Shown here piece by piece: positions 1-64,000 of a stretch of DNA of 64,000 nt. The notes beneath the pieces are model-generated. The model saw only the letters and a list, made by a program, of their open reading frames with translations, did no database searches and had not been told where the DNA came from. The stretch comes from Cyclobacteriaceae bacterium. Its GTDB lineage: Bacteria; Bacteroidota; Bacteroidia; Cytophagales; Cyclobacteriaceae. Position 1 is the first letter of the stretch, and each line of letters opens with the position of its first letter. The position numbers were made by a program, and so were the translations under genes. Where the stretch lies: positions 449,001 to 513,000 of the forward strand of contig JAHBTY010000002.1 of assembly GCA_019638355.1 (NCBI GenBank). The letters run 5' to 3'.

Positions 1-651
1 GTTATGTTTACCCGTAGAAAATTCCAAATCACCATTCAATTGCCTAGCACTTGGCCCAATGGGCATTACTTTATCGCCCCGTAAATGACAACCCTTGCAT
101 TGATTCATATTGGGTACCACATACTGAATATTGCGAAGTTGGCCATCGGTATGTTTCCATGAAACAGGCATCGTTTTACCAGCCACATTCAGGTAAGCTT
201 CGGTTTGTTCTTCGTTCCAGATGTAAGGCAAAGCTTTCCACACGCCAACTTCATTAATTAATAACCTCGTCTCGAGTATTCGAATGTCACTTTCTGGCTT
301 ATTGAAATTGGCAGGGTAATAAAAATTTTTTATCAGGATTGTTCCTTCTGGAAAGTCAAATACATCATCAGGGTTATATTCAACTGTTCTTCCTTGCGGG
401 ATTTTTACAAATCTTTTTTTAAAAGCATAATCTGTAAATAACGATGAGTTAAGTGCGTAAGGAACCGCACCTGCTACCGGATTAAGTTCATTCAAGGGTT
501 CTTGAAAAAAACCGTACTCCGAAAGTTTTGTTTTGCCCAAATGCGAAAGATCAACTGTTGATACTGCTTCCGGCAAAACAACAGGCTCAGATTTCTTTTC
601 CTGGCAGGCAATCAGGAATAACAACAGCACGGTAGTTGGTAATCGTTTCAT
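1..651 (-). CDS. SO2930-type c-type cytochrome lipoprotein, partial (3' end beyond window)
   Basis: The frame is open from an ATG at 649-651 to the window edge, so the N-terminal 217 residues are visible. A lipobox (LIAC, Cys16) ends a short hydrophobic signal, indicating an outer-membrane or periplasmic lipoprotein. A single heme-c motif CKGCH lies at about residues 185-189; a second heme would lie beyond the edge. From memory the sequence matches the family often named SO2930 / HNE_0200 (TIGR03806), which regularly pairs with a parallel beta-helix protein of family TIGR03805. That partner is the gene immediately upstream, 5 nt away. The function of the pair is not known to me. Family identity is inferred; the heme motif and lipobox are seen. 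Confidence 0.8.
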   Translation of the reverse strand, partial: MKRLPTTVLLLFLIACQEKKSEPVVLPEAVSTVDLSHLGKTKLSEYGFFQEPLNELNPVAGAVPYALNSSLFTDYAFKKRFVKIPQGRTVEYNPDDVFDFPEGTILIKNFYYPANFNKPESDIRILETRLLINEVGVWKALPYIWNEEQTEAYLNVAGKTMPVSWKHTDGQLRNIQYVVPNMNQCKGCHLRGDKVMPIGPSARQLNGDLEFSTGKHN

Positions 652-656
652 CGCAC

Positions 657-1889
657 CTATATCCTAACACCTTCACAATCAAACTGGCGGGCGTCCTTTT
701 TCAGGTTTTCAAAATCATTTGCAGCATCCAGATTGATTACAATAACTTTATCACCTTGCTGAACACAGATTTCCCGTTGTAACCGTGTAGGGTCTTCAAT
801 ACCATCAAATACAATATCAGGTGGGTTCATAAATGATTTCATAAAAAATAGTTTACCAATATCATGACCCAGAGCCGGAAACCATTTACTATTCCGATAA
901 TTGTTATCGTGAATGTAAATCCCGTATGGAAAAGGATTATACAACGAATCGGCCCTGAAATTATTGGCTACTGTTTGTACACCTCCAATGGAAGTTTCTT
1001 GTTCCACTTCACCTTCGTTTAAAGCAGCCACCAATTCGTAGCTGATTATTCCGGTACCTACTGTTTTATTGTCAATGATTTCATTCCCGGTTAACTCCAG
1101 GTTGTGTGTGGCCAAAATCATAACTCCTGTGCCCGGTGGAATACTTGCTACAATATTTCCTTTCATGGCAAAGTTGTCATGATTGTTTTCGCGAATAATA
1201 TTGTTGTAAACTTTGGTGGTATGTCCATACTGGGTTAGGCCTGGCAGATCAAAAATCAAAATACCGCCCGTGTTTTTGTACGCTTCGTTGCCATAGATTT
1301 CTACCCACCGCGAATTTTCACTTTCAATACCCGCCACATTCCAATACGCTTTACTATTGCGGATAATTACTGAATCGGATTGGCCCACATAAATACCAGC
1401 ATCGGACGAGCCCATGGCAATGCATTCATCAATCAACACGTGCTTACACAAAACGGGGTACAAGGCATACGCTCCATTTTCCGTTTTGGGTCCATCGGCC
1501 CACACCGAGCGAATTCTTTTTAATGTAATGCCCATCACTTCGCTCACTTTCAGGTTATCACCTTTTGCATCCTCAATCGAAAAATCTTCGAGCGTAATAT
1601 TTCTGCCATTGCTAACCAATAAACCTTGTGCTCCTTCGGTTTGATATTTAAACGACAATATGGTTTTATCCATTCCTTTTCCCCGGATAGTAATGTTGGA
1701 TTTTCCTTCCAGCATCAGACTTTTGGTGAACATAAAATTACCTTCCGGCAAGAAAAGCGTATCGCCATCCTGAATGGTTATCAATTGAGTTTGAAGACTC
1801 TGTTCAATACTTTGCCACACACGGGGTTCTGATTTTTGTATGGAGCAAGTCACGAACAAAACGGAAGCAATAAGGAGCGCGTAACGCAT
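657..1889 (-). CDS. parallel beta-helix repeat protein (TIGR03805-like)
   Basis: 410 residues with a hydrophobic N-terminus ending near Cys15. The -1 residue is Thr, so a lipoprotein signal is possible but not canonical. Residues from about 60 to 290 show short repeating turns rich in N, G, I and V, such as NITIRGKG, NITLEDFSI and VIIRNSKAYWN. This is the pattern of right-handed parallel beta-helix (pectate-lyase-like) proteins. It is probably exported and co-transcribed with the downstream heme protein (5 nt gap). Beta-helix proteins often bind or cleave polysaccharide, but no catalytic residues could be assigned. The gene pair is a recurrent two-gene cassette of unknown role in Proteobacteria and Bacteroidota. 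Confidence 0.82.
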   Translation of the reverse strand: MRYALLIASVLFVTCSIQKSEPRVWQSIEQSLQTQLITIQDGDTLFLPEGNFMFTKSLMLEGKSNITIRGKGMDKTILSFKYQTEGAQGLLVSNGRNITLEDFSIEDAKGDNLKVSEVMGITLKRIRSVWADGPKTENGAYALYPVLCKHVLIDECIAMGSSDAGIYVGQSDSVIIRNSKAYWNVAGIESENSRWVEIYGNEAYKNTGGILIFDLPGLTQYGHTTKVYNNIIRENNHDNFAMKGNIVASIPPGTGVMILATHNLELTGNEIIDNKTVGTGIISYELVAALNEGEVEQETSIGGVQTVANNFRADSLYNPFPYGIYIHDNNYRNSKWFPALGHDIGKLFFMKSFMNPPDIVFDGIEDPTRLQREICVQQGDKVIVINLDAANDFENLKKDARQFDCEGVRI

Positions 1890-1986
1890 ACAGTAGAATT
1901 TACTATTAAAGTTAAAGTTTTTACAATATGTTTCACTACCTGATTACGATTGTAACAATTTATTACCTTGAACAAAAAAATTAACT

Positions 1987-2493
1987 ATGATATTACGCGC
2001 TACGCTTGCAGATGCAGCAGCCTTAAATAAACTTGTTAATTCTGCTTACCGCGGAGATGGCTCCCGCCAGGGTTGGACTACCGAAGCGGATCTGTTGGAT
2101 GGTACCCGAATTGATGAAGCCGCTATTTGCGAGCTGATAGAAAAACCCGGCACCGTTATACTTACCTACCGCGAACAGACTGAAATTATGGGTTGCGTGG
2201 AATTGCGAATTGAAAATGATAAAGTGTATCTGGGTATGTTGAGCGTTAGCCCTACTATGCAGGGTAAAGGCATTGGAAAAATGCTGATGCAGGCCGCGGA
2301 AGATTTTGCCAGTGAAAATACTATCACCAAGATTTTTATGACGGTAATTTCCGTTCGAAAAGAGTTGATTGATTGGTACGTGCGGCATGGTTACCGACTA
2401 ACCGGTGAGAAAAAACCGTTTGTAGTGCCCGATACCCGTTGGGGAATTCCGAAGCAAGATTTGGAGTTTGTGGTATTAGAAAAAAAATTATGA
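1987..2493 (+). CDS. GNAT family N-acetyltransferase
   Basis: 168 residues with the GNAT fold signature. The acetyl-CoA pyrophosphate-binding loop is visible around residue 90 as VSPTMQGKGIGKMLM (Q/RxxGxG/A), preceded by the beta4 strand VYLGMLSV. The acceptor substrate cannot be inferred. The stop overlaps the start of the next gene (ATGA at 2490-2493), so translation of the two is probably coupled. Start chosen at the ATG at 1987, which gives a normal family length. Confidence 0.9.
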   Translation: MILRATLADAAALNKLVNSAYRGDGSRQGWTTEADLLDGTRIDEAAICELIEKPGTVILTYREQTEIMGCVELRIENDKVYLGMLSVSPTMQGKGIGKMLMQAAEDFASENTITKIFMTVISVRKELIDWYVRHGYRLTGEKKPFVVPDTRWGIPKQDLEFVVLEKKL

Positions 2494-3175
2494 ATAAGCT
2501 TAAAGTAATTGCCTTCGATGCCGATGACACCTTGTGGCACAATGAAGCCTTCTTTCAGGAACTGAAAAGAAATTTTTTGAGTTGCTTGAAAATTACCTGC
2601 CCCAACACACTACTGCGCGCGAATTATTAAAAACCGAAATCGACAATCTGCCACTTTACGGTTATGGTATTAAAGCATTTATGCTTTCCATGATTGAAAC
2701 AGCCATGCGTGTAACCAATAACACCATTCCCAACGAAGCCATTGAACGAATTATTAGTTACGGAAAAGAAATGCTCAATATGCCCGTGGAAGTAATGGAT
2801 GGTGTAGCAGAAGTATTAGATCAACTAAAGGGTAAGTATCGATTGGTACTGGCAACCAAAGGCGACCTGTTAGATCAGGAACGCAAGCTTAAAAAATCCG
2901 GTTTGGAAAAATATTTTCACCACATTGAAATAATGTCTGAGAAAAAGGAGGATGATTTTAAGAAACTCATTAAACACTTAGACATTGCACCATCTGAGTT
3001 TGCGATGATTGGTAATTCCTTAAAGTCGGACGTGATGCCGGTTCTTGCACTTGGCGGATATGGCTTTCATATCCCTTATCACATCATCTGGGCACACGAA
3101 CGGGTGGATACCCAGATCGTAAACGAAAATTTTAAACAGCTAAGTTCAATTCGTGAAGTACTCCAGCATCTTTAA
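2490..3175 (+). pseudogene. HAD-family hydrolase with an apparent frameshift in a T6 run
   Basis: The ATG overlaps the GNAT stop by 4 nt. The first frame carries HAD motif I (FDADDTLW, nucleophile Asp). It then runs out of homology at about residue 29, at a run of six T (2573-2578). The -1 frame continues the expected sequence (FFELLENYLP) and holds motif II (LATKGD), a conserved Lys region and motif IV (IGNSLKSDV). One base appears to be missing in the A3T6 stretch. Alternatives are a sequencing error, a real inactivating mutation, or productive -1 slippage on U6. The intact protein would be about 228 residues, close to the size of YjjG-like phosphatases. The substrate is unknown. Confidence 0.75.
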
Positions 3176-3177
3176 CT

Positions 3178-3208
3178 GTCATCCGACAAATTGCATTAGT
3201 CGGATGAC
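3178..3208. terminator. bidirectional hairpin terminator
   Basis: A perfect 10-bp stem GTCATCCGAC / GTCGGATGAC with an 11-nt loop lies between the convergent HAD and response-regulator genes. There is no long T tract on either side. Confidence 0.6.
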
Positions 3209-3221
3209 TATAGATTGAGTC

Positions 3222-3968
3222 TTACACCACCTTCTTTCTGATCAACTTGGCATAAGTACGGCTTACCGGAAAACTTTTTCCGTTTTGCATTTTAACAATC
3301 ATACCGCCATTAAAGTGGCGCTCAATTTCTTTCAGGTAATTTACATTTACGATGGTAGAGCGATGCACGCGAATAAAAATTTCAGGATTCATTAACTCCT
3401 CCAACTTTCCAATACCCGATGAACTTACAAACTGATCGTTCTTGGTTGAAATGACAGTATAATCGCCTGAGGCCTCCAGATAGACTATATCTTCCACCGG
3501 TAGGTTGAATAATTTTTCTGATTTCTGTACAAACAAATGCGAATCATATGAGGTCCGTGTGTGTACCGGTCTGATGCTTCCCAGTAGCTCTTCCAGGTTG
3601 CCAGCCTCCATTTTTTTACGTTTCAATGCCCGATCAACTGCTAATTTAAAACGCTCCTGGTCTAATGGTTTCAACAAGTAATCTACCGCATTGCGTTCAA
3701 AAGCTTTTATAGCATATTGATCGTAGGCCGTTGAGAAAATTACATACGGTTCGTGCTCAATTTCATCCAGCACATCAAAACCATTCATGCCCGGCATTTG
3801 CACATCTAAAAAAATCAGGTCGGGCTTTAGTTTATTGATTTGCTCTACAGCCTCAGTGCCCTTGCTGCATTCGCCAATAATTTCAATTTCAGGAAATGCC
3901 TCCAGAAACTCGCGCAAAAGTTCGCGCGCCAGTTTTTCATCATCAATAATCAAGCAGGTTGTATTCAT
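3222..3968 (-). CDS. LytTR family DNA-binding response regulator
   Basis: The N-terminal receiver domain shows the acidic pair IIDDE, the phospho-acceptor Asp in LIFLDVQMPG, a conserved Thr (STAYDQ) and the Lys in LLKPLD. The C-terminal LytTR DNA-binding domain is seen as IFIRVHRSTIVNVNYL and a final KLIRKK. The start is set at the ATG ending at 3968 (MNTTCLIIDDE), which places the receiver domain at residue 1. An upstream ATG at 4010 would add a 14-residue tail of no family character. The gene lies downstream of the histidine kinase, with which it forms a LytS/LytT-type pair. The target genes are unknown. Confidence 0.92.
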   Translation of the reverse strand: MNTTCLIIDDEKLARELLREFLEAFPEIEIIGECSKGTEAVEQINKLKPDLIFLDVQMPGMNGFDVLDEIEHEPYVIFSTAYDQYAIKAFERNAVDYLLKPLDQERFKLAVDRALKRKKMEAGNLEELLGSIRPVHTRTSYDSHLFVQKSEKLFNLPVEDIVYLEASGDYTVISTKNDQFVSSSGIGKLEELMNPEIFIRVHRSTIVNVNYLKEIERHFNGGMIVKMQNGKSFPVSRTYAKLIRKKVV

Positions 3969-4053
3969 GTGTTCATTTTTAGTTTTTACGATAGGTACAT
4001 GGAATGACATGAATAATCATGCCGCAGGGGTACCGAGCATTCATATGGCCATT

Positions 4054-5175
4054 TCATACTAATTGGTTTTCAAGTACAGGTTTAGATTCAATCGATTTTT
4101 TTATGTTTTTATCTTCAATAAAAAAGCTAACCGTGTAGCCATGTTCATTCGCCAACACCCGCAGGTGCGACTGCACACCAAAATAACTACGCAAACGTAA
4201 ATCGGTATTTAACATTCCCACCCCGCTGGAGCTTCCATCCATTACCTTCTTTGCTTTAGAACCCAAGCCATCATCTTTTATTTCAAAAAAGATAACCGAA
4301 CCCGATCGCCTTACGGTTAACGAAATAGTGCCCCCTTCTTCTTTGGGGGCAATTCCATACTTAACAGAGTTTTCTACCAGCGGCTGCAAAATCATAGGCG
4401 GCAGGTAAATACCCAGGCAGGTAGGATCAATGTTTTTCTCAAACTTGAGCCTATCGCCAAACCGCACTTGTTGAATCCGAACATAGTTATCAATAAATTC
4501 AATTTCGTGAATCAACTTTACCATTTCACCATTATGCGAATCGAGCGCATATCTAAAAATATCTGATAGCTGGGTAATTACCTTGCGCGCCTTTTCCTTG
4601 CTGGTATGTACCAATGTGCTGATAGAGTTGAGTGTGTTAAATAAGAAGTGTGGGTTGATTTGTGATTTAAGAAGCGAAATTTGCATCTCTTTATTACGAA
4701 GTGCGAGCTCACTCTTTTCCTGTTCTTGTTTCTGCAAGCCTTGAAAATATCGGATTACATAATAAACACCTACCGTAATTATGTACTGATCATGAATACG
4801 CAAGGCATCCCAACTGCTGAGCATACCTAACATATATTCCTCCCAGTGGTCGAAATACACAAAGCCCTCCAGGTAATCCGTGAAATAGTACGATAACGTA
4901 CCCATCAAGAAAAAGAAAACGATGATACCGGAAACGTGCCCGATTATTTGCCACATGGCGGTAAACCGAAACAACCAATGGCTCCACAAAAAAATTAACA
5001 GAATAAATACACACAATGCCTCCAAAAGAAAAAGAGCTGTCCATAACACATAAAATTCGGGCTTCACAAATTTCCACTCCAACACTGCACTAATGGCAAA
5101 ATTAATTGCATACCACAGGCAAATAAGCAGATACGCGCGTTTCCAGATTCGGGGTATTGCATCAAGCCATTTCAT
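4054..5175 (-). CDS. LytS-like sensor histidine kinase (His_kinase family)
   Basis: 373 residues. The N-terminal half (about 1-130) has several hydrophobic membrane segments and no recognisable extracellular sensor domain. Next come a short linker helix and the His_kinase motif SQINPHFLFNTLNSI, which contains the phospho-accepting His. The ATPase part shows PPMILQPLVENSVKYG (N box) and a G-rich region DGLGS...GVGMLNTDLRLR. The cognate regulator follows about 85 nt downstream (start at 3968). This kinase class in Bacteroidota is common and usually orphan in function. Confidence 0.92.
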   Translation of the reverse strand: MKWLDAIPRIWKRAYLLICLWYAINFAISAVLEWKFVKPEFYVLWTALFLLEALCVFILLIFLWSHWLFRFTAMWQIIGHVSGIIVFFFLMGTLSYYFTDYLEGFVYFDHWEEYMLGMLSSWDALRIHDQYIITVGVYYVIRYFQGLQKQEQEKSELALRNKEMQISLLKSQINPHFLFNTLNSISTLVHTSKEKARKVITQLSDIFRYALDSHNGEMVKLIHEIEFIDNYVRIQQVRFGDRLKFEKNIDPTCLGIYLPPMILQPLVENSVKYGIAPKEEGGTISLTVRRSGSVIFFEIKDDGLGSKAKKVMDGSSSGVGMLNTDLRLRSYFGVQSHLRVLANEHGYTVSFFIEDKNIKKSIESKPVLENQLV

Positions 5176-5340
5176 GTAAAAGGAAAGATTGTTCTATAAA
5201 AGTAAAAATTAGAAGGGAAAGCCGACCAATGTAATGTATTTGCGTTTAATTGAGTTTTAGGCCCGTTTACCTACCTTAGCCTACGATTATGAATGCCGTA
5301 GCCCCATACAAAATTGGGTTAACTTTTCGTTTTACTTTAC

Positions 5341-6555
5341 ATGAGGAACGTTTTTACTTTACTGTTGATCTTTATATCGGCACCGTTGGTGGCTCAGAAA
5401 ATTACACTTTCGGGCAAAGCTATCGATAAAGAAACCAAAGAGCCTTTACCCTTCGCTACCCTGGGTATTAAAGGTAAATCCATCGGCACCATAACCAACC
5501 TGCAGGGCGAGTTCGATTTCCATGTTCCGGCCGAACTGCGAAACGATCTTTTCACACTTTCCATGCTGGGTTATAAACTATATGAAGCCCCGGTGTGGAG
5601 TTTGCTGGAAGTAAATCCACTTATTATTGAAGTAGAAAAATCTACCTTCATGTTAAACGAAGTAACCATTGCCGATTCATTAAAAGGTGGCGAAATTTTA
5701 CTCATCGCGCTTTCGCGGATTGAACAAAACTACCCCATGCAGCCCTACCTGATGGAAGGGTTTTATCGCGACTTGAAAAAAGTGGGCGGCACCTATATAG
5801 CATTACTGGAAGCGGCCGTAAAAATTTATGACGAAGATTATGCCGAACCCCGAAACAAATACAAACTGCGCGAGCGGGTATCATTGCAGGAGTTGCGCAG
5901 AAGCATAGGGTACGAAAGCCGGTTTACTTCTTATTTTGACCAAGATAATCTGTTGGAAGATTTATTACTACACAATAGTGTGCGCTACCGGCATTTTCCC
6001 TTAGAAGAAGTTTTTTACCAAAGCCTGAAGCGCGAAAAAGACACCTACTATAATAACCAGGAAGTTTTTGTTGTAAGCCACACACAAGATTACCTGCTGC
6101 GTATTTATGTAGAGAAAAAAAATTACGCCATTATACATGCTGTTTACGAAAGCAAACAAGAGGAGCCCCTTACCAAAAAAAGAGGCCTCGAAAGTAAGTT
6201 TGTGGGGTTGAAACGCGTAATCGATTTTAAACCTTTTCAGGGAAAGTACTACCTGAATTACCTTACGGTAGATTCAAAAATAAACTGGTATGATATCCGC
6301 AGTAAAGAATTAAAGTTTGAAACAGAACTTAATCAATCGTTATTAATAAACGATATTGTTCCCAATACCATCAGGCGTATTGCTACCACCGAAAAAATGC
6401 GCAACTATGGTTTGCAGTACCAGGACAAACCTTACAATAAAGTATTTTGGGATAATTATAACGTAATTAAAGAGAGCCCGTTGGATCGTAAAATTCTACA
6501 AGACCTGGAACGCCATGGTCCGTTGGAAAAACAGTTTAAGGAACATGAGTTTTAG
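5341..6555 (+). CDS. carboxypeptidase-like regulatory domain protein, exported
   Basis: 404 residues with a clear signal peptide (cleavage after LVAQ). Residues about 22-105 form a CarboxypepD_reg-like domain of the type found at the N-terminus of TonB-dependent receptors (SGKAIDKETKEPLPFATLGIKG...TNLQGEF). The remaining 300 residues contain no recognised domain and no transmembrane barrel signature, so this is not a full receptor. It is probably a periplasmic or surface protein. A -7-like box TACCTTAG lies at 5272-5279. It is the only plus-strand gene between divergent and convergent neighbours. Confidence 0.8.
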   Translation: MRNVFTLLLIFISAPLVAQKITLSGKAIDKETKEPLPFATLGIKGKSIGTITNLQGEFDFHVPAELRNDLFTLSMLGYKLYEAPVWSLLEVNPLIIEVEKSTFMLNEVTIADSLKGGEILLIALSRIEQNYPMQPYLMEGFYRDLKKVGGTYIALLEAAVKIYDEDYAEPRNKYKLRERVSLQELRRSIGYESRFTSYFDQDNLLEDLLLHNSVRYRHFPLEEVFYQSLKREKDTYYNNQEVFVVSHTQDYLLRIYVEKKNYAIIHAVYESKQEEPLTKKRGLESKFVGLKRVIDFKPFQGKYYLNYLTVDSKINWYDIRSKELKFETELNQSLLINDIVPNTIRRIATTEKMRNYGLQYQDKPYNKVFWDNYNVIKESPLDRKILQDLERHGPLEKQFKEHEF

Positions 6556-6620
6556 TTTCTTGAAATGAATGGGTTTAACTTTGGTTTGTTTACCTGTTAT
6601 TTCAAAATTGCTAATACTGC

Positions 6621-7607
6621 TCAAATCCCTATCCGCTCTGCTTCTGCCAATAATTCGGCTTTGTCAATTGGTACAACACCCACATGCTGGCAAACCAAAC
6701 CGCCACCTAAATTAGATAGAGCTGCAATTTGCTTAGGTGCTAATTTTAATGCTACGCAAAGAGCAGCAATACTTACCACTGTATCGCCTGCACCAGAAAC
6801 ATCGGCAATCTCGCGGGCATGGGCCGGTAGTTTTATTTTTTCGTTTTGGAAATCAATATAAACTCCGTGTTCAGAGAGTGTAGCCATTACTCCTTCTACC
6901 TGAAGTTTGTCTTTTAAAATTTTGATCGCAGCTTCCAACTGTACCTGATTGCCGGCTTCAAGTTCAACCTTCAATCCTTCGCGCATTTCTTTCAGGTTGG
7001 GTTTAAACAACGTTACCTGTTCGTATGCAACAAAGTTTCGTTTCTTCGGGTCAACAATGGTGGGTTTGCCTAACTGCTTCGCAAGTGTTACTGTCTTGCG
7101 GATCAACCCGGTGCTGATAACACCTTTATCGTAATCTTCAAAAATTACTGCATGGCAAGAAGGCAATAGCGTTTCAATTCGCTTCCACAGTTCGTCTTCT
7201 TCTTCAGATGTTGATGGCTTATCCGATTCATCATCTACCCGCACTACATGTTGGCTGCTGGCAATTATTCTTGTTTTTACCGTGGTGGGTCTGGTGACAG
7301 AAACCACCAAGCCTTCGGATGAAAGTTTTTGATCTTTGACAATTTGTTGCAGTCGTTTGCCAGCATCATCATCACCATAAAGTGCTACCATAAACGGTGT
7401 TGCACCCAATGCCTGTATATTAAGTGCCACGTTGGCGGCACCACCTAAACGCACATCGCGCTTCTTTACGTTTACAATGGGCACCGGAGCTTCGGGTGAA
7501 ATGCGATCAACCGCGCCCCAGATATAGCTATCGAGCATTACATCGCCAATGATTAAGACCCGAAGCGAATTGAATGACTGAAATATTTCAGGGAGCATTT
7601 GTGCCAT
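6621..7607 (-). CDS. rfaE1: D-glycero-beta-D-manno-heptose-7-phosphate kinase (HldE kinase half)
   Basis: 328 residues, PfkB (ribokinase) family. The N-terminal motif GGAANVALNIQALG and the C-terminal anion-hole and catalytic-base motif DVSGAGDTVVSIAAL are intact. The length matches stand-alone RfaE1 (about 330); the adenylyltransferase domain of bifunctional HldE is absent. The predicted role is phosphorylation of heptose-7-phosphate in the ADP-heptose pathway for lipopolysaccharide core. The start lies 1 nt after the stop of the aminotransferase gene, so the two are co-transcribed. Other PfkB sugar kinases are possible, but the GDVMLD and SPEAPVP motifs near the N-terminus favour RfaE1. Confidence 0.9.
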   Translation of the reverse strand: MAQMLPEIFQSFNSLRVLIIGDVMLDSYIWGAVDRISPEAPVPIVNVKKRDVRLGGAANVALNIQALGATPFMVALYGDDDAGKRLQQIVKDQKLSSEGLVVSVTRPTTVKTRIIASSQHVVRVDDESDKPSTSEEEDELWKRIETLLPSCHAVIFEDYDKGVISTGLIRKTVTLAKQLGKPTIVDPKKRNFVAYEQVTLFKPNLKEMREGLKVELEAGNQVQLEAAIKILKDKLQVEGVMATLSEHGVYIDFQNEKIKLPAHAREIADVSGAGDTVVSIAALCVALKLAPKQIAALSNLGGGLVCQHVGVVPIDKAELLAEAERIGI

Positions 7608-7608
7608 G

Positions 7609-8805
7609 CTACTTTAATTCACCCAACGCTTTTTTCAGGCGACCCATTGCCTCAATCAATTCTTTTTCAGAAGCTGCGTATGAAAGTCGAACACATTTCT
7701 CCTCGCCAAAAGCACCACCCGGCACTAACGATACATGTGCCTTTTCAAGTATGTACAAGCAGAAATCATCACCATCTTTAATCACCCGGTCGCCATCTTT
7801 TTTTCCATAGTAATAGCTCACATCCGGAAAAAAGTAAAATGCGCCTTGCGGATAATTGGCTTTTACACCGGGTATTTCCTTCAACAGGTTGTAAACAATA
7901 TCTCTGCGCTTGTGATATGCTTTTACCATTTCATTTGTGGGAGCAAGATCACCGGTAACGGCTGCCAATGCACCGCGTTGCGAAATGGAACAATTAGCAG
8001 AAGTAATCTGTCCTTGCACTTTGTTGCTGCCATCTACCACCCATTTAGGGGCTGCGATGTAACCCACGCGCCAGCCCGTCATGGCAAAGCCTTTGGCAAA
8101 ACCATTTACAGTAATCGTTCTATCAAACATGCCCGGTAACGAAGCTATACTGGTTTGATCGCCCGTAAAGTTGATGTGTTCATAAATTTCATCGGCAATT
8201 ATCATTAAGCCTTCGTGTTTTAACACTACTTGTGCAATGGCCTCTAATTCTTTCTTACTGAAAACTGAACCGGTAGGATTGCAAGGCGATGAGAAAATAA
8301 TTGCTTTTGTTCTTTTTGTAATCGCTGCCTCTACCTGGGCAGCAGTAACTTTAAAATCATTTTCGATTGTGCCTTTAACAATTACGGGTGTGGCTTCAGC
8401 CAATCGCACAAGTGCATCGTAACTTACCCAATACGGAGAGAAGACAATTACTTCATCGCCAGGGTTAAGCAAAGCCAACATAACGTTGGCAATGGATTGC
8501 TTGGCTCCGTTGCTTACTACAATATTTTCGGCTTTGTAGGGCACATTGTTTTCTTTCTGATATTTTGCTGCTAACGCTTCGCGCAAATCCTGGTAGCCGG
8601 CAACGGGTGGATATGAAAAGTACTTTCCTTCGTCAATGGCTTTTTTAGCTGCCTCGCAAATGTGTTGGGGAGTTTTAAAATCGGGTTCACCAAGGCTAAG
8701 GTTTATTACATCAATGCCACGGTTTTTAAATTCGCGGGCTTTGGCGGCCATAGCCAGTGTGGCCGATTCTTGTATGGCTTCGATACGATTAGAAAGTTTG
8801 CTCAT
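7609..8805 (-). CDS. pyridoxal-phosphate aminotransferase, class I (aspartate aminotransferase-like)
   Basis: 398 residues, fold-type I aminotransferase. The PLP-binding Lys lies in NGFAKGFAMTGWRVGY (around residue 236). SNGAKQ provides the phosphate-contact loop, SPCNPTG the substrate/cofactor loop, and the conserved Arg is in CVRLSYA. The closest remembered families are bacterial aspartate/prephenate aminotransferases (AspC/AspB subgroup Ib). The amino-acid specificity cannot be fixed by eye. It is followed at 1 nt by rfaE1. Confidence 0.92.
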   Translation of the reverse strand: MSKLSNRIEAIQESATLAMAAKAREFKNRGIDVINLSLGEPDFKTPQHICEAAKKAIDEGKYFSYPPVAGYQDLREALAAKYQKENNVPYKAENIVVSNGAKQSIANVMLALLNPGDEVIVFSPYWVSYDALVRLAEATPVIVKGTIENDFKVTAAQVEAAITKRTKAIIFSSPCNPTGSVFSKKELEAIAQVVLKHEGLMIIADEIYEHINFTGDQTSIASLPGMFDRTITVNGFAKGFAMTGWRVGYIAAPKWVVDGSNKVQGQITSANCSISQRGALAAVTGDLAPTNEMVKAYHKRRDIVYNLLKEIPGVKANYPQGAFYFFPDVSYYYGKKDGDRVIKDGDDFCLYILEKAHVSLVPGGAFGEEKCVRLSYAASEKELIEAMGRLKKALGELK

Positions 8806-8904
8806 GATTTAATGGAAAATGTGCCCAAAAGTAAGAAAGAATCTGAACGCTGTAAATGATAAATGAAGATTGGTGATGCGCTAAACGTTTGTTAGTAAGA
8901 TTCA

Positions 8905-9516
8905 TTAAACCTGAAACGGTGTGCGGCTACTAATGCTTCTTCCCAATGTAATCTCATCGGTATATTCCAGTTCGCCACCAACCGGTACACCGCGGGCAAT
9001 TGAGGTTATTTTTAATGAGAATTCTTTTAATCTTTTGTTGAGGTAAAAGGCGGTAGTGTCACCCTCCATGGTAGGGCTTAATGCTAATACAATCTCTTTA
9101 ATTGATCCTTGCGATTGAGTAACCCGATCAACCAGTGCATCAATTTTTAAATCGGCTGGGCCTACGCCATTCATGGGTGAAATAACACCACCTAATACGT
9201 GGTACACACCATTAAATTGCGCTGTGTTTTCAATGGCCATCACATCGTTGGTTTCTTCCACCACACATATTATTGATTTATCTCTGCGATGGCTTTGGCA
9301 GATGCTGCATTCCTCAGTATCGGAAATATTATAGCAGGTTTTGCAAAACCGGATTTGGGTGCGCATGCGATTTAGAGCATCGGTAAGGGCAGTTGTTTTA
9401 TGTTCGGATTCTTTAACCAGGTGCAGCACCAGCCGTAATGCAGTTTTTTTTCCAATGCCGGGAAGTTTGGAAACTTCGTTTACAGCGTCTTCAATCAGTT
9501 TAGATGGAAAATCCAC
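8905..9516 (-). CDS. recR: recombination protein RecR
   Basis: 203 residues, the usual RecR length. Helix-hairpin-helix motif LPGIGKKTALRLVLHL lies near residue 18. A four-cysteine zinc finger CKTCYNISDTEECSIC follows at about residue 57, then a Toprim domain (IICVVEETNDVMAIE). RecR works with RecO/RecF to load RecA on gapped DNA. It is closely followed (13 nt) by clpS on the other side of its start, with the same orientation. Confidence 0.97.
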   Translation of the reverse strand: MDFPSKLIEDAVNEVSKLPGIGKKTALRLVLHLVKESEHKTTALTDALNRMRTQIRFCKTCYNISDTEECSICQSHRRDKSIICVVEETNDVMAIENTAQFNGVYHVLGGVISPMNGVGPADLKIDALVDRVTQSQGSIKEIVLALSPTMEGDTTAFYLNKRLKEFSLKITSIARGVPVGGELEYTDEITLGRSISSRTPFQV

Positions 9517-9529
9517 GCCTTAAATAAAT

Positions 9530-9811
9530 TTAAAGTATGCGAGCGTCAATCCCTACTTCGCAAATAGCCTCGCACATGGGTTTTAGCACAGCTTCGGGCC
9601 CCCTGCGCACTGCACACTTGCCTTTGTAGTGAATCAGCAGGGTGCATTGCTCTGCTTGTTCAGGTGTGTGCTTGCATACACGTATAAGCGTTGCAATTAC
9701 ATGATCAAATGTGTTGAAGTCATCGTTGAACACAACCAGATCTTTCAGGTCGGTTTCTTCCACTACTTCCAGTAAATCCGTTTCGTAAACTTGCTGTTGT
9801 TTGGTTTTCAT
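9530..9811 (-). CDS. clpS: ClpS, adaptor of the Clp protease
   Basis: About 93 residues from the ATG ending at 9811. The core motif LVVFNDDFNTFDHVI, with the N-degron-binding Asn-Asp pair, and the conserved HYKGKCAV segment identify ClpS. An upstream ATG at 9874 would add 21 residues that overlap the promoter region of the divergent symporter and look non-conserved, so the shorter start is preferred. The partner ClpC is encoded at 27.7-30.2 kb. In Bacteroidota ClpS delivers N-end-rule substrates to ClpAP/ClpCP-type machines. Confidence 0.95.
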   Translation of the reverse strand: MKTKQQQVYETDLLEVVEETDLKDLVVFNDDFNTFDHVIATLIRVCKHTPEQAEQCTLLIHYKGKCAVRRGPEAVLKPMCEAICEVGIDARIL

Positions 9812-9916
9812 ACCGATACTTTCAGAGGCCACGGGCAAAGGTAAAACAATTAGCCGGTGTAATGCCACATGCATATACTATCATTTTTTCCTTTCTTTAC
9901 CTCGCTAACTCAAAAC

Positions 9917-11353
9917 ATGAATCCATTACTGGTTGTTGCAATACTGATTGGATATTTCTGCGTATTAATCGGAATATCATTTCTCACTTCGCGCGGGGCC
10001 GATACCAATACTTTTTTTACCGCTAACCGGCAATCGCCCTGGTACCTGGTGGCCTTTGGTATGATTGGTGCATCCTTATCGGGGGTAACCTTTATATCCG
10101 TTCCGGGTAACGTTGTAAATACGGGCTTTGCATACTTTCAAGTGGTGATAGGCTACCTGTTTGGCTATTGGGTCATCATTGGTTTACTCATGCCTTTATA
10201 TTATCGACTCAATCTTGTTTCTATTTACACTTACCTGGAACAACGTTTTGACTTATGGGCTTATCGTACCGGGGCTGTTTTTTTTCTGATCTCCCGCACC
10301 ATTGGTTCTTCATTACGGTTGTTTCTGGCTGCATCGGTACTTCAGTTCTTTTTATTTGATGCGTGGCATGTTCCGTTTTATGTAACCGTTGCTGTTACCA
10401 TTGCGCTCATCTGGATTTACACCTTTCGTGGTGGTATAAAAACCATTGTGTGGACCGACACTTTTCAAACCTTATTCCTAGTTTCAGCGCTGGTAATTAC
10501 TGTAATCGTAATTGCGAATAAGCTGGGATTAAATTTTATAGAAATTTTCAACAGCATTGAAGCAGCAGGCTATGCGCGTATTTTTCATTTTGACGATGTA
10601 AACTCAACCTTATTTTTTCCCAAACAATTTTTGGGTGGTGCTTTTATTGCTATTGCCATGACGGGCCTCGACCAGGAAATCATGCAAAAGAACTTAACCT
10701 GTAAAACACTAAGCGATGCACAAAAAAACATGTTCTGGTTTAGCCTTACCATCGTGTTTGTAACCTTACTGTTTCTGGTGTTGGGTGGTTTATTACTGGT
10801 TTTCAGTCAGCAATTTAATTTACCCGTTCCCAGGCCGGACGAAATTTTTCCGCGACTGGCCTTTAACGAATTGGGTCCGTTGGTTGGCATATTTTTTCTG
10901 CTGGGCATTACAGCCTCATCCTATGCCAGTGCCGATTCGGCCTTAGCGGGCTTAACCACATCGTTTTGTATTGACTTTCTCAATTTCAAAGACAAAGCTG
11001 AGGCCGACAAGAAACGACAAAAATTCATTGTACACATTTCTTTCTCATTGTTGTTTCTGCTCATTATTATCATTTTTAAAGAAATAAATGAAAAATCGGT
11101 TATTGATGCCGTATTAGGCGTAGCCGGTTATACGTATGGCCCGTTGTTAGGATTGTTTTCGTTTGGATTGTTTACTTCGCGCAGGCTAAAAGGTGTTGCT
11201 GTTTCAATCGTATGCATTTTATCGCCCTTAATAAGTTACATGATCAGCACGAATGCACCGGTTTGGTTTAACGGGTATAAAATCGGAATTGAAGTTTTGT
11301 TGCTGAACGGACTTATTACGGTTGTAGGACTTTGGGTTGTTTCAAAAAAATAA
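9917..11353 (+). CDS. sodium:solute symporter (SSS family)
   Basis: About 478 residues and at least twelve hydrophobic helices, consistent with the SSS/SLC5 fold. Family features include GASLSGVTFISVPG in the first broken helix region and GITASSYASADSALAGLTT near helix 8/9, where sodium-binding Ser/Thr residues lie. The preferred start is ATG 9917 (MNPLLVVAIL). An ATG at 9869 adds 16 residues lacking membrane character and overlaps the divergent clpS leader. The transported solute is unknown. A strong hairpin immediately follows. Confidence 0.92.
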   Translation: MNPLLVVAILIGYFCVLIGISFLTSRGADTNTFFTANRQSPWYLVAFGMIGASLSGVTFISVPGNVVNTGFAYFQVVIGYLFGYWVIIGLLMPLYYRLNLVSIYTYLEQRFDLWAYRTGAVFFLISRTIGSSLRLFLAASVLQFFLFDAWHVPFYVTVAVTIALIWIYTFRGGIKTIVWTDTFQTLFLVSALVITVIVIANKLGLNFIEIFNSIEAAGYARIFHFDDVNSTLFFPKQFLGGAFIAIAMTGLDQEIMQKNLTCKTLSDAQKNMFWFSLTIVFVTLLFLVLGGLLLVFSQQFNLPVPRPDEIFPRLAFNELGPLVGIFFLLGITASSYASADSALAGLTTSFCIDFLNFKDKAEADKKRQKFIVHISFSLLFLLIIIIFKEINEKSVIDAVLGVAGYTYGPLLGLFSFGLFTSRRLKGVAVSIVCILSPLISYMISTNAPVWFNGYKIGIEVLLLNGLITVVGLWVVSKK

Positions 11354-11380
11354 CAGCGCCACACCCTGGTGTGGCGCTGT
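11353..11380. terminator. strong hairpin at the symporter 3' end
   Basis: A perfect 12-bp stem ACAGCGCCACAC / GTGTGGCGCTGT with loop CCTG begins at the last base of the stop codon. It lies between convergent genes; there is no T tract. Confidence 0.7.
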
Positions 11381-11407
11381 ATCAGATTAAAGTACCAACG
11401 ATTCAGA

Positions 11408-11716
11408 CTATCGCCAGTATCTTATATATTCAAAGCTTTCTGATTTACCATCTTTCTCTACCACAATAGTATAATGCCCAACCGGCAATGCAGTAAAGTC
11501 GATTACCATTTTGCGTTTCATCAGTTGCTGGGCATCAATTTGTTTTCCGTCTTCGGATAATACTTCAATATGTGCACCCAACATTTCTTTATGCACTTTA
11601 AATACAAACTGATACTGGTTGCGCGTGTGTATTACGTTTACCGGCTGCTTGCTGTGGGCCGGAATAACCAATGCCATTAACATTACCAGGGTTGAGATTT
11701 TTATTAAGGATTTCAT
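11408..11716 (-). CDS. small exported beta-sandwich-like protein
   Basis: 102 residues from ATG 11716 (the ATG at 11722 adds two). A signal peptide ends near AHSKQ. The mature part (about 80 residues) alternates beta strands and ends with a pattern (VIDFTALPVGHYTIVVEKDGK) that resembles the fold of type IX secretion C-terminal domains (Por_secre_tail). Here that domain is the whole mature protein, with no cargo before it. The function is unknown. The similarity is from the strand pattern only. Confidence 0.65.
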   Translation of the reverse strand: MKSLIKISTLVMLMALVIPAHSKQPVNVIHTRNQYQFVFKVHKEMLGAHIEVLSEDGKQIDAQQLMKRKMVIDFTALPVGHYTIVVEKDGKSESFEYIRYWR

Positions 11717-11844
11717 ATTCATCAGGAGTTTTAATTCTATGCTGCACGTGGTGCCAAAACCTTGCCTTGCAATAAAAAGCCTTAGAATTTGCTCAAATCA
11801 ACCAACATGGCGTTAGGGTATTTCCCATGCTGGGATTTACAGTC

Positions 11845-12198
11845 CTATAAAAGTTCCTTGGCGGGATCCCAGAAGCGGGTTTTAAAATCCTGAACCTGAT
11901 CTTTTTTAATAATTACACCTTCCTTTTGCAATAGGTTTTTCATGGCCGAAGGTGTTTCAAAATGGTGTTTGCCGGTTAACAAACCGTTGCGATTAACTAC
12001 GCGATGTGCCGGAATTTTTTTGTTGATGTGGGCGGCATTCATAGCCCAACCCACCATGCGGGCGCTCATACCCGTGCCGAGGTAGCGCGCAATAGCGCCA
12101 TAACTGGTAACACGTCCTTTCGGAATGAGCACCACAACAGCCCACACATTTTCAAAAAAAGAAAATGCATGTGCCGTTTTTTTCTTTTTCCTATCCAT
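11845..12198 (-). CDS. alkyltransferase-like protein (MGMT fold without catalytic Cys)
   Basis: 117 residues with the C-terminal domain of O6-methylguanine-DNA methyltransferase: IPKGRVTSYGAIARYLG, the Arg-finger region ARMVGWAMNA and the active-site loop. That loop reads IPAHRVV instead of IPCHRVV, so the methyl-accepting Cys is replaced by Ala. This is the hallmark of ATL proteins, which bind O6-alkylguanine and flag it for nucleotide excision repair rather than reversing it. The N-terminal MGMT domain is absent, as usual for ATLs. Confidence 0.92.
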   Translation of the reverse strand: MDRKKKKTAHAFSFFENVWAVVVLIPKGRVTSYGAIARYLGTGMSARMVGWAMNAAHINKKIPAHRVVNRNGLLTGKHHFETPSAMKNLLQKEGVIIKKDQVQDFKTRFWDPAKELL

Positions 12199-12248
12199 AA
12201 CGCGGGTCTAAAATCTGCAAATGGTGTGGCTGCACCACTGTAAACGTT

Positions 12249-12256
12249 TAACTTTG
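12249..12256 (+). promoter_or_regulatory. -7 promoter box TAACTTTG
   Basis: Perfect match to the Bacteroidota -7 consensus TAnnTTTG, 30 nt before the ATG of the surface protein gene at 12287. Confidence 0.55.
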
Positions 12257-12286
12257 AGGCTCTAAATCTAAAAAACCTTTGCCGAA

Positions 12287-13816
12287 ATGAAGATTGGGGT
12301 TTTAACTTCTTTGCTAATTATTGCATGTATAAGCGGGCAAGCCCAACAGATTTCTGTTTCCGACTCAACAGGCTGGCATTCATTGTTTGAGGGGGCTGAG
12401 CTTTCGTTTAGAATGGAAACACCAGAGGTGATAAAACCCCGCTATACACTGGAAGGCGGCAATGGTTATGGCATTCAATTAGATACGTTAGGAAATTTTT
12501 ATTGGAAGCCAAGCTTTGACCTGGTCGATCGGATAGAGAAAAAGAAAGAAGTAACCGTACTGATACAAGCCGAGTGGAAAGATGGCAAACGGGCTCGCAA
12601 GCAACTCGCCTTTACAGTATTTCATCAAAACCGGGCGCCAGTAATTGAAGACTTGCCGGTATTCTATGTAAAGCAATCATCGGTTAATAATTATCAAGTT
12701 CCTGATCAATATGTGAGCGACCCTGATGGTGATCCACTGGTATTTAAATCGGTTCAATCGCAGTTACCAGAAGGAGCTACCTTCAATTCGCAAGGCTTAC
12801 TAACGTGGTCGCCATCACGCAATCAGTTCAACGCTCTAAAAACAGTGCCGGTTATCATAGAATTTGTAGTTCAGGATCAGCCTGAAAAGGCAGAAACCAG
12901 AGGCAGGATAAAAATTGCTCAAACACAATTAGACTTACCCCCAGAACTACTTCTGGTACCTGGCGACACGGTTGTTAGTATTAAAGAAGATGAACGGATT
13001 CATTTTAAAATTTATGCATCCGACCCCAACGGAGATGACAATATCAGTAGTGTAGGTTTTATCAGTAGCGATCCGCGCATAGGCAATCAATCGTTTAGTA
13101 AAAATACCTTAGTGCAAGCCGAATTCACCTGGTCGCCCGGTTATTACTTTGTAGATGAAGCCGAGAAAACCAAGATAGTGGAATTACTATTTTTTGTGAT
13201 TGACAAATCGAATAACCGGGCTCAAAAATCGGTAAAGGTTAAAGTGATTGATACGGAGAACCTGGAAGAGAAAGATAAATTTTTATATACCAAGTACCGC
13301 AGTTCATTAAGTCAATCCAAGATGTTAATTGATCAGTTGGACGAAAATCATGAAAAACTGAATAAAGCTTATAAGCAAGCAAAGAAGGGGAAAAAAAATC
13401 GATCCATTTTAAATGCATCACTGGGTGCTACCACCGGGTTGGCACCAGTAGCTATGCCCAACGATCCGCAAGCCTATAAGGCGGTGTCGGCAATAGGTGG
13501 CACATCGGTACTTACACTGGGTACGTTAGAAGCTACCGAGGTAATTGGCAAATCGAAATCGGATATAATCGAAAAACTAAAGATTAATGTTGAGATCCGT
13601 AATCAACTGCAACTGGAAGCCGATAATTTTGCCCGTAAGTATGCCTTGAAGAGTGCGCGCAGAAGCAAGGATTTTGATGCAGACCGGGATAAACTGCTGC
13701 CAATTTTAAATAATCAGAAATTAGTGGTGCTGGAGTTGGATGCCAGCAGGCCGGGCATTGTTAATTATGATAATAAAGAACTAAAGAAAACTTTCCCGGA
13801 TTTCAGCGATCAATAG
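12287..13816 (+). CDS. exported protein with cadherin/Ig-like (He_PIG-type) domains
   Basis: 509 residues. The signal peptide is cleaved near GQAQQ. Three beta-sandwich modules can be seen. The second contains YVSDPDGDPLVFKSV...LPEGATFNSQGLLTWSP and the third YASDPNGDDN...FTWSPGYYF; these are the DPDGD calcium-type and TWSP signatures of putative-Ig (He_PIG) repeats. The C-terminal third (about 330-509) is charged and helical, with a small Gly/Ala-rich stretch (NASLGATTGLAPVAMP). It is probably envelope-anchored and structural. The 3' end runs into the tRNA-Ser promoter. Confidence 0.75.
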   Translation: MKIGVLTSLLIIACISGQAQQISVSDSTGWHSLFEGAELSFRMETPEVIKPRYTLEGGNGYGIQLDTLGNFYWKPSFDLVDRIEKKKEVTVLIQAEWKDGKRARKQLAFTVFHQNRAPVIEDLPVFYVKQSSVNNYQVPDQYVSDPDGDPLVFKSVQSQLPEGATFNSQGLLTWSPSRNQFNALKTVPVIIEFVVQDQPEKAETRGRIKIAQTQLDLPPELLLVPGDTVVSIKEDERIHFKIYASDPNGDDNISSVGFISSDPRIGNQSFSKNTLVQAEFTWSPGYYFVDEAEKTKIVELLFFVIDKSNNRAQKSVKVKVIDTENLEEKDKFLYTKYRSSLSQSKMLIDQLDENHEKLNKAYKQAKKGKKNRSILNASLGATTGLAPVAMPNDPQAYKAVSAIGGTSVLTLGTLEATEVIGKSKSDIIEKLKINVEIRNQLQLEADNFARKYALKSARRSKDFDADRDKLLPILNNQKLVVLELDASRPGIVNYDNKELKKTFPDFSDQ

Positions 13817-13819
13817 GTT

Positions 13820-13850
13820 TTTGGAGAAATCAAATTTCGGCTTACTTTTG
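13820..13850 (+). promoter_or_regulatory. tRNA-Ser promoter
   Basis: TTTG at 13820-13823, 19 nt spacer, TACTTTTG at 13843-13850: a textbook Bacteroidota -33/-7 pair. It is followed at once by CAGTCCTTAAA. The same TTTGCAGTCCT string follows the -7 box of the tRNA-fMet promoter. Confidence 0.75.
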
Positions 13851-13876
13851 CAGTCCTTAAAGTAAAATGCTCAACA

Positions 13877-13934
13877 CAGAGGAGTGGTAGAGCGGTTTTC
13901 CCGATAGCCATCGGGAGCACCGGTCTTGAAAACC
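13877..13934 (+). pseudogene. defective tRNA-Ser copy with palindrome in the D-loop
   Basis: This copies the intact tRNA-Ser from its first base (CAGAGGAGTGGTAGAGCGGTTT) through the anticodon loop to GAAAACC, then stops; the variable arm, T arm and 3' acceptor strand are missing. Where the intact gene has ATT in the D-loop, this copy has the 18-bp palindrome TCCCGATAGCCATCGGGA (13899-13916, one central mismatch). The copy sits between the promoter and the intact gene (period 72 bp), so it forms part of the tRNA precursor leader. It cannot make a tRNA. Confidence 0.85.
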
Positions 13935-13948
13935 TCAAGAAAAGTAAA

Positions 13949-14039
13949 CAGAGGAGTGGTAGAGCGGTTTATTGCACCGGTCTTGAAAACCGGAGACCGT
14001 TAACGCGGTCCGGGGGTTCGAATCCCTCCTCCTCTGCCA
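13949..14039 (+). tRNA. tRNA-Ser(UGA)
   Basis: The 7-bp acceptor stem pairs CAGAGGA (13949-13955) with TCCTCTG (14030-14036), followed by an encoded CCA. Anticodon stem CCGGT / ACCGG encloses loop CTTGAAA, anticodon TGA (about 13983-13985). The long variable arm (GACCGTTAACGCGGTC) is typical of tRNA-Ser. T arm with GGTTCGAATC is intact. Confidence 0.97.
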
Positions 14040-14044
14040 GCATG

Positions 14045-14073
14045 AAAAAGCCCCGATTAATTTGGGGCTTTTT
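14045..14073 (+). terminator. rho-independent terminator of tRNA-Ser
   Basis: AAAAAGCCCC / GGGGCTTTTT stem with a 9-nt loop and a following T-rich tail. Confidence 0.85.
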
Positions 14074-14108
14074 ATTTTTCAGACCGGCTTTGGATAAGTT
14101 ATACCTAA

Positions 14109-15512
14109 TCAACTTTCACTTACCACCGCATTACCGGCATTCACCCATTCGTTTATCCCCCCCGAATAATTTTTGATATTCTTAAAGCCATGCTTGGCCA
14201 ATAACGAATATCCAATGGATGCACGATCGCCAGCCTGGCAATGAATTACTACCTGCTGGTCTTTCTTGATCTTGCTTAGATTTTTTTCAAGTGTGCCGAT
14301 GAATACATGATCGGCTCCTTTTACATGGCCTGCTTTGTATTCGCTTGATCCGCGCAAATCAACTACTTGCGTGTGATTGGTCTTTAAAATTTCTTTAAAC
14401 TCATCCAATGAAATCACATTGGCTTTCTCAAGCACACCTTGCGCTGTCCACACATGTACATCGGGCACATAACCATAAATGTTATCCAAACCAATGCGCA
14501 TGAGTTTACGAACCAGATCATCGTGTTTACTTTCATCTGCAATCAGAATAAACGGTTCTTCGTACGTAAGGAACCAACCCATCCAGGTTGCAAATGCATT
14601 GTTACCTTGTATATTGATGGAACCCGGAATAAAACCTGCTGCAAAATCTTGTTTGAGTCGGGTGTCAATTACTTTGATGCCCTTGTCCATAGCAACCTTT
14701 AAATCCTGCCCCGATAATTTTTTCAGTTTTGGAACTTCCGTTAATAAAGGTCTTTCAACCTTATTTAACTTCTTCATCATGGCAAAATACTTTGGCGGCT
14801 CGGGCTGATCTTCCAATAAGTATTTTACAAAACCTTGTTCATCATTTTCATGTTGTAGCGCCCAGTTGCGTACCTTCTCGTACCCAACGGTTGTGCTGGG
14901 GACTGCACCTAATGCCTTGCCACAAGCAGAGCCGGCTCCGTGGCCAGGCCACACCTGAATGTAATCAGCCAATGCGCGAAAGCGTTCCATTGATTTAAAC
15001 ATCTGCTTTGCACCTACTTCTTTTGTACCTATCATTCCAGCTGCTTCCTCCAACAAATCAGGCCGACCAATATCACCTACAAACACAAAGTCACCAGTAA
15101 ACAACATGACGGGTTTATCGCTGGCCGGAGTATCGGTTAACAGGAAGCTGATGCTTTCGGGTGTATGCCCAGGAGTATGTAACACTTCTATTTTAAGATT
15201 GCCTACTTTAAATACGCTACCATCTTTTAAACCTTCGTGCGGGAATTCGTACAACCAACCTTCACCACCTTCGTCCGACAAATACAACTTTGCTCCGGTA
15301 AGAGCCGCCAACTCGCGCGAGCCTGAAAGAAAATCGGCATGAATGTGCGTTTCCGCGATGTGCGTAATCTTCATGTTATTCTGCTTCGCTATTTCAAGGT
15401 AGGTGTCCACATCGCGTTTGGGGTCTATTACCAAAGCTACACCAGCTTTCTGGCAGCCAATAAAATAACTTGCCTGGGCAAGGGATTTGTCGTAAACGTG
15501 CTGAAAATACAT
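14109..15512 (-). CDS. MBL-fold hydrolase fused to two rhodanese domains (persulfide dioxygenase-like)
   Basis: 467 residues. The N-terminal metallo-beta-lactamase domain (about 1-245) has the metal motif THIHADF, then HTPGHTPES, TGDFVFVGDIGRPDL and the second-site GHGAGSACG. It resembles the ETHE1/persulfide dioxygenase group, which oxidises glutathione or low-molecular-weight persulfide to sulfite. Rhodanese domain 1 (about 265-350) lacks an active Cys (FILIADES). Domain 2 (about 365-465) keeps it (VVIHCQAGDRAS). The likely role is persulfide sulfur handling in the sulfur island. It has its own promoter with the shared operator upstream. Confidence 0.9.
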   Translation of the reverse strand: MYFQHVYDKSLAQASYFIGCQKAGVALVIDPKRDVDTYLEIAKQNNMKITHIAETHIHADFLSGSRELAALTGAKLYLSDEGGEGWLYEFPHEGLKDGSVFKVGNLKIEVLHTPGHTPESISFLLTDTPASDKPVMLFTGDFVFVGDIGRPDLLEEAAGMIGTKEVGAKQMFKSMERFRALADYIQVWPGHGAGSACGKALGAVPSTTVGYEKVRNWALQHENDEQGFVKYLLEDQPEPPKYFAMMKKLNKVERPLLTEVPKLKKLSGQDLKVAMDKGIKVIDTRLKQDFAAGFIPGSINIQGNNAFATWMGWFLTYEEPFILIADESKHDDLVRKLMRIGLDNIYGYVPDVHVWTAQGVLEKANVISLDEFKEILKTNHTQVVDLRGSSEYKAGHVKGADHVFIGTLEKNLSKIKKDQQVVIHCQAGDRASIGYSLLAKHGFKNIKNYSGGINEWVNAGNAVVSES

Positions 15513-15544
15513 ATGCGTTGTTCTTTAGTTTCTATTTAATGATG

Positions 15545-15588
15545 CAAATATGCTAATGAAGATTGTTGTTATCCGTAACACCTGTTAC
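15545..15588 (-). promoter_or_regulatory. promoter with Crp/Fnr-type operator, upstream of MBL-rhodanese gene
   Basis: Operator GTAAC-ACCT-GTTAC (15575-15588, perfect inverted repeat). On the minus strand, 22 nt further, lies a -7 box CATATTTG (15552-15545, 7 of 8 matches to TAnnTTTG). If transcription starts about 4 nt after the box, the operator is centred near -40.5 and the leader is about 29 nt. Confidence 0.72.
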
Positions 15589-15660
15589 ACAACCGAATTT
15601 TTTTTGAATTCAAGCCGCAATTTCGTTTTTTAAACAATATGATGGTATGGAATAGTTCAA

Positions 15661-17460
15661 TTACCGAAACTCATATCCAAAACCCATTAGCTGAGTAAGT
15701 AATGTATTAGGTGCATCGGTAGCAGTAACACGATTTTCTAACTGTGGTGCAATGGGTGAGTGCTTTGCCAGGTATTCCTGTATAACACTATGCAGCGTTG
15801 CACCTAACCGTTTTGGTTCGGCCACATTATCAACCCGGCAAATAGTTGTGTCCGGATCGCCTTCGCGCTCGCAAGCCACAAATGTGTAACGCTTATTTAA
15901 ATCAATTGGACTTCCACCTATGCGAATCCAGTTAACGCGTTTCCCTGCATCATTTGCAATGGTAAAGTTTACTTCCATTCCTTTAAAACGAACTACCCAG
16001 CCGCCAAAACGTTTGGCCGGATCTTTCGCAAATGCATTTTGCAATTCTTTCTCCATCCAATCCCACAATTGCTGACCCGTAACGGTGCCGCGCTTAGCCT
16101 CGCTATCAACCGGCAACATGCTCCACAGATAGTCCATCGTAATTTCAGCTACACCCGTTTTAGGATCGGGCACTAATGGCGGGCAAAACCTAAACCCATT
16201 ACTTAAAGCTATGTCTGGTTTAAATTTCCACATGATGGCATCAGTAATAAAATTGTCCATGGGAGTTTCAATTACATAGTAGCGAACCAATGGTGTTTTG
16301 GTTTTACCGATTACCCGATCTAATTCTTTCGCGTATGGCTTGCGTACTTCTGCTACCAATGCTTTCATTTCAGCATCTTCGGGGTATAACTCAGGATCAA
16401 CATCCAGCAATTGATACGATTGATCTTTGATCTGGCCATTCTCAACCACAAAATCAAGTTTGGCAATGAATGAACCGAATGCTCCGGGCTCTGTTACTTT
16501 TGCATGCAAGCCATGAATTGGTTCGCGCACCCGCTCGTGTGTATCAGCACCAAGAATATAATCAACACCTTTTACAAAAGGCATATTGGCCAAACCTACT
16601 TGTTGGGCCAAGCCCATGTGGGTTAATAGTATTACGATGTTACAACCTTCATACTCGCGCAGTACTTTAATATACTTAGCCACATTTTTTTCAGGTTGTG
16701 TAAAGAGGATACCTTCACTATATGCCGGAGATTGCCGTTTGGGTGTAAGGGGATCATTATATCCAATAAATCCAATTTTAAGGTCGCCAAAACGCCTTAC
16801 ATAATAGGGCGGAAAAATCAAGTCGCCATTAAAAGCATCGTTGGTTTGATGAAACATGTTGGCGCAAACTTTCGGACTATTATAGGCAAACATATCTTTC
16901 ATCATCATTTCTTTGCCATACACAACCTCCCAATTACCAGGCAGCATCAGGTCGTAACCGATGTTATTCATAAGCGGAACAATAGCCCGGCCTTCGCTCA
17001 ACGCAGCCACGCCTCCACCTTGAAAACAATCGCCACCGTCAATCAACATGGTGTTGGTTGGATTTTGTGCTCGCAATTTTTGAATCATGGATTTTAACAC
17101 GGCATAGCCACCTCGCTTTTTATAAACCGGTTTTCCGGCTTCCATAAAAAACTCATCGTGTGTAAGCAACTGGGCATGTATGTCGGCTGTTTGCAGCAGC
17201 GTTACGATTTTAGCTTTGTCTTGCTTTACCGCGCCATTCGCAAACATCTCTTTACTTTTAAGGGCACCGTCATGCCTGCTTAATGCAGAAGCTGAAACCG
17301 GAATCAATCCTCCGCCAATACCCAATGCCAAACCGAGGTTACCCGCTTTCTTTAAAAAATCCCTCCGACTATTTTCAGAAATCTGCACATGCAGTTCTTT
17401 CTCTTTATCAGAAATTGTTTCACAACTTTTGCAAGCGCATGTTGGTGAGTGCAGTTTCAT
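15661..17460 (-). CDS. SoxB-like metallophosphatase / 5'-nucleotidase family protein
   Basis: 599 residues. A Tat-type signal (SRRDFLKKAGNLGLALG) follows an unusual Cys-rich 30-residue N-terminal extension (CACKSC). The metallophosphatase domain shows LLQTADIHAQLL, IDGGDCFQGGG, GNWEVVYG, LLTHMG and GADTHERV; a 5'-nucleotidase C-terminal domain follows. GNWEVVYG resembles the GHWE(F)TYG of SoxB thiosulfohydrolase more than the GNHE of nucleotidases. In the last metal motif GHTH is replaced by ADTH, so one His is lost. With TsdA and rhodaneses next door, sulfane-sulfur hydrolysis is the best guess. It is a member of the minus-strand run from 21524. Confidence 0.75.
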   Translation of the reverse strand: MKLHSPTCACKSCETISDKEKELHVQISENSRRDFLKKAGNLGLALGIGGGLIPVSASALSRHDGALKSKEMFANGAVKQDKAKIVTLLQTADIHAQLLTHDEFFMEAGKPVYKKRGGYAVLKSMIQKLRAQNPTNTMLIDGGDCFQGGGVAALSEGRAIVPLMNNIGYDLMLPGNWEVVYGKEMMMKDMFAYNSPKVCANMFHQTNDAFNGDLIFPPYYVRRFGDLKIGFIGYNDPLTPKRQSPAYSEGILFTQPEKNVAKYIKVLREYEGCNIVILLTHMGLAQQVGLANMPFVKGVDYILGADTHERVREPIHGLHAKVTEPGAFGSFIAKLDFVVENGQIKDQSYQLLDVDPELYPEDAEMKALVAEVRKPYAKELDRVIGKTKTPLVRYYVIETPMDNFITDAIMWKFKPDIALSNGFRFCPPLVPDPKTGVAEITMDYLWSMLPVDSEAKRGTVTGQQLWDWMEKELQNAFAKDPAKRFGGWVVRFKGMEVNFTIANDAGKRVNWIRIGGSPIDLNKRYTFVACEREGDPDTTICRVDNVAEPKRLGATLHSVIQEYLAKHSPIAPQLENRVTATDAPNTLLTQLMGFGYEFR

Positions 17461-17487
17461 AGTGAGGTAGATTAAGTGTGCGTAAAA

Positions 17488-17874
17488 CTATTTGGTTACC
17501 GGTTTACCCGCTGCCTGCCACGCTTGTATGCCGCCACTTAATTCAAACACTTGTGTAAAGCCTTCCTGGCGCATAATCTTTGCGGCTTTGTTACTTCGTA
17601 CTCCTGCCGCACAATACACATAAACCGGTTTATCTTTTTGCAAGGTGCTGAGTTGTTGTTTGAAATTACCGTCATTCACATTCATCAATTTTGCCTGGGC
17701 TAAATGACCGTCATTGTATTCGCTGGGCGTACGCACATCCAATACAACTTTTTCTGACTGAGTTGCAATCTGTTTTTCAAAATCGGCAACAGACAAAACA
17801 GTGCCTTGTTGAGCTTGTGTGCAGGCCGCGCTTGATAATAAAAGCACAATCACCAGTGAGTTTAACAGTTTCAT
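17488..17874 (-). CDS. rhodanese-like lipoprotein
   Basis: 128 residues. The lipoprotein signal ends in SSAAC (Cys18). A single rhodanese domain follows, with VLDVRTPSEYNDGHL, the active-site loop VYCAAGVRSNKA (catalytic Cys) and a closing GGIQAWQAAGKP. Predicted to be a periplasmic sulfurtransferase acting on thiosulfate or persulfide. It lies 27 nt upstream of the SoxB-like gene and 45 nt downstream of the porin gene, in the same operon. Confidence 0.92.
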   Translation of the reverse strand: MKLLNSLVIVLLLSSAACTQAQQGTVLSVADFEKQIATQSEKVVLDVRTPSEYNDGHLAQAKLMNVNDGNFKQQLSTLQKDKPVYVYCAAGVRSNKAAKIMRQEGFTQVFELSGGIQAWQAAGKPVTK

Positions 17875-17919
17875 ATTTAAAATATTTAGGGTTAAGGTTA
17901 TGAATAATTAAATTATAAA

Positions 17920-19347
17920 TCAGAAGTAATAGTCCGCTACAACTGAAAGCAAGTGTGTATTTACTTTATTGTGAAAGGTAGTTGGCAAAACTTCAGCATC
18001 ACTACCCAATGCACCTTTATAAGAGTAAAGCAAATCCAGTTGCAGTCCTTTTAAAAAATCAGTAAACTGATATTGCACTCGTGCATTAAGGTGATAGAAA
18101 TCGGGCATGGAATATTTGTTGAGTGCTGCCTGATCAACCGAAGGCATCAAGTACACACCAGCCTGTGTTTGCAATGCAAGATTTTTATTGTTGTTAATGT
18201 TTCTTTTATTCTGCACCATTACTGCGTGTACATCTCCCGCTCCTTCCACCCTTTCGCGATTCATAAAAGTATATAACGATTCTACACCCCACTCGCGTGG
18301 AAACAGGAATCTACCATGTGCAGTAATGCGTGTATAATTCAAACTCCATTCATCGTTTTTTGCAAGATTTGTTCGGGCAATACGGCCACTGAAAATATGT
18401 GTTTGCTCCGCTTTGGAAATATATTGTCGTGTAACCGATAACGTATCGTTGTATAATGATTGTTGAAAAAGATATTGAACTCCGAACAACCACTGTGTAC
18501 TATTATGCTTTTGTTTTACTTCCGTTTTTAACAAGGATGTAGTTAACAAATCTGGAGCATAATAATTCCAGGCCTGGATGTTTGCTTGCGAGGTGGGAAC
18601 AAACGTTACATTGCTGATGGCAATGCCTTTGGTTTTAACATGACCGGCATATTCAGCACGCTGACCATTTACAGCACGACCCATCGGGTACACGCCAACC
18701 GATTCGCCCGTATCAAACCAATGGATGGTACTTCGTGGCGATGTGCGCCATAACCATCCGCCCTTCAGCTTAATTTTTTTCCATTCATTCCATTCGCCAT
18801 AAACTCCTTCTTGCAGATTGGGGCGCATACGACCATCCTGCAAATTGATGAGTGGTGTTTTTAAATGAAACTTTCCGAATTGCAAATACGAATGATTTTG
18901 CTGCGAGAAATAATAGCGCAGGTATAGATCTTCCAACCTATCAAGATCATCGTGATTATCTGGATTACTGATGTCAAACAAACCAATTTCATATCGATTG
19001 GAGAACGGAGATTGTGGACCGAGGTGCGATGAAGTAAGATTGTAGATAATAAAGCCTGACATACCTACTTGAAAATTTTTAATCACAGGCGAAAAATATC
19101 CTAAACCGCCACCTACACCCCATGCATAATAATCCGGGTATTCGTGATGGTTAACCGTTGACATAAAGAATGAACGCAAATGCCCCTCGAACGTACCGTA
19201 CTTGCGCAACACATTACACAAACTATCGCCTGCAATGCATTGCTTATCAATAACAGCACGCCTGGCAGACCAACTGGCATCCTGATGTTGCCCCTGAAGT
19301 TGAAGCCCGATCGTTAAAAATAAAATAACACCAACAATCCGCTTCAT
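17920..19347 (-). CDS. OprD-like outer-membrane porin
   Basis: 475 residues with a signal peptide (cleavage near LQLQGQ). Alternating amphipathic beta strands run throughout, and the C-terminus ends in aromatic Phe (VVADYYF), as in barrel proteins. The middle region (HIFSGRIARTNLAKNDEWSLNYTRITAHGRFLFPREWG) recalls the OprD family. The ATG shares its last base with the stop of the tsdA-like gene, indicating co-translation. Probably admits thiosulfate or small sulfur compounds; that is inferred from context. Confidence 0.75.
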   Translation of the reverse strand: MKRIVGVILFLTIGLQLQGQHQDASWSARRAVIDKQCIAGDSLCNVLRKYGTFEGHLRSFFMSTVNHHEYPDYYAWGVGGGLGYFSPVIKNFQVGMSGFIIYNLTSSHLGPQSPFSNRYEIGLFDISNPDNHDDLDRLEDLYLRYYFSQQNHSYLQFGKFHLKTPLINLQDGRMRPNLQEGVYGEWNEWKKIKLKGGWLWRTSPRSTIHWFDTGESVGVYPMGRAVNGQRAEYAGHVKTKGIAISNVTFVPTSQANIQAWNYYAPDLLTTSLLKTEVKQKHNSTQWLFGVQYLFQQSLYNDTLSVTRQYISKAEQTHIFSGRIARTNLAKNDEWSLNYTRITAHGRFLFPREWGVESLYTFMNRERVEGAGDVHAVMVQNKRNINNNKNLALQTQAGVYLMPSVDQAALNKYSMPDFYHLNARVQYQFTDFLKGLQLDLLYSYKGALGSDAEVLPTTFHNKVNTHLLSVVADYYF

Positions 19348-20384
19348 TACTTTTTAAGCTTTCGGGTTTCAACAATGGGTGCAAACGGACCGTACTTATG
19401 TTGCTGTTCATTAAAACCATCAGCAAACGGACCAAACGGATGATCAATTGGTTTTTTGGAGATATCGGGCCAATCGCTGGAAATATCTTTTTCAGGGCGC
19501 GGCAACGAGTTAACATACGCAGCAATATTCCAGGCTTCTTCATCGCTCAACTGCGGTTCATTATAGGTAGAACCCAGCGGCATATTTGCTTTGATGTATC
19601 CTGCAAATCGCGATAGGCGATACAAACCCGCACCGTCATTATAACTATCTTTTCCCCACAAGGGCGGATACGTCCACGAAGTTGCATCAGCTGCTTTTAT
19701 ACCTTCACCATTTTTTCCATGACATACCACACACTTGGCTTCATACGCTACTTTTCCCTTAGCGGAATCGGCCGGATAGTTCAGGTATGGAAGTTCAATT
19801 AAACCAGAACCTTTTGGACTTTCTCCCTTCGGAACACCTGTGCCCAACCATTTGATGTAACTAACCATCGCTTTCATTTCGCGCGAATCATTAGATAAAG
19901 CATTACCATTTAAGCTTCGCTCAATACAATCATTCACACGCTTCTCTATTGTTTCTTCTGAACCTGATCGTGCGCGAAACTTAGGATAGGTTGATGCCAC
20001 CGCACTATAATTGTTACCAAAAGGTTTTGTGCCCGCATCGAGATGACAGTTCTGGCAATTCATCCCATTACTGATGGCCATCACTTTTCCTTGCGGACCG
20101 AGGTAATCGGCAGTATGTGCAATCAATTCTCTTCCATAGCGGATTTCATCACCACTTGCATCTGTGGGTATTGTGGTCTCTGCCGGTGCCTGCCACAGAT
20201 TATCGACAGGCTTAATTTCTGTAGGAGTGGCAATTGGTGTTTCGAACCATTTTACAAATTGAGAAGGCCCAATCACCAACGTGGCTATAACAAACACAAT
20301 CGAAAAAATAACAACCCCCAACAAGGCCATAAGCCCGCGAACCAATTTTAACAGGGAGTTATCATTTTTTAAGTGTTGATTCAT
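19347..20384 (-). CDS. tsdA: TsdA-like diheme thiosulfate dehydrogenase
   Basis: 345 residues. One N-terminal membrane helix (about 16-38) tethers a periplasmic diheme protein. Heme 1 motif CQNCH is at 110-114 and heme 2 motif CVVCH at 218-222. Between them lies TIEKRVNDCIERSLNGNAL. In TsdA the Cys of this segment is the unusual axial ligand of heme 1; here it is Cys153. TsdA oxidises two thiosulfates to tetrathionate, or runs in reverse. The Cys ligand is the main reason for choosing TsdA over a generic cytochrome c. Direction and electron acceptor cannot be read from sequence. Confidence 0.83.
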   Translation of the reverse strand: MNQHLKNDNSLLKLVRGLMALLGVVIFSIVFVIATLVIGPSQFVKWFETPIATPTEIKPVDNLWQAPAETTIPTDASGDEIRYGRELIAHTADYLGPQGKVMAISNGMNCQNCHLDAGTKPFGNNYSAVASTYPKFRARSGSEETIEKRVNDCIERSLNGNALSNDSREMKAMVSYIKWLGTGVPKGESPKGSGLIELPYLNYPADSAKGKVAYEAKCVVCHGKNGEGIKAADATSWTYPPLWGKDSYNDGAGLYRLSRFAGYIKANMPLGSTYNEPQLSDEEAWNIAAYVNSLPRPEKDISSDWPDISKKPIDHPFGPFADGFNEQQHKYGPFAPIVETRKLKK

Positions 20385-20428
20385 TTTTACAAACGGATTA
20401 AAGGGTAGAACTTCCGTTCACTCCAGAA

Positions 20429-20938
20429 TCAATGCGGAAGTTTATCGCGAAGTAAACCGTAAAACCAGGTGCCGGCAATAGCGCTGAGCAGGGTTACAAT
20501 CACCACTAAAAAGCCGCTGCCTATTTGTGCAAACAGTGGACCGGGGCAAGCACCCGTAATGGCCCACCCTAAACCAAACATGGTGCCTCCGATTATATTT
20601 CCCCAATGAAATTGCTTATCGTGAAACACTACCGTTTCGCCTTGCATGGTTTTTACTTTGAATCTTTTAATAATCCAAACCGAAATCAATCCCACCACCA
20701 CGGCAGTACCAATTACACCATACATGTGAAATGAATGCAAGCGAAACATTTCCTGAATGCGATACCACGAAATAATTTCTGCCTTCACAAACACGATCCC
20801 GAAAAGCATACCAACCACCGCATACTTGATGTTCGATCCAACCAACGATTCTTTCGTTACCTGATCGTTAGGAGCTTCACACTCAATCGGGTGTTCAATC
20901 ACCGGATTTACTTCTATATTTTGATTTATATTTTGCAT
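20429..20938 (-). CDS. YeeE/YedE-type sulfur transport protein, second half
   Basis: 169 residues from ATG 20938 (MQNINQN). A longer ATG at 20968 would overlap the upstream gene. Four hydrophobic helices are visible. The signature GLGWAITGACPGPLFAQIG, with a conserved Cys, is the YeeE/YedE (sulfur transport, DUF6691) motif. In YeeE this Cys shuttles thiosulfate across the membrane. It pairs with the preceding gene, 19 nt away; together they make the two-part version of a YeeE channel common in Bacteroidota and Proteobacteria. Confidence 0.88.
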   Translation of the reverse strand: MQNINQNIEVNPVIEHPIECEAPNDQVTKESLVGSNIKYAVVGMLFGIVFVKAEIISWYRIQEMFRLHSFHMYGVIGTAVVVGLISVWIIKRFKVKTMQGETVVFHDKQFHWGNIIGGTMFGLGWAITGACPGPLFAQIGSGFLVVIVTLLSAIAGTWFYGLLRDKLPH

Positions 20939-20957
20939 TGTTGTACTTGAATAAGGT

Positions 20958-21524
20958 TTATAACACACGCATTAACCACGGAAAAATAAGATGCACCATC
21001 GCAAAACCACCGGCCATAAAACAACAGGTTGCTACCAACGAGGGCCATTGCAACGTAGATAAACCCATGATGGAGTGCCCGGAAGTACACCCCCCCGCAT
21101 AGCGGGTTCCAAAGCCTACCAGAAATCCACCAAAAACAAAAAACACCAGCCCTTTAAGTGAGAACAGATTCTCGAAGGAGAATAGCGAAGCGGGCATTAG
21201 TTCGTTATCGGTGGCAATGTTGAGTGCCTGCAATGCTTGTGTGGTCTTTTCCGAAACCTGAATCGGGTTGGGGTTGCTTAATAGTTGCGTGGCCACTATA
21301 CCACCTATCAATACTCCACCTACAAAAAACAAATTCCAGATTTCTTTCTTCCAATCGTACCTGAAGAATGGAATTTTTGCCGGAATACACGCAGCGCAGA
21401 TATGCCGGAGCGAGGAAGAAATACCAAAGTGCTTATTTCCAAGCAGCAAAAGAGCCGGCACGGTAAGTCCGATTAATGCGCCAGCCACATACCAGGGCCA
21501 GGGTTTTTGTATTATTTCAAGCAT
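20958..21524 (-). CDS. YeeE/YedE-type sulfur transport protein, first half
   Basis: 188 residues with about five hydrophobic helices and the signature GTRYAGGCTSGHSIMGLSTL, holding the conserved Cys of YeeE/YedE proteins. An additional CAACIP lies near residue 42. First gene of the run YeeE, YeeE, TsdA, porin, rhodanese, SoxB-like. The promoter with an operator is immediately upstream (21563-21606). Likely imports thiosulfate or another sulfane-sulfur species. Confidence 0.9.
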   Translation of the reverse strand: MLEIIQKPWPWYVAGALIGLTVPALLLLGNKHFGISSSLRHICAACIPAKIPFFRYDWKKEIWNLFFVGGVLIGGIVATQLLSNPNPIQVSEKTTQALQALNIATDNELMPASLFSFENLFSLKGLVFFVFGGFLVGFGTRYAGGCTSGHSIMGLSTLQWPSLVATCCFMAGGFAMVHLIFPWLMRVL

Positions 21525-21562
21525 GTAAAACTGATTTATAGTTTACTTTTATCAATATACAA

Positions 21563-21606
21563 CAAAAGTAAAAACATGACTTTAATCAGTCCGTAACGAA
21601 TGTTAC
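21563..21606 (-). promoter_or_regulatory. promoter with Crp/Fnr-type operator for the main sulfur operon
   Basis: Operator GTAAC-GAAT-GTTAC (21593-21606), then 22 nt, then a perfect -7 box TACTTTTG on the minus strand (21570-21563). Predicted start near 21559, operator centre near -40.5, leader about 35 nt to the YeeE ATG. Confidence 0.8.
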
Positions 21607-21626
21607 AGACATACTTTTTTCATCAG

Positions 21627-22421
21627 CTAAAACAACAATTCTTTTCCTAAGATATAGAAGCCCATCACCAGCACAAACCAACCGAAAGCCGGTTTTAGTT
21701 TTTCGTTGGGAATAAAACGAGTCAAGTAACTTCCTGCCAGAATACCCACCATGGCAAACGCTGAAAACACAAGCATGAATTTGTAATCGATGGCTTGGCC
21801 AGCACCTAAATCTCCGGTAAATCCAATCAACGATTTAAGTGCAATTATCATTAACGATGTACCCACTGCTTGTTTCATGGGCAACCCTGCCAACAACACT
21901 AATGCGGGTATAATTAAGAAACCGCCTCCTGCTCCCACCAAACCAGTAATACCGCCAACCAACAAGCCTTCCAGAAAAATGACAGGGTAATTGTAGTTGA
22001 TGTCGCCCGCTTTCTCTGTAGTTGTTTTTGGCTTACGAATCATAGAAATAGAAGCCAGCAACATCAGCACTGCAAACAACACCATTACAAACAGGGGCTT
22101 TGTAAAAGTGAATGATCCCGTTGAAAAAACAGGATCGGGTATAACCGGAACAATAAACTTGCGTGTGGCATATACTGAAATGATGGAGGGCACACCAAAC
22201 ACCAGCGCGGTTTTTAAATGCACATTGCCAGCCTTAAAATGGCTGTAAGAACCAACCAAACTGGTAAGCCCAACTACAAATAAGGAGTATGCAGTGGATA
22301 ACACCGGATCAACATCAAACAAGTAAACCAAAATGGGTACCGTTAAAATAGACCCACCACCACCAATCAACCCAAGCGAAAGCCCCATTACGATTGATGC
22401 AATAAATCCTGCTATTTCCAT
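21627..22421 (-). CDS. TauE/SafE family sulfite/sulfonate exporter
   Basis: 264 residues and about eight hydrophobic helices in two homologous halves. Each half starts with the family's Gly-rich signature: MGLSLGLIGGGGSILTVP and GGITGLVGAGGGFLIIPAL. TauE/SafE proteins move sulfite, sulfonates or related anions. Within this island sulfite release after persulfide oxidation is the likely job. It has its own operator-bearing promoter, divergent from the LysE-type gene. Confidence 0.92.
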   Translation of the reverse strand: MEIAGFIASIVMGLSLGLIGGGGSILTVPILVYLFDVDPVLSTAYSLFVVGLTSLVGSYSHFKAGNVHLKTALVFGVPSIISVYATRKFIVPVIPDPVFSTGSFTFTKPLFVMVLFAVLMLLASISMIRKPKTTTEKAGDINYNYPVIFLEGLLVGGITGLVGAGGGFLIIPALVLLAGLPMKQAVGTSLMIIALKSLIGFTGDLGAGQAIDYKFMLVFSAFAMVGILAGSYLTRFIPNEKLKPAFGWFVLVMGFYILGKELLF

Positions 22422-22438
22422 TCCGGCTAATTTTTTTA

Positions 22439-22483
22439 CAAACTTACCCGCACAACCTGACGGAAATCAGTAACCAAGATCAC
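22439..22483 (-). promoter_or_regulatory. promoter with Crp/Fnr-type operator for tauE
   Basis: Operator GTAAC-CAAG-ATCAC (22470-22483; the second arm matches GTTAC at three of five positions). On the minus strand a perfect -7 box TAAGTTTG (22446-22439) follows after 23 nt. Predicted start near 22435, operator centre near -41.5, leader 14 nt. Confidence 0.7.
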
Positions 22484-22505
22484 ACAACAACGGATAATTA
22501 TATGC

Positions 22506-22549
22506 GTAACCGACATCACACAGATACTCTGCTTAGTTTGTTAGCTTTG
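22506..22549 (+). promoter_or_regulatory. promoter with Crp/Fnr-type operator for the LysE-type gene
   Basis: Operator GTAAC-CGAC-ATCAC (22506-22519), 22 nt, then a perfect -7 box TAGCTTTG (22542-22549). Predicted start near 22553, operator centre near -40.5. The ATCAC arm is the same variant as in the neighbouring tauE operator. Confidence 0.72.
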
Positions 22550-22569
22550 CCATCAAAATTTATCAGCTC

Positions 22570-23187
22570 TTGATTTTACAGGTTTTTGTTATTGGTCTTG
22601 TAGCCAGCTTTATCGGATCTATTCCGCCCGGCACACTTAATATTATGGTGCTGCAAATGGGCCTCGAAAATAAATTGCGCATTGCCCTGCGGTTTATGCT
22701 GGCAGTTGCGATTATTGAATATCCCTACGCCTGGATTGCAGTGGAGTTTGAACACCTGATAACTTCCTCGCCTATTGTACAACAGAATTTTAAACTTCTG
22801 GCGGCAGTGGTTATGCTGGCACTGGGTATTTTGGGATTGTGGTCGGTACGAAAACCTTCTCCATTAACTGTAAAATTTCAGGAAAGCGGTTTCAGAAAAG
22901 GATTGGTATTAAGCATTCTTAATCCGCAAGCTATACCGTGGTGGATTGGCATGACGGCCTATCTGAAATCGCAAGGCTGGATTGTGCTGGACACCGGTTG
23001 GCGACTGCATAGTTATGTATTGGGAACCTCGATTGGTGTGTTGCTATTATTATTACTACTGGCATTTATGGCGCAAAAGCTTGCTTCTATTATAAAGCAT
23101 AACCGCATGGTAGCAATTTTGCCAAGCATCATTCTATTGATATTGGGATTAATTGCACTGTTTTCATACCTCACTACAGCGGTGTAA
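22570..23187 (+). CDS. LysE/RhtB family exporter
   Basis: 205 residues from a TTG start at 22570. Six hydrophobic helices; the N-terminal signature GSIPPGTLNIMVLQMGL and the central NPQAIPWWIG match LysE/RhtB-type amino-acid and small-molecule exporters. The substrate is unknown. Membership in the operator-controlled group suggests export of a sulfur amino acid or a related metabolite; that is inference. Start chosen because no ATG lies upstream in frame after the predicted transcription start. Confidence 0.82.
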   Translation: MILQVFVIGLVASFIGSIPPGTLNIMVLQMGLENKLRIALRFMLAVAIIEYPYAWIAVEFEHLITSSPIVQQNFKLLAAVVMLALGILGLWSVRKPSPLTVKFQESGFRKGLVLSILNPQAIPWWIGMTAYLKSQGWIVLDTGWRLHSYVLGTSIGVLLLLLLLAFMAQKLASIIKHNRMVAILPSIILLILGLIALFSYLTTAV

Positions 23188-23227
23188 CATCAGTTACAGA
23201 ACTTATTTATGACTTAAATTAGTTTTA
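23184..23227 (+). promoter_or_regulatory. promoter with Crp/Fnr-type operator for the DUF983 gene
   Basis: Operator GTAAC-ATCA-GTTAC (23184-23197) overlaps the stop of the upstream gene. After 22 nt lies the -7 box TAGTTTTA (23220-23227, 7 of 8). The predicted start near 23231 is only 2 nt before the ATG, so the mRNA may be nearly leaderless. Confidence 0.7.
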
Positions 23228-23232
23228 CAGCC

Positions 23233-23616
23233 ATGATACCCAAAGGAACACGGCTTTATAGCATCTTACATCATAAATGCCCCCGTTGCCACGAAGGAAG
23301 TTTATATTGTACCGGTCCTTATCAAAAAGGATTTACCCGCATGCATGAAAAATGTTCGCAGTGCGGATTGCAATATGCGCAAGAACCATCTTTCTATTCG
23401 GGGGCTATGTATGTAAGTTATGCCTTGCAGGTAGCGCTGTTCACCACGGTGTATGTAGCGCTACGGGTTTTATTCAATCCGGCTGCCGAGGTGTACATGA
23501 TTACAATTATTGGTGCCGCATTTGTTCTTTTTCCGGTAACATTCCGATTATCGCGCGCTATTTATCTGAATTTCTTTTTCAGCTACGATGCCGATGCCAA
23601 AAATATCAAGCCTTAA
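23233..23616 (+). CDS. DUF983 zinc-ribbon membrane protein
   Basis: 127 residues. N-terminal Cys pairs CPRCHEGS and CSQCGLQ (about residues 17-50) form a likely zinc or metal site. Two hydrophobic helices follow (YALQVALFTTVYVALRVLF and VYMITIIGAAFVLFPVTF). This is the DUF983 architecture. Members lie near cytochrome oxidase assembly genes in alphaproteobacteria; the role is not established. Here it is the fifth transcription unit with the shared operator. Its stop overlaps the convergent YihY gene by 4 nt. Confidence 0.88.
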   Translation: MIPKGTRLYSILHHKCPRCHEGSLYCTGPYQKGFTRMHEKCSQCGLQYAQEPSFYSGAMYVSYALQVALFTTVYVALRVLFNPAAEVYMITIIGAAFVLFPVTFRLSRAIYLNFFFSYDADAKNIKP

Positions 23617-24596
23617 CGCGCAGCTTTTTCCGCACGACTGATTTTTGATTTAACGCCCTCCAGCTTTTGGCCGTAGTGCAAACTGGCATTTACCTCGTAC
23701 CCAACCAGTAAAATCATGGTGATGAGCTGAATCCACACCATTAATGCTATCAGGGCGCCAATCGATCCATACACTTTGTTGTAACTACCGAAGTTGGTTA
23801 TGTAATAAGAAAATCCGTATGAAATAGCCAGAATAACCAATGTGGCAACCAACGAGCCTACAGAAAAAAAACGCCAGTTGTAATGCACGGCAGGCCCGAA
23901 GTAGTAAATGAATGAAATGGCAATAAAGAAAACCAAAAAGATTACCACAAATCGCACTACAAAAAGTAGTTTAATGTTACTTAGGTCAAGGTTGCTGAAT
24001 TCTGAAAGGTGAGTCATCATATACTCTAACACCAACTGCCCGCCAATTAACAATACCACCGCCAACACAAGCGTAAGCGCCAACATAAACGTAAGGCCCG
24101 TAGCTGTTGCCCGCATGCGCAATATATTTCTTCTTTCTACCGTGCGATAACAGGCATTGAAGGCGCGCATCAAAGCCATCATACCATTGGTGGCCAGGTA
24201 CAAGGCAAAGAAAAAACCTATTGTTAAAAGGCCACCCCGTTGGTTGCTTACAATATCCAACACGGTGGCTGAAATAACTTCATTCATGCTGGGTGGCAAA
24301 TATTCGCCCATAAAAGTGATGATGGCATCACGGTTAATGGCTGGAAAAAACTGCGTGATGTAGGGAATAAGGGTAAATAAAAAGATGATAGCCGGGAATG
24401 TAGCCAGTATAAAATTGTAGGCCACTCCATTGCTGCGATCCATAATTTCATCTTCCTTGATATTATAAATGAATATCTTCAGGAATTTATAGAGCGACAG
24501 ATTTCCAAATTTCTTAAAGCGAATACGCTTTAACCAATTACGGCCCGTGCGAGCCGAAGTAAACTGAAGAATTCGTTTGCGGGTAACATACTTCAT
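23613..24596 (-). CDS. YihY/BrkB family inner-membrane protein
   Basis: 327 residues with six hydrophobic helices. The family pattern is visible: an amphipathic N-terminus, NGVAYNFILATFPAIIFLFTLIPY, then YLATNGMMALMRAFNACYRTVERR, and IGALIALMVWIQLITMILLVGYEVNA near the end. The family was once mis-called ribonuclease BN. Function unknown. The start overlaps the stop of the thioesterase gene by 4 nt, so it is last in the mltG-thioesterase-yihY run. Confidence 0.92.
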   Translation of the reverse strand: MKYVTRKRILQFTSARTGRNWLKRIRFKKFGNLSLYKFLKIFIYNIKEDEIMDRSNGVAYNFILATFPAIIFLFTLIPYITQFFPAINRDAIITFMGEYLPPSMNEVISATVLDIVSNQRGGLLTIGFFFALYLATNGMMALMRAFNACYRTVERRNILRMRATATGLTFMLALTLVLAVVLLIGGQLVLEYMMTHLSEFSNLDLSNIKLLFVVRFVVIFLVFFIAISFIYYFGPAVHYNWRFFSVGSLVATLVILAISYGFSYYITNFGSYNKVYGSIGALIALMVWIQLITMILLVGYEVNASLHYGQKLEGVKSKISRAEKAAR

Positions 24597-25000
24597 GTAA
24601 AGTAAGGTGTTAACAATTCAGAAAAAACCTGCGGAGGACGGCATGGCCTTCCGGTTGCTTTATCTACAAATACCAAAAGAGTTTCGCCCTGGTTAATCAA
24701 TTTCCCTGCTTCATTAAAGATATCATATTCAAAACGGATGCGCACACCGGGTTTCTCGCGAATAGTTGTTACAATCTTCAGGTTGTCATCGTACAAGGCG
24801 GCTGACAGAAACTTTGAATGATTTTCCAACACGGGCATCATTACGCCCATTGCCTCCAGTTCTTTATACGTAAGGCCTAATCTGCGCAAGCTTTCCACCC
24901 GTGCCACTTCATAATACATGGCATAGTTGCCATAATATACATACCCCATCTGGTCGGTTTCGCCATAGCGTACGCGTATATGGGTTTCGGATACGTACAT
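24593..25000 (-). CDS. acyl-CoA thioesterase (YbgC/FadM, hot-dog fold)
   Basis: 135 residues. The 4HBT signature RVRYGETDQMGYVYYGNYAMYYEVARVE includes the catalytic Asp in the TDQMG segment, followed by the long hot-dog helix. The length is typical. YbgC-type members hydrolyse short acyl-CoA or acyl-ACP at the membrane. The start shares one base with the mltG stop (25000), so translation is coupled. Confidence 0.92.
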   Translation of the reverse strand: MYVSETHIRVRYGETDQMGYVYYGNYAMYYEVARVESLRRLGLTYKELEAMGVMMPVLENHSKFLSAALYDDNLKIVTTIREKPGVRIRFEYDIFNEAGKLINQGETLLVFVDKATGRPCRPPQVFSELLTPYFT

Positions 25001-26058
25001 TATTTTTCGCCTCGTAATGCTTTGCCTTTTGCTATTTCAATACTCAATGCCTTCTGATACTTGCTTGCATTGCGATTATGTTCTTGCAGAGTGGCTGCAA
25101 AATTATGAAAGCCTGAAAAATCTTCGCGTGCACACATGTACACATAATTATGTTGCTGGTAATTAAGCACCGCATCGAGTGTAGCCAATTGAGGCATGTT
25201 AATAGGGCCAGGCGGTAAACCTGTATTTCTGTATGTATTGTAGGGTGAGTCTATTTCTTTATGCACATTCAAAACACGCTTCAAGGTAAAATCGCCCACT
25301 GCAAAAACCAAAGTGGGATCGGCTTGCAAAGGCATGTTCTTTTTTAACCGGTTAATATATAACCCTGCAATAATGGGGGCTTCTTCAGGTTTGATACTTT
25401 CAGCCTGAACGATGGAGGCTAATGTAGAAACTTCCAGTGGAGTTAATCCTAACTTATCGGCTTTGGCTTTACGTTCATCATTCCAGAATTTTTTGTACTC
25501 ATTGTGCATGCGCTCAACCAACTCATCGGGCAACACATTATAAAATACTTCATACGTATTGGGCAAAAACATACTCAGAATATTCTGTTCGTTAAACCCA
25601 TCGGTGTTGGATGCAACGAACTTATCCAACGCATCGTTGAACTCAGCAACCGTTACACCTGTGTTCTTTGTAATTTTCTCGCCCAGTTCACTTTTTAATC
25701 GAACGTTGGTAAACGTAACGCGAACCGCCTCGCGGGCACCCGCTTGCAGCACCGCAATAGCCTGCGCATTGGTCATATTCGGTGTAAGCAGGTAGCGGCC
25801 GGGTTTTATATTTTCATCATAACCTTTCAGCCGAGCCAGAAAACTAAACGACACCATATCGTTTACAAATTTTCCCTTACCTAATTCCTCCTGCACGTTG
25901 CGGAAGGTATAGCCGCTGCGAATTACAAACATCTTGCTTTCGCGATCGACCAGAATGTTGGGTGTGAAATAAATCTGGTACCCATAAAAAGCAAACGTGA
26001 TTAATAAAGTGGAGACAACCAGAAAAAATGCAAGTTTCCTTTTCGATACTTCAGCCAT
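25000..26058 (-). CDS. mltG: endolytic murein transglycosylase MltG
   Basis: 352 residues. A single N-terminal membrane helix (about 10-27) is followed by a LysM-like segment and the YceG domain. The catalytic Glu lies in ASIVQAESIKPEEAPIIAGLYINRL. Further family marks are MPLQADPTLVFAVG and SPYNTYRNTGLPPGPI. It cuts nascent glycan strands in the periplasm. First gene of the three-gene run with a thioesterase and YihY. Confidence 0.95.
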   Translation of the reverse strand: MAEVSKRKLAFFLVVSTLLITFAFYGYQIYFTPNILVDRESKMFVIRSGYTFRNVQEELGKGKFVNDMVSFSFLARLKGYDENIKPGRYLLTPNMTNAQAIAVLQAGAREAVRVTFTNVRLKSELGEKITKNTGVTVAEFNDALDKFVASNTDGFNEQNILSMFLPNTYEVFYNVLPDELVERMHNEYKKFWNDERKAKADKLGLTPLEVSTLASIVQAESIKPEEAPIIAGLYINRLKKNMPLQADPTLVFAVGDFTLKRVLNVHKEIDSPYNTYRNTGLPPGPINMPQLATLDAVLNYQQHNYVYMCAREDFSGFHNFAATLQEHNRNASKYQKALSIEIAKGKALRGEK

Positions 26059-26134
26059 AGTGTAATTAACAGGGGAACAAAGTTACTAAAATCGCGGTTC
26101 ACGGTAACACACAGGTTTGTTAACTTGCCGGCAA

Positions 26135-26758
26135 ATGGCCGCTGAATTTCTTGTAATCCATCCGCTAAATCCGGAGCCGCGAAAAATCAATCGTGCAGTA
26201 GAGGTATTGCGTGCGGGTGGTGTTATTGTTTACCCGACTGACACCATTTATGGTATTGGATGCGATTTGTTAAACCGGAGAGCTGTAGAACGGTTATGCC
26301 ACATCACCGAAGTAAAGCCTCAAAAACTCAATCTCTCTTTTATCTGCAACGATCTGAGTCACATTTCAGAATATGTGAAGCGACTGGACACGCCACAGTT
26401 TAAAGTTTTAAAGAAACTTTTGCCCGGACCTTTCACATTCATTTTCGAATCCAGCGGGCGCGTTCCTAAAATTCTGGATGTAAACAAAAAAACGGTGGGC
26501 ATTCGTATTCCGGCCCATGCTATTCCATTGGCCATTGTACAACAACTTGCTAATCCGCTCATTACTTCGTCCATAAAAGACGATGATATTATTAAAGAGT
26601 ACACCACCGATCCGGAAGAAATCTACGAAGACTTTAAACATCGGGTTGATTTGGTGATTGATGGCGGAGCAGGAGGTAATGTTCCATCGACCATTGTGGA
26701 TTTTACTTCAGGCGAACCTGTTGTAACAAGGCAAGGGTTGGGAGAGTTTACGTATTGA
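26135..26758 (+). CDS. L-threonylcarbamoyladenylate synthase (Sua5/YciO/YrdC family)
   Basis: About 207 residues from ATG 26135; an upstream TTG at 26117 is less likely. The YrdC signature [18 protein letters not shown], the [11 protein letters not shown] segment (normally KxR..P), [11 protein letters not shown] and GIRIPAHAI are present. It makes the threonylcarbamoyl-AMP used for t6A modification of ANN-decoding tRNAs, or acts as a YciO-type paralogue. The departure KPQKLN from the usual KPRNKP/KxRP slightly favours the YciO-like branch. Confidence 0.85.
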
Positions 26759-26914
26759 TCTGTGATGAGTGACTTGTGAGCAGAGATTTGTGATTTTTGC
26801 CTTCAAATCAAATATCACTACGCACCGATCGCTAATCACAAACAAAAAATATAGATTTTGAGTTGATGATGGTAGGAAAAATTTTAACCATCTGATTTGT
26901 GCTTAACGAATTAA

Positions 26915-26922
26915 TACCTTTG
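26915..26922 (+). promoter_or_regulatory. -7 promoter box TACCTTTG for the WbqC gene
   Basis: Perfect TAnnTTTG, 18 nt before the TTG start at 26941. The upstream stretch 26760-26880 holds decayed TTGTGA-like repeats and no gene. Confidence 0.6.
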
Positions 26923-26940
26923 CATTCAGAATTTTAAATC

Positions 26941-27567
26941 TTGAATCTGCTCATCGACTTACATTATCTGCCCAGCCTCGAATACTTTACTGTGCTCCGG
27001 CAATTCCAATCCGTAGAGTTAGAGCATCACGAACATTACGTTAAACAAAGTTATCGCAACCGGTGCTTTATTAATACTGCGCAAGGTGTGCAGATGCTGG
27101 TAGTGCCGGTAACACATAAGTCGGGTAAAACATTAATAAAAGATGTGCGGGTAGAAGATTCTGTTCGCTGGAAAAACAATCACTGGCGCACCATCGAATC
27201 AGCGTATCGCAAAGCCCCATACTACGAACATTATGCTGATGATCTGAAAGAAATTCTTTATAGACCGTATTCATTTTTGTTCGACCTGAACTTTGCACTG
27301 CTGTCATTCTGTCTGAAAAGCATAAGACATAAACCTGATTTGGCGGTGAGTGCTGCCTACATGCAAACGGCTGCGGCAGGTTATCATGATATGCGATCGG
27401 CCATTCAAGCGAAAATTCCATACTCATCGCGCAAGCACTACCAGCCGGTACCGTATTACCAGGTTTTTGGCAATCAATTTGTATCCAACCTCAGCCTTGT
27501 TGATTTATTATTTTGTGCTGCACCCGAAGCAGGTTCCATTCTGGTAGCCTCACAGTATAAAGAATGA
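26941..27567 (+). CDS. WbqC family protein
   Basis: 208 residues from a TTG start. The WbqC-like signature is clear: LHYLPSLEYF at the N-terminus, EHHEHYVKQSYRNRCFI, SVRWKNNHWRTIESAYRKAPYYEHY and a hydrophobic C-terminal half. The family is linked to O-antigen or glycan biosynthesis in some bacteria, but the reaction is unknown. The gene stands alone, with its own -7 box and clpC downstream. Confidence 0.88.
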   Translation: MNLLIDLHYLPSLEYFTVLRQFQSVELEHHEHYVKQSYRNRCFINTAQGVQMLVVPVTHKSGKTLIKDVRVEDSVRWKNNHWRTIESAYRKAPYYEHYADDLKEILYRPYSFLFDLNFALLSFCLKSIRHKPDLAVSAAYMQTAAAGYHDMRSAIQAKIPYSSRKHYQPVPYYQVFGNQFVSNLSLVDLLFCAAPEAGSILVASQYKE

Positions 27568-27674
27568 ACAAATAATTTCTGATTCGCGTTTGACAATTGT
27601 TAAGAATAATCGCGAAGCAGTTAGGTTTTTTTGAATAATCACCCTTAAACTTTACATTTACATAATTCATTATT

Positions 27675-30227
27675 ATGCCAAATATGGAAGCAAAATTTTC
27701 TAACCGGGTTAAAGAAGTAATTTCATTAAGCCGGGAAGAAGCACTGAGATTAGGACACGATTACATTGGCACCGAGCACCTGCTGTTGGGCATGATTCGC
27801 GAAGGCGAAGGAGTTGCCGTAGCCGTGTTGAAAAAATTAGGCGTACCGTTAGACGATCTGCGGGGCGAGATTGAAAAAGTATCCAAAGGCACCGCCACCC
27901 ATGAAATCAAAAACCTGGCAAACATTCCATTAACCCGTGCTTCAGAGAAAGTATTGAAGATCACCTACCTGGAAGCCAAAATATTCAAAGCACAATTGAT
28001 CGGCACCGAACATTTGCTGCTCTCCATTTTGCGCGACCCCGACAATTTGGGCACACAAATCCTGAATAAGTTTGATGTAGCTTACGATGTTGTAAAAGAA
28101 ATGCTCGAATATCAACACGACCAACCTACTGCAGCTTCCGATACAGACGACCCGGATGATGATTCATCCAAAATGTTTGGCAGCGCAGCTAACCCAGGCA
28201 GTGCCAAAGAAAAGAAAGGAACTGAAAAATCGCGCACACCCGTGCTCGATAATTTTGGCCGCGACTTAACTAAACTTGCTGAAGACAATAAGCTCGACCC
28301 GATAGTAGGTCGCGAAAAAGAAATTGAACGCGTAGCACAGATTCTTAGCCGCAGAAAAAAGAACAACCCGATATTAATTGGTGAACCCGGTGTTGGCAAA
28401 ACCGCTATTGCAGAAGGACTTGCGCTGCGCATCATTCAAAAGAAAGTTTCGCGCGTGTTGTTTGGCAAGCGTGTAGTTACGCTTGACCTTGCTTCGCTGG
28501 TTGCCGGTACGAAATACCGAGGTCAGTTTGAAGAACGGATGAAGGCCGTGATGAATGAATTGGAGAAATCGCAAGATGTAATTCTGTTTATTGATGAGTT
28601 GCATACCATTGTAGGAGCCGGTGGTGCTTCCGGTTCGTTGGATGCCAGCAATATGTTTAAACCTGCACTGGCGCGGGGCGAAATTCAATGTATTGGTGCC
28701 ACTACGTTAGATGAGTACCGTCAATACATTGAAAAAGATGGTGCGTTGGCCCGCAGATTCCAGATGGTAATGGTTGATTCAACTTCTGTAGATGAAACCA
28801 TCCAGATTCTGGAAAACATTAAAGAAAAATACGAAGATCATCACCACGTAAATTATACACGCGAAGCCTTAGAAGCGTGTGTAAAACTTTCTGATCGCTA
28901 CATCAGCGACCGCTTCTTACCGGATAAAGCCATTGATGTAATGGACGAAGCCGGAGCGCGTGTACACATCAACAACATTCATGTGCCTGAAGAAATTGTA
29001 AAATTTGAAGAGGCCATCGAAGATGTGAAGAAAGAAAAGAACCGCGTTGTGAAGAGCCAGAAGTATGAAGAGGCAGCACAACTTCGCGACAAAGAGAAAA
29101 AACTAATCGAACAACTGGATCAGGCGAAAGCGCGATGGGAAGAAAAAACCCGCACCGAAAAATATACCGTTACGGAAGACAACGTAGCCGATGTAATTGG
29201 TATGATGACGGGGATTCCCGCCAATCGTATTGCCCAAAAAGAAAGCAACAAGTTGCTGGGCATGGGCGATCAGTTAAATGGAAAAGTGATTGGCCAGGAT
29301 GAGGCGATCAAGAAATTAACAAAAGCCATTCAACGTACGCGCGTTGGCCTGAAAGATCCGAAGAAACCGATTGGTTCATTTATCTTTTTAGGCCCCACCG
29401 GTGTAGGTAAAACAGAATTGGCAAAAGTACTAGCCACCTATCTGTTCGATAAAGAAGATTCGCTGGTGCGGATTGATATGAGCGAATACATGGAGAAGTT
29501 CTCGGTATCGCGATTGGTAGGTGCACCTCCCGGCTATGTGGGTTATGAAGAAGGTGGCCAGCTTACTGAAAAAGTAAGACGCAAGCCTTATTCGGTTGTG
29601 TTGCTGGATGAAATTGAAAAAGCACACCCCGATGTATTTAACATCTTGTTGCAAGTGTTGGACGATGGTATTCTTACCGATGGTTTGGGCCGCAGGGTAG
29701 ATTTCCGCAACACCATTATTATCATGACCTCGAACATTGGCGTTCGTGATCTGAAAGATTTTGGAGCCGGAATTGGTTTTACAACTGCAGCCAAGCGCGA
29801 GAACGAAGAAGAGCACATGAAGAGTACCATACAAAGTGCTTTGAAGCGTGCGTTTAGCCCTGAGTTTTTAAATCGTTTGGATGATGTAATTGTGTTTAAC
29901 TCGCTGCAGCGCGAACACATTCACAAGATCATTGACATTACGCTGGGCAAATTGTTTGCACGCATTATTACACTGGGCTACCATGTAGAGCTTACCGAAA
30001 AGGCAAAAGACTTTTTAGCCGAGAAAGGGTACGATCCGCAGTTTGGGGCGCGGCCACTTAACCGCGCCATTCAAAAGTACTTGGAAGATCCGGTTGCAGA
30101 AGAAATTCTGAAAGGTGAAGTGCCCGAAGGCGGCACCATCATTGCCGACTACGAAGGCACTGGTGAAACGCTGACGATAAAAGCGAAAAAGCCAAAAGCA
30201 CCTTCCAAGGAGAAGAAAAGCGAATAA
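27675..30227 (+). CDS. clpC: ATP-dependent Clp protease ATPase subunit ClpC
   Basis: 850 residues. Two N-terminal Clp repeats (about 1-145) are followed by AAA domain 1 with Walker A GEPGVGKT and Walker [13 protein letters not shown]-like coiled segment ([14 protein letters not shown]) comes next, which separates ClpC from ClpA. AAA domain 2 has Walker A GPTGVGKT, Walker [15 protein letters not shown] and sensor 2 GARPLNRAI. It unfolds substrates for ClpP and may be served by the ClpS encoded at 9.5 kb. A strong terminator follows. Confidence 0.97.
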
Positions 30228-30230
30228 GCG

Positions 30231-30256
30231 AAAGGCGGGGCAACCCGCCTTTTTTA
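30231..30256 (+). terminator. rho-independent terminator of clpC
   Basis: AAAGGCGGG / CCCGCCTTT stem (9 bp), loop GCAA, then a T run. Confidence 0.92.
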
Positions 30257-30276
30257 ATGCGCTATCATGAATATAA

Positions 30277-30325
30277 TGTTCACTAGTGCGAACATTTGGC
30301 AAGCATTTGTTCATGATCATGAACA
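30277..30325. promoter_or_regulatory. pair of 18-bp palindromic sites upstream of the R-M remnant
   Basis: TGTTCACTAGTGCGAACA (30277-30294, one mismatch between the arms) and TGTTCATGATCATGAACA (30308-30325, perfect). Both have 6-6-6 structure with TGTTCA half-sites and centres 31 bp apart, about three helical turns. This looks like a cooperative operator, perhaps that of a lost controller protein. Confidence 0.5.
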
Positions 30326-30455
30326 TTGTAAATCCACGTATCACCATCAGAATGGAAAAAAGCATGTTCTTATTGTGCAGATAGTAAGCCCCTTGAGTGT
30401 AGTGTATTATTGGTTAACTTAGGCTTCGGATTGAATTTTTAAGATATAGGCTGTC

Positions 30456-30782
30456 GTGGCAGAAAGAGTAACTCAAAACCAGGTAAAATCTAAAAAACGT
30501 GTGGCCGATCACGGTGAAGTATTCACTGCACAACGCGAGGTAAACGCTATGCTTGATCTTGTGATGCAGGAGACCGAGCGAATTGATTCTCGGTTTTTAG
30601 AACCGGCCTGCGGAAACGGAAATTTTTTAGCGGAAGTACTGAGGAGAAAATTAGAAGTTATAAAGAAGCGGTATGCCAATAGTCAACTAGAATTTGAGCG
30701 CTACTATTTTCATGTACCTCACCGATTACAGGGAAAGAAGTTTGAAAGATGTGATAACTCAATTAGAACCAGGACTATTTAA
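30456..30782 (+). pseudogene. DNA adenine methyltransferase, N-terminal remnant
   Basis: GTG start. The first 80 or so residues look like the start of an N6-adenine methyltransferase of a type I/IIG-like system: HGEVFTAQREVNAMLDLV and SAM-binding motif I LEPACGNGNFLAEVL. After QLEFERY (about nt 30700) homology ends; the rest of the frame is out-of-frame reading of the next segment. The catalytic motif (NPPY) is missing, so it is inactive. Junction of an internal deletion. Confidence 0.75.
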
Positions 30783-31002
30783 GAAAGTGACTGGATTGAA
30801 TGTAAAGGATTTTGAATTACTCGTAAGCCTTGGTGTTTTCAATAGCGCTTTGATGAACGATGCAGTTTACAAGTTCAAACGATATGAAGATGCTTCATTA
30901 AGCTACACAGGAATCAGTAAACACAAAAATGAAGACCTGGGGTTGTATGATACAGTTTTGAGTGCTAAGGATATTTCTGATAGCTTTATAAACGAACCTT
31001 AA
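30694..31002 (+). pseudogene. C-terminal remnant of a second restriction-modification protein
   Basis: This frame begins at the deletion point and reads MYLTDYRERSLKDVITQLEPGLFKKV...DFELLVSLGVFN, with no start of its own supported by homology. From memory it resembles the C-terminal tail of helicase/restriction subunits in Bacteroidota R-M loci; I could not verify this. Together with the preceding fragment it represents a locus that lost its middle (several kb). It could be a small functional protein, but that is unlikely. Confidence 0.45.
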
Positions 31003-31015
31003 AGAGGTTTTTTTA

Positions 31016-31867
31016 ATGGCAAATGAATCAAATAAAAAATCCAGCAATTGGCTACGGCTTTTTCAATTCTTTGGCATCTGGATACTGGCTAATATTGCCA
31101 CTTACCTGATACTTGTTATCCCTTTCTATTCAGAGACGATTGGAATTTCAATGGAAGAGTATGAGCGCATGGGTGCTGATGACCCTCTATTCACATTACT
31201 TATCGAGGTTTCTATTTCAGTGGCAACACTCATTTCATTCTGGTTTGTAAAACAAAAAGTTGAAAAGGAATCAATCGATAAATTCTTCAAATGGAATCTA
31301 AGGGGATTTTCCATAGGCAGCAGCCTTGGTTTTATTCTAATCCTACTTTGTAGCTTACTCATGTTTGTCTTTAATCTGGTAAAACCAGAATATCATTCGC
31401 TGAATAATCTACCCTTCTTAATTCTTGTATTCATGCTGGTTGCCGTAACAGAAGAAGTTATGTTCAGAGGCTACATTCTGAATAACCTGACAGAAAAACT
31501 ATCCAAGAATTTAGCAATCATCCTATCGTCATTAATTTTTGCTGCATTCCATTTGGGGAATCCCCATTTCGGACTAATCGGATTTATTAACATCTTCCTC
31601 TCTGGTATATTGATGGCTATCGTATATCTCAACAGCAAAGATTTATGGGTACCTATTGGTGTTCACTTCACCTGGAATTTGACACAAGCTGTATTGGGTT
31701 TTGCGGTTAGTGGTCGTAACGATACAGGAGTATTCAAGTTAAATTATTTATCGCGCGTGGATTATCTTACTGGTGGCATTTTTGGAATAGAAGGCTCGTT
31801 GCTAACTACTGCCATTTCTTTGACTGCAATCAGCATAACCGGAAAAATCTTAAGACAATACCGGTAG
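31016..31867 (+). CDS. CPBP family intramembrane glutamic protease
   Basis: 283 residues with about seven hydrophobic helices. CPBP (Abi/Rce1-type) motifs are intact: EEVMFRGYIL (catalytic Glu pair and Arg), FAAFHLGN (His) and IGVHFTWNL (His). Substrates are unknown; relatives include CAAX proteases and bacteriocin-immunity proteins. It starts 13 nt after the R-M remnant and may have been cargo of the same locus. The ATG at 31016 follows an AGAGG sequence, a better ribosome site than most genes here. Confidence 0.9.
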   Translation: MANESNKKSSNWLRLFQFFGIWILANIATYLILVIPFYSETIGISMEEYERMGADDPLFTLLIEVSISVATLISFWFVKQKVEKESIDKFFKWNLRGFSIGSSLGFILILLCSLLMFVFNLVKPEYHSLNNLPFLILVFMLVAVTEEVMFRGYILNNLTEKLSKNLAIILSSLIFAAFHLGNPHFGLIGFINIFLSGILMAIVYLNSKDLWVPIGVHFTWNLTQAVLGFAVSGRNDTGVFKLNYLSRVDYLTGGIFGIEGSLLTTAISLTAISITGKILRQYR

Positions 31868-31967
31868 CTTTACAGGTAACAGCAAGCTCCAAAAAAATAT
31901 CATCGTCTGTATCTTGCTATCTCATCGAAAGATAGAATACAGTTAAGAGAAACCGTTCTTGAAAAGG

Positions 31968-32597
31968 CTAATGCAAAAATTCTTTTCGAATAAATATGCC
32001 AAAATTGTAATGAAACAGGTATGAGGGGCCTATCTGTTCTAATGTGCCGCCAACGCCAAATTGAAGATGCGTTGGAGACTGCAATCCAATTCTATACTGT
32101 TGATAGCTATAGTAATGTTCACCGTTGGCAAAATTAGGTTCAAACATCAGCATTGTAAATAACCTCCATTTTTCATTTAGTTTCGGCTTCCACTGGAGAA
32201 ACCCAAACAAGCCATACGATGTAATCTCATTTTGCCAGGAGTGTTGTACATAAGGATATGCCGCAAGAAAGATGTAATCGTTATAGTGCTGTAAAGCAAT
32301 AGCCGCTTGTGGAATAAACTCGTTGAAGGTGAGCCTTCCAATAGCAGCTATACCTAAATTGTTACTTAGTTTATAAGTAACAGCCTGATAAATTTCGTGA
32401 GCATTTCTTTGTTGCTTCTGATAGTCCACCGAAAAGAATGTATAGTTAAAGAGTTCAAATTTCTGTTTTCGATCAACTGGGGCAACCCATAAGAAAGAAT
32501 ATTCAGTGGCCTTATTACCTATCATAATATCCGGCATAATTTGCGCAGCAATACCATGAGAAAGAAGGAAAGTTGCTGCAATAAAATAGCATTTCAT
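31968..32597 (-). CDS. exported protein, beta-barrel-like, unknown function
   Basis: 209 residues. The signal peptide is cleaved after IAAQ. The mature part is rich in aromatic residues in alternating patterns (YIFLAAYPYVQHSW, YGLFGFLQWKP, YLFHYNFGIFI), suggesting a small outer-membrane barrel. No family was recognised. It lies 50 nt downstream of the AraC-type gene on the same strand and is possibly co-transcribed with it. Confidence 0.7.
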   Translation of the reverse strand: MKCYFIAATFLLSHGIAAQIMPDIMIGNKATEYSFLWVAPVDRKQKFELFNYTFFSVDYQKQQRNAHEIYQAVTYKLSNNLGIAAIGRLTFNEFIPQAAIALQHYNDYIFLAAYPYVQHSWQNEITSYGLFGFLQWKPKLNEKWRLFTMLMFEPNFANGEHYYSYQQYRIGLQSPTHLQFGVGGTLEQIGPSYLFHYNFGIFIRKEFLH

Positions 32598-32647
32598 TTA
32601 TACTTTTTTTAAGAAGCAAAAATGAAGCTTGTTTACCTGAAATAACT

Positions 32648-33571
32648 TTAAAAATTACGGCTACTACTTCGAATAATACGGTAATCTGATGGATTTTTAC
32701 CCGTTAGCCTTTTGAAAAAGGTGGAAAAGTAATGTGGATTTTCAAAGTTTAGTTCGTACGCAATTTCTGCAATCGTTTTGGAGGTATGAATAAGCAGGTT
32801 TTGAGCCTGGTGTATAATCTCTTTATGTAACAATTGCAATGCACTGCTACCGCTGGCTCGTTTTACCGACTCTGAAAGGTGTTTTGGGCTTATGTGCATA
32901 ATGGAAGCATATTGATGTATTTGCTGAAGGCTCCCTGAATGTATTTTTATCAAGTGTTGATATTCATATAAGATAGTCATCTCGCGAGATATGGCCGGCT
33001 GAGCAGAAAGTGGAAGATATTTTTGTTTGGCTCTCAATAATAAAATATGCAGATAATGACGTATGATTTCGGCACTGATTTTTTCATGGCTCAAATATTC
33101 TGCTAACATTTTCTTTGCCAACTCCTCAAAGGAACTTGCCTCCATCTGATTCAGGCCGATTACGGGTGTATTGTAAGGGTTAAAGAAAGGATAGTCATGT
33201 AAAAAAAGGGGATTCGAATATTCTACCTGTAAAAAATCAGGTGTAAAAAGGATGCTGTAACCACTGTGTAGTTTATTTGCTTTTTCAGTATCTCCTTTTA
33301 ATGATTGAATTCGGTATGGGCTAATAAATAGAAGCCTATTTTCTACATGGGGCAGGTGAAACGAATCAACAATTATATTGCAACCATAAAACAGATCAAG
33401 ACTGATTTCGAAGTAGCTCTGCCGATAAGAAGCTAACTGTGCGTAGGTATTGTGATTTACTTTTCTATAATCATATATTATAAAATCTTTGCTCGTTAGG
33501 CGAACATCTAAATTCAACTTTTGAATATAATTTTCGATGGACGGAAAATGAAGAGAGGTTTCTTTTTTCAT
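32648..33571 (-). CDS. AraC family transcriptional regulator
   Basis: About 307 residues from MKKETS; the alternative ATG at 33580 adds three. The C-terminal about 100 residues form two helix-turn-helix motifs (YASIMHISPKHLSESVKRASG and IAEIAYELNFENPHYFSTFFKRLTGKNPSDYR), diagnostic of AraC/XylS. The N-terminal about 200 residues have the cupin-like sensing arm style of Bacteroidota AraC proteins. The target may be the adjacent barrel-like gene. Confidence 0.93.
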   Translation of the reverse strand: MKKETSLHFPSIENYIQKLNLDVRLTSKDFIIYDYRKVNHNTYAQLASYRQSYFEISLDLFYGCNIIVDSFHLPHVENRLLFISPYRIQSLKGDTEKANKLHSGYSILFTPDFLQVEYSNPLFLHDYPFFNPYNTPVIGLNQMEASSFEELAKKMLAEYLSHEKISAEIIRHYLHILLLRAKQKYLPLSAQPAISREMTILYEYQHLIKIHSGSLQQIHQYASIMHISPKHLSESVKRASGSSALQLLHKEIIHQAQNLLIHTSKTIAEIAYELNFENPHYFSTFFKRLTGKNPSDYRIIRSSSRNF

Positions 33572-33603
33572 TACGCGCATATTTGTTCAGACGTCTTACC
33601 CGC

Positions 33604-35682
33604 TTAATACCCACCCAAATACTTTCTTATAAACCACTCGGCACTGATCAGCGCAAGCAGTAAAAAAAAAACCCACTTCAGGTTAATAAGTTGATTGAAA
33701 GTTTCTTCGGTATGGATCAGGCTTGCGGCTTTGGTTTGTTGTAAATCGGTGGCGAGTTGATTTACCTGATCGGCTCTATAAAACTTACCACCTGTTTGTT
33801 GTGCCAGCGTGCGTAGCAATCCAAAATCAGCAGTCAGATTTTGCGCTTCCAGGTTTTGTGCCCGCACCAGAAACTGGCCACTCACCGTTTCGGTCTTATC
33901 GTTCACCACGGTTGATGCTGTAAACCGATATACGCCTTCTTTCAATCCGCCAATGCGGTACCGCGCACTTCCCGGACTAATAACGTAACTATAGTTGGAG
34001 ACCACACCACTTTCGTGGCGAACTTCCAGTTTGATGGTATTGCCGTATATCAACTCAAACAAATCGTTATAGACCTGGCTTTCAATCACCACCGGTTCGC
34101 TATCTGAAAATTCATTTTGTAGCGGAAAGCTTCTGAATTTGCGTTTGTCTTCTAGTGTACTCAGGTATTGTACCAGCTTAGAAAATAACTCATCAAAAGC
34201 TATTGTGTTTCCGGTATCCGAAAATTCACTTAGGCGCCATCGCCAAATGCCTTCGCCTATCAATACGCAAACCTTCCGGTTATTATCAGGCCAGGTAAAC
34301 AACATCGGCCGATCAGTTGCTACACTTCCAATACGTTGATATAACAAAACATTGGCAGCAACTGGCCAGGTAAACTTTCCGAAAGGCACATCGGCTGGTG
34401 GGTATCGCGCAAAGATGCCGTTAGTGTTGTCTGAAAAACTAAAGTCGCGGAAGTTACTATTCACCACAGGTGTAACATCATCCCACTGGCCGCCAAGCGA
34501 TTCAAATTGAATCGGAATCTGGTACGATGCCAACTGGCGCAGGTTACTGCTACTGCCAATCATTAACAATACCGAGGCGTTGCTTTTATACAATGTCTGA
34601 AACAGGGATGTCGTTTTACCAGCTATATCTATTACCTGATGAAAAATAAATAACTCGGCTGCTCCGGGTTTTAACACATCAGCCGGAGCTTCAGCCACAC
34701 CTGGAATGTGAACAACAAATTCGTAATTTGAATTTTTTTCCACTACGGCTTTAAGTGCTTTTATATCCGGATGTGGTGCGGGCGCAATCATTACAATTTT
34801 CTTTTTGCCCTCCACTACTTCTATAAAAATACTGGTTGCATTGTTTCGCAGGTTGGTTTCACCACCTAATGCTTTTACCGAAACGTCAAACCGCTGAATA
34901 CCTTTCTGGCTGGCGTCTAACTGAAAATCAAATTCCAAAAACGATTTGCTTTGCGAATCTTTGTTGACCGTGGCGACAACCTTGCCATCTTTTGAAATGG
35001 TAACGGTTACATTTTGATTGGTAATGCCCTGCAACAACACTTGTGCCCGTACCGGAAACTTATTGCCTTCATACGCTACTTTGTTAAACGCCACATTCTT
35101 TAACACCAGATCAACGCGGGCAGTAGTATCGCCAACTCCCAGCGTGTAAACAGGAACCCGCACCGGAGCATAAACAGGCGAAGCACCTGAGTTATAAATT
35201 CCATCCGAAACCAGAACAATACCAGCTAAGTTACGACCTTCAAACTGGTTAATTACGTGTTGAATGCCGCGATTAAGGTCGGATGCCGGTGCATTAAAAA
35301 CCGGGTTGGTGATTTCATTACCACTCAGATCAAGCACTTTACTTTCATAACCCAAGTCGTTAATGGCTTGCTGCGATACATTTAAGTCCCGATTTAGTTT
35401 TTCACGACCAACTGAGTCAATCACTTCAGCAACAGAAGCCGATGAATCCACCAGATAAACCCACGTTGGTTTTTCGTATTGGTTGGTGATCAGCTTCAGC
35501 ACTGGCCCAAGCAGTAACACCGCCAAAAAAAATACCAATACCACACGGAGCGCAAACAAAGTTCTGTTTATGGCTTTACTCCACGTGTGCCTCGCCTTGT
35601 ACAATAGATATGCATAACCAAGCCCTGCCCCTGCACAGAGGAATATGAAAAGCGGTGATGATTCGAAAAGCAGTCGTTGCAT
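33604..35682 (-). CDS. VWA-like membrane protein
   Basis: 692 residues. Two N-terminal membrane helices (about 10-30 and 40-62) are followed by a von Willebrand A-like domain with a MIDAS motif (VYLVDSSASV, DxSxS) and VLVSDGIYNSG. A long beta-rich extracytoplasmic region and a C-terminal membrane helix (about 665-685, LKWVFFLLLALISAEWF) follow. The layout resembles Bacteroidota BatA-like or amidotransferase-associated VWA proteins. The function is unknown. It stands apart from the rarA gene by about 60 nt that contain short CTGGTAACT repeats. Confidence 0.75.
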   Translation of the reverse strand: MQRLLFESSPLFIFLCAGAGLGYAYLLYKARHTWSKAINRTLFALRVVLVFFLAVLLLGPVLKLITNQYEKPTWVYLVDSSASVAEVIDSVGREKLNRDLNVSQQAINDLGYESKVLDLSGNEITNPVFNAPASDLNRGIQHVINQFEGRNLAGIVLVSDGIYNSGASPVYAPVRVPVYTLGVGDTTARVDLVLKNVAFNKVAYEGNKFPVRAQVLLQGITNQNVTVTISKDGKVVATVNKDSQSKSFLEFDFQLDASQKGIQRFDVSVKALGGETNLRNNATSIFIEVVEGKKKIVMIAPAPHPDIKALKAVVEKNSNYEFVVHIPGVAEAPADVLKPGAAELFIFHQVIDIAGKTTSLFQTLYKSNASVLLMIGSSSNLRQLASYQIPIQFESLGGQWDDVTPVVNSNFRDFSFSDNTNGIFARYPPADVPFGKFTWPVAANVLLYQRIGSVATDRPMLFTWPDNNRKVCVLIGEGIWRWRLSEFSDTGNTIAFDELFSKLVQYLSTLEDKRKFRSFPLQNEFSDSEPVVIESQVYNDLFELIYGNTIKLEVRHESGVVSNYSYVISPGSARYRIGGLKEGVYRFTASTVVNDKTETVSGQFLVRAQNLEAQNLTADFGLLRTLAQQTGGKFYRADQVNQLATDLQQTKAASLIHTEETFNQLINLKWVFFLLLALISAEWFIRKYLGGY

Positions 35683-35744
35683 CTGGTTGCTGGTAACTGG
35701 CTACTGGTAACTAAGTACCAAAGCCCATAAATCTATACTCTCTT

Positions 35745-37010
35745 TTAATAATTGTACTTCTTATCCCACAATTTCTTCAAATAATTCCGAAGTTCTTCTT
35801 CGCGGGCATTTTTTCCAGGCTCGTAGAATTTGGTTCCCTTTATAGCATCGGGTAAAAATTCCATAGCCACAAAGTTATTACGAAACTCGTGTGCATATTG
35901 ATACCCCTTTCCATAGTCAAGGTCTTTCATCAATTTGGTTGGTGCATTTCGAATGGCTAACGGCACGGGTAAGTCGCCCGTCTGTTGTACGGTACTGATA
36001 GCATTATCAATCGCCACATAACTGGAGTTACTTTTAGCTGAAGTGGCCAGGTAAATGGCACATTGCGAAAGTATAATACGGGCTTCGGGGTAGCCAATCA
36101 CATTTACAGCCTGAAACGTGGAACTGGCTAAAACCAATGCGGTAGGGTTAGCATTACCAATGTCTTCCGATGCCAGTATCAACATTCTGCGGGCAATAAA
36201 CTTTACATCTTCCCCGCCCTCAATCATGCGTGCCAGGTAATAGACTGCAGCATTGGGGTCGCTGCCGCGGATAGATTTGATAAATGCAGAGATAATATCG
36301 TAATGTTGTTCACCACTCTTATCGTAAATAGCAATGTGCTTTTGTGCTACCTGCATCACCAGATCGTTTGTAATCACAACCTCACCGGCTACCGATTCAC
36401 AGATTAGTTCAACAAGATTTAAAAGCTTACGTGCATCGCCTCCACTAATATTGATCAACGCCTGATATTCGTTAACAGAAACTTTTCTATGCTTAAGTTC
36501 AGTGTCTCTTGAAAGTGCTTGCTCTACTAATTTCACCAGATAACCTTCATCTAGTGCTTTGAGCGTGTAAACCTGACAGCGTGAAAGCAAAGCCGAGTTT
36601 ACTTCGAAGGAAGGATTTTCGGTAGTGGCACCTATTAATGTGATCGTTCCTTTTTCAACAGCACCGAGTAATGCATCTTGTTGCGATTTATTAAACCGAT
36701 GAATTTCATCGATAAACAAAATCATGCGACTGGTTCTTTTTGCCTGATCAATTACATCGCGAATGTCTTTTACTCCGGCACTGATGGCGCTCAGCATCTG
36801 AAACGGGCGCTTTACTTCATTGGCAATAATGTTGGCAATAGTGGTTTTACCTACACCGGGCGGGCCCCATAAAATCATGGAAGGAACATTACCACTTTGT
36901 ATGGCGATGCGGATAATTCCGTTCGGGCCAACCAAATGCTCTTGTCCAATCAGGTCTTCCAGTTTGGAAGGCCGCATGCGTTCGGCTAATGGTGTTTTGG
37001 ATTGCAGCAT
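35745..37010 (-). CDS. rarA: replication-associated recombination protein A (RarA/MgsA)
   Basis: 421 residues. The N-terminal motif [20 protein letters not shown], Walker [10 protein letters not shown], Walker [11 protein letters not shown] and sensor region [16 protein letters not shown] are followed by the C-terminal MgsA/WRNIP1 tetramerisation domain ([21 protein letters not shown]). RarA acts at stalled replication forks together with SSB and RecA. It lies 4 nt downstream of the DUF3667 gene. Confidence 0.95.
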
Positions 37011-37014
37011 CTGA

Positions 37015-38154
37015 TTAAAGCTTGAAGAGAATTATCAGTGCACTTATTCCAGTGCCTATTCCGAGACAGAGCATAAACGCAAATGAAAACAAAATGAATT
37101 TGAAAATGGTTTTACGCCAGCTTTGTTTGTACATTCTTTTCATTGCGATAGGCAAATAAGCGATCATCCACAGGCTGATAATAAAATTGATAATACCACC
37201 CACGTGCGGGATAAACGACATTAGCAGGTAAACCGATGCAGCCAGGTAAAAGAAATTATAATAGAAGATGGCAAACACTAAATGCTCGGAATAATAAAAG
37301 TCTCTGCGCACATACAACAACTTAAACAGTAACGCAAAAACCGGCAACAGGTAGAACAGCACAGTTGAAAATTGGTTTGAGAAGGCTTTTGAAAAATCTT
37401 CTGAGAATCGTTTGCCGGAGTCATCTCCCTGGTACCGGGCTTTTAGTTCAATGGCCCTCCGGCTGAACGTTCTGGTAAACCACCCATCGCGCTCACTTTC
37501 AGGTAATGTGTTTTGAACCGAGTCATACTCTTCAAAAGTTTTATACTCAATATCAGAAAAATTAATGCTATTGGGATTCCGTTTCTTTCTGATAGTTGGT
37601 TTATCGTTTCCAGGCGAATAAATCAAGTCAACTTCCGTTGAATCCTGAACTGATGCCTGGTAGATGGAATCTACCACAGCCGAATCAAGCCCGGCTTGAT
37701 ATAAACCCTTCCGCATTTGTTCCATCCCTTTATTAAACTCTTCCGTGTCGGTTTTGGACAGAGGTTGATTGTTTTCTTCATCTCCATCGGGTAACGAAAA
37801 AAACAACAGGAAGAAAACAAAGCTGATGAATACATATGCACGGGCCGGATGATAATAGCTTTCGCGTTTACCGGATGTGTACTCCAAAGGGAGAAAGCCG
37901 GGCTTTAACAAAATAAACCGAACCGTGCGAAAAAATTTGGATTCAAAACTGTAAAACGAACCGATGAAATTTTCGATCAGTTCGCCCATGGTGCGCCTGC
38001 GCGGAATATCTTTTTGTCCGCAGTGGTGACAATATAAATCCTGCAGTTTGGTGCCGCAGTTCAAACAATACTCATGTGTATGTTTGGGTTTTGCTCCTTC
38101 CTCAGCCTCTACCATTCCTTCGGCAGCCGGAAACGATTTGCCTAAGTCTTCCAT
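37015..38154 (-). CDS. DUF3667 membrane protein
   Basis: 379 residues. The N-terminal zinc-ribbon CLNCGTKLQDLYCHHCGQ is followed by the DUF3667 core (TMGELIENFIGSFYSFESKFFRTVRFILLKPG...YTSGKRESYYHPARAYVFISFVFF). Next come a long polar loop (about 130-265) and four hydrophobic helices at the C-terminus. The family is widespread in Bacteroidota with no known function. It lies between ltaE (3 nt) and rarA (4 nt) in a tight operon. Confidence 0.9.
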   Translation of the reverse strand: MEDLGKSFPAAEGMVEAEEGAKPKHTHEYCLNCGTKLQDLYCHHCGQKDIPRRRTMGELIENFIGSFYSFESKFFRTVRFILLKPGFLPLEYTSGKRESYYHPARAYVFISFVFFLLFFSLPDGDEENNQPLSKTDTEEFNKGMEQMRKGLYQAGLDSAVVDSIYQASVQDSTEVDLIYSPGNDKPTIRKKRNPNSINFSDIEYKTFEEYDSVQNTLPESERDGWFTRTFSRRAIELKARYQGDDSGKRFSEDFSKAFSNQFSTVLFYLLPVFALLFKLLYVRRDFYYSEHLVFAIFYYNFFYLAASVYLLMSFIPHVGGIINFIISLWMIAYLPIAMKRMYKQSWRKTIFKFILFSFAFMLCLGIGTGISALIILFKL

Positions 38155-38157
38155 GAG

Positions 38158-39183
38158 TTAGGCTTTAATTTTAGTAAGCACCTCAACAGTTTTTTCCAGC
38201 ATCTTATCTGTAAAATCCAAATGCGTTACCAACCGGATTTCCTGTGCTCCAAACTTGAGTGCTTTGATGTGATGCTCATTCAACTGAGCCAGAACTTTCT
38301 CCGGTGTAGTTGTATTCGTAACTGAAAAAATAACAATGTTGGTATCAACCGGCATTACTGATTTTACCCACGATAGATTAGCTAATGTTTTACCCAACAC
38401 ACAGGCACGTGCATGATCTTCTTTCAATCGTTCCACGTGATGATTGAGGGCATAGCTGGCGGCCGCTGCCAGAAAACCGGCTTGTCGCATACCGCCTCCA
38501 AAAGCCTTGCGCATTCTGCGGGCTTTGGGTTCCAGTTCTTTTTTACAAACCAACACCGATCCTACCGGTGCACCCAAACCTTTTGATAAACAAATAGAAA
38601 TAGTATCGAAGTATTTTCCATACTCAACGGCATTATCTCTAGTTTCAACTAATGCATTGAATAAGCGCGCACCATCTAAATGCATTTTTAAACCCTTGCT
38701 GCGCGCAAAGGTGCTGATGGATTTAATCTGATCAAGCGTATAATAACTACCCGCTTCGCGCACCACCGTATTTTCCAACGATACTACCGAAGTGATGGGC
38801 AAGTGTGCATCGTTGATATTATTAATATTTTGTTCTATTTCCGAAACAGAAATTCTGCCCCGATCGCCATCCAGTAGTCGCACGCTGGCTAAACTATTTC
38901 CAGCCACACCGCCACCTTCATATTTGTAAATGTGCGAGCCCTTGTAACAGATCACTTCATCATAAGGTTGGGTGTTGATCTTTATCCCGATCTGGTTGGT
39001 CATGGTGCCCGATGGGCAAAACACAGCCGCATCCATACCCAACAGGGCAGCGCATTTCTTTTCGAGGTTGATTACACTGGGGTCTTCGCCAAAAACATCG
39101 TCACCTACTTCGGCCTGCATCATCGCCTGGTGCATGGCGGGCGTTGGCTTTGTTACGGTGTCGCTTCGTAAATCAATAATCAT
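38158..39183 (-). CDS. ltaE: low-specificity L-threonine aldolase
   Basis: 341 residues, beta-eliminating lyase fold. Family marks are LRSDTVTKPTPAM, GDDVFGEDPSV, FCPSGTMTNQIGI, HLDGARLFNA and the PLP-binding Lys in ICLSKGLGAPVGS (around residue 200). It cleaves L-threonine or allo-threonine to glycine and acetaldehyde. First gene of the ltaE-DUF3667-rarA run, divergent from tRNA-fMet. Confidence 0.95.
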   Translation of the reverse strand: MIIDLRSDTVTKPTPAMHQAMMQAEVGDDVFGEDPSVINLEKKCAALLGMDAAVFCPSGTMTNQIGIKINTQPYDEVICYKGSHIYKYEGGGVAGNSLASVRLLDGDRGRISVSEIEQNINNINDAHLPITSVVSLENTVVREAGSYYTLDQIKSISTFARSKGLKMHLDGARLFNALVETRDNAVEYGKYFDTISICLSKGLGAPVGSVLVCKKELEPKARRMRKAFGGGMRQAGFLAAAASYALNHHVERLKEDHARACVLGKTLANLSWVKSVMPVDTNIVIFSVTNTTTPEKVLAQLNEHHIKALKFGAQEIRLVTHLDFTDKMLEKTVEVLTKIKA

Positions 39184-39244
39184 CGCATTTTATAAAAATT
39201 CCAAGTTACAAAAACGCAATTAGTTCAGATTAACTGAGTTGATA

Positions 39245-39276
39245 TTTGGTTTTTATGAGGTGCCAGATTACATTTG
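39245..39276 (+). promoter_or_regulatory. tRNA-fMet promoter
   Basis: TTTG (39245-39248), 20 nt spacer, TACATTTG (39269-39276). It is followed by CAGTCCT, identical to the start region of the tRNA-Ser promoter at 13.85 kb. Confidence 0.78.
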
Positions 39277-39287
39277 CAGTCCTAAAT

Positions 39288-39360
<73 letters not shown>

Positions 39361-39364
39361 CTAA

Positions 39365-39399
39365 AAAAAGCGACTGCATCAAGTCGCTTTTTGTTTTTT
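39365..39399 (+). terminator. terminator of tRNA-fMet, repeat copy 1
   Basis: AAAAAGCGACT / AGTCGCTTTTT stem with loop GCATCA and T-rich tail. Confidence 0.88.
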
Positions 39400-39527
39400 A
39401 TCCCAATTGTTGAAAGAAGTTTCTTAGGCAACCTGCTTTAATTAGACCCAAACGTTTTATGCCTATCCGCCAACGGATGGATACAGGTTCGATCCCGATA
39501 GCTATCGGGACTGTCCCCGCTACTAAA

Positions 39528-39562
39528 AAAAAGCGACTGCATCAAGTCGCTTTTTGTTTTTT
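39528..39562 (+). terminator. duplicate terminator, repeat copy 2
   Basis: Same stem-loop as copy 1, carried by the tandem repeat. Confidence 0.8.
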
Positions 39563-39689
39563 ATCCCAATTGTTGAAAGAAGTTTCTTAGGCAACCTGCT
39601 TTAATTAGACCCAAACGTTTTATGCGTATCCGCAACGGATGGATACAGGTTCGATCCCGATAGCTATCGGGACTGTCCCCGCTACTAAA

Positions 39690-39724
39690 GAAAAGCGACT
39701 GCATCAAGTCGCTTTTTGTTTTTT
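39690..39724 (+). terminator. duplicate terminator, repeat copy 3
   Basis: Same stem-loop with one A to G change at the base of the stem. Confidence 0.8.
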
Positions 39725-39943
39725 ATCTCAATTGTTGAAAGAAGTTTCTTAGGCAACCTGCTTTAAATTAGACCCAAACGTTTTATGCCTATCCGCCAAC
39801 GGATGGATACAGATTCGATCCCGATAGCTATCGGGACTCCGAACTTGACATCAAAAAAGATGATTATGTTGGCTGAAAACCTATTCCTCGCAACTGAATA
39901 GTGTTTTCTTACTTACCTCTGTTATCTTGCTTTAAAGTTAAAT

Positions 39944-40735
39944 ATGCTCATCGTCCGTTCCCTTGCATTCAAACCATTCGATCAAGGTGGGTTTCCGTTT
40001 TCGATTCCGATGTTGCAGACGTTCGAGCCGTTGGAGTTTGAAACACTCATTTCCATTTTTATTGGTGAAAACGGTTCGGGAAAATCAACATTACTTGAAA
40101 CGATGGCTTACGCGATTGGTTTACCCACCATCAGCAGCCAGCATATTGAAAGCGATGGTTCATTAAAAGCAGCCAAGGCCTTAGCGCCCTATTTGAAGTT
40201 AAGTTGGGGCATAAAGAGTAAACGTGGATTATTTTTTCGGGCTGAGGATTTTTTAGGTTTTGTTCGCTCCATACAAGATGTGCGCAGTGCGTTTGATAAA
40301 GACATGCAGGATTGGGAAGCATCGCTGGAAGGCGGTGGCTTAGACCGCGTGAGGGCTATGGTTACCAAACAAAAAAATGCCTTAGTTGAAAAGTATGGTC
40401 AGGATTTAAATGCCTATTCGCATGGCGAAGGATTTCTTAAAATTTTTGAATCGCGGTTAACGCAAAAAGGTGTTTATATCTTAGACGAACCTGAAGCTTC
40501 GTTATCACCATTGCGGCAGCTATCCTTAATTTCGTTGTTGATGGAATTGGTAAAACGCGAACAAGCTCAAATTTTTATTGCCACGCACTCGCCCATTATG
40601 ATGGGCATACCCGGTGCCACGCTTTATGAAGTGCGTGATGGTAAACTACAACGGGTGCGGTATGAAGACACCGAACATTATCAAATCACAAAAGCATTTC
40701 TGGAAAATCGCGAAGCTTTTTTGAGACACCTGTAA
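39944..40735 (+). CDS. AAA-type (ABC/SMC-like) ATPase
   Basis: 263 residues. Walker A IGENGSGKSTLLE (about residue 43), a signature-like SHGEGFLKIF, Walker B GVYILDEPEASLSP and the switch His in FIATHSPIM. This is the compact soluble 'predicted ATPase' family (COG3910-like) without membrane partners. The physiological role is unknown. Start chosen at ATG 39944. The stop abuts the end of the convergent helicase gene with no terminator between them. Confidence 0.88.
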   Translation: MLIVRSLAFKPFDQGGFPFSIPMLQTFEPLEFETLISIFIGENGSGKSTLLETMAYAIGLPTISSQHIESDGSLKAAKALAPYLKLSWGIKSKRGLFFRAEDFLGFVRSIQDVRSAFDKDMQDWEASLEGGGLDRVRAMVTKQKNALVEKYGQDLNAYSHGEGFLKIFESRLTQKGVYILDEPEASLSPLRQLSLISLLMELVKREQAQIFIATHSPIMMGIPGATLYEVRDGKLQRVRYEDTEHYQITKAFLENREAFLRHL

Positions 40736-42991
40736 TTATGGCTTATGATCTTGTTGAAATTTTACGTGCGCCATTACTGCCTTCAACTTACCATAACCAT
40801 ACTTACCGTTTAACTTATCGTACAATTCTTTTGAGACAAACGATTCAGGGAGTTCCTGAATCACGTTCATTATCTCCGCTACTTCTTCTTGTGGCATAAA
40901 TGCATCAATATCCAGGCGTGCGGTTTCTACTGCCTTCGCCAAATGACCTTCAATAGTAGTTAATACAAATCCTCGTTCTTTGGCAATGTCTTCCGGTTTC
41001 ATACCGCTCTTGAACATCTCCAGCGTAACATCATACGTGCTCTTATCATCGGCACGCTTCTTCTTTCCGGATTTACTTTTAGACTTTGTTTTCTTCTCAA
41101 CGGGTTGCGGATTGATTTCTTTCAGTAGTTGCATTCGTTCTGTCTCCAACGAAAGTTTAACCGCTCGTAAATCAAATAACTCCGTTCCGTTTAAAATCTG
41201 CGAAACAATTAAATATGCCTGACGCAATTCCGTTAACTTCCGCGAAAGCAGCTGATCAATCTCCTGCAATTGCGAGAGATATGTTTTTACGCGCTTCTGG
41301 TGTTTTACAGCTTCAATGTGGTTGAGCAGCAATCGCAATTGCTCCAACACCAGTTTACCATAGTACGCACTTCCCTTTTCAATGCGCGCCAGTAATTGTT
41401 CGTGTGCAGCTTGCTCGATTAACCCCTGCAATTGACTGCGAAATTTTTCGGTATTACCAGCTTCGTTTACCAGGGCATCCACAACCTGCATCAATACGGG
41501 CTTCATGGTTGGATCTTCCAGCCGCTCAGGTTCCTTGTTACGCTCAATGTAGTTGAGCTCTTTCAACACGCCTTCGAATGAAAACGTGGTTGCCAGAAGT
41601 TCAGAAATATAAATCCGTTGCCGTTGTTCAATTACCGATGTGAGCTTTTCCGGTTGATGTGCTGCGCTGGTGTAGGATTTTATGTTACTATCGGTGCGAA
41701 CTACTTCGGGATTGATTTTAGAACGCAAGACCAAACCCTCCAGCGAACGCAATCGCGAAAGCGCCACATATACTTGCCCATCGGCAAAAGCAGAAGCCAC
41801 ATCGATAATTGCTTTATCGAATGTTAACCCTTGACTTTTATGTACCGTTATTGCCCACGCTAACTTAATCGGAAACTGTTCGAAGGAGCCAATTACTTCT
41901 TCATTCAATACATGATTGGCTTTATCCACAGAATACTTTTTATTCTCCCACCGCTCGCGTGTTAATTGATAGGGCTCGTGTGTACCGGCCATGTGTACCC
42001 AAACTTCGTCTTCTTCAATTCGGGTAACAGTAGCAAGCTTTCCATTAAAATACTTCTTCTCAAAGTTAGTATCGTTACGCACAAACATAATCTGTGCTCC
42101 TTCTTTCAACTCTAACTGCGGTTGTACCGGGTACATGCTTTCCGGAAATTCTCCATCCAACACAGCTTCAAAATAATGAGCCTTGGTTTTCAGGTTATCC
42201 AATGCCTGCCGGTTTAATTGATCGGCTTTGTAATTATGGGTGGTGAGGGTGATTACTTCCCGCAACCCTTCAATCTGTTCCGCGGTGTGATAACAGCTAT
42301 TCAGCGTTTCGATATCGGCACTTGTAATGGTGCTGTTGCGTAGATTATTCAGAATAGAGATGAACGCATCATCTTGTTGCCGGTAAATTTTATCCAACTC
42401 AATGTAAACCGGCTGGTTGTTTTTTAAAGCAAGTGCTTCGTAAAACCAGGGCGATGCATAATACCGGCTCAACAATTCCTGTTCATCGTTTCTGATTACA
42501 GGTGGTAATTGAAACAAATCGCCAATAAATAAAACCTGAATACCCCCAAAGCTCTGATTAAAATTTCCGCGTGCTGCTTTCATGCGATAGTCAATCGCAT
42601 CGAGCAAATCGGCACGCAGCATACTTACTTCATCAATCACCAACAAGTCGATAGCCCGTAATACTTTTTTCCGTTCGCTGTTGAGCGGATGTTTGCGGGC
42701 CAGCGTTTGCGAATTGATATAACGACCTCCTGCACTTAAATTCTCGGGCAGATAGCGATCAGGAATGTAGGTAGCCGGTGGAATTAAGAATTGCGAATGA
42801 ATGGTAACACCACCGGCATTTAATGCGGCAATTCCGGTGGGGGCTACTACGATAAAGTTCTTATGTGTGTGTGCGGCCAGGCTTTTCAAAAAGGTAGTCT
42901 TACCCGTGCCTGCCTTACCTGTTAAAAACACATGGCTGGAAGTAGTATTTAAAAACCGGCTGGCGAATTTTTTAAAATCAGGAGCTTCCAT
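40736..42991 (-). CDS. Pif1-like DNA helicase with C-terminal helix-turn-helix
   Basis: 751 residues. The N-terminal superfamily 1 helicase core has Walker A LTGKAGTGKTTFL, APTGIAALNAGGVTIHS, Walker B LLVIDEVSMLRADLLD and GIQVLFIGDLFQLPP. Motif VI is LAWAITVHKSQGLTFDKAII...YVALSRLRSLEGL. A long helical linker follows, then a basic KTKSKSKSGKKKR stretch and an HTH_40-like domain (TLEMFKSGMKPEDIAKERGFVLTTIEGHL). Probably a 5'-3' helicase acting in DNA maintenance. This architecture is common in Bacteroidota. Confidence 0.9.
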   Translation of the reverse strand: MEAPDFKKFASRFLNTTSSHVFLTGKAGTGKTTFLKSLAAHTHKNFIVVAPTGIAALNAGGVTIHSQFLIPPATYIPDRYLPENLSAGGRYINSQTLARKHPLNSERKKVLRAIDLLVIDEVSMLRADLLDAIDYRMKAARGNFNQSFGGIQVLFIGDLFQLPPVIRNDEQELLSRYYASPWFYEALALKNNQPVYIELDKIYRQQDDAFISILNNLRNSTITSADIETLNSCYHTAEQIEGLREVITLTTHNYKADQLNRQALDNLKTKAHYFEAVLDGEFPESMYPVQPQLELKEGAQIMFVRNDTNFEKKYFNGKLATVTRIEEDEVWVHMAGTHEPYQLTRERWENKKYSVDKANHVLNEEVIGSFEQFPIKLAWAITVHKSQGLTFDKAIIDVASAFADGQVYVALSRLRSLEGLVLRSKINPEVVRTDSNIKSYTSAAHQPEKLTSVIEQRQRIYISELLATTFSFEGVLKELNYIERNKEPERLEDPTMKPVLMQVVDALVNEAGNTEKFRSQLQGLIEQAAHEQLLARIEKGSAYYGKLVLEQLRLLLNHIEAVKHQKRVKTYLSQLQEIDQLLSRKLTELRQAYLIVSQILNGTELFDLRAVKLSLETERMQLLKEINPQPVEKKTKSKSKSGKKKRADDKSTYDVTLEMFKSGMKPEDIAKERGFVLTTIEGHLAKAVETARLDIDAFMPQEEVAEIMNVIQELPESFVSKELYDKLNGKYGYGKLKAVMAHVKFQQDHKP

Positions 42992-43107
42992 GGCCTCAAA
43001 TTACCACATCCCACAGCGTGTACAAAATGGAAGCAACCTTACAAACAAAAATAACATCTAATCTGCCAAATAATTACCTTTATTCTAATGAAGAAATTCA
43101 TAGCACG

Positions 43108-44178
43108 ATGAAACCGGCTTGCGTTCTACTCGCATGTTTGCTTTTGATGGGTGGCTGTAAAAATGATGAAGTTCCACGCACTCGTACTTTTCGAATGGGG
43201 TTTCAAAATTCTGCACCTCGCTTCGATAACTTCGATCTGTTTATCCAATCGCTTAACCTTTGGACACAACGGGCCGATGTTGCTATGATTACTACTGAAG
43301 TGCCGTGGAAGCAATTACTTACCGGAACAACCGTTAACGATTTTGTGGTGAATAACTACAAAAACCTGGTAACCTATTACCGAAACAAAAATTTTAAACT
43401 TTGGATTTATATTGATCCGCAAAATGGATTAGATAGGAGTACCGATGCTGTTTACTTACAACAAATAAATAAAAGTATTGCCGATGTTGATGTGCAATTG
43501 CTTTATCAAAAATTTACTATTGCGATGGATAGCATTCTGAAGCCCTACCACCTGGGTCTTGCGCTTGAAACCAACCTTATCCGCGATGCATCGACCGTAT
43601 CAATCTACAATGGTGTAAAGACTGCCGTTAATGCCACGGCTACAGCTGTGCGTGCACGAAACGCAACCGTTCCATTAAGTATCAGTGTTCAGGTTGATCA
43701 TGCCTGGGGCAAACTAGCAGGTGGTTCGTACACAGGAGTTGCACAGGATTTTATTGATTTCCCATTTATTCAAGAGCTTGGTCTTTCATCATACCCCTAT
43801 TTTGCATTTGATAACCCTACCGATATTCCGCTCAACTATTATACAAGATTGATAGAAGGAAAAAATCTTCCGGTGTTTATTACCGAAGGCGGCTGGAGTT
43901 CAGCATCCGTAACTACTCCTGATCGTTCCTTTGCAAGCTCACCCGAAATACAGAAAGCATACATTGAGCATCACGCCCACCTGTTAAATGAGGTAAGTGC
44001 AACAGCCGTGTTTCAATTACTCTTTACCGATTTTGATATTACAGCCGTGCCAGATGATGTACCCGATAACATTAATTACTTTTTATACATCGGTTTAGTT
44101 GATATAAACTTTAATATCAAACCCGCGCTAAATGCGTGGGACGAAATATTTGGTTATCGCTATACAGGTACTGATTAA
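43108..44178 (+). CDS. putative glycoside-hydrolase-like lipoprotein (TIM-barrel type)
   Basis: About 356 residues from ATG 43108, where a lipoprotein signal (LLMGGCKN) begins; the longer frame from 43018 adds 30 residues before the signal and is rejected. The pattern of strands and conserved acids (LWIYIDPQNG, GLALETNLI, PLSISVQVDHAWG, ELGLSSYPYFAF, LPVFITEGGWSS) fits a (beta/alpha)8 glycosidase. The Glu of ITEGGW is a likely nucleophile and that of LALETN a possible acid/base. The closest guess is a GH53-like or endo-glycanase relative. The substrate is unknown. Convergent with the next gene, overlapping by 4 nt. Confidence 0.7.
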   Translation: MKPACVLLACLLLMGGCKNDEVPRTRTFRMGFQNSAPRFDNFDLFIQSLNLWTQRADVAMITTEVPWKQLLTGTTVNDFVVNNYKNLVTYYRNKNFKLWIYIDPQNGLDRSTDAVYLQQINKSIADVDVQLLYQKFTIAMDSILKPYHLGLALETNLIRDASTVSIYNGVKTAVNATATAVRARNATVPLSISVQVDHAWGKLAGGSYTGVAQDFIDFPFIQELGLSSYPYFAFDNPTDIPLNYYTRLIEGKNLPVFITEGGWSSASVTTPDRSFASSPEIQKAYIEHHAHLLNEVSATAVFQLLFTDFDITAVPDDVPDNINYFLYIGLVDINFNIKPALNAWDEIFGYRYTGTD

Positions 44179-44603
44179 GGATGTCTGTAAAATGTTTTGC
44201 TCACAATCCGCCAGCCTTCGTTAAACTTGTAGAGCAGTAAATTATCGGTAAAGATTTTTTTATCGCCCCGGTATAATTCCAGCACCACGTTGGCTGCCGT
44301 ACCCGAAACGGTAACACTCACAAATTTGCCTTCTGTACGTACCACTGGTGCTGCATTGGCTTGGGCGCGGTTCTTTTCAATAGCCGTAATCCATTCTTCA
44401 ATTCCCAAAGGTTTTACATCGTTATCCATAAAACGCAACATCTGAAACGTGGGGTGAAATCCTTTGCGGATATCGGCAATCGTTCCTCCGTTTTGGATAC
44501 CCGAAACGTAAGCCGAGTTTACAACTTCCTTAACAGCTGCTTCATCGTTTTGCGCAAAGGCTGTATTACCGATTAATAAAAGAACAAGGAGTAAATTTTT
44601 CAT
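44175..44603 (-). CDS. exported NTF2-like protein (putative lumazine-binding family)
   Basis: 142 residues. The signal peptide is cleaved after AFAQ. The mature domain is a cone-shaped NTF2-like fold (EAAVKEVVNSAYVSGIQNGGTIADIRKGFHP...WRIVSKTFYRHP), matching the family annotated as 'putative lumazine-binding' (PF12893-like) in Bacteroidota. No catalytic residues are evident. Function unknown. Confidence 0.8.
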   Translation of the reverse strand: MKNLLLVLLLIGNTAFAQNDEAAVKEVVNSAYVSGIQNGGTIADIRKGFHPTFQMLRFMDNDVKPLGIEEWITAIEKNRAQANAAPVVRTEGKFVSVTVSGTAANVVLELYRGDKKIFTDNLLLYKFNEGWRIVSKTFYRHP

Positions 44604-44674
44604 ACTGGGTTGGGTTTATCTGTCTATAAACTGCTTACCTGAACGAAGGTTTCAGGTTAACTAATTTTTAACGG

Positions 44675-45586
44675 TTACCGGATTATCATTCCGGTCTCGG
44701 CCACATTAAATCCTTGCTTACGCAGTTGATCTTGTTCGGTTTTATTCCACAACAACGAATTGGTATGATTGAAATGAATAAAATAAATTCGGGGTTTCAA
44801 TTCGGGCTTTGATTCAAACCGGGTCATTGTTTCTACCACCAGTGGATGTGGAATTTCGCTCATGCTGCGATTGGGTAATTCTGTTGCTGAATAAAAGGTA
44901 GCATCTACCAAAGCCACATCAACTTGCTCAACAAGGTCTTCAATCTTTACGTTCCACTTCTCCCACTTATCAATATCAGGAATAAACAAAACCTGCTTAC
45001 CCGAAAATTCAATTTTGAAACCAGCTGTTTCAGAATACTCATCGCGGTGCGGAACTATGAATGCTGTTACCCGAATCTTTTCAGTTAATGTTTTCGGTTG
45101 GTCAGCTTTCAATTGTTTAAGTTGAATGTTGTTCAGTTTTACCAGTTGAGACCACGGGCCATTTTCACGCAAGTATTTTTCAAATCGGGGTAATGCATAC
45201 ACCGGCACTTGGTTACTGCCTAACGCTTCGCGACCCAGTTGCATTAAACCGGTGTAGTGGCCCATGTGTGCATGCGTAACAAAAATACCAGCTGGCAGAT
45301 ATGGATACGCACCCTTTGTGCTTTGTTGAAATGCTTGAAGTTGTTCCTTTATATCGGGTGTGGCTTCGAACAACCACCATTGTTTTGCAGTTGGATCACC
45401 CAAAGCCAATGAAACTACAAACTGTTTTTTGGAAGCATCTTTCCAGGCTAATTCACAGCATGATTTAGTACAACCCATGTGTGGATAGCCACCATCCTGT
45501 GCCACGCCCAAAATCTGAATGAAGGGCTGCGTATAACTTGTTAAGGATGCAATCAGGAAAACAAGGAGTAATCGAACTGACTGCAT
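44675..45586 (-). CDS. exported PqqB-like metallo-beta-lactamase-fold protein
   Basis: About 303 residues from ATG 45586 (MQSVRLLLVF); an ATG at 45601 overlaps the previous gene. The signal peptide is followed by ILGVAQDGGYPHMGCTKSCCELAW, the hallmark of PqqB-like proteins with several Cys residues. The metal motif reads THAHMGHYTG, with His-x-His preserved and the usual Asp replaced by Gly-His. No other pqq genes are nearby, so a role in PQQ synthesis is unlikely; it is probably a periplasmic hydrolase. It overlaps nothing and follows the cyclase gene by 7 nt. Confidence 0.85.
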   Translation of the reverse strand: MQSVRLLLVFLIASLTSYTQPFIQILGVAQDGGYPHMGCTKSCCELAWKDASKKQFVVSLALGDPTAKQWWLFEATPDIKEQLQAFQQSTKGAYPYLPAGIFVTHAHMGHYTGLMQLGREALGSNQVPVYALPRFEKYLRENGPWSQLVKLNNIQLKQLKADQPKTLTEKIRVTAFIVPHRDEYSETAGFKIEFSGKQVLFIPDIDKWEKWNVKIEDLVEQVDVALVDATFYSATELPNRSMSEIPHPLVVETMTRFESKPELKPRIYFIHFNHTNSLLWNKTEQDQLRKQGFNVAETGMIIR

Positions 45587-45593
45587 TGTTGCC

Positions 45594-46376
45594 TCAATCA
45601 ATTTTCAAAATATAAATATTAGGCCAGTTTTTTCCCGTTACCAAAAATGAGCGTGTATCCGGATGCCAGGCAATTCCATTTAGTACATCAACCTGGGGAC
45701 TGGCTTTGCGTGCATCGCTGGCCAGTTTTGATAAATCCAAACGGCCCACTACTTTGCCAGTGGCCGGATCGATCTTTAAGATGATATTCGTTTGCCACAC
45801 GTTGGCAAAAATAAATCCTTCAATGTATTCCAACTCATTCAGATTTTTTACAGAACCGTTTTCATCATTAACCTTAACGGATTTTAAAATCTCTAACGTA
45901 ACGGTATCTAAGTAATGTAGTTTATCTGAACCATCGCTCATGATCAGATTTACATTATCATGAGTAAGGCCCCAACCTTCCGAATTGTACGTCCACTCTT
46001 TTATTTTATTGAATGACTTAATATCATATACAAAGCCTACTTTATTTTGCCACGTAAGTTGAAATATCTTGTTATTGAGAATGGCAATACCTTCACCAAA
46101 GTACCGATTATCCAGTACCACCTTCTTATCTACTTTACCGGTATTAATATCCACCACACCAATCCAAGAAGTACCAAACTGGCCGGTGCTTTCAAACAAC
46201 TCGCCATCGTGAATAAGCAAGCCTTGCGTAAATGCATCGGGATCGTGCGGCCACAGGCTGCGAATGTTGTAGTTTATTTGAAGGGAATCCGTTTCAGCGG
46301 TTTGTTTTTGTTCTTTGTTAGAGGAGCAAGAAAAGAATCCAAGAATAACGCCAAGCAGAAATACAATTTTTTTCAT
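45594..46376 (-). CDS. glutaminyl-peptide cyclotransferase (beta-propeller type), lipoprotein
   Basis: About 260 residues from ATG 46376, where a lipoprotein signal (LGFFSCSS) starts; the ATG at 46412 gives a poorer N-terminus. The sequence matches the plant/bacterial five-bladed beta-propeller QC family: HDPDAFTQGLLIHDGELFESTGQFGTS, KIFQLTWQNKVGFVYD, YNSEGWGLTHD, YIEGFIFANVW and LNGIAWHPD. Converts N-terminal Gln of exported proteins to pyroglutamate. In Bacteroidota many signal-peptidase products begin with Gln, which fits. Followed at 7 nt by the PqqB-like gene. Confidence 0.9.
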   Translation of the reverse strand: MKKIVFLLGVILGFFSCSSNKEQKQTAETDSLQINYNIRSLWPHDPDAFTQGLLIHDGELFESTGQFGTSWIGVVDINTGKVDKKVVLDNRYFGEGIAILNNKIFQLTWQNKVGFVYDIKSFNKIKEWTYNSEGWGLTHDNVNLIMSDGSDKLHYLDTVTLEILKSVKVNDENGSVKNLNELEYIEGFIFANVWQTNIILKIDPATGKVVGRLDLSKLASDARKASPQVDVLNGIAWHPDTRSFLVTGKNWPNIYILKID

Positions 46377-46491
46377 AGTGCGTAAAAGTACAGCAGAAAA
46401 ACCGGATCGCATAAAGCCTAAACCGCTGAGTTGTGTGTAGAATTTTAGTGCGGCACGATTTTTCTTACCTTCGTATCAAAACAATTATTGT

Positions 46492-46668
46492 ATGGCAAAG
46501 CGATTAGTGAAAGGCGACAAAAAACTTTTTGGGGTATGCAGCGGTCTGGCTAACTATTTCGACCTTGACCCCACTATTATGCGTATTATTTTTATTATTG
46601 CCTTCCTGTTTTTTGGAACCGGGCTGCTCTTGTACCTCATCCTGGCCCTGGTAATGCCCGATAAGTAA
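46492..46668 (+). CDS. PspC domain membrane protein (58 aa)
   Basis: ATG 46492 to TAA 46668. It starts MAKRLVKGDKKLFGVCSGLA and continues with NYFDLDPTIMRIIF, then one hydrophobic helix (FIIAFLFFGTGLLLYLILALVM). This is the complete PspC fold signature (KLxGVCxGLAxYFxLDPTxxR). The role of the isolated small PspC is unclear; relatives act in envelope stress. A -7-like box TACCTTCG precedes it by about 15 nt. Confidence 0.9.
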   Translation: MAKRLVKGDKKLFGVCSGLANYFDLDPTIMRIIFIIAFLFFGTGLLLYLILALVMPDK

Positions 46669-46692
46669 TTGTCCGCTTTTGTTCAGATATCC

Positions 46693-46708
46693 TGTTCAGC
46701 AATGAACA
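46693..46708. promoter_or_regulatory. inverted repeat TGTTCA-GCAA-TGAACA
   Basis: Perfect 6-4-6 inverted repeat in the 175-bp gap before the FtsX-type permease gene. The half-site is the same as in the palindromes at 30277-30325, but the spacing differs. A possible operator. Confidence 0.35.
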
Positions 46709-46843
46709 TTTTGAAACTTTTTAAAAAATCTGAAACCATTTGCAACTTATTACCCGGATTGTCGATCTGTTAAAAAAATTTCCATTCTGGCTTGATACCT
46801 TTTTAACCAACGCCAGTATTACAATTCTAATCCTCCGGCAATT

Positions 46844-49210
46844 ATGTTCAGAAATTACTTTGTAGTAATGGTGCGCAACCTGTTCAAAAACGGGTTTTAC
46901 TCCTTCATTAATATTGCTGGCCTGGCACTGGGCATTACCTGCAGCATTTTAATTCTGCTGTGGGTGGCTGACGAAACCAGCTTTAATAAATTCATTCCCA
47001 AGGCCAACCGGCTATACCAGGTTTGGGTGCGTGCGCAGTTCGATGGTAAAATCAGTTCGTGGACGAGTGTGCCGCTGCCCACTTACGAAGCATTTAAAAC
47101 CGCCCACAGCAACATTGCACGCATGGCTGTTACCGATTGGGGTGGCGAACACTTGATTACGGTTGGTGAAAACCGATTAATTAAAAGAGGCTATTGGGTA
47201 AGTGAAGAATTTCTGGAGATGTTTGAATTTCCGCTGGTGGTGGGCAATGCCGAACAGGTTTTGGATGCTCCGCCTTCCATTGTTATTACCGAATCAACAG
47301 CTAAATCTTTATTTGGTGATGAAGATCCGATTAATAAAGTTATCCGGTTAAACAATGAATACGATCTGAAAGTATCGGGTATATTGAAAGACATACCCGG
47401 CAACTCTACCTTTCAGTTTGATTTTTTATTGCCCTGGAAGTTTCGGGAACAGAATAACCAATGGGTGCGCGATAACATGACCAACTGGGGTAACTATTCC
47501 TTTCAGGTATTTGCCGAGTTGAACGATCCTGCGAATCATTCGGCTGTAGAAGAAAGTGTGAAAATGATGTTACAAGAGCATGGCGAAACCGATACCAAGC
47601 CCGAATACTTTTTATACCCGATGGAGCGCTGGCGATTATTCAGCAGTTTTGAAAACGGAGTTGAAACCGGAGGTATGAATGATTATGTGCAACTTTTTAC
47701 TATAATCGCCATCTTCATCATCATCATCGCCTGCATTAATTTTATGAACCTGGCCACTGCGCGCAGCGAGCGCAGGGCCCGCGAAGTAGGTGTACGCAAG
47801 AGTATTGGCTCCAAACGCAGAGAACTTGTATTGCAGTTTATTGGCGAATCAACCTTTATTGCCCTTATCGCTTTCGCGATTGCTATTCTGGCTGCGCAAT
47901 TGTTATTGCCGTACTACAACAACCTGGTGGATAAGAAACTCTTTATTGATTATACTTCTTCACAATTCTGGATTGCCTCGTTGGGTATGGTGCTGTTGGT
48001 GGGTCTTGTTTCCGGAAGCTATCCCGCATTTTACCTCTCCTCCTTTCAACCCGTTAAAGTTTTAAAAGGTAAACCTACGGTAGGCAAAGGCACCAGTTTA
48101 CCACGCAAAATTCTGGTGATATTACAATTTGGATTTTCTATTTTGCTAATCATCGGAACCATCGTAATCTATCAGCAAATACAATTGGTAAAAAACCGGC
48201 AATTGGGTTACGATCAGGAAAACCTGATGGCAGTAAGTTATACCAACGAAGTACGCACCAACTATCGCGCTATTAAGTTAGAGTTGCTAAACACCGGTGT
48301 GGTGGAAGCTGTTACCAAATCCAACAGCCAGATTACCGATATCAACTCCAATAATTTTTTAGGCTGGCCGGGCAAGCCTGAAGAACTGCGCGTAATTTTT
48401 ACCACCATTGCCACCGAATATGATTATACCAAAACCATGGGTATAAAAATGTTGGAAGGCCGAGACTTCAGCGAAGATTTTAAAAGCGACACCGCTGCCA
48501 TCGTAATCAACAAGGCCGGTCTTGCTCTTATGAATCTGCAAGACCCCATTGGTACCGAACTGGATTTGTGGGGCGGCAAACGCAAATTGATTGGTGTGAT
48601 GGACGATGTATTGATGGGTTCACCCTTTCAGCCTGTAAAACCATTGTTTGCCATCCTGGAACCCGAGTGGATTGATGCGGTATCGATCCGCTTAAAAAAG
48701 ACAAACGATTTGCAAGCTTCAATCAATGCGGTAAAATCCGTTTTTGAAAAATATGCTCCGGCTTATCCCTTTGAATATCGTTTTGCCGACCAGGAATTTC
48801 AGAAAAAATTCACTACCATCAATCTCACCAGCACATTGGCCAGTTTGTTTGCAACGCTTACCATAGTTATTACCGGACTTGGATTGTTTGGGCTGGCCGC
48901 CTTTACGGCCGAGCAACGCACCAAAGAAATTGGTATTCGTAAAGTAATGGGGGCCTCGGTTCCTAACCTGGTTGGTTTAATGTCGAAAGATTTTTCGGTG
49001 CTGGTGATTATTGCGTTTGTATTCTCTTCGCCCTTGGCCTGGTGGGCACTTACCAACTACTTGCAACGCTACACCATTCGCACCCCATTGGCCTGGTGGA
49101 TATTTCCACTTACCGGCCTGGTAGCATTAATATTTGCATTATTGATTGTTAGCACACAAGCTTTGAAGGCTGCCAAAGCCAACCCGGCTACTTCGCTGCG
49201 CAGCGAATAA
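46844..49210 (+). CDS. FtsX/MacB-like ABC transporter permease
   Basis: 788 residues built as two tandem copies of a membrane helix, an extracytoplasmic MacB_PCD domain and three membrane helices. Repeat 1 opens with MVRNLFKNGFYSFINIAGLALG and ends in the FtsX segment RSERRAREVGVRKSIGSKRRELVLQFIGES. Repeat 2 ends in EQRTKEIGIRKVMGASVPNLVGLMSKDF. This long form lacks its own ATPase and is abundant in Cytophagales, often in antimicrobial-peptide or lipoprotein export. No ATPase gene is adjacent. Confidence 0.92.
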   Translation: MFRNYFVVMVRNLFKNGFYSFINIAGLALGITCSILILLWVADETSFNKFIPKANRLYQVWVRAQFDGKISSWTSVPLPTYEAFKTAHSNIARMAVTDWGGEHLITVGENRLIKRGYWVSEEFLEMFEFPLVVGNAEQVLDAPPSIVITESTAKSLFGDEDPINKVIRLNNEYDLKVSGILKDIPGNSTFQFDFLLPWKFREQNNQWVRDNMTNWGNYSFQVFAELNDPANHSAVEESVKMMLQEHGETDTKPEYFLYPMERWRLFSSFENGVETGGMNDYVQLFTIIAIFIIIIACINFMNLATARSERRAREVGVRKSIGSKRRELVLQFIGESTFIALIAFAIAILAAQLLLPYYNNLVDKKLFIDYTSSQFWIASLGMVLLVGLVSGSYPAFYLSSFQPVKVLKGKPTVGKGTSLPRKILVILQFGFSILLIIGTIVIYQQIQLVKNRQLGYDQENLMAVSYTNEVRTNYRAIKLELLNTGVVEAVTKSNSQITDINSNNFLGWPGKPEELRVIFTTIATEYDYTKTMGIKMLEGRDFSEDFKSDTAAIVINKAGLALMNLQDPIGTELDLWGGKRKLIGVMDDVLMGSPFQPVKPLFAILEPEWIDAVSIRLKKTNDLQASINAVKSVFEKYAPAYPFEYRFADQEFQKKFTTINLTSTLASLFATLTIVITGLGLFGLAAFTAEQRTKEIGIRKVMGASVPNLVGLMSKDFSVLVIIAFVFSSPLAWWALTNYLQRYTIRTPLAWWIFPLTGLVALIFALLIVSTQALKAAKANPATSLRSE

Positions 49211-49224
49211 GAGTTTTTTAAAAA

Positions 49225-49288
49225 GTAGTTTACTTGGTTTAAGTTAGGAAGCATTATAATGCTTCCTAACTTAAACCAAGTAAACTAC
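49225..49288. repeat. perfect 64-bp palindrome
   Basis: Arms of 32 bp (49225-49256 and 49257-49288) are exactly complementary with no spacer; the centre reads GCATTA|TAATGC. It fills the gap between the permease stop and era, and its right end touches the era -7 box. It could extrude as a cruciform or, in RNA, form a very stable hairpin that ends permease transcription. Confidence 0.95.
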
Positions 49289-49293
49289 CTTTG
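49286..49293 (+). promoter_or_regulatory. -7 promoter box TACCTTTG of era
   Basis: Perfect TAnnTTTG. The predicted start (about 49297) is next to the ATG at 49298, so the transcript would be leaderless. Confidence 0.6.
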
Positions 49294-49297
49294 TCCG

Positions 49298-50173
49298 ATG
49301 CACCAATCAGGCTTTGTAAGTATTGTTGGCAAGCCCAACGTGGGCAAGAGTAGTTTAATGAATAAACTGGTTGGCGAAAACCTATCCATTATAACTGCAA
49401 AAGCCCAAACTACGCGCCATCGCATTATGGGTATTTTAAATGGCGATGATTTTCAGATTGTTTATTCCGATACGCCTGGTTTGCTGGAACCCAAATACGA
49501 ACTGCAGCAAACCATGATGAGCTACGTAAAGGTTTCGCTGGATGATGCCGATGTAATTTTGCTGATAGTAGAGTTGGAAGAAAAATTTGATGAACAACTT
49601 TTTGCCTTCCTCAAAAAAATTCAAACCCCCATTGTGCTGGTGATTAATAAAATTGATCTGGCCAAAGGATCGCAGGTAGAAGATAAGATTGAGTACTGGA
49701 AAAAGCTTATTCCCGCAAAGGAGATTATACCCGTATCGGCCAAAGCCGGAACCAACCTGGAAAAACTCTTACCCCTTCTTAAAAAATATTTACCCGAACA
49801 TCCGGGCTACTATCTAAAAGACGATCTTACCGATCGCAGCGAGCGCTTTTTCGCATCGGAAATAATTCGCGAAAAAATTTTTTTGAATTACGAACAGGAA
49901 ATACCGTATAGCAGCGAAGTGGGTATTGAAAATTTTAAAGATGAAGAAACTATTATTCGCATCCGCGCCACTATTTATGTAGAGCGCGATTCGCAGAAAG
50001 GAATTATTATTGGAAAGGGTGGGAGTTCGCTCAAGAAGGTGGGTACCGAAGCCCGCAAATCATTGGAAGCTTTCTTTGGTAAGAAAATATTTCTGGAAAC
50101 CCATGTTAAGGTTGCCGACAACTGGCGCAAGCAAAAACTTAAGCTAAAACAGTTCGGCTACGGTGAAAATTAG
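49298..50173 (+). CDS. era: GTPase Era
   Basis: 291 residues from ATG 49298 (MHQSGFVSIVGKPNVGKSSL). A longer frame from 49259 would be translated from the palindrome and is rejected. GTPase motifs G1 GKPNVGKS, G3 DTPG and G4 NKID are followed by the KH domain at the C-terminus (GIIIGKGGSSLKKVGTEARKSLE). Era binds 16S rRNA and helps 30S assembly. Followed by der after a gap of about 100 nt containing three copies of ATTAGCCAAT. Confidence 0.97.
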   Translation: MHQSGFVSIVGKPNVGKSSLMNKLVGENLSIITAKAQTTRHRIMGILNGDDFQIVYSDTPGLLEPKYELQQTMMSYVKVSLDDADVILLIVELEEKFDEQLFAFLKKIQTPIVLVINKIDLAKGSQVEDKIEYWKKLIPAKEIIPVSAKAGTNLEKLLPLLKKYLPEHPGYYLKDDLTDRSERFFASEIIREKIFLNYEQEIPYSSEVGIENFKDEETIIRIRATIYVERDSQKGIIIGKGGSSLKKVGTEARKSLEAFFGKKIFLETHVKVADNWRKQKLKLKQFGYGEN

Positions 50174-50217
50174 CCAATGATTCGATTAGCCAATTGCCTA
50201 TACTGCAATTAGCCAAT
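50169..50217. repeat. three direct copies of ATTAGCCAAT between era and der
   Basis: Copies at 50169-50178, 50185-50194 and 50208-50217, spaced 16 and 23 bp apart. Confidence 0.7.
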
Positions 50218-50271
50218 GGGAATTGAAAAGTAATTGGCACCTTTGCACATTGAACATCGATAATCAGTTGA

Positions 50272-51579
50272 ATGGCAAATATTGTAGCAATAGTAGGCAG
50301 ACCAAACGTAGGCAAATCCACCTTTTTTAACAGACTGGTAGCACAACGCCAGGCAATTATGGATGATATGCCGGGGGTTACGCGCGACCGCCACTATGGC
50401 TATGCCGAATGGACAGGAAAGTACTTTACCGTGATTGATACCGGGGGTTATGTTACTGGTTCAGATGATAAGTTTGAATCGCAGATAAGGCGACAAGTTG
50501 AGTTAGCACTTGATGAGTGTACGGCTGTAATTTTTATGGTGGATTGCCAAACCGGCCTAACGGGATACGACAAGGATTTTGCCAATATCATTCGCAGATC
50601 AAAAAAGCCAGTATTTATTGCGGCCAACAAAGCCGATACGCCCAATAAAGCTGCAGAGGCAAGCGAGTTTTACGAACTGGGCATGGGCGAAGTATTCCCC
50701 ATTTCGGCCGAGAACGGTTCGGGAACAGGTGAGTTGTTAGATGAATTGATAAAAGTATTTCCAAGCGAAGGCGTGGAAGATCCCGATGCTGGAATTCCTA
50801 AGATTGCCATTTTGGGCAGACCCAACGTAGGTAAATCCTCCTTTCTGAATGTATTGTTGGGTACTGAGCGTAGCATTGTAACCGATGAAGCCGGCACTAC
50901 GCGCGATGCCATTCATAGCCGGTATAAAATGTACGGCAATGATTTTATTTTGATTGATACGGCCGGTATCCGCAAAAAAAGCAAAGTACACGAAGATGTA
51001 GAGTTCTATTCGGTACTGCGCTCGCTTCGGGCACTGGAAGAAAGTGATGTGTGTATAATTCTGATTGATGCCGAACGCGGCCTGGAATCGCAAGATGTAA
51101 ACATTATAGTTTTAGCCCACAAGCAAAATAAGGGGATTGTATTAATGGTAAATAAGTGGGATTTGGTTGAGAAGGATAGCAAAACGGCCGATAAGTTCAA
51201 GAAGGAAGTTTTAGAAAAACTGGCACCCATTGACTACATCCCGCTTGTGTTTGCATCGGTGCTTACCAAGCAGCGGATTTTTCAGGTTATTGAAAAGGCC
51301 GTTACCGTATTTAACAACAAAACCAAGAAAGTACCAACCTCGGCTTTAAACGATGCCCTTTTACCCGAAATTGCACACTACCCACCACCTGCTATTAAGG
51401 GTAAGCTCATTCAGATTAAATACATTACCCAAATAGCGGCCAAGTCGCCAGCGTTTGCATTTTTCTGCAACCTGCCGCAATACATTCAACCTTCATACAC
51501 CCGGTTTTTGGAAAATCGTCTGCGCGAAAAGTTCGACTTTGAAGGAGTACCCGTGCGATTATTCTTCCGGAAAAAATAA
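50272..51579 (+). CDS. der: GTPase Der (EngA)
   Basis: 435 residues with two tandem GTPase domains: domain 1 GRPNVGKSTFFN, DTGGY and NKAD; domain 2 GRPNVGKSSFLN, DTAGI and NKWD. A C-terminal KH-like domain (PALIKGK-type segment PPPAIKGKLIQIKYITQ) follows. Der is required for 50S assembly. It pairs with era as in many Bacteroidota. A -7-like CACCTTTG lies about 30 nt before the start. Confidence 0.97.
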   Translation: MANIVAIVGRPNVGKSTFFNRLVAQRQAIMDDMPGVTRDRHYGYAEWTGKYFTVIDTGGYVTGSDDKFESQIRRQVELALDECTAVIFMVDCQTGLTGYDKDFANIIRRSKKPVFIAANKADTPNKAAEASEFYELGMGEVFPISAENGSGTGELLDELIKVFPSEGVEDPDAGIPKIAILGRPNVGKSSFLNVLLGTERSIVTDEAGTTRDAIHSRYKMYGNDFILIDTAGIRKKSKVHEDVEFYSVLRSLRALEESDVCIILIDAERGLESQDVNIIVLAHKQNKGIVLMVNKWDLVEKDSKTADKFKKEVLEKLAPIDYIPLVFASVLTKQRIFQVIEKAVTVFNNKTKKVPTSALNDALLPEIAHYPPPAIKGKLIQIKYITQIAAKSPAFAFFCNLPQYIQPSYTRFLENRLREKFDFEGVPVRLFFRKK

Positions 51580-51683
51580 TCAGCAAACGATTGTTGTAGG
51601 AATAGTGTAAGGTTATCGCAAAAATCTTCTAATAATTTTCTAATATTTTAGAGCATAAGGCCAAAATCAACCCGTTTTGCCAT

Positions 51684-51691
51684 TATCTTTG
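51684..51691 (+). promoter_or_regulatory. -7 promoter box TATCTTTG
   Basis: Perfect TAnnTTTG, 30 nt before the ATG of the small lipoprotein. Confidence 0.6.
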
Positions 51692-51721
51692 CGCCCAAAT
51701 TCAAAAAAACCTGAAAAAACT

Positions 51722-51895
51722 ATGAAAAAAATTGTTGCATCCCTTATCGTTTGTGGCTTTGCAGTAGCAATGGTTGCTTGCGGTGCTAAGAAAGAAGAAG
51801 CTGCTGCTGCGGTGGATTCTGTAACCACAGAAGTTGTGGCTACTGTAGATTCATTAGCAGATACGCTGAAAACAGCAGTTGATTCAATCAAGTAA
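51722..51895 (+). CDS. small lipoprotein (57 aa)
   Basis: Starts MKKIVASLIVCGFAVAMVAC with a lipobox at VAC (Cys20). The mature peptide is about 38 residues, rich in Ala, Val, Thr and Asp and apparently helical (VDSVTTEVVATVDSLADTLKTA), with near-repeats of VDSxxxE/DxVxxT. It has its own promoter and a strong terminator, so it is a genuine monocistronic gene. No function known. The longer frame from 51677 lies over the promoter and is rejected. Confidence 0.8.
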   Translation: MKKIVASLIVCGFAVAMVACGAKKEEAAAAVDSVTTEVVATVDSLADTLKTAVDSIK

Positions 51896-51919
51896 TTCAA
51901 TTCAAAAAGATTGAAGCCG

Positions 51920-51948
51920 GGCTTTAGAGTTTTCTAAAGCCTTTTTTA
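51920..51948 (+). terminator. rho-independent terminator of the small lipoprotein gene
   Basis: GGCTTTAGA / TCTAAAGCC stem, loop GTTT, followed by a T6 run. Confidence 0.88.
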
Positions 51949-51969
51949 TTTTTCGCTTTTTACGGGCCT

Positions 51970-52587
51970 GTGTCGATACGCGAACAATTACAACCTCACC
52001 TTCCGGCAGCTACGCTCGAATACTGCACCCAACTCTGGCAGCAAAACCCATTTCATTTTCACCTCAGCAAAAAGCGGGTTTCCAAATCGGGCGACTTTAC
52101 CTGCCGCCAGGGCCACACACCTCGCATTACGGTTAACCAAGATCTTACCCCGCTTGAGTTTTTAATCACATATGTACATGAAGTAGCGCACTTGCATGTC
52201 CATAAAACTTATGGCTTTAAAGCCGAAGCGCATGGAACAGAATGGAAGCTGAAGTTTCAGGAGTTGATGCGCCCTATTCTTCACGAACACATTTTTCCAG
52301 AACCGATTTTTAGTTGTTTGATTCAACACATGCAAAATCCAAAGGCCTCGACTTATGCCGATGGCGAACTTACGAGATTGCTGCATCGGGGCGATCCGCG
52401 AACATCAAAATTGGTTTACCTGGCCGACTTGCCCGAGGGAAGTACGTTCGATTTAAACGGACGGTGGTTCCGCAAAGGCAAACTAAGGCGCACCCGCGTG
52501 TTATGCACTGAGATTAAATCAAAGCGGCAATTTTTGGTACCTGCCGATGCTCCAGTAGGTCATGCCCAGCTTACCTTGTGGGGTTAA
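51970..52587 (+). CDS. SprT-like zinc metalloprotease domain protein
   Basis: 205 residues from a GTG start. The SprT signature has the zinc motif HEVAHLHVHKTYG (HExxH plus a third His) and then HGTEWKLKFQELM. The C-terminal part has a beta-rich segment (STFDLNGRWFRKGKLRRTR) in place of a classical zinc ribbon. The eukaryotic relative Spartan degrades DNA-protein crosslinks; the bacterial role is uncertain. Confidence 0.88.
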   Translation: MSIREQLQPHLPAATLEYCTQLWQQNPFHFHLSKKRVSKSGDFTCRQGHTPRITVNQDLTPLEFLITYVHEVAHLHVHKTYGFKAEAHGTEWKLKFQELMRPILHEHIFPEPIFSCLIQHMQNPKASTYADGELTRLLHRGDPRTSKLVYLADLPEGSTFDLNGRWFRKGKLRRTRVLCTEIKSKRQFLVPADAPVGHAQLTLWG

Positions 52588-52600
52588 TCTGAAAAATCCT

Positions 52601-52634
52601 CCGAGGTCTTTATGCATCAGTTAATAGACCTCAG
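52601..52634. terminator. hairpin between convergent genes
   Basis: CCGAGGTCT / AGACCTCAG arms around a 16-nt loop, between sprT-like and the ABC exporter. Confidence 0.55.
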
Positions 52635-52643
52635 AGTATTTAG

Positions 52644-54812
52644 TTAAGAAACAACATCCAACATCGGAAATTGCTGCTTCCATAAGTTGAAGTAATGACC
52701 TTGTTTGTTTAAAAGGTCGGAATGAACTCCCGCTTCAACTACCTCACCTTTATCCAGCACTACAATTTTATCGGCTTGATATACGGTGCTTAAGCGATGG
52801 GCAATTATCATCACGGTTTTTTCACGACTTCGCAGTACTTCAATCATGCGTTGAACGTATCGTTCAGAAGCCGAATCCAAAGATGAGGTGGCTTCGTCCA
52901 GAATCAAAATCTCAGGGTCTTTATACAAGGCGCGTGCAATTGCAATGCGTTGCTTCTGGCCACCTGAAAGTGTAGCTCCGTTTTCACCCAGATACGTACT
53001 GAAGTTATTGGGAAGCTTTTCAATAAACTCCATAATACCCAATGCGTTGCAAATGGTGATTATCTTTTTCATGTCGGGCTGATAATCACCCACTGCGATA
53101 TTATCAACCACGTTGCCAGCAAACAAATCTATCTTTTGAGGTACCACGCCAATCATAGACCGCAACGATTCGTTTTCGATGTACTTTAAATCATAATCAC
53201 CAATGCTTACACTCCCGCTTTGCAGCGGATACAAATTTTGAAGCATCGCCATCAGGGTAGATTTACCTGAACCACTCTCACCTACAATGGCCGTAACTTT
53301 TCCTTTCGGGAATTGCACAGTCAGATTTTGAAAAACGGTTACACGACTGCCATACCGAAAGTTCACATTCTTAAATTGGATGTCGCCAATCAGCTCGGGT
53401 GTTAGTTTAACTTTGTTCTCATCTTTCTCGCGCTCCAAATCCATTATTTCGAAGAGACGATCAGCTGCGATTACAGCATTTTGAATAGTCTTATTCATTC
53501 CTATCAAACTACTTACCGGACCGGTGAAATATGCGATCAATGCGTAGAATGAAAGTAATTCCCCCGGTGTGATTTCATTATCCAACACATAGCCAGCACC
53601 TACCCACAGAAGAACAATAGTAAATAGCCTTGAGAAAAACTCAGAGGAGTTGCCGGTGAAAATGCTATTGATACCCGATTGATAAACTGTTTTTAAAAGC
53701 GTAATAAACCGAACCTCTGTTTTTAGATTGGTAAAACTTTCCAAACCAAAACTCTTTATGGTATGCACAGGATTTAATGACTCCACCAATTGCGATTCCA
53801 ACTCAGCCGAGTTCTCCATTAATTTACGCTCTACTTTCTTATTGAGTTTGTTGGTGATGAAGTAGATAATTGAATAGAAGGGTATGATTAAGAGAATAAC
53901 CAATGCCAGTTTCCAGTAATAGGTAAACATAAGGGCAAAGGCTAAAATCAGAATAAAGATATTTACAGCTACATTAATAAGTACATCGTTTACAAACGCC
54001 CGGATTTTTACCGCATCGTTTATACGCGAAATGATTTCACCCACGCGCATAGTATCAAAAAATTGCTGCGGTAATTTGAGCAAGTGTTTGTAATACCCTA
54101 AAATCAATTGCGCATCTATCATCTGCCCTGTGCGCAAAGTGAAAACGCTTTTAGAGGCTCCTATAAAAATTTGAACGACTAATAGTGCAATCATGGCCAC
54201 ACTCATGATGTTCAATAAATTCCGGTTGCCATCTATCAGCACATAGTCAATAATTTTTTGGACATAGATAGAAGTAGAAAGCCCAATAACCGTATAAACC
54301 AACGCCCCAAATAACGCTTGCAGCATGATGGCTCGGTGCGGATAAATCAATTGCCAGAATCTTGTGCCTACTGAAACTTTTGTGTTGCCGGTTTCAAAAC
54401 TTTGGTTGGGCAACATTAACACCAAAACGCCCGTCCAGATTTTTTTAAAGACTTCATGGCTATACCGATGCAACTGGCCATCGGCCGGATCCATTACTTC
54501 AATGTGCTTGGGATTAGTGGTATAAATCACTAAGTAATGGTGTAATACTTCCTTTAGAATGACATGCGCAATAGCAGGTTTTGGAATCTTAAAAAGACTA
54601 TCGAACTCGCCCCGGACACCTTTCGTATCAAAGCCTAACTTATTAGCAGCCTCGATCAACCCTAAAACATTGGTACCTTTTTTATCGGTAGAAGCAAGTT
54701 GGCGGATGCGTGAAACCGGTAGTTTAAGTTCATAGTTAGCGGCAATAGAAGCAAGACAGGCCGCACCACAGTCGGTTATATCGCGTTGTTTTACTTTAAT
54801 ACCGGGTTTCAT
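52644..54812 (-). CDS. C39-peptidase ABC exporter for double-glycine-leader peptides (PCAT)
   Basis: 722 residues. The N-terminal C39 peptidase domain (1-130) has the catalytic Cys in ITDCGAACLASIA and His in HYLVIYTTN, with Asp in VMDPADG. Six membrane helices (about 160-440) follow, then the ATPase with Walker A VGESGSGKST, signature LSGGQKQRIAIARAL, Walker B ILILDEATSSLD and the H-loop. Such exporters cut leaders after Gly-Gly and secrete the mature peptide. Two fitting precursors are encoded at 58.5-59 kb on the same strand, with an HlyD adaptor between. The IS element at 55.1-56.4 kb now separates this gene from the adaptor. Confidence 0.94.
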   Translation of the reverse strand: MKPGIKVKQRDITDCGAACLASIAANYELKLPVSRIRQLASTDKKGTNVLGLIEAANKLGFDTKGVRGEFDSLFKIPKPAIAHVILKEVLHHYLVIYTTNPKHIEVMDPADGQLHRYSHEVFKKIWTGVLVLMLPNQSFETGNTKVSVGTRFWQLIYPHRAIMLQALFGALVYTVIGLSTSIYVQKIIDYVLIDGNRNLLNIMSVAMIALLVVQIFIGASKSVFTLRTGQMIDAQLILGYYKHLLKLPQQFFDTMRVGEIISRINDAVKIRAFVNDVLINVAVNIFILILAFALMFTYYWKLALVILLIIPFYSIIYFITNKLNKKVERKLMENSAELESQLVESLNPVHTIKSFGLESFTNLKTEVRFITLLKTVYQSGINSIFTGNSSEFFSRLFTIVLLWVGAGYVLDNEITPGELLSFYALIAYFTGPVSSLIGMNKTIQNAVIAADRLFEIMDLEREKDENKVKLTPELIGDIQFKNVNFRYGSRVTVFQNLTVQFPKGKVTAIVGESGSGKSTLMAMLQNLYPLQSGSVSIGDYDLKYIENESLRSMIGVVPQKIDLFAGNVVDNIAVGDYQPDMKKIITICNALGIMEFIEKLPNNFSTYLGENGATLSGGQKQRIAIARALYKDPEILILDEATSSLDSASERYVQRMIEVLRSREKTVMIIAHRLSTVYQADKIVVLDKGEVVEAGVHSDLLNKQGHYFNLWKQQFPMLDVVS

Positions 54813-54863
54813 ACCTCTGCTTTAATTGTTTATCTTTAACCTAACTAAATAAGTTTGATAATT

Positions 54864-55031
54864 ATGTCGCTTACTAAGACACGAAAGACAAAGAAAGCAG
54901 CCACAAAAAAGGGAGTTAAAAAGCGAAAGCCAGCAAACAAAGGCTTTGATAAGGCTTGGCAGTTTTGGAAAAATACTCAAATTGATTTGAGTGGATTCAC
55001 TTTTAACCGAGAAGAAGCAAATGCCCGATAA
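54864..55031 (+). CDS. probable antitoxin of a broken VapBC-like pair (55 aa)
   Basis: ATG 54864 to TAA 55031. The N-terminal half is strongly basic (TRKTKKAATKKGVKKRK). The C-terminal half (FDKAWQFWKNTQIDLSGFTF) ends in a short acidic/basic helix, as in antitoxins that wrap a PIN toxin. The next frame starts 11 nt before its stop and opens like a PIN domain. The pairing is inferred from overlap and pattern; no antitoxin DNA-binding fold was recognised. Confidence 0.55.
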   Translation: MSLTKTRKTKKAATKKGVKKRKPANKGFDKAWQFWKNTQIDLSGFTFNREEANAR

Positions 55032-55071
55032 TATTTTTGTTGATTCAAATGTGTTGCCCGTATTTATAGCT
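55021..55071 (+). pseudogene. PIN-domain toxin, 5' fragment cut by an insertion sequence
   Basis: Reads MPDNIFVDSNVL, the typical first strand of a PIN ribonuclease with its first catalytic Asp, for 17 codons. It then enters the IS left end and stops. The remainder of the toxin is not found on the other side of the IS. Confidence 0.6.
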
Positions 55072-55145
55072 GTACGGTACTAGGCTGATTTTTTTGAACA
55101 GGTTAAAAGTAGAGTTTTTTAATTTTAACCTAACCAAACAGTCAA

Positions 55146-55415
55146 ATGAAAAAGATGCGTTTTACCGAGGCCCAGATTATTGGGATACTCAACGAACAGT
55201 CACAACAGGATCAAAAGGTTTCAGAAGTATGCCGCAAACATGGCATAAGCGAAGCTACGTTTTACAATTGGCGTAGTAAATATGCAGGCATGAAAGTAGA
55301 TGAGCTTAAGCGGCTTAAGGAACTGGAATACGAGAACGCAAGGCTAAAGAAAATTGTAGCAAACCAGAGTCTGGAGATCGATGCCATTAAGGATTTACTT
55401 ACAAAAAAGTTTTAA
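55146..55415 (+). CDS. IS3-family transposase OrfA
   Basis: 89 residues. The helix-turn-helix of the transposase (KKMRFTEAQIIGILNEQ...CRKHGISEATFYNWRSKYAG) is followed by a leucine-zipper helix (LKELEYENARLKKIVANQSLEIDAIKDLL). The A6G slippery heptamer at 55403-55409, just before the stop, allows -1 frameshifting into OrfB to make the fused OrfAB transposase. Confidence 0.95.
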   Translation: MKKMRFTEAQIIGILNEQSQQDQKVSEVCRKHGISEATFYNWRSKYAGMKVDELKRLKELEYENARLKKIVANQSLEIDAIKDLLTKKF

Positions 55416-55438
55416 CGCCTGATCAGAAAGAACACGGC

Positions 55439-56221
55439 TTGGAGTATCTGGGAGAACACTACCAGATGAGCCATGCTCAGGCGTGTAAGCTGGTGGGGTG
55501 TTCGCGAACGAAGAAGTATTATCAAAAGCGAATGCCAGCCAAAGATGCCGTAGTAAAAAAAGCGATTGAAGAAGTTATTGGCAGTAGCCGTAAAGGAAGA
55601 ATGAAAGTGATTAAGCTCGTACAGAAAAAACATCCAGAACTGGGTGATAGTAAAATCAGAAGAGTGTATGAGAACGAAGGATTCTCGTTGAGTAAAAGAT
55701 TATGTAGGCGTATCAAGGACAACCCTGCCAATCCTATCTCTATTCCGTTAAGAGCCAACCAGGAATGGGCGATGGACTTCATGAGTGATGCCTTGGATAA
55801 TGGCCGAAGAATCCGAGTACTTAACATTGTCGATCATTTCAATCGGCAGTGCAAAGGCATTGAAGTGGATTTCAACCTACCAGCTCGAAGGGTAATAGAA
55901 ATATTGGAGCGAGCAATTGAACGCTATGGTAAACCGCTTAAAATCCGTACCGACAACGGTCCTGAGTTCCGCTCCAAACGATTTCAATTGTGGATGAAGG
56001 ATAACCACATAGAATGGAGCCGCATACAGAAAGGTAAGCCGCAACAGAATGCCATCATCGAACGCTTCAACAAAACGTATCGCGAAGATGTGCTGGATGC
56101 CAATTTGTTTCACACCATTGAACAAGCAAATGACGTGACGGAAAGGTGGGTAGATGACTACAATCACAAAAGGCCACATCAATCGCTCAACTATCAGACC
56201 CCGATGGCTTATGCAGCGTAA
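55439..56221 (+). CDS. IS3-family transposase OrfB (DDE integrase core)
   Basis: 260 residues as an independent frame from a TTG; the frame is open back to the frameshift site. The DDE triad is complete: Asp in NQEWAMDFMSD, Asp in LKIRTDNGPEF and Glu in NAIIERFNKTYR. The C-terminal YNHKRPHQSLNYQTPM is typical of the IS407/IS51-like branch. No frameshift or stop breaks it, so the element looks intact and possibly active. Confidence 0.95.
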   Translation: MEYLGEHYQMSHAQACKLVGCSRTKKYYQKRMPAKDAVVKKAIEEVIGSSRKGRMKVIKLVQKKHPELGDSKIRRVYENEGFSLSKRLCRRIKDNPANPISIPLRANQEWAMDFMSDALDNGRRIRVLNIVDHFNRQCKGIEVDFNLPARRVIEILERAIERYGKPLKIRTDNGPEFRSKRFQLWMKDNHIEWSRIQKGKPQQNAIIERFNKTYREDVLDANLFHTIEQANDVTERWVDDYNHKRPHQSLNYQTPMAYAA

Positions 56222-56422
56222 GGTTTTTTTAAGGCATAAGACTCTTGGAATGATCCAAAAGAAAAGCCCCGCACAAAAGGCAGGGCTTGACCATTCCAGT
56301 CGGTTGAACCTAACCCTGACAGGTTGCTCCTCAGCAGAGCCTGTTTCCGTTTCAGTTCAACAATGCAAAATTCAAATCAGTAATCTATATTTACAACCTG
56401 TCAAAATTCTCAGCCATTTACC

Positions 56423-56474
56423 GTACTTTTTTGTCTTGACACAAAAAAGTACCAAAAAAGGTCAAGACAAAAAG
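56423..56474. repeat. inverted-repeat element at the IS right flank
   Basis: GTACTTTTTTG (56423-56433) pairs with CAAAAAAGTAC (56442-56452) around TCTTGACA. An overlapping longer pairing joins CTTTTTTGTCTTGAC (56426-56440) with GTCAAGACAAAAAG (56461-56474). From memory similar sequences are dispersed in Bacteroidota genomes. No gene is seen from here to 56578. Confidence 0.65.
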
Positions 56475-56578
56475 ATGCTTCCTCACACTTGCCACCGCAC
56501 CCTCGCCTTTTTGTCGGGCCTCCGCACTTGAGTTTCAAAATGAATACTTGTTTAAATTTTAGAATTTACTTCTTTCAC

Positions 56579-57739
56579 TCAATTATTAGGTTGCAATAGG
56601 TTCGGATTCAACCAATCATCCATTTTATCATACAACAACTGCCACAAAGTACGTTCCGTAACCATAAACCGGGCCTGCAGCGTCATGCCTTTTTTTAAGT
56701 AACCTTTGTAGCCATTTTTTAATTGCAGGTAATCTTTATCTAACTGGCAGCGCACTTTAAATACGGGTTGGTCATTGATAATATGTACATCGCTGGAGAT
56801 TTCTTTTACTATACCAGTAGCCAAACCCCATTGATTGTAATTAAACGCATTTACCTGAAAGCGTACCGGCATACCTGCGCGTATCAAGCCAATATCATTC
56901 GGGGTTACGTATGCCTCCACGATCATCGTAGTATCTGGCGAAATTTGCGCCAGCTCCTGGTTAGCAAACACCATGCTGCCCGGGTAAACTCCGGCTACCT
57001 TTTGTAGTGTGCCCGAAACCGGAGCTTTGATAACAAGATTCTCGTTCTCTTTGGCGAGTTGGGCTAGTTGACCTTCCAAGTCTTGTAGCTCACGCTCATA
57101 CGTGCGCAACTCACTTTGCCATTGGCTCAGCTGACTTTGCTTCACCAATTCTAACTCATTCTTAGCTTTATCTAATTCAAACTGAAAGTTTTCAAACTCT
57201 ACATCGGCTATTACTTTTTCCTGGTGCAGTTTATAATTACGATTGTAATCAGCTTGTACTTTTTTAAGCCGAGTAGTGGCCTCAGTGAGTTTTTGCTTGT
57301 AGTTGAAATACGACTGACGGTAAAGCGCGGTGGTTAAATCTTTGCCGGCAGCATTTACCAAAAGGTTCTTTAAATCAAACATAAAAAATTCTATATCCTG
57401 CTTTTTAAGTAGCAATAATTTTTCGCGCTCTTGTTGGATATCAGATTCTAAGTTGTAGAGAATCTCGCCTTTCTTTATGATTTGATTTTCTTTTACAAGG
57501 GAGGTTTTAAGTCGGCCATTAAGTAATGGACGAATAAGGCTGATTTCAGAACTGGGGCGAATAAGGGCGGAGGACTGGATAGAAATAGGAATTACTAGAA
57601 TGAATGATGAGCAAATTAAAAGGACTAAAATAATACAAGCAGAAAGGTAAATGATTCTCGATTTTATTGATAGAAATCGATAGTTGGAGTTAATCGATTG
57701 TTCGAGTGCGGCAGACGGTATTATCTTGTGATTACTCAT
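56579..57739 (-). CDS. HlyD-family adaptor protein of the peptide exporter
   Basis: 386 residues. A single membrane helix near the N-terminus (about 29-53) is followed by a biotinyl-lipoyl half-motif and a long alpha-helical hairpin (about 90-225, KKQDIEFFMFDLKNLL...ELVKQSQLSQWQSELRTYEREL). The second half-motif NLVIKAPVSGTLQKVAGVYPGSMV and a beta domain complete the fold. This is the membrane-fusion partner of a C39 ABC exporter. It lies 10 nt downstream of the CPBP gene. Confidence 0.92.
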   Translation of the reverse strand: MSNHKIIPSAALEQSINSNYRFLSIKSRIIYLSACIILVLLICSSFILVIPISIQSSALIRPSSEISLIRPLLNGRLKTSLVKENQIIKKGEILYNLESDIQQEREKLLLLKKQDIEFFMFDLKNLLVNAAGKDLTTALYRQSYFNYKQKLTEATTRLKKVQADYNRNYKLHQEKVIADVEFENFQFELDKAKNELELVKQSQLSQWQSELRTYERELQDLEGQLAQLAKENENLVIKAPVSGTLQKVAGVYPGSMVFANQELAQISPDTTMIVEAYVTPNDIGLIRAGMPVRFQVNAFNYNQWGLATGIVKEISSDVHIINDQPVFKVRCQLDKDYLQLKNGYKGYLKKGMTLQARFMVTERTLWQLLYDKMDDWLNPNLLQPNN

Positions 57740-57749
57740 TTATCCTTAC

Positions 57750-58451
57750 TTAATTTACCGCAAAAGAAAGAAGGTTTATTAATGAATGTAATAAAACACA
57801 ATAAGCAAAGCCAATTTCAATTCTTGTATACCCTATTAAAACTGCCATTATAAGTTGAGGCAAAGTAAATAGTGGATAAATTAGAATGACACTGCTATTG
57901 TAAGAATCAAAATTTGTGAGATGTAAAAGGGCAAATATTACTGCATGAATGAAAAAAACTAACTTGAAATTATTCTTAAATAAATCAAGAAATTTTTTAG
58001 GAAAAAAAAATGTTACTAATCCAGCAAAAAATATTGAACCTACTATTTTGAAATAAGTGTCGAATTTCTGGTAGTCAATCGATAATAGATTACCTGTCAG
58101 CAAATAGAAAAACATGAATCCAAGGCTTACTCCAATCGATAACTTGCTCAAGTTAAGCGGAAGTCTAAATAAAATCTCTTCGTATAGAGGCCCTAGGATT
58201 ACAACTATGATAAACGAGTAGTTTCCAAACCTATTAATTGATTCACTATTTGTTACTTTCAGTTGTTCGTAAATTGAAAAATCAGAGAAGTAGAATATTA
58301 GTGAATCTATAATCCTTAGAAAGATTCCTGCTATTAAAGCTATGGCAACATATAGTAGGAAAATTGATAATGTTTTTTTTATTTTTTCGAGTTGGCTGAA
58401 TTGATTGTGATTTCTTACTGTAGGATTCTTGAGATATTCAATTATTTGCAT
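57750..58451 (-). CDS. CPBP (Abi-type) membrane protein, candidate immunity protein
   Basis: 233 residues with about seven hydrophobic helices. CPBP motifs are present: GPLYEEILFRLPL (Glu pair and Arg) and VIFALLHLTNF (His). The third motif is weak. In Gram-positive class IIb bacteriocin loci such proteins confer self-immunity. The position directly after two double-glycine peptides and before the exporter supports that role here. Peptide processing is an alternative. A hairpin at 58518-58548 separates it from the peptide genes. Confidence 0.8.
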   Translation of the reverse strand: MQIIEYLKNPTVRNHNQFSQLEKIKKTLSIFLLYVAIALIAGIFLRIIDSLIFYFSDFSIYEQLKVTNSESINRFGNYSFIIVVILGPLYEEILFRLPLNLSKLSIGVSLGFMFFYLLTGNLLSIDYQKFDTYFKIVGSIFFAGLVTFFFPKKFLDLFKNNFKLVFFIHAVIFALLHLTNFDSYNSSVILIYPLFTLPQLIMAVLIGYTRIEIGFAYCVLLHSLINLLSFAVN

Positions 58452-58517
58452 TTCCGAAGATAATTTAAAGAGTATCCTATTCCGGATTGAAAAGCATCGT
58501 ATTAAGAGTTCGGAAAG

Positions 58518-58548
58518 TAAGAAGCTATCCTTTTTAGACAGCTTCTTA
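58518..58548 (-). terminator. hairpin between peptide genes and CPBP gene
   Basis: Stem of 12 bp with one wobble (TAAGAAGCTATC / GACAGCTTCTTA), loop of 7. It could partly terminate transcription so that the peptides are made in excess over the exporter genes. Confidence 0.6.
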
Positions 58549-58556
58549 CAAATTCA

Positions 58557-58736
58557 TTACAAGAAAAATGCAATAATTCCTATCACGGTAAGTCCAGCAA
58601 GAATTCCTTTTCCTGCACTATAACCGTGCTCTTCTCCAGCAGCAAATCCTTTGTTCCAATCTCCTCCATTAATCTCTACCATTTCAGATAGGTTTATTGA
58701 AGATAATTCTGGTTGATCTAATATTAAAGATTCCAT
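58557..58736 (-). CDS. double-glycine-leader bacteriocin-like peptide 1 (59 aa)
   Basis: Leader MESLILDQPELSSINLSEMV continues to EINGG (Gly24-Gly25), the cleavage signal for C39 exporters. The mature part has 34 residues starting DWNKGFAAG. Gly30, 34, 38, 42 form a GxxxG ladder, with another GxxxG at 44-48, followed by a hydrophobic tail (LTVIGIIAFFL). This is the design of class IIb two-peptide bacteriocins. It lies 20 nt after peptide 2. No Cys, so there are no disulfides or lanthionines. Function inferred. Confidence 0.82.
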   Translation of the reverse strand: MESLILDQPELSSINLSEMVEINGGDWNKGFAAGEEHGYSAGKGILAGLTVIGIIAFFL

Positions 58737-58756
58737 AAGAGTAACATTTTTAATTT

Positions 58757-58948
58757 TTAAAATAAACTTTTAAACAAGCCAGTAACAAAACCAGCAACAT
58801 AGCCTACATTAGTGGTGAAGTTATCCCAAGTTGGGCCTTCTCCTCGCATTAATCCATCTACATCACCACCTTGTATTGAGGTTTGCTCAAGAGAATCAAG
58901 CTCTGTTAAATGATTGTCCTTTAAGAAAGGATTTAAATTAGTCTTCAT
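58757..58948 (-). CDS. double-glycine-leader bacteriocin-like peptide 2 (63 aa)
   Basis: The leader has LTELDSLEQTSIQGG (Gly27-Gly28), close to the double-glycine consensus. The mature part has 35 residues: a polar N-terminal half (DVDGLMRGEGPTWDNFTTN) and a hydrophobic C-terminal half with Gly49, 53, 57 in GxxxGxxxG, ending LFKSLF. It complements peptide 1 in length and motif. A weak -7 box TATTTTTA (58975-58968) lies about 20 nt upstream. First gene of the predicted bacteriocin operon. Confidence 0.82.
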   Translation of the reverse strand: MKTNLNPFLKDNHLTELDSLEQTSIQGGDVDGLMRGEGPTWDNFTTNVGYVAGFVTGLFKSLF

Positions 58949-59373
58949 AAGATTTGTTTATTAATTGTAAAAATAAGTACTCAGCTCCGGCCGGAAACCT
59001 TGCGACCAAAGCAGAAACACTTTCAATTTCTCCAAAGTCGTTTTTCATCACTCTCAAAATGCTCATTTTTGAGGCATAAGATTTTAAGCGAGTTGTGTAA
59101 AATTAAAAAAGAGTAGGACTCTTTGAAAGCGAGTTCTAGTTTGAGAAGCTCTATAAAATCAGAAATTAATCGGTATGCGAGGGCAAAATCGAACCTTACT
59201 ACTTTAATTCCTTACCAAAAGTTGAAAATCGCATGCATGTGCTTTTAGTTATAAAATAGCTGAAAATTTGATCGCAACTTAGAGTGGTTTCGCGAATAGT
59301 TAACTCAATTAACCAACCAAGTAGCCTGTAACTTATATCGGGTAACTCCGTCTTTAACCAAAATTCAAGGTCA
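58949..59373. other. 425-bp gap upstream of the bacteriocin operon
   Basis: No convincing gene. It holds the putative bacteriocin promoter near 58970. A 42-codon minus-strand frame (59066-58938) overlaps the start of peptide 2; it is probably chance. AT-rich short hairpins are present. The frame 59199-59444 on the minus strand is a shadow of the next gene. Confidence 0.5.
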
Positions 59374-59799
59374 ATGCCTACCCCAAAATTCGATGAACTA
59401 AAAGTAAACACCCGAATCAAGTTAGTTGCACTTTGGGTTGCCACAATGTTTTTTTACATCTATGGCGATTACTTCGCGTTATACATTCCGGGTGAGGCTG
59501 GCAAACTAGTGGATGGAAAAACGTTGCTAAATGAACCCATCAAAGTATTTGCTGCATCGGTGTTGATGAGTTTACCCTCGCTTGTCATAATTACTACCAC
59601 ATTGGCACTCGCGGCTGTGGCAAGGTGGGTAAACATTGTATTTGGAATAATTTTTACCACCATTATGGTACTAATCGCTGTTACTTCCTTCCCAATAACG
59701 GCCGAGGTTTCAGCGTATGTATTTTATGCAGTAGTTGAAAGTTGTATTACTGTAGTGATTATATGGCAAGCGTGGAAGTGGCCAAAGTCAATTGATTAA
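59374..59799 (+). CDS. DUF6326-like small membrane protein
   Basis: 141 residues with four hydrophobic helices (LVALWVATMFFYIYGDYFALY, VFAASVLMSLPSLVIITTTLAL, IVFGIIFTTIMVLIAVTSF and YVFYAVVESCITVVIIW). The first-helix motif and the short loop YIPGEAGKLVDG resemble the DUF6326 family. Function unknown. Convergent with the following gene, 7 nt apart. Confidence 0.78.
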   Translation: MPTPKFDELKVNTRIKLVALWVATMFFYIYGDYFALYIPGEAGKLVDGKTLLNEPIKVFAASVLMSLPSLVIITTTLALAAVARWVNIVFGIIFTTIMVLIAVTSFPITAEVSAYVFYAVVESCITVVIIWQAWKWPKSID

Positions 59800-59806
59800 A
59801 CGGAGC

Positions 59807-60379
59807 TTAACTCAACCTTCTTACAATTAACTTATCCACCAACTCACAAAACCTTGCGGGATGTAGTGTGCGCCAGTTATCAATCTGCAACGTACCACCC
59901 ATGTTGATGAAGCGATCGAGTTTGAAGCGCATCATCTCCTGCTGAATAAAATCCGGAAAGCTTACCGCTGCAATCCAACCACCGACATCTTCCACTTCCT
60001 CAAACCATTCTTCGTAGTACAAATCATCCGACCCATGAAAGTTGAAGATGTTTTCGCCAATCAAAATAAATTTGCTGATGCCTTTGTACAGCAGTAACTC
60101 CAGCACATCGCGCTTTAGCGTCATGATGTCGTTGTTCAAGGTATCGTTCCATTCACCAATAAACTCCAACACTGCATGGGCACGATCATAATCGGCATAC
60201 AAGATTTTCAGGTACAATGTTTCGGAGCCGAAGTTATCCCAAGCCGGATCAATGTAATACCCATAAATGGTTTCTGTGTAAAGCTCGTAGTTGTACTCCT
60301 TGCCATTGAACAGTGAGTTTTCATCGTTTGATGAATCGTAGTACTTCAGCCAGTTAGAGAAAGGTTCGATTTGATGCAT
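59807..60379 (-). CDS. hypothetical acidic cytosolic protein
   Basis: 190 residues with no signal peptide or membrane helix, rich in Asp, Glu, Tyr and Trp (NYELYTETIYGYYIDPAWDNFGSE, YYEEWFEEVEDVGGWIAAVSFPDF). The uniform pattern and coding-like composition support a real gene. From memory similar proteins occur in Cytophagales without known function. It follows the sugar-kinase gene on the same strand, separated by a strong hairpin. Confidence 0.72.
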   Translation of the reverse strand: MHQIEPFSNWLKYYDSSNDENSLFNGKEYNYELYTETIYGYYIDPAWDNFGSETLYLKILYADYDRAHAVLEFIGEWNDTLNNDIMTLKRDVLELLLYKGISKFILIGENIFNFHGSDDLYYEEWFEEVEDVGGWIAAVSFPDFIQQEMMRFKLDRFINMGGTLQIDNWRTLHPARFCELVDKLIVRRLS

Positions 60380-60390
60380 ACCCTTTAAAA

Positions 60391-60436
60391 GGCGTCATGA
60401 CGGCTTTAGGCTTCAGCAAACAGCCGTCTGACGCCT
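60391..60436 (-). terminator. long hairpin after the kinase gene
   Basis: AGGCGTCATGACGGCT pairs with AGCCGTCTGACGCCT (one or two unpaired bases), loop about 15 nt. It lies between two minus-strand genes, so probably terminates the kinase transcript. Confidence 0.7.
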
Positions 60437-60468
60437 ATCCATCAATATTGTTCGCAACTGTTAATTAA

Positions 60469-61311
60469 CTAAATATCTTTCTGATGATAGAGCGTAAGCC
60501 CGGCAATGGGACCTTCCAGAATATTTTTAACCGTAATGCCTTTATCGTTTGCTACCTGGCGAAGAATATCGCTGTAATAAAATGCAATGGAGCCGGTGAA
60601 ATGAACTTTGGTGTTCTGATAGTTATCGTACTTCATCACATTGTTCTCATAAAAAACTGACAGGCTATCGTAAATCAATTTATAGCAATACGGCTCTTTC
60701 AAGTGCTGAAAGATAAACTTTGAAAAACTGGCTAAGAAAGCACCGGGCTTTTCGCCCTGGTAAACTTTTTCTAAAACTTCTTCGCGTGTAAACGGAAAGC
60801 GGGCTTTAAATTGTTCGGCTAGTTTGGCGGGCATTTCATTGCGGAAGTAATCGAAGATAAATTTTTTACCGATGTAGGTGCCGGAGCCTTCATCGGCCAG
60901 AATCCAACCTAAGTTAGCCACGTTGTCGATTATTTTTTCCCCATCGTACAAACAAGAGTTTGACCCGGTTCCTAAAATACAGGCAATGCCGCGCTCGCGT
61001 CCGCAGAGAGCCCGGGCTGCTGCCAATAAATCCCAACCAATTTCGATAAGCGCACCGGGCCAGTATTGGGCAAACGCTTCGCGAATAATTTGTTGATTCT
61101 TCTCTGATGAGACTCCCGTACCGTAATAAAAAATCTTATCGACCGATCCCGTTACCTGTGGTACCAGGTTTTCTTTAATGATGGCGTGCAGATGTTCCAA
61201 TGGTTGGTAATACGGATTAAAGCCGGGGCTATGGGCTTGCCCAATGCTTCCGTCTTTGTGTAAAAATCTCCAGTCAATTTTAGAGCCTCCGCTATCGGCA
61301 ACAAGTATCAT
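60469..61311 (-). CDS. N-acetylglucosamine kinase-like protein (BadF/BadG family)
   Basis: 280 residues of the ASKHA fold. Phosphate-1 loop LVADSGGSKIDWRF is at the N-terminus, and phosphate-2 IACILGTGSNSCLYDG with the adenosine part VHFTGSIAFYYSD follow; LADEGSGTYIGKK is typical of bacterial GlcNAc kinases in Bacteroidota. It probably phosphorylates amino sugars released from peptidoglycan or chitin. A stand-alone gene, with a MITE-like element behind its start. Confidence 0.88.
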   Translation of the reverse strand: MILVADSGGSKIDWRFLHKDGSIGQAHSPGFNPYYQPLEHLHAIIKENLVPQVTGSVDKIFYYGTGVSSEKNQQIIREAFAQYWPGALIEIGWDLLAAARALCGRERGIACILGTGSNSCLYDGEKIIDNVANLGWILADEGSGTYIGKKFIFDYFRNEMPAKLAEQFKARFPFTREEVLEKVYQGEKPGAFLASFSKFIFQHLKEPYCYKLIYDSLSVFYENNVMKYDNYQNTKVHFTGSIAFYYSDILRQVANDKGITVKNILEGPIAGLTLYHQKDI

Positions 61312-61364
61312 GGTATGTGAATTGTATGCAAATTAACAGAAATGCAAATAAGATGGCAGAGTTG

Positions 61365-61552
61365 CATTTCAAATTGTCGCACCAAAATATTCGACCTTAT
61401 TATAATATTCTACTAATATTAGACTCCTAACGGAGTCCTTGTTCACCCTAAAACCCCGATACGGATTTAATGTTGGTAGAAACCAATAACCAAAGGTTGT
61501 AAGCGATCCTGTGGGGATCGAATGTTAGAGTTAACCGCAACAATTTGAAATG
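61365..61552. mobile_element. MITE-like element with terminal inverted repeats
   Basis: CATTTCAAATTGT (61365-61377) and ACAATTTGAAATG (61540-61552) are perfect 13-bp terminal inverted repeats, with additional partly matching bases outside. The interior of 162 bp is non-coding with hairpins GACTCC/GGAGTC and CGATCC/GGATCG. The interior resembles, from memory, dispersed repeats of Bacteroidota. Confidence 0.6.
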
Positions 61553-61565
61553 TGCCTGATGGCAG

Positions 61566-61808
61566 CTATTCTGCTTGCAGTATCCCAACTTGATTTAGCT
61601 TTTCAAAAACCTGTTCAGTATGGGGTGCATCAGCTAACTCGGCCGTTAAATCCTGCCCTGCCCAATGTTCATAGTGTTTACCGTTTCGCCACAAGCGTGA
61701 GTGTGTTACATCATACACTTTACCCTGATACGCAATCCAGATTTGGGGTTTGTCTTGCCCATTGCGAAGGGCAAGTTGTTGCTGCGTTATAATCGGTAAA
61801 TCGCTCAT
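61566..61808 (-). CDS. cytochrome b5-like heme-binding domain protein
   Basis: 80 residues. The cytochrome b5-type fold is seen as ITQQQLALRNGQDKPQIWIAYQGKVYDVTHSRLWRNGKH...AGQDLTAELADAPHTEQVFEKL. The first heme-ligand His is likely in KHYEHWAG, the second in DAPH. This is the short soluble form found in bacteria. Its start overlaps the RDD gene stop by 4 nt (ATGA). Electron partner unknown. Confidence 0.85.
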   Translation of the reverse strand: MSDLPIITQQQLALRNGQDKPQIWIAYQGKVYDVTHSRLWRNGKHYEHWAGQDLTAELADAPHTEQVFEKLNQVGILQAE

Positions 61809-62515
61809 CGCGAAGTGAGGTGATTAAAATCTTTGATCAGCGTATATAAAAGTTTTATGGGTGGCAAATCTGTTTGAATACCCAATTGCGTTTTCACTTT
61901 CTCGGTTACAGCCAGCATAGGGGCTGCGTTACCCGTATCGCGGTTTACCTCCAATGCACGTTGTATCAATTCAATATCGCGTTCATTTAATTGTACAGCC
62001 TGTGTAAACGTGGGTTGATATTCTGTTTCGGCTGTAACAAAAACCTGCTCAGCGGTTATCTCTTTTTGCTCAACCAATTTTATTACCGTAGTGCCGGCCA
62101 CCAGGTCGCCCAGGCGTTGGCCTTTACCTCCGGCAGCTACCAATATCAAGGCAATTGCTCCGCCTAAAAAGCCAAAGTCAATTATGGCAAATACCCATCG
62201 CAATACATAATCGCCAATGGTGGCTGGTGTTCCATTAAGCCTGATAACCCGTATTTTTAAAAGGTACTTACCCAATGTTTGGCCATTCATAAAAATCTCA
62301 AAGAATACTGAATAGAACAGGTAGGGAAACCCCAGCAATGCAATCCATATCCATTCATTGCGGGCATTTGTATAATATAAAAATGTGCCCAGTGCAATCA
62401 TAAAGGCAATTACAACCACCCGATCGAACAGGTATGCCAGTATGCGATCGCCCACGCTTGCAAGCGGATATTGAATAAATACGTTTTGTGTTGTGCGAAC
62501 CTGAATTGTTTGCAT
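61805..62515 (-). CDS. RDD family membrane protein
   Basis: About 236 residues from ATG 62515 (MQTIQVRTTQNVFIQ); an ATG at 62533 adds six. The RDD signature SVGDRILAYLFDRVVV (Arg-Asp-Asp variant R..FDR) is followed by three hydrophobic helices and RLGDLVAGTTVI, then a polar C-terminal domain. In Bacteroidota RDD genes neighbour SpoIIM-like genes, as here (63932). Relatives include Na+/H+ antiporter-like proteins; function uncertain. Confidence 0.9.
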   Translation of the reverse strand: MQTIQVRTTQNVFIQYPLASVGDRILAYLFDRVVVIAFMIALGTFLYYTNARNEWIWIALLGFPYLFYSVFFEIFMNGQTLGKYLLKIRVIRLNGTPATIGDYVLRWVFAIIDFGFLGGAIALILVAAGGKGQRLGDLVAGTTVIKLVEQKEITAEQVFVTAETEYQPTFTQAVQLNERDIELIQRALEVNRDTGNAAPMLAVTEKVKTQLGIQTDLPPIKLLYTLIKDFNHLTSR

Positions 62516-62577
62516 ACCGCTGTTCCTTAACATTTACCAACACCAAAAAAACAAAAGAAAATGAAACTGCCTAATGC

Positions 62578-62585
62578 TATCTTTG
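62578..62585 (+). promoter_or_regulatory. -7 promoter box TATCTTTG
   Basis: Perfect TAnnTTTG, 28 nt before the dipeptidase ATG and divergent from the RDD gene. Confidence 0.6.
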
Positions 62586-62613
62586 AAGCCTTAAACTTTT
62601 AAACCAAATTCAT

Positions 62614-63858
62614 ATGCTGTTTCGTGCGCTTGCTTCCATGTTTGTTTTTCTTCTGTTGATTGGGTGCACTGAGAAAAAACCGGTTGACCGGATGACGGAC
62701 GAGCAGCTAAAAGCGTATGCCGATGAGTTGGCACACCGCTACATTATTACCGATGGCCACGTGGATTTACCCTATCGCCTGCAAATGAAAAACTTTCGCA
62801 TTGAGCGCGAGTATATGGGCATTCCTGTTTCTACAACCGAAGGTGATTTTGATTACGAACGTGCCAAAAAAGGTGGACTGGATGCCCCCTTCATGTCTAT
62901 TTACATTCCTTCTTCGTACCAGTTACAACCCGATAATGGTAAGGCTTTGGCCGATTCGCTTATTAATATGATTACCGCAATTGCCACACAAATACCCGAT
63001 AAGTTTGCGCTGGCCAACACCCCGCAGGAAGTAGATGCAAATTTCAAAGCCGGAAAAATTTCATTGCCTATGGGCATGGAAAATGGTGCTCCTGTAGGTA
63101 ATGACATCAGCAATGTAAAATACTTTTATGATCGTGGTATTCGCTACATCACCTTAACGCACGGTAAAGACAATCAGATTTGCGATTCATCGTACGATAC
63201 CACCGCTACCTGGCAAGGATTAAGTCCGTTTGGTGAGCAGGTGGTGAAAGAAATGAACAAGGTTGGTATTATGGTGGATATCTCGCACGTATCGGATAGC
63301 ACATTTTACGATGTGATGAAGCTTACCAATGTACCGGTAATTGCTTCACACTCCAGTTGCCGCAAATTCACACCCGGATTTAATCGTAATATGAACGATC
63401 ATATGATTAAAGTACTGGGCAAAAATGGCGGTGTTATTCAGATCAACTTTGGATCGGCCTTTCTGGACTCGGCTGTGCGGGCCGGTAACGATGCCAATCG
63501 CAAAAAACTTCAGGCATTGCTGGAAGAAAAAGGATTGAAAGCTACTGACTCGCTGGCCAAGCCCATTGTTGACGAATTTCAGAAAAACAATCCATCGCTT
63601 TTTGCCGATGTAAAAATCGTAGCCGACCATGTGGATCATGTTGTAAAACTGGCTGGCATTAACCATGTTGGCATTGGCTCTGATTATGACGGTGTTGGCG
63701 ATAGCTTACCCACCGGCTTGAAAGATGTATCGCAATACCCCAACCTGATTTATGAATTATTAAAACGGGGCTACACCGAAGATGACATTGCCAAAATCTG
63801 TTATAAAAACGTGTGGCGTGTGTGGAGTGCCGTTGAAAAAGCTGCCGGCCGCGGTTAA
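62614..63858 (+). CDS. membrane dipeptidase (peptidase M19), lipoprotein
   Basis: 414 residues. The lipoprotein signal ends LLIGC. M19 motifs: zinc site 1 TDGHVDLPY (HxD), a bridging Glu in GMENGAPVG, His in VDISHVSD, His in PVIASHSSCR, and Asp in GIGSDYDGVGD. It cleaves dipeptides, in the periplasm or at the outer membrane. Its terminator abuts the next gene. Confidence 0.95.
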   Translation: MLFRALASMFVFLLLIGCTEKKPVDRMTDEQLKAYADELAHRYIITDGHVDLPYRLQMKNFRIEREYMGIPVSTTEGDFDYERAKKGGLDAPFMSIYIPSSYQLQPDNGKALADSLINMITAIATQIPDKFALANTPQEVDANFKAGKISLPMGMENGAPVGNDISNVKYFYDRGIRYITLTHGKDNQICDSSYDTTATWQGLSPFGEQVVKEMNKVGIMVDISHVSDSTFYDVMKLTNVPVIASHSSCRKFTPGFNRNMNDHMIKVLGKNGGVIQINFGSAFLDSAVRAGNDANRKKLQALLEEKGLKATDSLAKPIVDEFQKNNPSLFADVKIVADHVDHVVKLAGINHVGIGSDYDGVGDSLPTGLKDVSQYPNLIYELLKRGYTEDDIAKICYKNVWRVWSAVEKAAGRG

Positions 63859-63881
63859 ACATTGTAATTAAATCTCCTTAT

Positions 63882-63931
63882 TCAGGTTGGACGAAATGGG
63901 CTTATGCCCTATCTTCCAACCTGATTTTTTT
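63882..63931 (+). terminator. terminator/attenuator before the SpoIIM-like gene
   Basis: TCAGGTTGGA / TCCAACCTGA stem with an inner GGGC/GCCC hairpin and a T7 run that ends directly at the ATG of the next gene (63932). Confidence 0.78.
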
Positions 63932-64000
63932 ATGCGCGAAGCTTCTTTTGTAAGTAAAAATAAAGCCCGTTGGCAAGAGTTTGAAAAAGCTCTTCATAAC
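63932..64000 (+). CDS. stage II sporulation protein M-like membrane protein, partial
   Basis: The first 23 codons are visible (MREASFVSKNKARWQEFEK...), running off the window. This N-terminus matches the conserved start of the SpoIIM-like (DUF95) integral membrane proteins of Bacteroidota, which are typically encoded beside RDD genes. Identification rests on a short stretch. The ATG follows the terminator T run with no room for a ribosome site. Confidence 0.7.
   Translation, partial: MREASFVSKNKARWQEFEKALHN

Follow-up and report, generated by a model that had tools for sequence, protein, structure and literature searches.

The window analysed here, 64,000 nt of a Cyclobacteriaceae bacterium (GCA_019638355.1, contig JAHBTY010000002.1, positions 449,001 to 513,000, forward strand), carries on its minus strand, at 52644..58948, a bacteriocin-like locus consisting of two precursors with double-glycine (GG) leaders, a CPBP-type membrane protein, an HlyD adaptor and a C39 exporter. 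Judging from its gene content and from sequence comparisons, it is probably a horizontally acquired locus for a two-peptide (class IIb-like) bacteriocin, a reading to which we assign a probability of about 0.6. An earlier note on this DNA had described the locus as complete. The positions it gave for the five genes, all on the minus strand, are borne out, whereas the word 'complete' does not hold, because an IS3 insertion between the adaptor and the exporter had been overlooked. A truncated PIN gene lying in the same interval had also been missed, and the run of genes is interrupted.

The first precursor (pep1, 58757..58948, minus strand) is 63 aa long and comprises a leader of 28 aa ending in Gly27-Gly28 and a mature part of 35 aa. 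The second (pep2, 58557..58736, minus strand) has 59 aa, a length not under the usual cut-offs of gene callers, with a leader of 25 aa ending in Gly24-Gly25 and a mature part of 34 aa. Two neighbouring GG-leader genes are a criterion of class IIb, and pep1 and pep2 form such a pair. The GG sites are those claimed previously, and a leader profile built from 51 related-locus peptides (chosen by a GG-plus-hydrophobic pattern, the window excluded) places the cuts after Gly28 of pep1 (23.1 bits; 1 of 963 control ORFs equal or better) and after Gly25 of pep2 (25.7 bits; 0 of 963). The sole control ORF reaching the score of pep1 is itself GG-leader-like. All glycines previously listed in the mature parts are present, and pep1 has Gly32 and Gly36 in addition, so that mature pep1 contains three GxxxG motifs (32/36, 49/53 and 53/57; shuffle p = 0.020) and mature pep2 four (30/34, 34/38, 38/42 and 44/48; shuffle p = 0.006). 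The net charge of the mature parts is negative (-2 for pep1, -1 for pep2), in contrast to the positive charge typical of class IIb. Neither peptide contains a cysteine, and the four that mark bacteroidetocins are thus absent. A helix spanning residues 27-58 of pep2 is predicted with low confidence (pLDDT 60).

A single homologue of pep1 was found among the congeners, in locus L018 (6670-6843; 40% identical in alignment), where the GG site and Gly32/36/53/57 are kept. The positional counterpart of pep2 in that locus (6878-7060; 32% identical in alignment), which was not recovered by sequence search, keeps the GG site and Gly38/42/53. In the one homologous locus found, therefore, the GG sites are conserved together with some of the GxxxG positions, but not all of them. 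Recognisable pep1 is present in 2 of 62 genomes (its own and that of one congener) and pep2 in its own genome only (1 of 62). Neither precursor matched a curated family above its cut-off; pep1 gave no match at all, and pep2 matched weakly TIGR03949, a daptide family and FliH. The match of pep2 to TIGR03949 (lactobin A/cerein 7B) reached 13.1 bits against a cut-off of 21.5, covered residues 18-50, mostly leader, and was not obtained with mature pep2 alone. The lactococcin G models NF038034 and NF038035 (cut-off 37 bits) matched neither peptide, whether as precursor or as mature part.

The exporter (52644..54812, minus strand; 722 aa) scores 529.3 bits with TIGR01193, the model for peptide cleavage/export ABC transporters (curated cut-off 523.85), and its peptidase domain matches PF03412 (1.3e-32); a search of the genome (G000) gave no other C39 match. 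Its C39 Cys/His/Asp residues, Walker A and B motifs and ABC signature are all present. The HlyD-type periplasmic adaptor (56579..57739, minus strand; 386 aa) has an intact frame, matches PF13437 (3.6e-14) and PF16576 (2.4e-11), and has homologues. A dedicated C39 exporter with an accessory protein, as required of class IIb, is thus found here (TIGR01193 and the HlyD domains). The genome also contains 36 matches to the outer-membrane efflux domain PF02321.

The CPBP/Abi-type membrane protein (57750..58451, minus strand; 233 aa) scores 21.7 bits with PF02517, just below the gathering cut-off of 22.4. It contains all three catalytic motifs, EExxxR (as EEILFR), FxxxH (FALLH) and HxxxN (HSLIN), and, of the 16 sequences in alignment A5, 12 show a PF02517 match at E<=0.001 (best 1.9e-15). 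The AF2 model is confident (pLDDT 90.8), but two fold comparisons gave no clear match to a solved CPBP protease. Immunity proteins of the CPBP/Abi type are known for plantaricin loci, and the protein is probably the immunity protein for the peptide pair.

The insertion between adaptor and exporter is an IS3-family element (55076-56422, plus strand; NF033516) whose ends were derived from comparing the copies in the genome, four in number and identical. It encodes orfA (55146-55415) and orfB (55439-56221) and is bordered on both sides by GTAC, a target duplication. Within the element, on the operon strand, lies a terminator-like hairpin (56288-56264), which is weak evidence, as hairpins of this kind do not outnumber those of shuffled sequences (4 versus 5.5). 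The insertion may be polar on the exporter and so impair export. Next to it lie a small basic ORF (54864-55031, plus strand) and the beginning of a gene for a PIN-domain protein (55021-55075, plus strand), which ends at the element. In the syntenic locus L024 a longer frame matches the PIN family PF01850 (5.8e-15), and of that protein only the first 11 residues can be aligned with the window (E 0.22, in the syntenic place). The stretch 54864..55075 is the remnant of a probable toxin-antitoxin pair.

Comparison with L024 also delimits a segment, 57580..58986 (minus strand), that includes pep1, pep2, the CPBP gene and the start of the HlyD gene and shows no blastn similarity to the relative. Outside this segment the two loci are 87-89% identical on the exporter side; a 118-bp piece upstream of pep1 is 74% identical, and the DNA from the 190-aa gene onwards 83%. 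The alignment of the two CPBP proteins is no better than that of shuffled sequences. GC3 is 0.20-0.30 in the segment, as against 0.43-0.56 in the exporter and most flanking genes. At the level of sequence, then, the peptides and the CPBP protein differ from the syntenic relative together, as one cassette, and it is this joint difference that suggests a toxin with its immunity protein. The same genomic site is without the locus in 25 of the 28 other congeneric loci read.

Among 44 loci, 36 encode at least one GG peptide (90 in all, window included). By the criteria used, tandem GG genes occur in 28 loci and 16 lack a tandem pair. In 15 loci the tandem pair is followed by a CPBP gene within 1 kb, which, by the same criteria, is not the case in the other 29. 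A CPBP-motif ORF lies on the exporter strand in 26 of the 44 loci, and a single such ORF overall was seen on the opposite strand. In the 90 GG peptides, glycines spaced by four residues are enriched (81 versus 37.5 expected, z = 8.4), and no other spacing from 1 to 8 exceeds z = 1.5. With two hand-chosen peptide types, 11 of 39 tandem pairs combine type 2 with type 1 and none combines like with like (permutation p = 5e-5). The window's own peptides are not assigned to either type, and both score poorly with the two type profiles (at best 9.8 bits, pep1 to A1; reversed control 14.1).

When 89 mature peptides were compared with NCBIfam, lactococcin G-beta was the commonest match (5 of 89, the window's two not among them), with one match to G-alpha; the matches were weak, and the reversed control gave 0 of 89. 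The first peptide of L018, the pep1 homologue, matches G-beta with E 6.5e-4 as precursor and 0.0058 as mature peptide, and the first peptide of L019 with 2.9e-6 and 0.013, respectively. The strongest lactococcin match rests largely on the leader. The best relative reaches 27.4 bits with the lactococcin G family as precursor, below the cut-off of 37. Searched against PDB, profile A1 found plantaricin K first (E 0.2), while A2 and A6 found no bacteriocin there; Pfam likewise identified no bacteriocin among the peptides. Every class IIb match of the relatives' peptides (lactococcin G-alpha and -beta, PlnK) lies below its curated cut-off. Across whole genomes, the lactococcin models picked out only 3 and 2 of 395.

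Alternatively, each of the two peptides could be a one-peptide bacteriocin in its own right (class IId or microcin II-like) and share the exporter with the other, with adjacency and GxxxG motifs reflecting common ancestry and helix packing. Some loci indeed carry one, three or more GG peptides (eight varied ones in L045), GG genes have been duplicated (two similar pairs in L050), and the window's peptides remain unassigned to the two types. We nevertheless regard this as rather improbable, given that unlike tandem pairs exceed the expectation from shuffled labels, that type 2 precedes type 1 in 10 of the 11, and that the relatives have their class IIb matches to both lactococcin G halves. GG-leader peptides can also be pheromones, and the pair could be signals or self-directed peptides instead of weapons. 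In Neisseria gonorrhoeae, GG peptides take part in autolysis and failed to kill competitors (PMC11798529), and SilX, a CPBP protein, seemed to act for a signal peptide instead of in immunity (PMC9298176). However, a Pfam scan of neighbouring genes recognised no regulator, the IS transposase apart, and the joint difference of peptides and CPBP protein at a syntenic site fits toxin and immunity, not a conserved signal; a signalling or self-directed role is therefore very unlikely.

The locus might instead be decaying and its genes silent, the exporter having been parted from its promoter by the IS3 element together with the remnant of the PIN gene. The insertion is recent, its four copies being identical, and it brings in the terminator-like hairpin mentioned above; adaptor and exporter are only about 20 bp apart in L018, and in L024 both exporter genes are broken by frameshifts. 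Yet all five reading frames are intact here and the catalytic motifs present, the frameshifts in L024 may stem from faulty assembly, and a PIN gene occupies the same gap in that relative, so that the exporter may have a promoter of its own. On balance we consider decay unlikely. A role of the CPBP protein in processing or maturing the peptides, in place of immunity, seems to us quite improbable: its protease motifs are intact and CPBP proteins of other bacteriocin clusters have been reported in immunity, in processing or as receptors (PMC9298176), but cutting of the leaders should already be provided for by the C39 domain, and in 10 of the 28 tandem-pair loci the stretch read contains no ORF with CPBP motifs, so that the protein seems dispensable for maturation.

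Of the earlier interpretation, the two-peptide reading is supported by comparison, through the tandem GG genes, the four-residue glycine spacing, the unlike pairing and the weak, below-cut-off lactococcin G and PlnK matches of relatives. In such a two-peptide system the C39 exporter would cut both leaders after the GG sites, and the peptides would leave the cell through the exporter, the HlyD adaptor and one of the TolC-type channels of the genome. Once in the envelope of a sensitive cell, probably that of a relative, the two unlike glycine-zipper peptides would pair as helices through their GxxxG faces and cause leakage; the CPBP protein would shield the producer from its own pair. Peptide and immunity genes would be swapped as one cassette while the exporter stays. 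In this genome, export may have become weaker through the recent arrival of the IS3 element between the adaptor and exporter genes.

More tentatively, and with somewhat less than even confidence, we propose that the locus belongs to a widespread lactococcin G/plantaricin JK-like two-peptide superfamily of Bacteroidota, in which peptide-peptide-CPBP cassettes recombine beside a conserved type I exporter and the pairs act on the Gram-negative envelope. We know of no lactococcin G-type mechanism operating on such an envelope. If the proposal is true, related strains would hold different toxin-immunity pairs at one site, and cassette exchange would provide natural allelic pairs with which to probe how such peptides handle the outer membrane and how CPBP proteins confer immunity. 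The curated family models searched here overlook these peptides.

The statement in the earlier note that class IIb bacteriocins are described essentially from Gram-positive bacteria is outdated. A preview (PMC12648078) reports that IIBacFinder, applied to 56 phyla, yielded predicted class II bacteriocins of the unmodified kind for Bacteroidota; lactococcin G-like pairs accompanied by CPBP genes, or cassette exchange, are not described in the available text. CdzC/CdzD of Caulobacter crescentus, called genetically similar to class IIb in PMC5380434, are likewise two small GxxxG proteins exported by type I secretion from a Gram-negative bacterium. They differ in that their precursors are longer (86 and 84 aa) and have RTX-like N-termini, that immunity comes from a small membrane protein, and that they form aggregates on the surface and kill in a contact-dependent manner (PMC5380434). 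Bacteroidetocins, also from Bacteroidota, are GG-leader peptides with a GG-peptidase ABC exporter, but are class IIa-like single peptides with four cysteines, for which no immunity gene was found (PMC6671954); here, by contrast, a CPBP gene accompanies two peptides that lack cysteine. Class II microcins and the Nap peptides of N. gonorrhoeae share the GG motif and C39 peptidase in Gram-negative hosts, while the Naps are cationic and act in autolysis, and CAAX is never mentioned in the available part of PMC11798529. The Gram-negative host, the HlyD adaptor and the anionic peptides without a class IIb match of their own set the locus apart from lactococcin G, enterocin 1071 and plantaricin J/K, with which it shares adjacent GG precursors, GxxxG motifs and a C39 exporter with an accessory protein, along with the weak matches of its relatives' peptides to lactococcin G-alpha, G-beta and PlnK.

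Judging from sequence comparisons, class IIb-like peptide pairs accompanied by a CPBP-type membrane protein apparently occur in Bacteroidota and seem to be exchanged there as cassettes. The five genes on which the earlier note had based its reading of the window locus are all present on the minus strand: two adjacent double-glycine (GG) precursor genes, pep1 (58757-58948, 63 aa) and pep2 (58557-58736, 59 aa), followed by genes for a 233-aa membrane protein (57750-58451), HlyD (56579-57739) and a C39 ABC exporter (52644-54812). At 529.3 bits the exporter passes the curated TIGR01193 threshold (523.85); it carries the expected cysteine, histidine and aspartate as well as the ATPase motifs, and no C39 domain other than its own was found in the genome. 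With PF02517 the membrane protein reaches 21.7 bits, just under the cut-off of 22.4. We take it as a CPBP protein because its motifs EExxxR, FxxxH and HxxxN are conserved across an alignment of 16 related proteins (A5), 12 of which match PF02517 at E<=0.001. Its AlphaFold model is confident (pLDDT 90.8), with no clear match among the solved structures compared.

A 15-position leader profile was built from 51 peptides encoded near related exporters, selected by a GG-plus-hydrophobic pattern and with the window left out. It cuts pep1 after Gly28 (23.1 bits) and pep2 after Gly25 (25.7 bits), bearing out the GG leaders proposed for both peptides; the leave-one-out median of the training set was 24.3. 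Among 963 control ORFs, one scored at least as high as pep1 and none at least as high as pep2, the former being a GG-precursor-like frame in the related locus L050. The mature parts are enriched in one glycine spacing. In 90 mature GG peptides, the window's two included, a Gly-Gly spacing of four was observed 81 times against 37.5 expected (z 8.4); no other spacing between 1 and 8 exceeded z = 1.5, and spacings 1 and 3 were depleted. At least one GxxxG was present in 50 of the 90 peptides, compared with 29.0 in shuffles (largest 41), and pep1 and pep2 contain three (p 0.020) and four (p 0.006), respectively.

A homologue of pep1 was recognisable in a single congener, at locus L018 (2 of 62 genomes with its own), and is 40% identical in the alignment, with the GG site and Gly32/36/53/57 retained. 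No pep2 homologue was found in the congeners (1 of 62 genomes, itself); the second peptide of L018 occupies the same position as pep2 and keeps GG and Gly38/42. Conservation of the GG site and of some GxxxG positions in a homologous locus, proposed as a check on the earlier reading, is thus seen for both peptides. Neither pep1 nor pep2 matched a curated family above its cut-off, their mature parts, both net negative, match neither lactococcin family, and they were assigned to neither of two peptide types described below. The class IIb-like function of the pair would therefore follow from the gene set, leaders, glycine pattern and relatives, and not from direct similarity.

When all but one of the 90 mature peptides, pep1 and pep2 among them, were scanned against NCBIfam, lactococcin G-beta/enterocin 1071B drew the most matches (5 of 89, lowest E 0.00082). 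Lactococcin G-alpha was matched once (E 0.019) and nine further, mostly unrelated families once or twice each; reversed peptides gave no class IIb family match (0 of 89). When ten precursors were scanned singly, three matched G-beta and three the lactobin A/cerein 7B family (TIGR03949), all below cut-off. The best G-beta matches came from L019, whose first peptide reaches 27.4 bits (E 2.9e-6; cut-off 37), and next from L018, whose first peptide, the pep1 homologue, reaches 19.8 bits (E 6.5e-4). Both matched stretches include leader residues; on the mature parts alone, the L019 peptide drops to 15.7 bits (E 0.013) and the L018 peptide to 16.8 bits (E 0.0058). The two lactococcin models, run over 395 Bacteroidota genomes each, hit 3 and 2 genomes, none above cut-off. 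At four of the five places there is a small open frame that has a GG site, in two cases with no ATG ahead of the site, and the fifth place lies inside a 595-aa frame; one place, L075, holds a tandem pair of unlike GG peptides and is a candidate locus.

Two peptide groups were chosen by eye with class IIb motifs in mind, a 'Y..G...G' type (A1) and a 'D.w..f..G...G' type (A2). Searched against 177635 PDB sequences, the A1 profile ranked plantaricin K first (E 0.2) and the A2 profile found no bacteriocin; G-alpha was matched by 1 of 17 A1 members and G-beta by 2 of 16 A2 members. An A2-type peptide is paired with an A1-type one in 11 of 39 tandem pairs, ten times in the order A2 then A1, and like is paired with like in none; shuffled labels average 3.9 unlike and 3.7 like pairs (p 5e-5 and 0.012). 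Such pairing of unlike types, in groups picked by eye, supports the two-peptide reading without proving it.

Searches with the HlyD protein matched 16 of 58 congeneric genomes at E<=1e-10, its own counted, three of the matches being weak (1e-10 to 1e-12) and another a fragment located where a contig ends. A genome-contig scan yielded 33 loci, one of them weak (L063, 26%), all labelled as Bacteroidota lineages except for one Balneolales MAG. After removal of three duplicates, 44 loci were examined, window included, several of the stretches being short or ending at contig ends. At least one GG peptide is present in 36 loci and the exporter lies within the stretch in 38. A tandem GG pair occurs in 28 and is absent by the criteria applied in 16; in 15 it is followed by a CPBP gene within 1 kb, leaving 29 without the full order by these criteria. 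A CPBP-motif ORF lies on the exporter strand in 26 loci, against one such ORF on the opposite strand in all. The gene order seen in the window (two peptides, CPBP, HlyD, exporter) is shared by L018, L021, L022, L024, L029, L037 and L059; in L024 and L029 the exporter genes are split.

The locus is flanked by a 190-aa gene and a SprT-like gene. A search for the former found it in 31 of 60 congeneric genomes; the loci read numbered 30. With the window's own genome and G009, which carries the syntenic locus L024, set aside, the two flanking genes are neighbours with no bacteriocin genes between them in 25 of 28 loci; in the remaining three the SprT-like gene is not in the stretch read. The simplest reading is that the locus is an insertion common to the window genome and G009. 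In the window, the peptides and the 190-aa gene are separated by a DUF6326 membrane protein gene (59374-59799), which was not found next to the 190-aa gene in the other 29 loci read. A palindromic segment of ~57 bp, perhaps a two-way terminator, is found at both ends of the insertion in L024 (about 6133-6194 and 11725-11786) and at one end in the window (52592-52647).

DNA identity between the window and L024 is 87% in the section extending from the flank across the exporter, 89% in most of HlyD and 83% beginning with the 190-aa gene. In the section that spans the HlyD start and the CPBP and peptide genes, blastn found no similarity, save for a 118-bp piece upstream of pep1 (74%), and an alignment of the two CPBP proteins is no better than alignments of shuffled sequences. 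GC3 is 0.20-0.30 in the peptides, CPBP and the start of HlyD, compared with 0.43-0.56 in the exporter, the remainder of HlyD and three flanking genes (0.40 in the DUF6326 gene). Peptides and CPBP that differ together around a fixed exporter are what would be expected of a toxin-immunity cassette, an indirect argument drawn from one syntenic pair.

The locus had been described as complete, which overlooked an IS3-family element inserted between HlyD and the exporter (55076-56422, plus strand). Its ends were fixed by comparing copies, and the window copy has GTAC on both flanks. The genome holds four identical full copies which, together with a cluster of diverged or incomplete copies on contig C5 (553740-556240), suggest recent activity. 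The element directly adjoins the truncated start of a PIN-domain gene, which has a small basic ORF alongside (54864-55075, plus strand, opposite to HlyD and exporter). In L024 a PIN-domain gene preceded by a small basic ORF is an open frame between HlyD and exporter, likewise on the opposite strand (about 8390-8900); this longer frame matches PF01850 (5.8e-15), and the window retains a counterpart of its first 11 residues only. A hairpin resembling a terminator is present in the element on the operon strand (56288-56264), such hairpins in the region being no commoner than in shuffles (4 versus 5.5). Without a promoter of its own, the exporter gene may be transcribed poorly.

Cleavage and export of GG peptides by C39 exporters are well established. 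Most likely, the exporter would cut both peptides and export them through HlyD and one TolC-type outer-membrane protein, PF02321 having 36 domain matches in the genome. The two helices would then pair through their glycine faces in the target envelope, with the CPBP protein shielding the producer; for this predicted pair we infer pairing, killing, target and immunity alike. CPBP proteins of other clusters are reported as immunity, processing or receptor proteins (PMC9298176), and in 10 of the 28 tandem-pair loci the stretch read has no ORF with CPBP motifs. Of several candidate roles, immunity is the most likely.

In anatomy the window locus is nearest to Gram-positive class IIb loci. The earlier note had found a real locus and read it for the most part rightly; its claim of novelty was overstated, since class II precursors are reported as predicted across phyla, Bacteroidota among them (PMC12648078), and CdzC/CdzD of Caulobacter are described as a Gram-negative two-protein GxxxG system with type I secretion (PMC5380434). 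Bacteroidetocins are reported as class IIa-like GG-leader peptides of Bacteroidota (PMC6671954), and Bacteroidetes clusters also figure in an earlier survey of human-associated genomes (PMC4573289). In the open-licence literature searched, we found no account of Bacteroidota carrying lactococcin G-like pairs together with CPBP.

Several variants were seen among the related loci. A group of short CPBP-like proteins of about 150-160 aa, in which ETxxFQ replaces EExxxR, adjoins GG pairs (L021 631-1086, L024 10188-10670, L055 12231-12689) and possibly represents non-proteolytic immunity proteins. L029 encodes, just upstream of its GG pair, a 115-aa frame (5745-6092) with an N-terminus that by eye resembles a helix-turn-helix and a GG-like site, ELKNIKGG. 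Downstream of one exporter, L045 has a stretch of 2.7 kb (9260-11940) with eight small ORFs that resemble GG-leader genes and differ widely in their mature parts.
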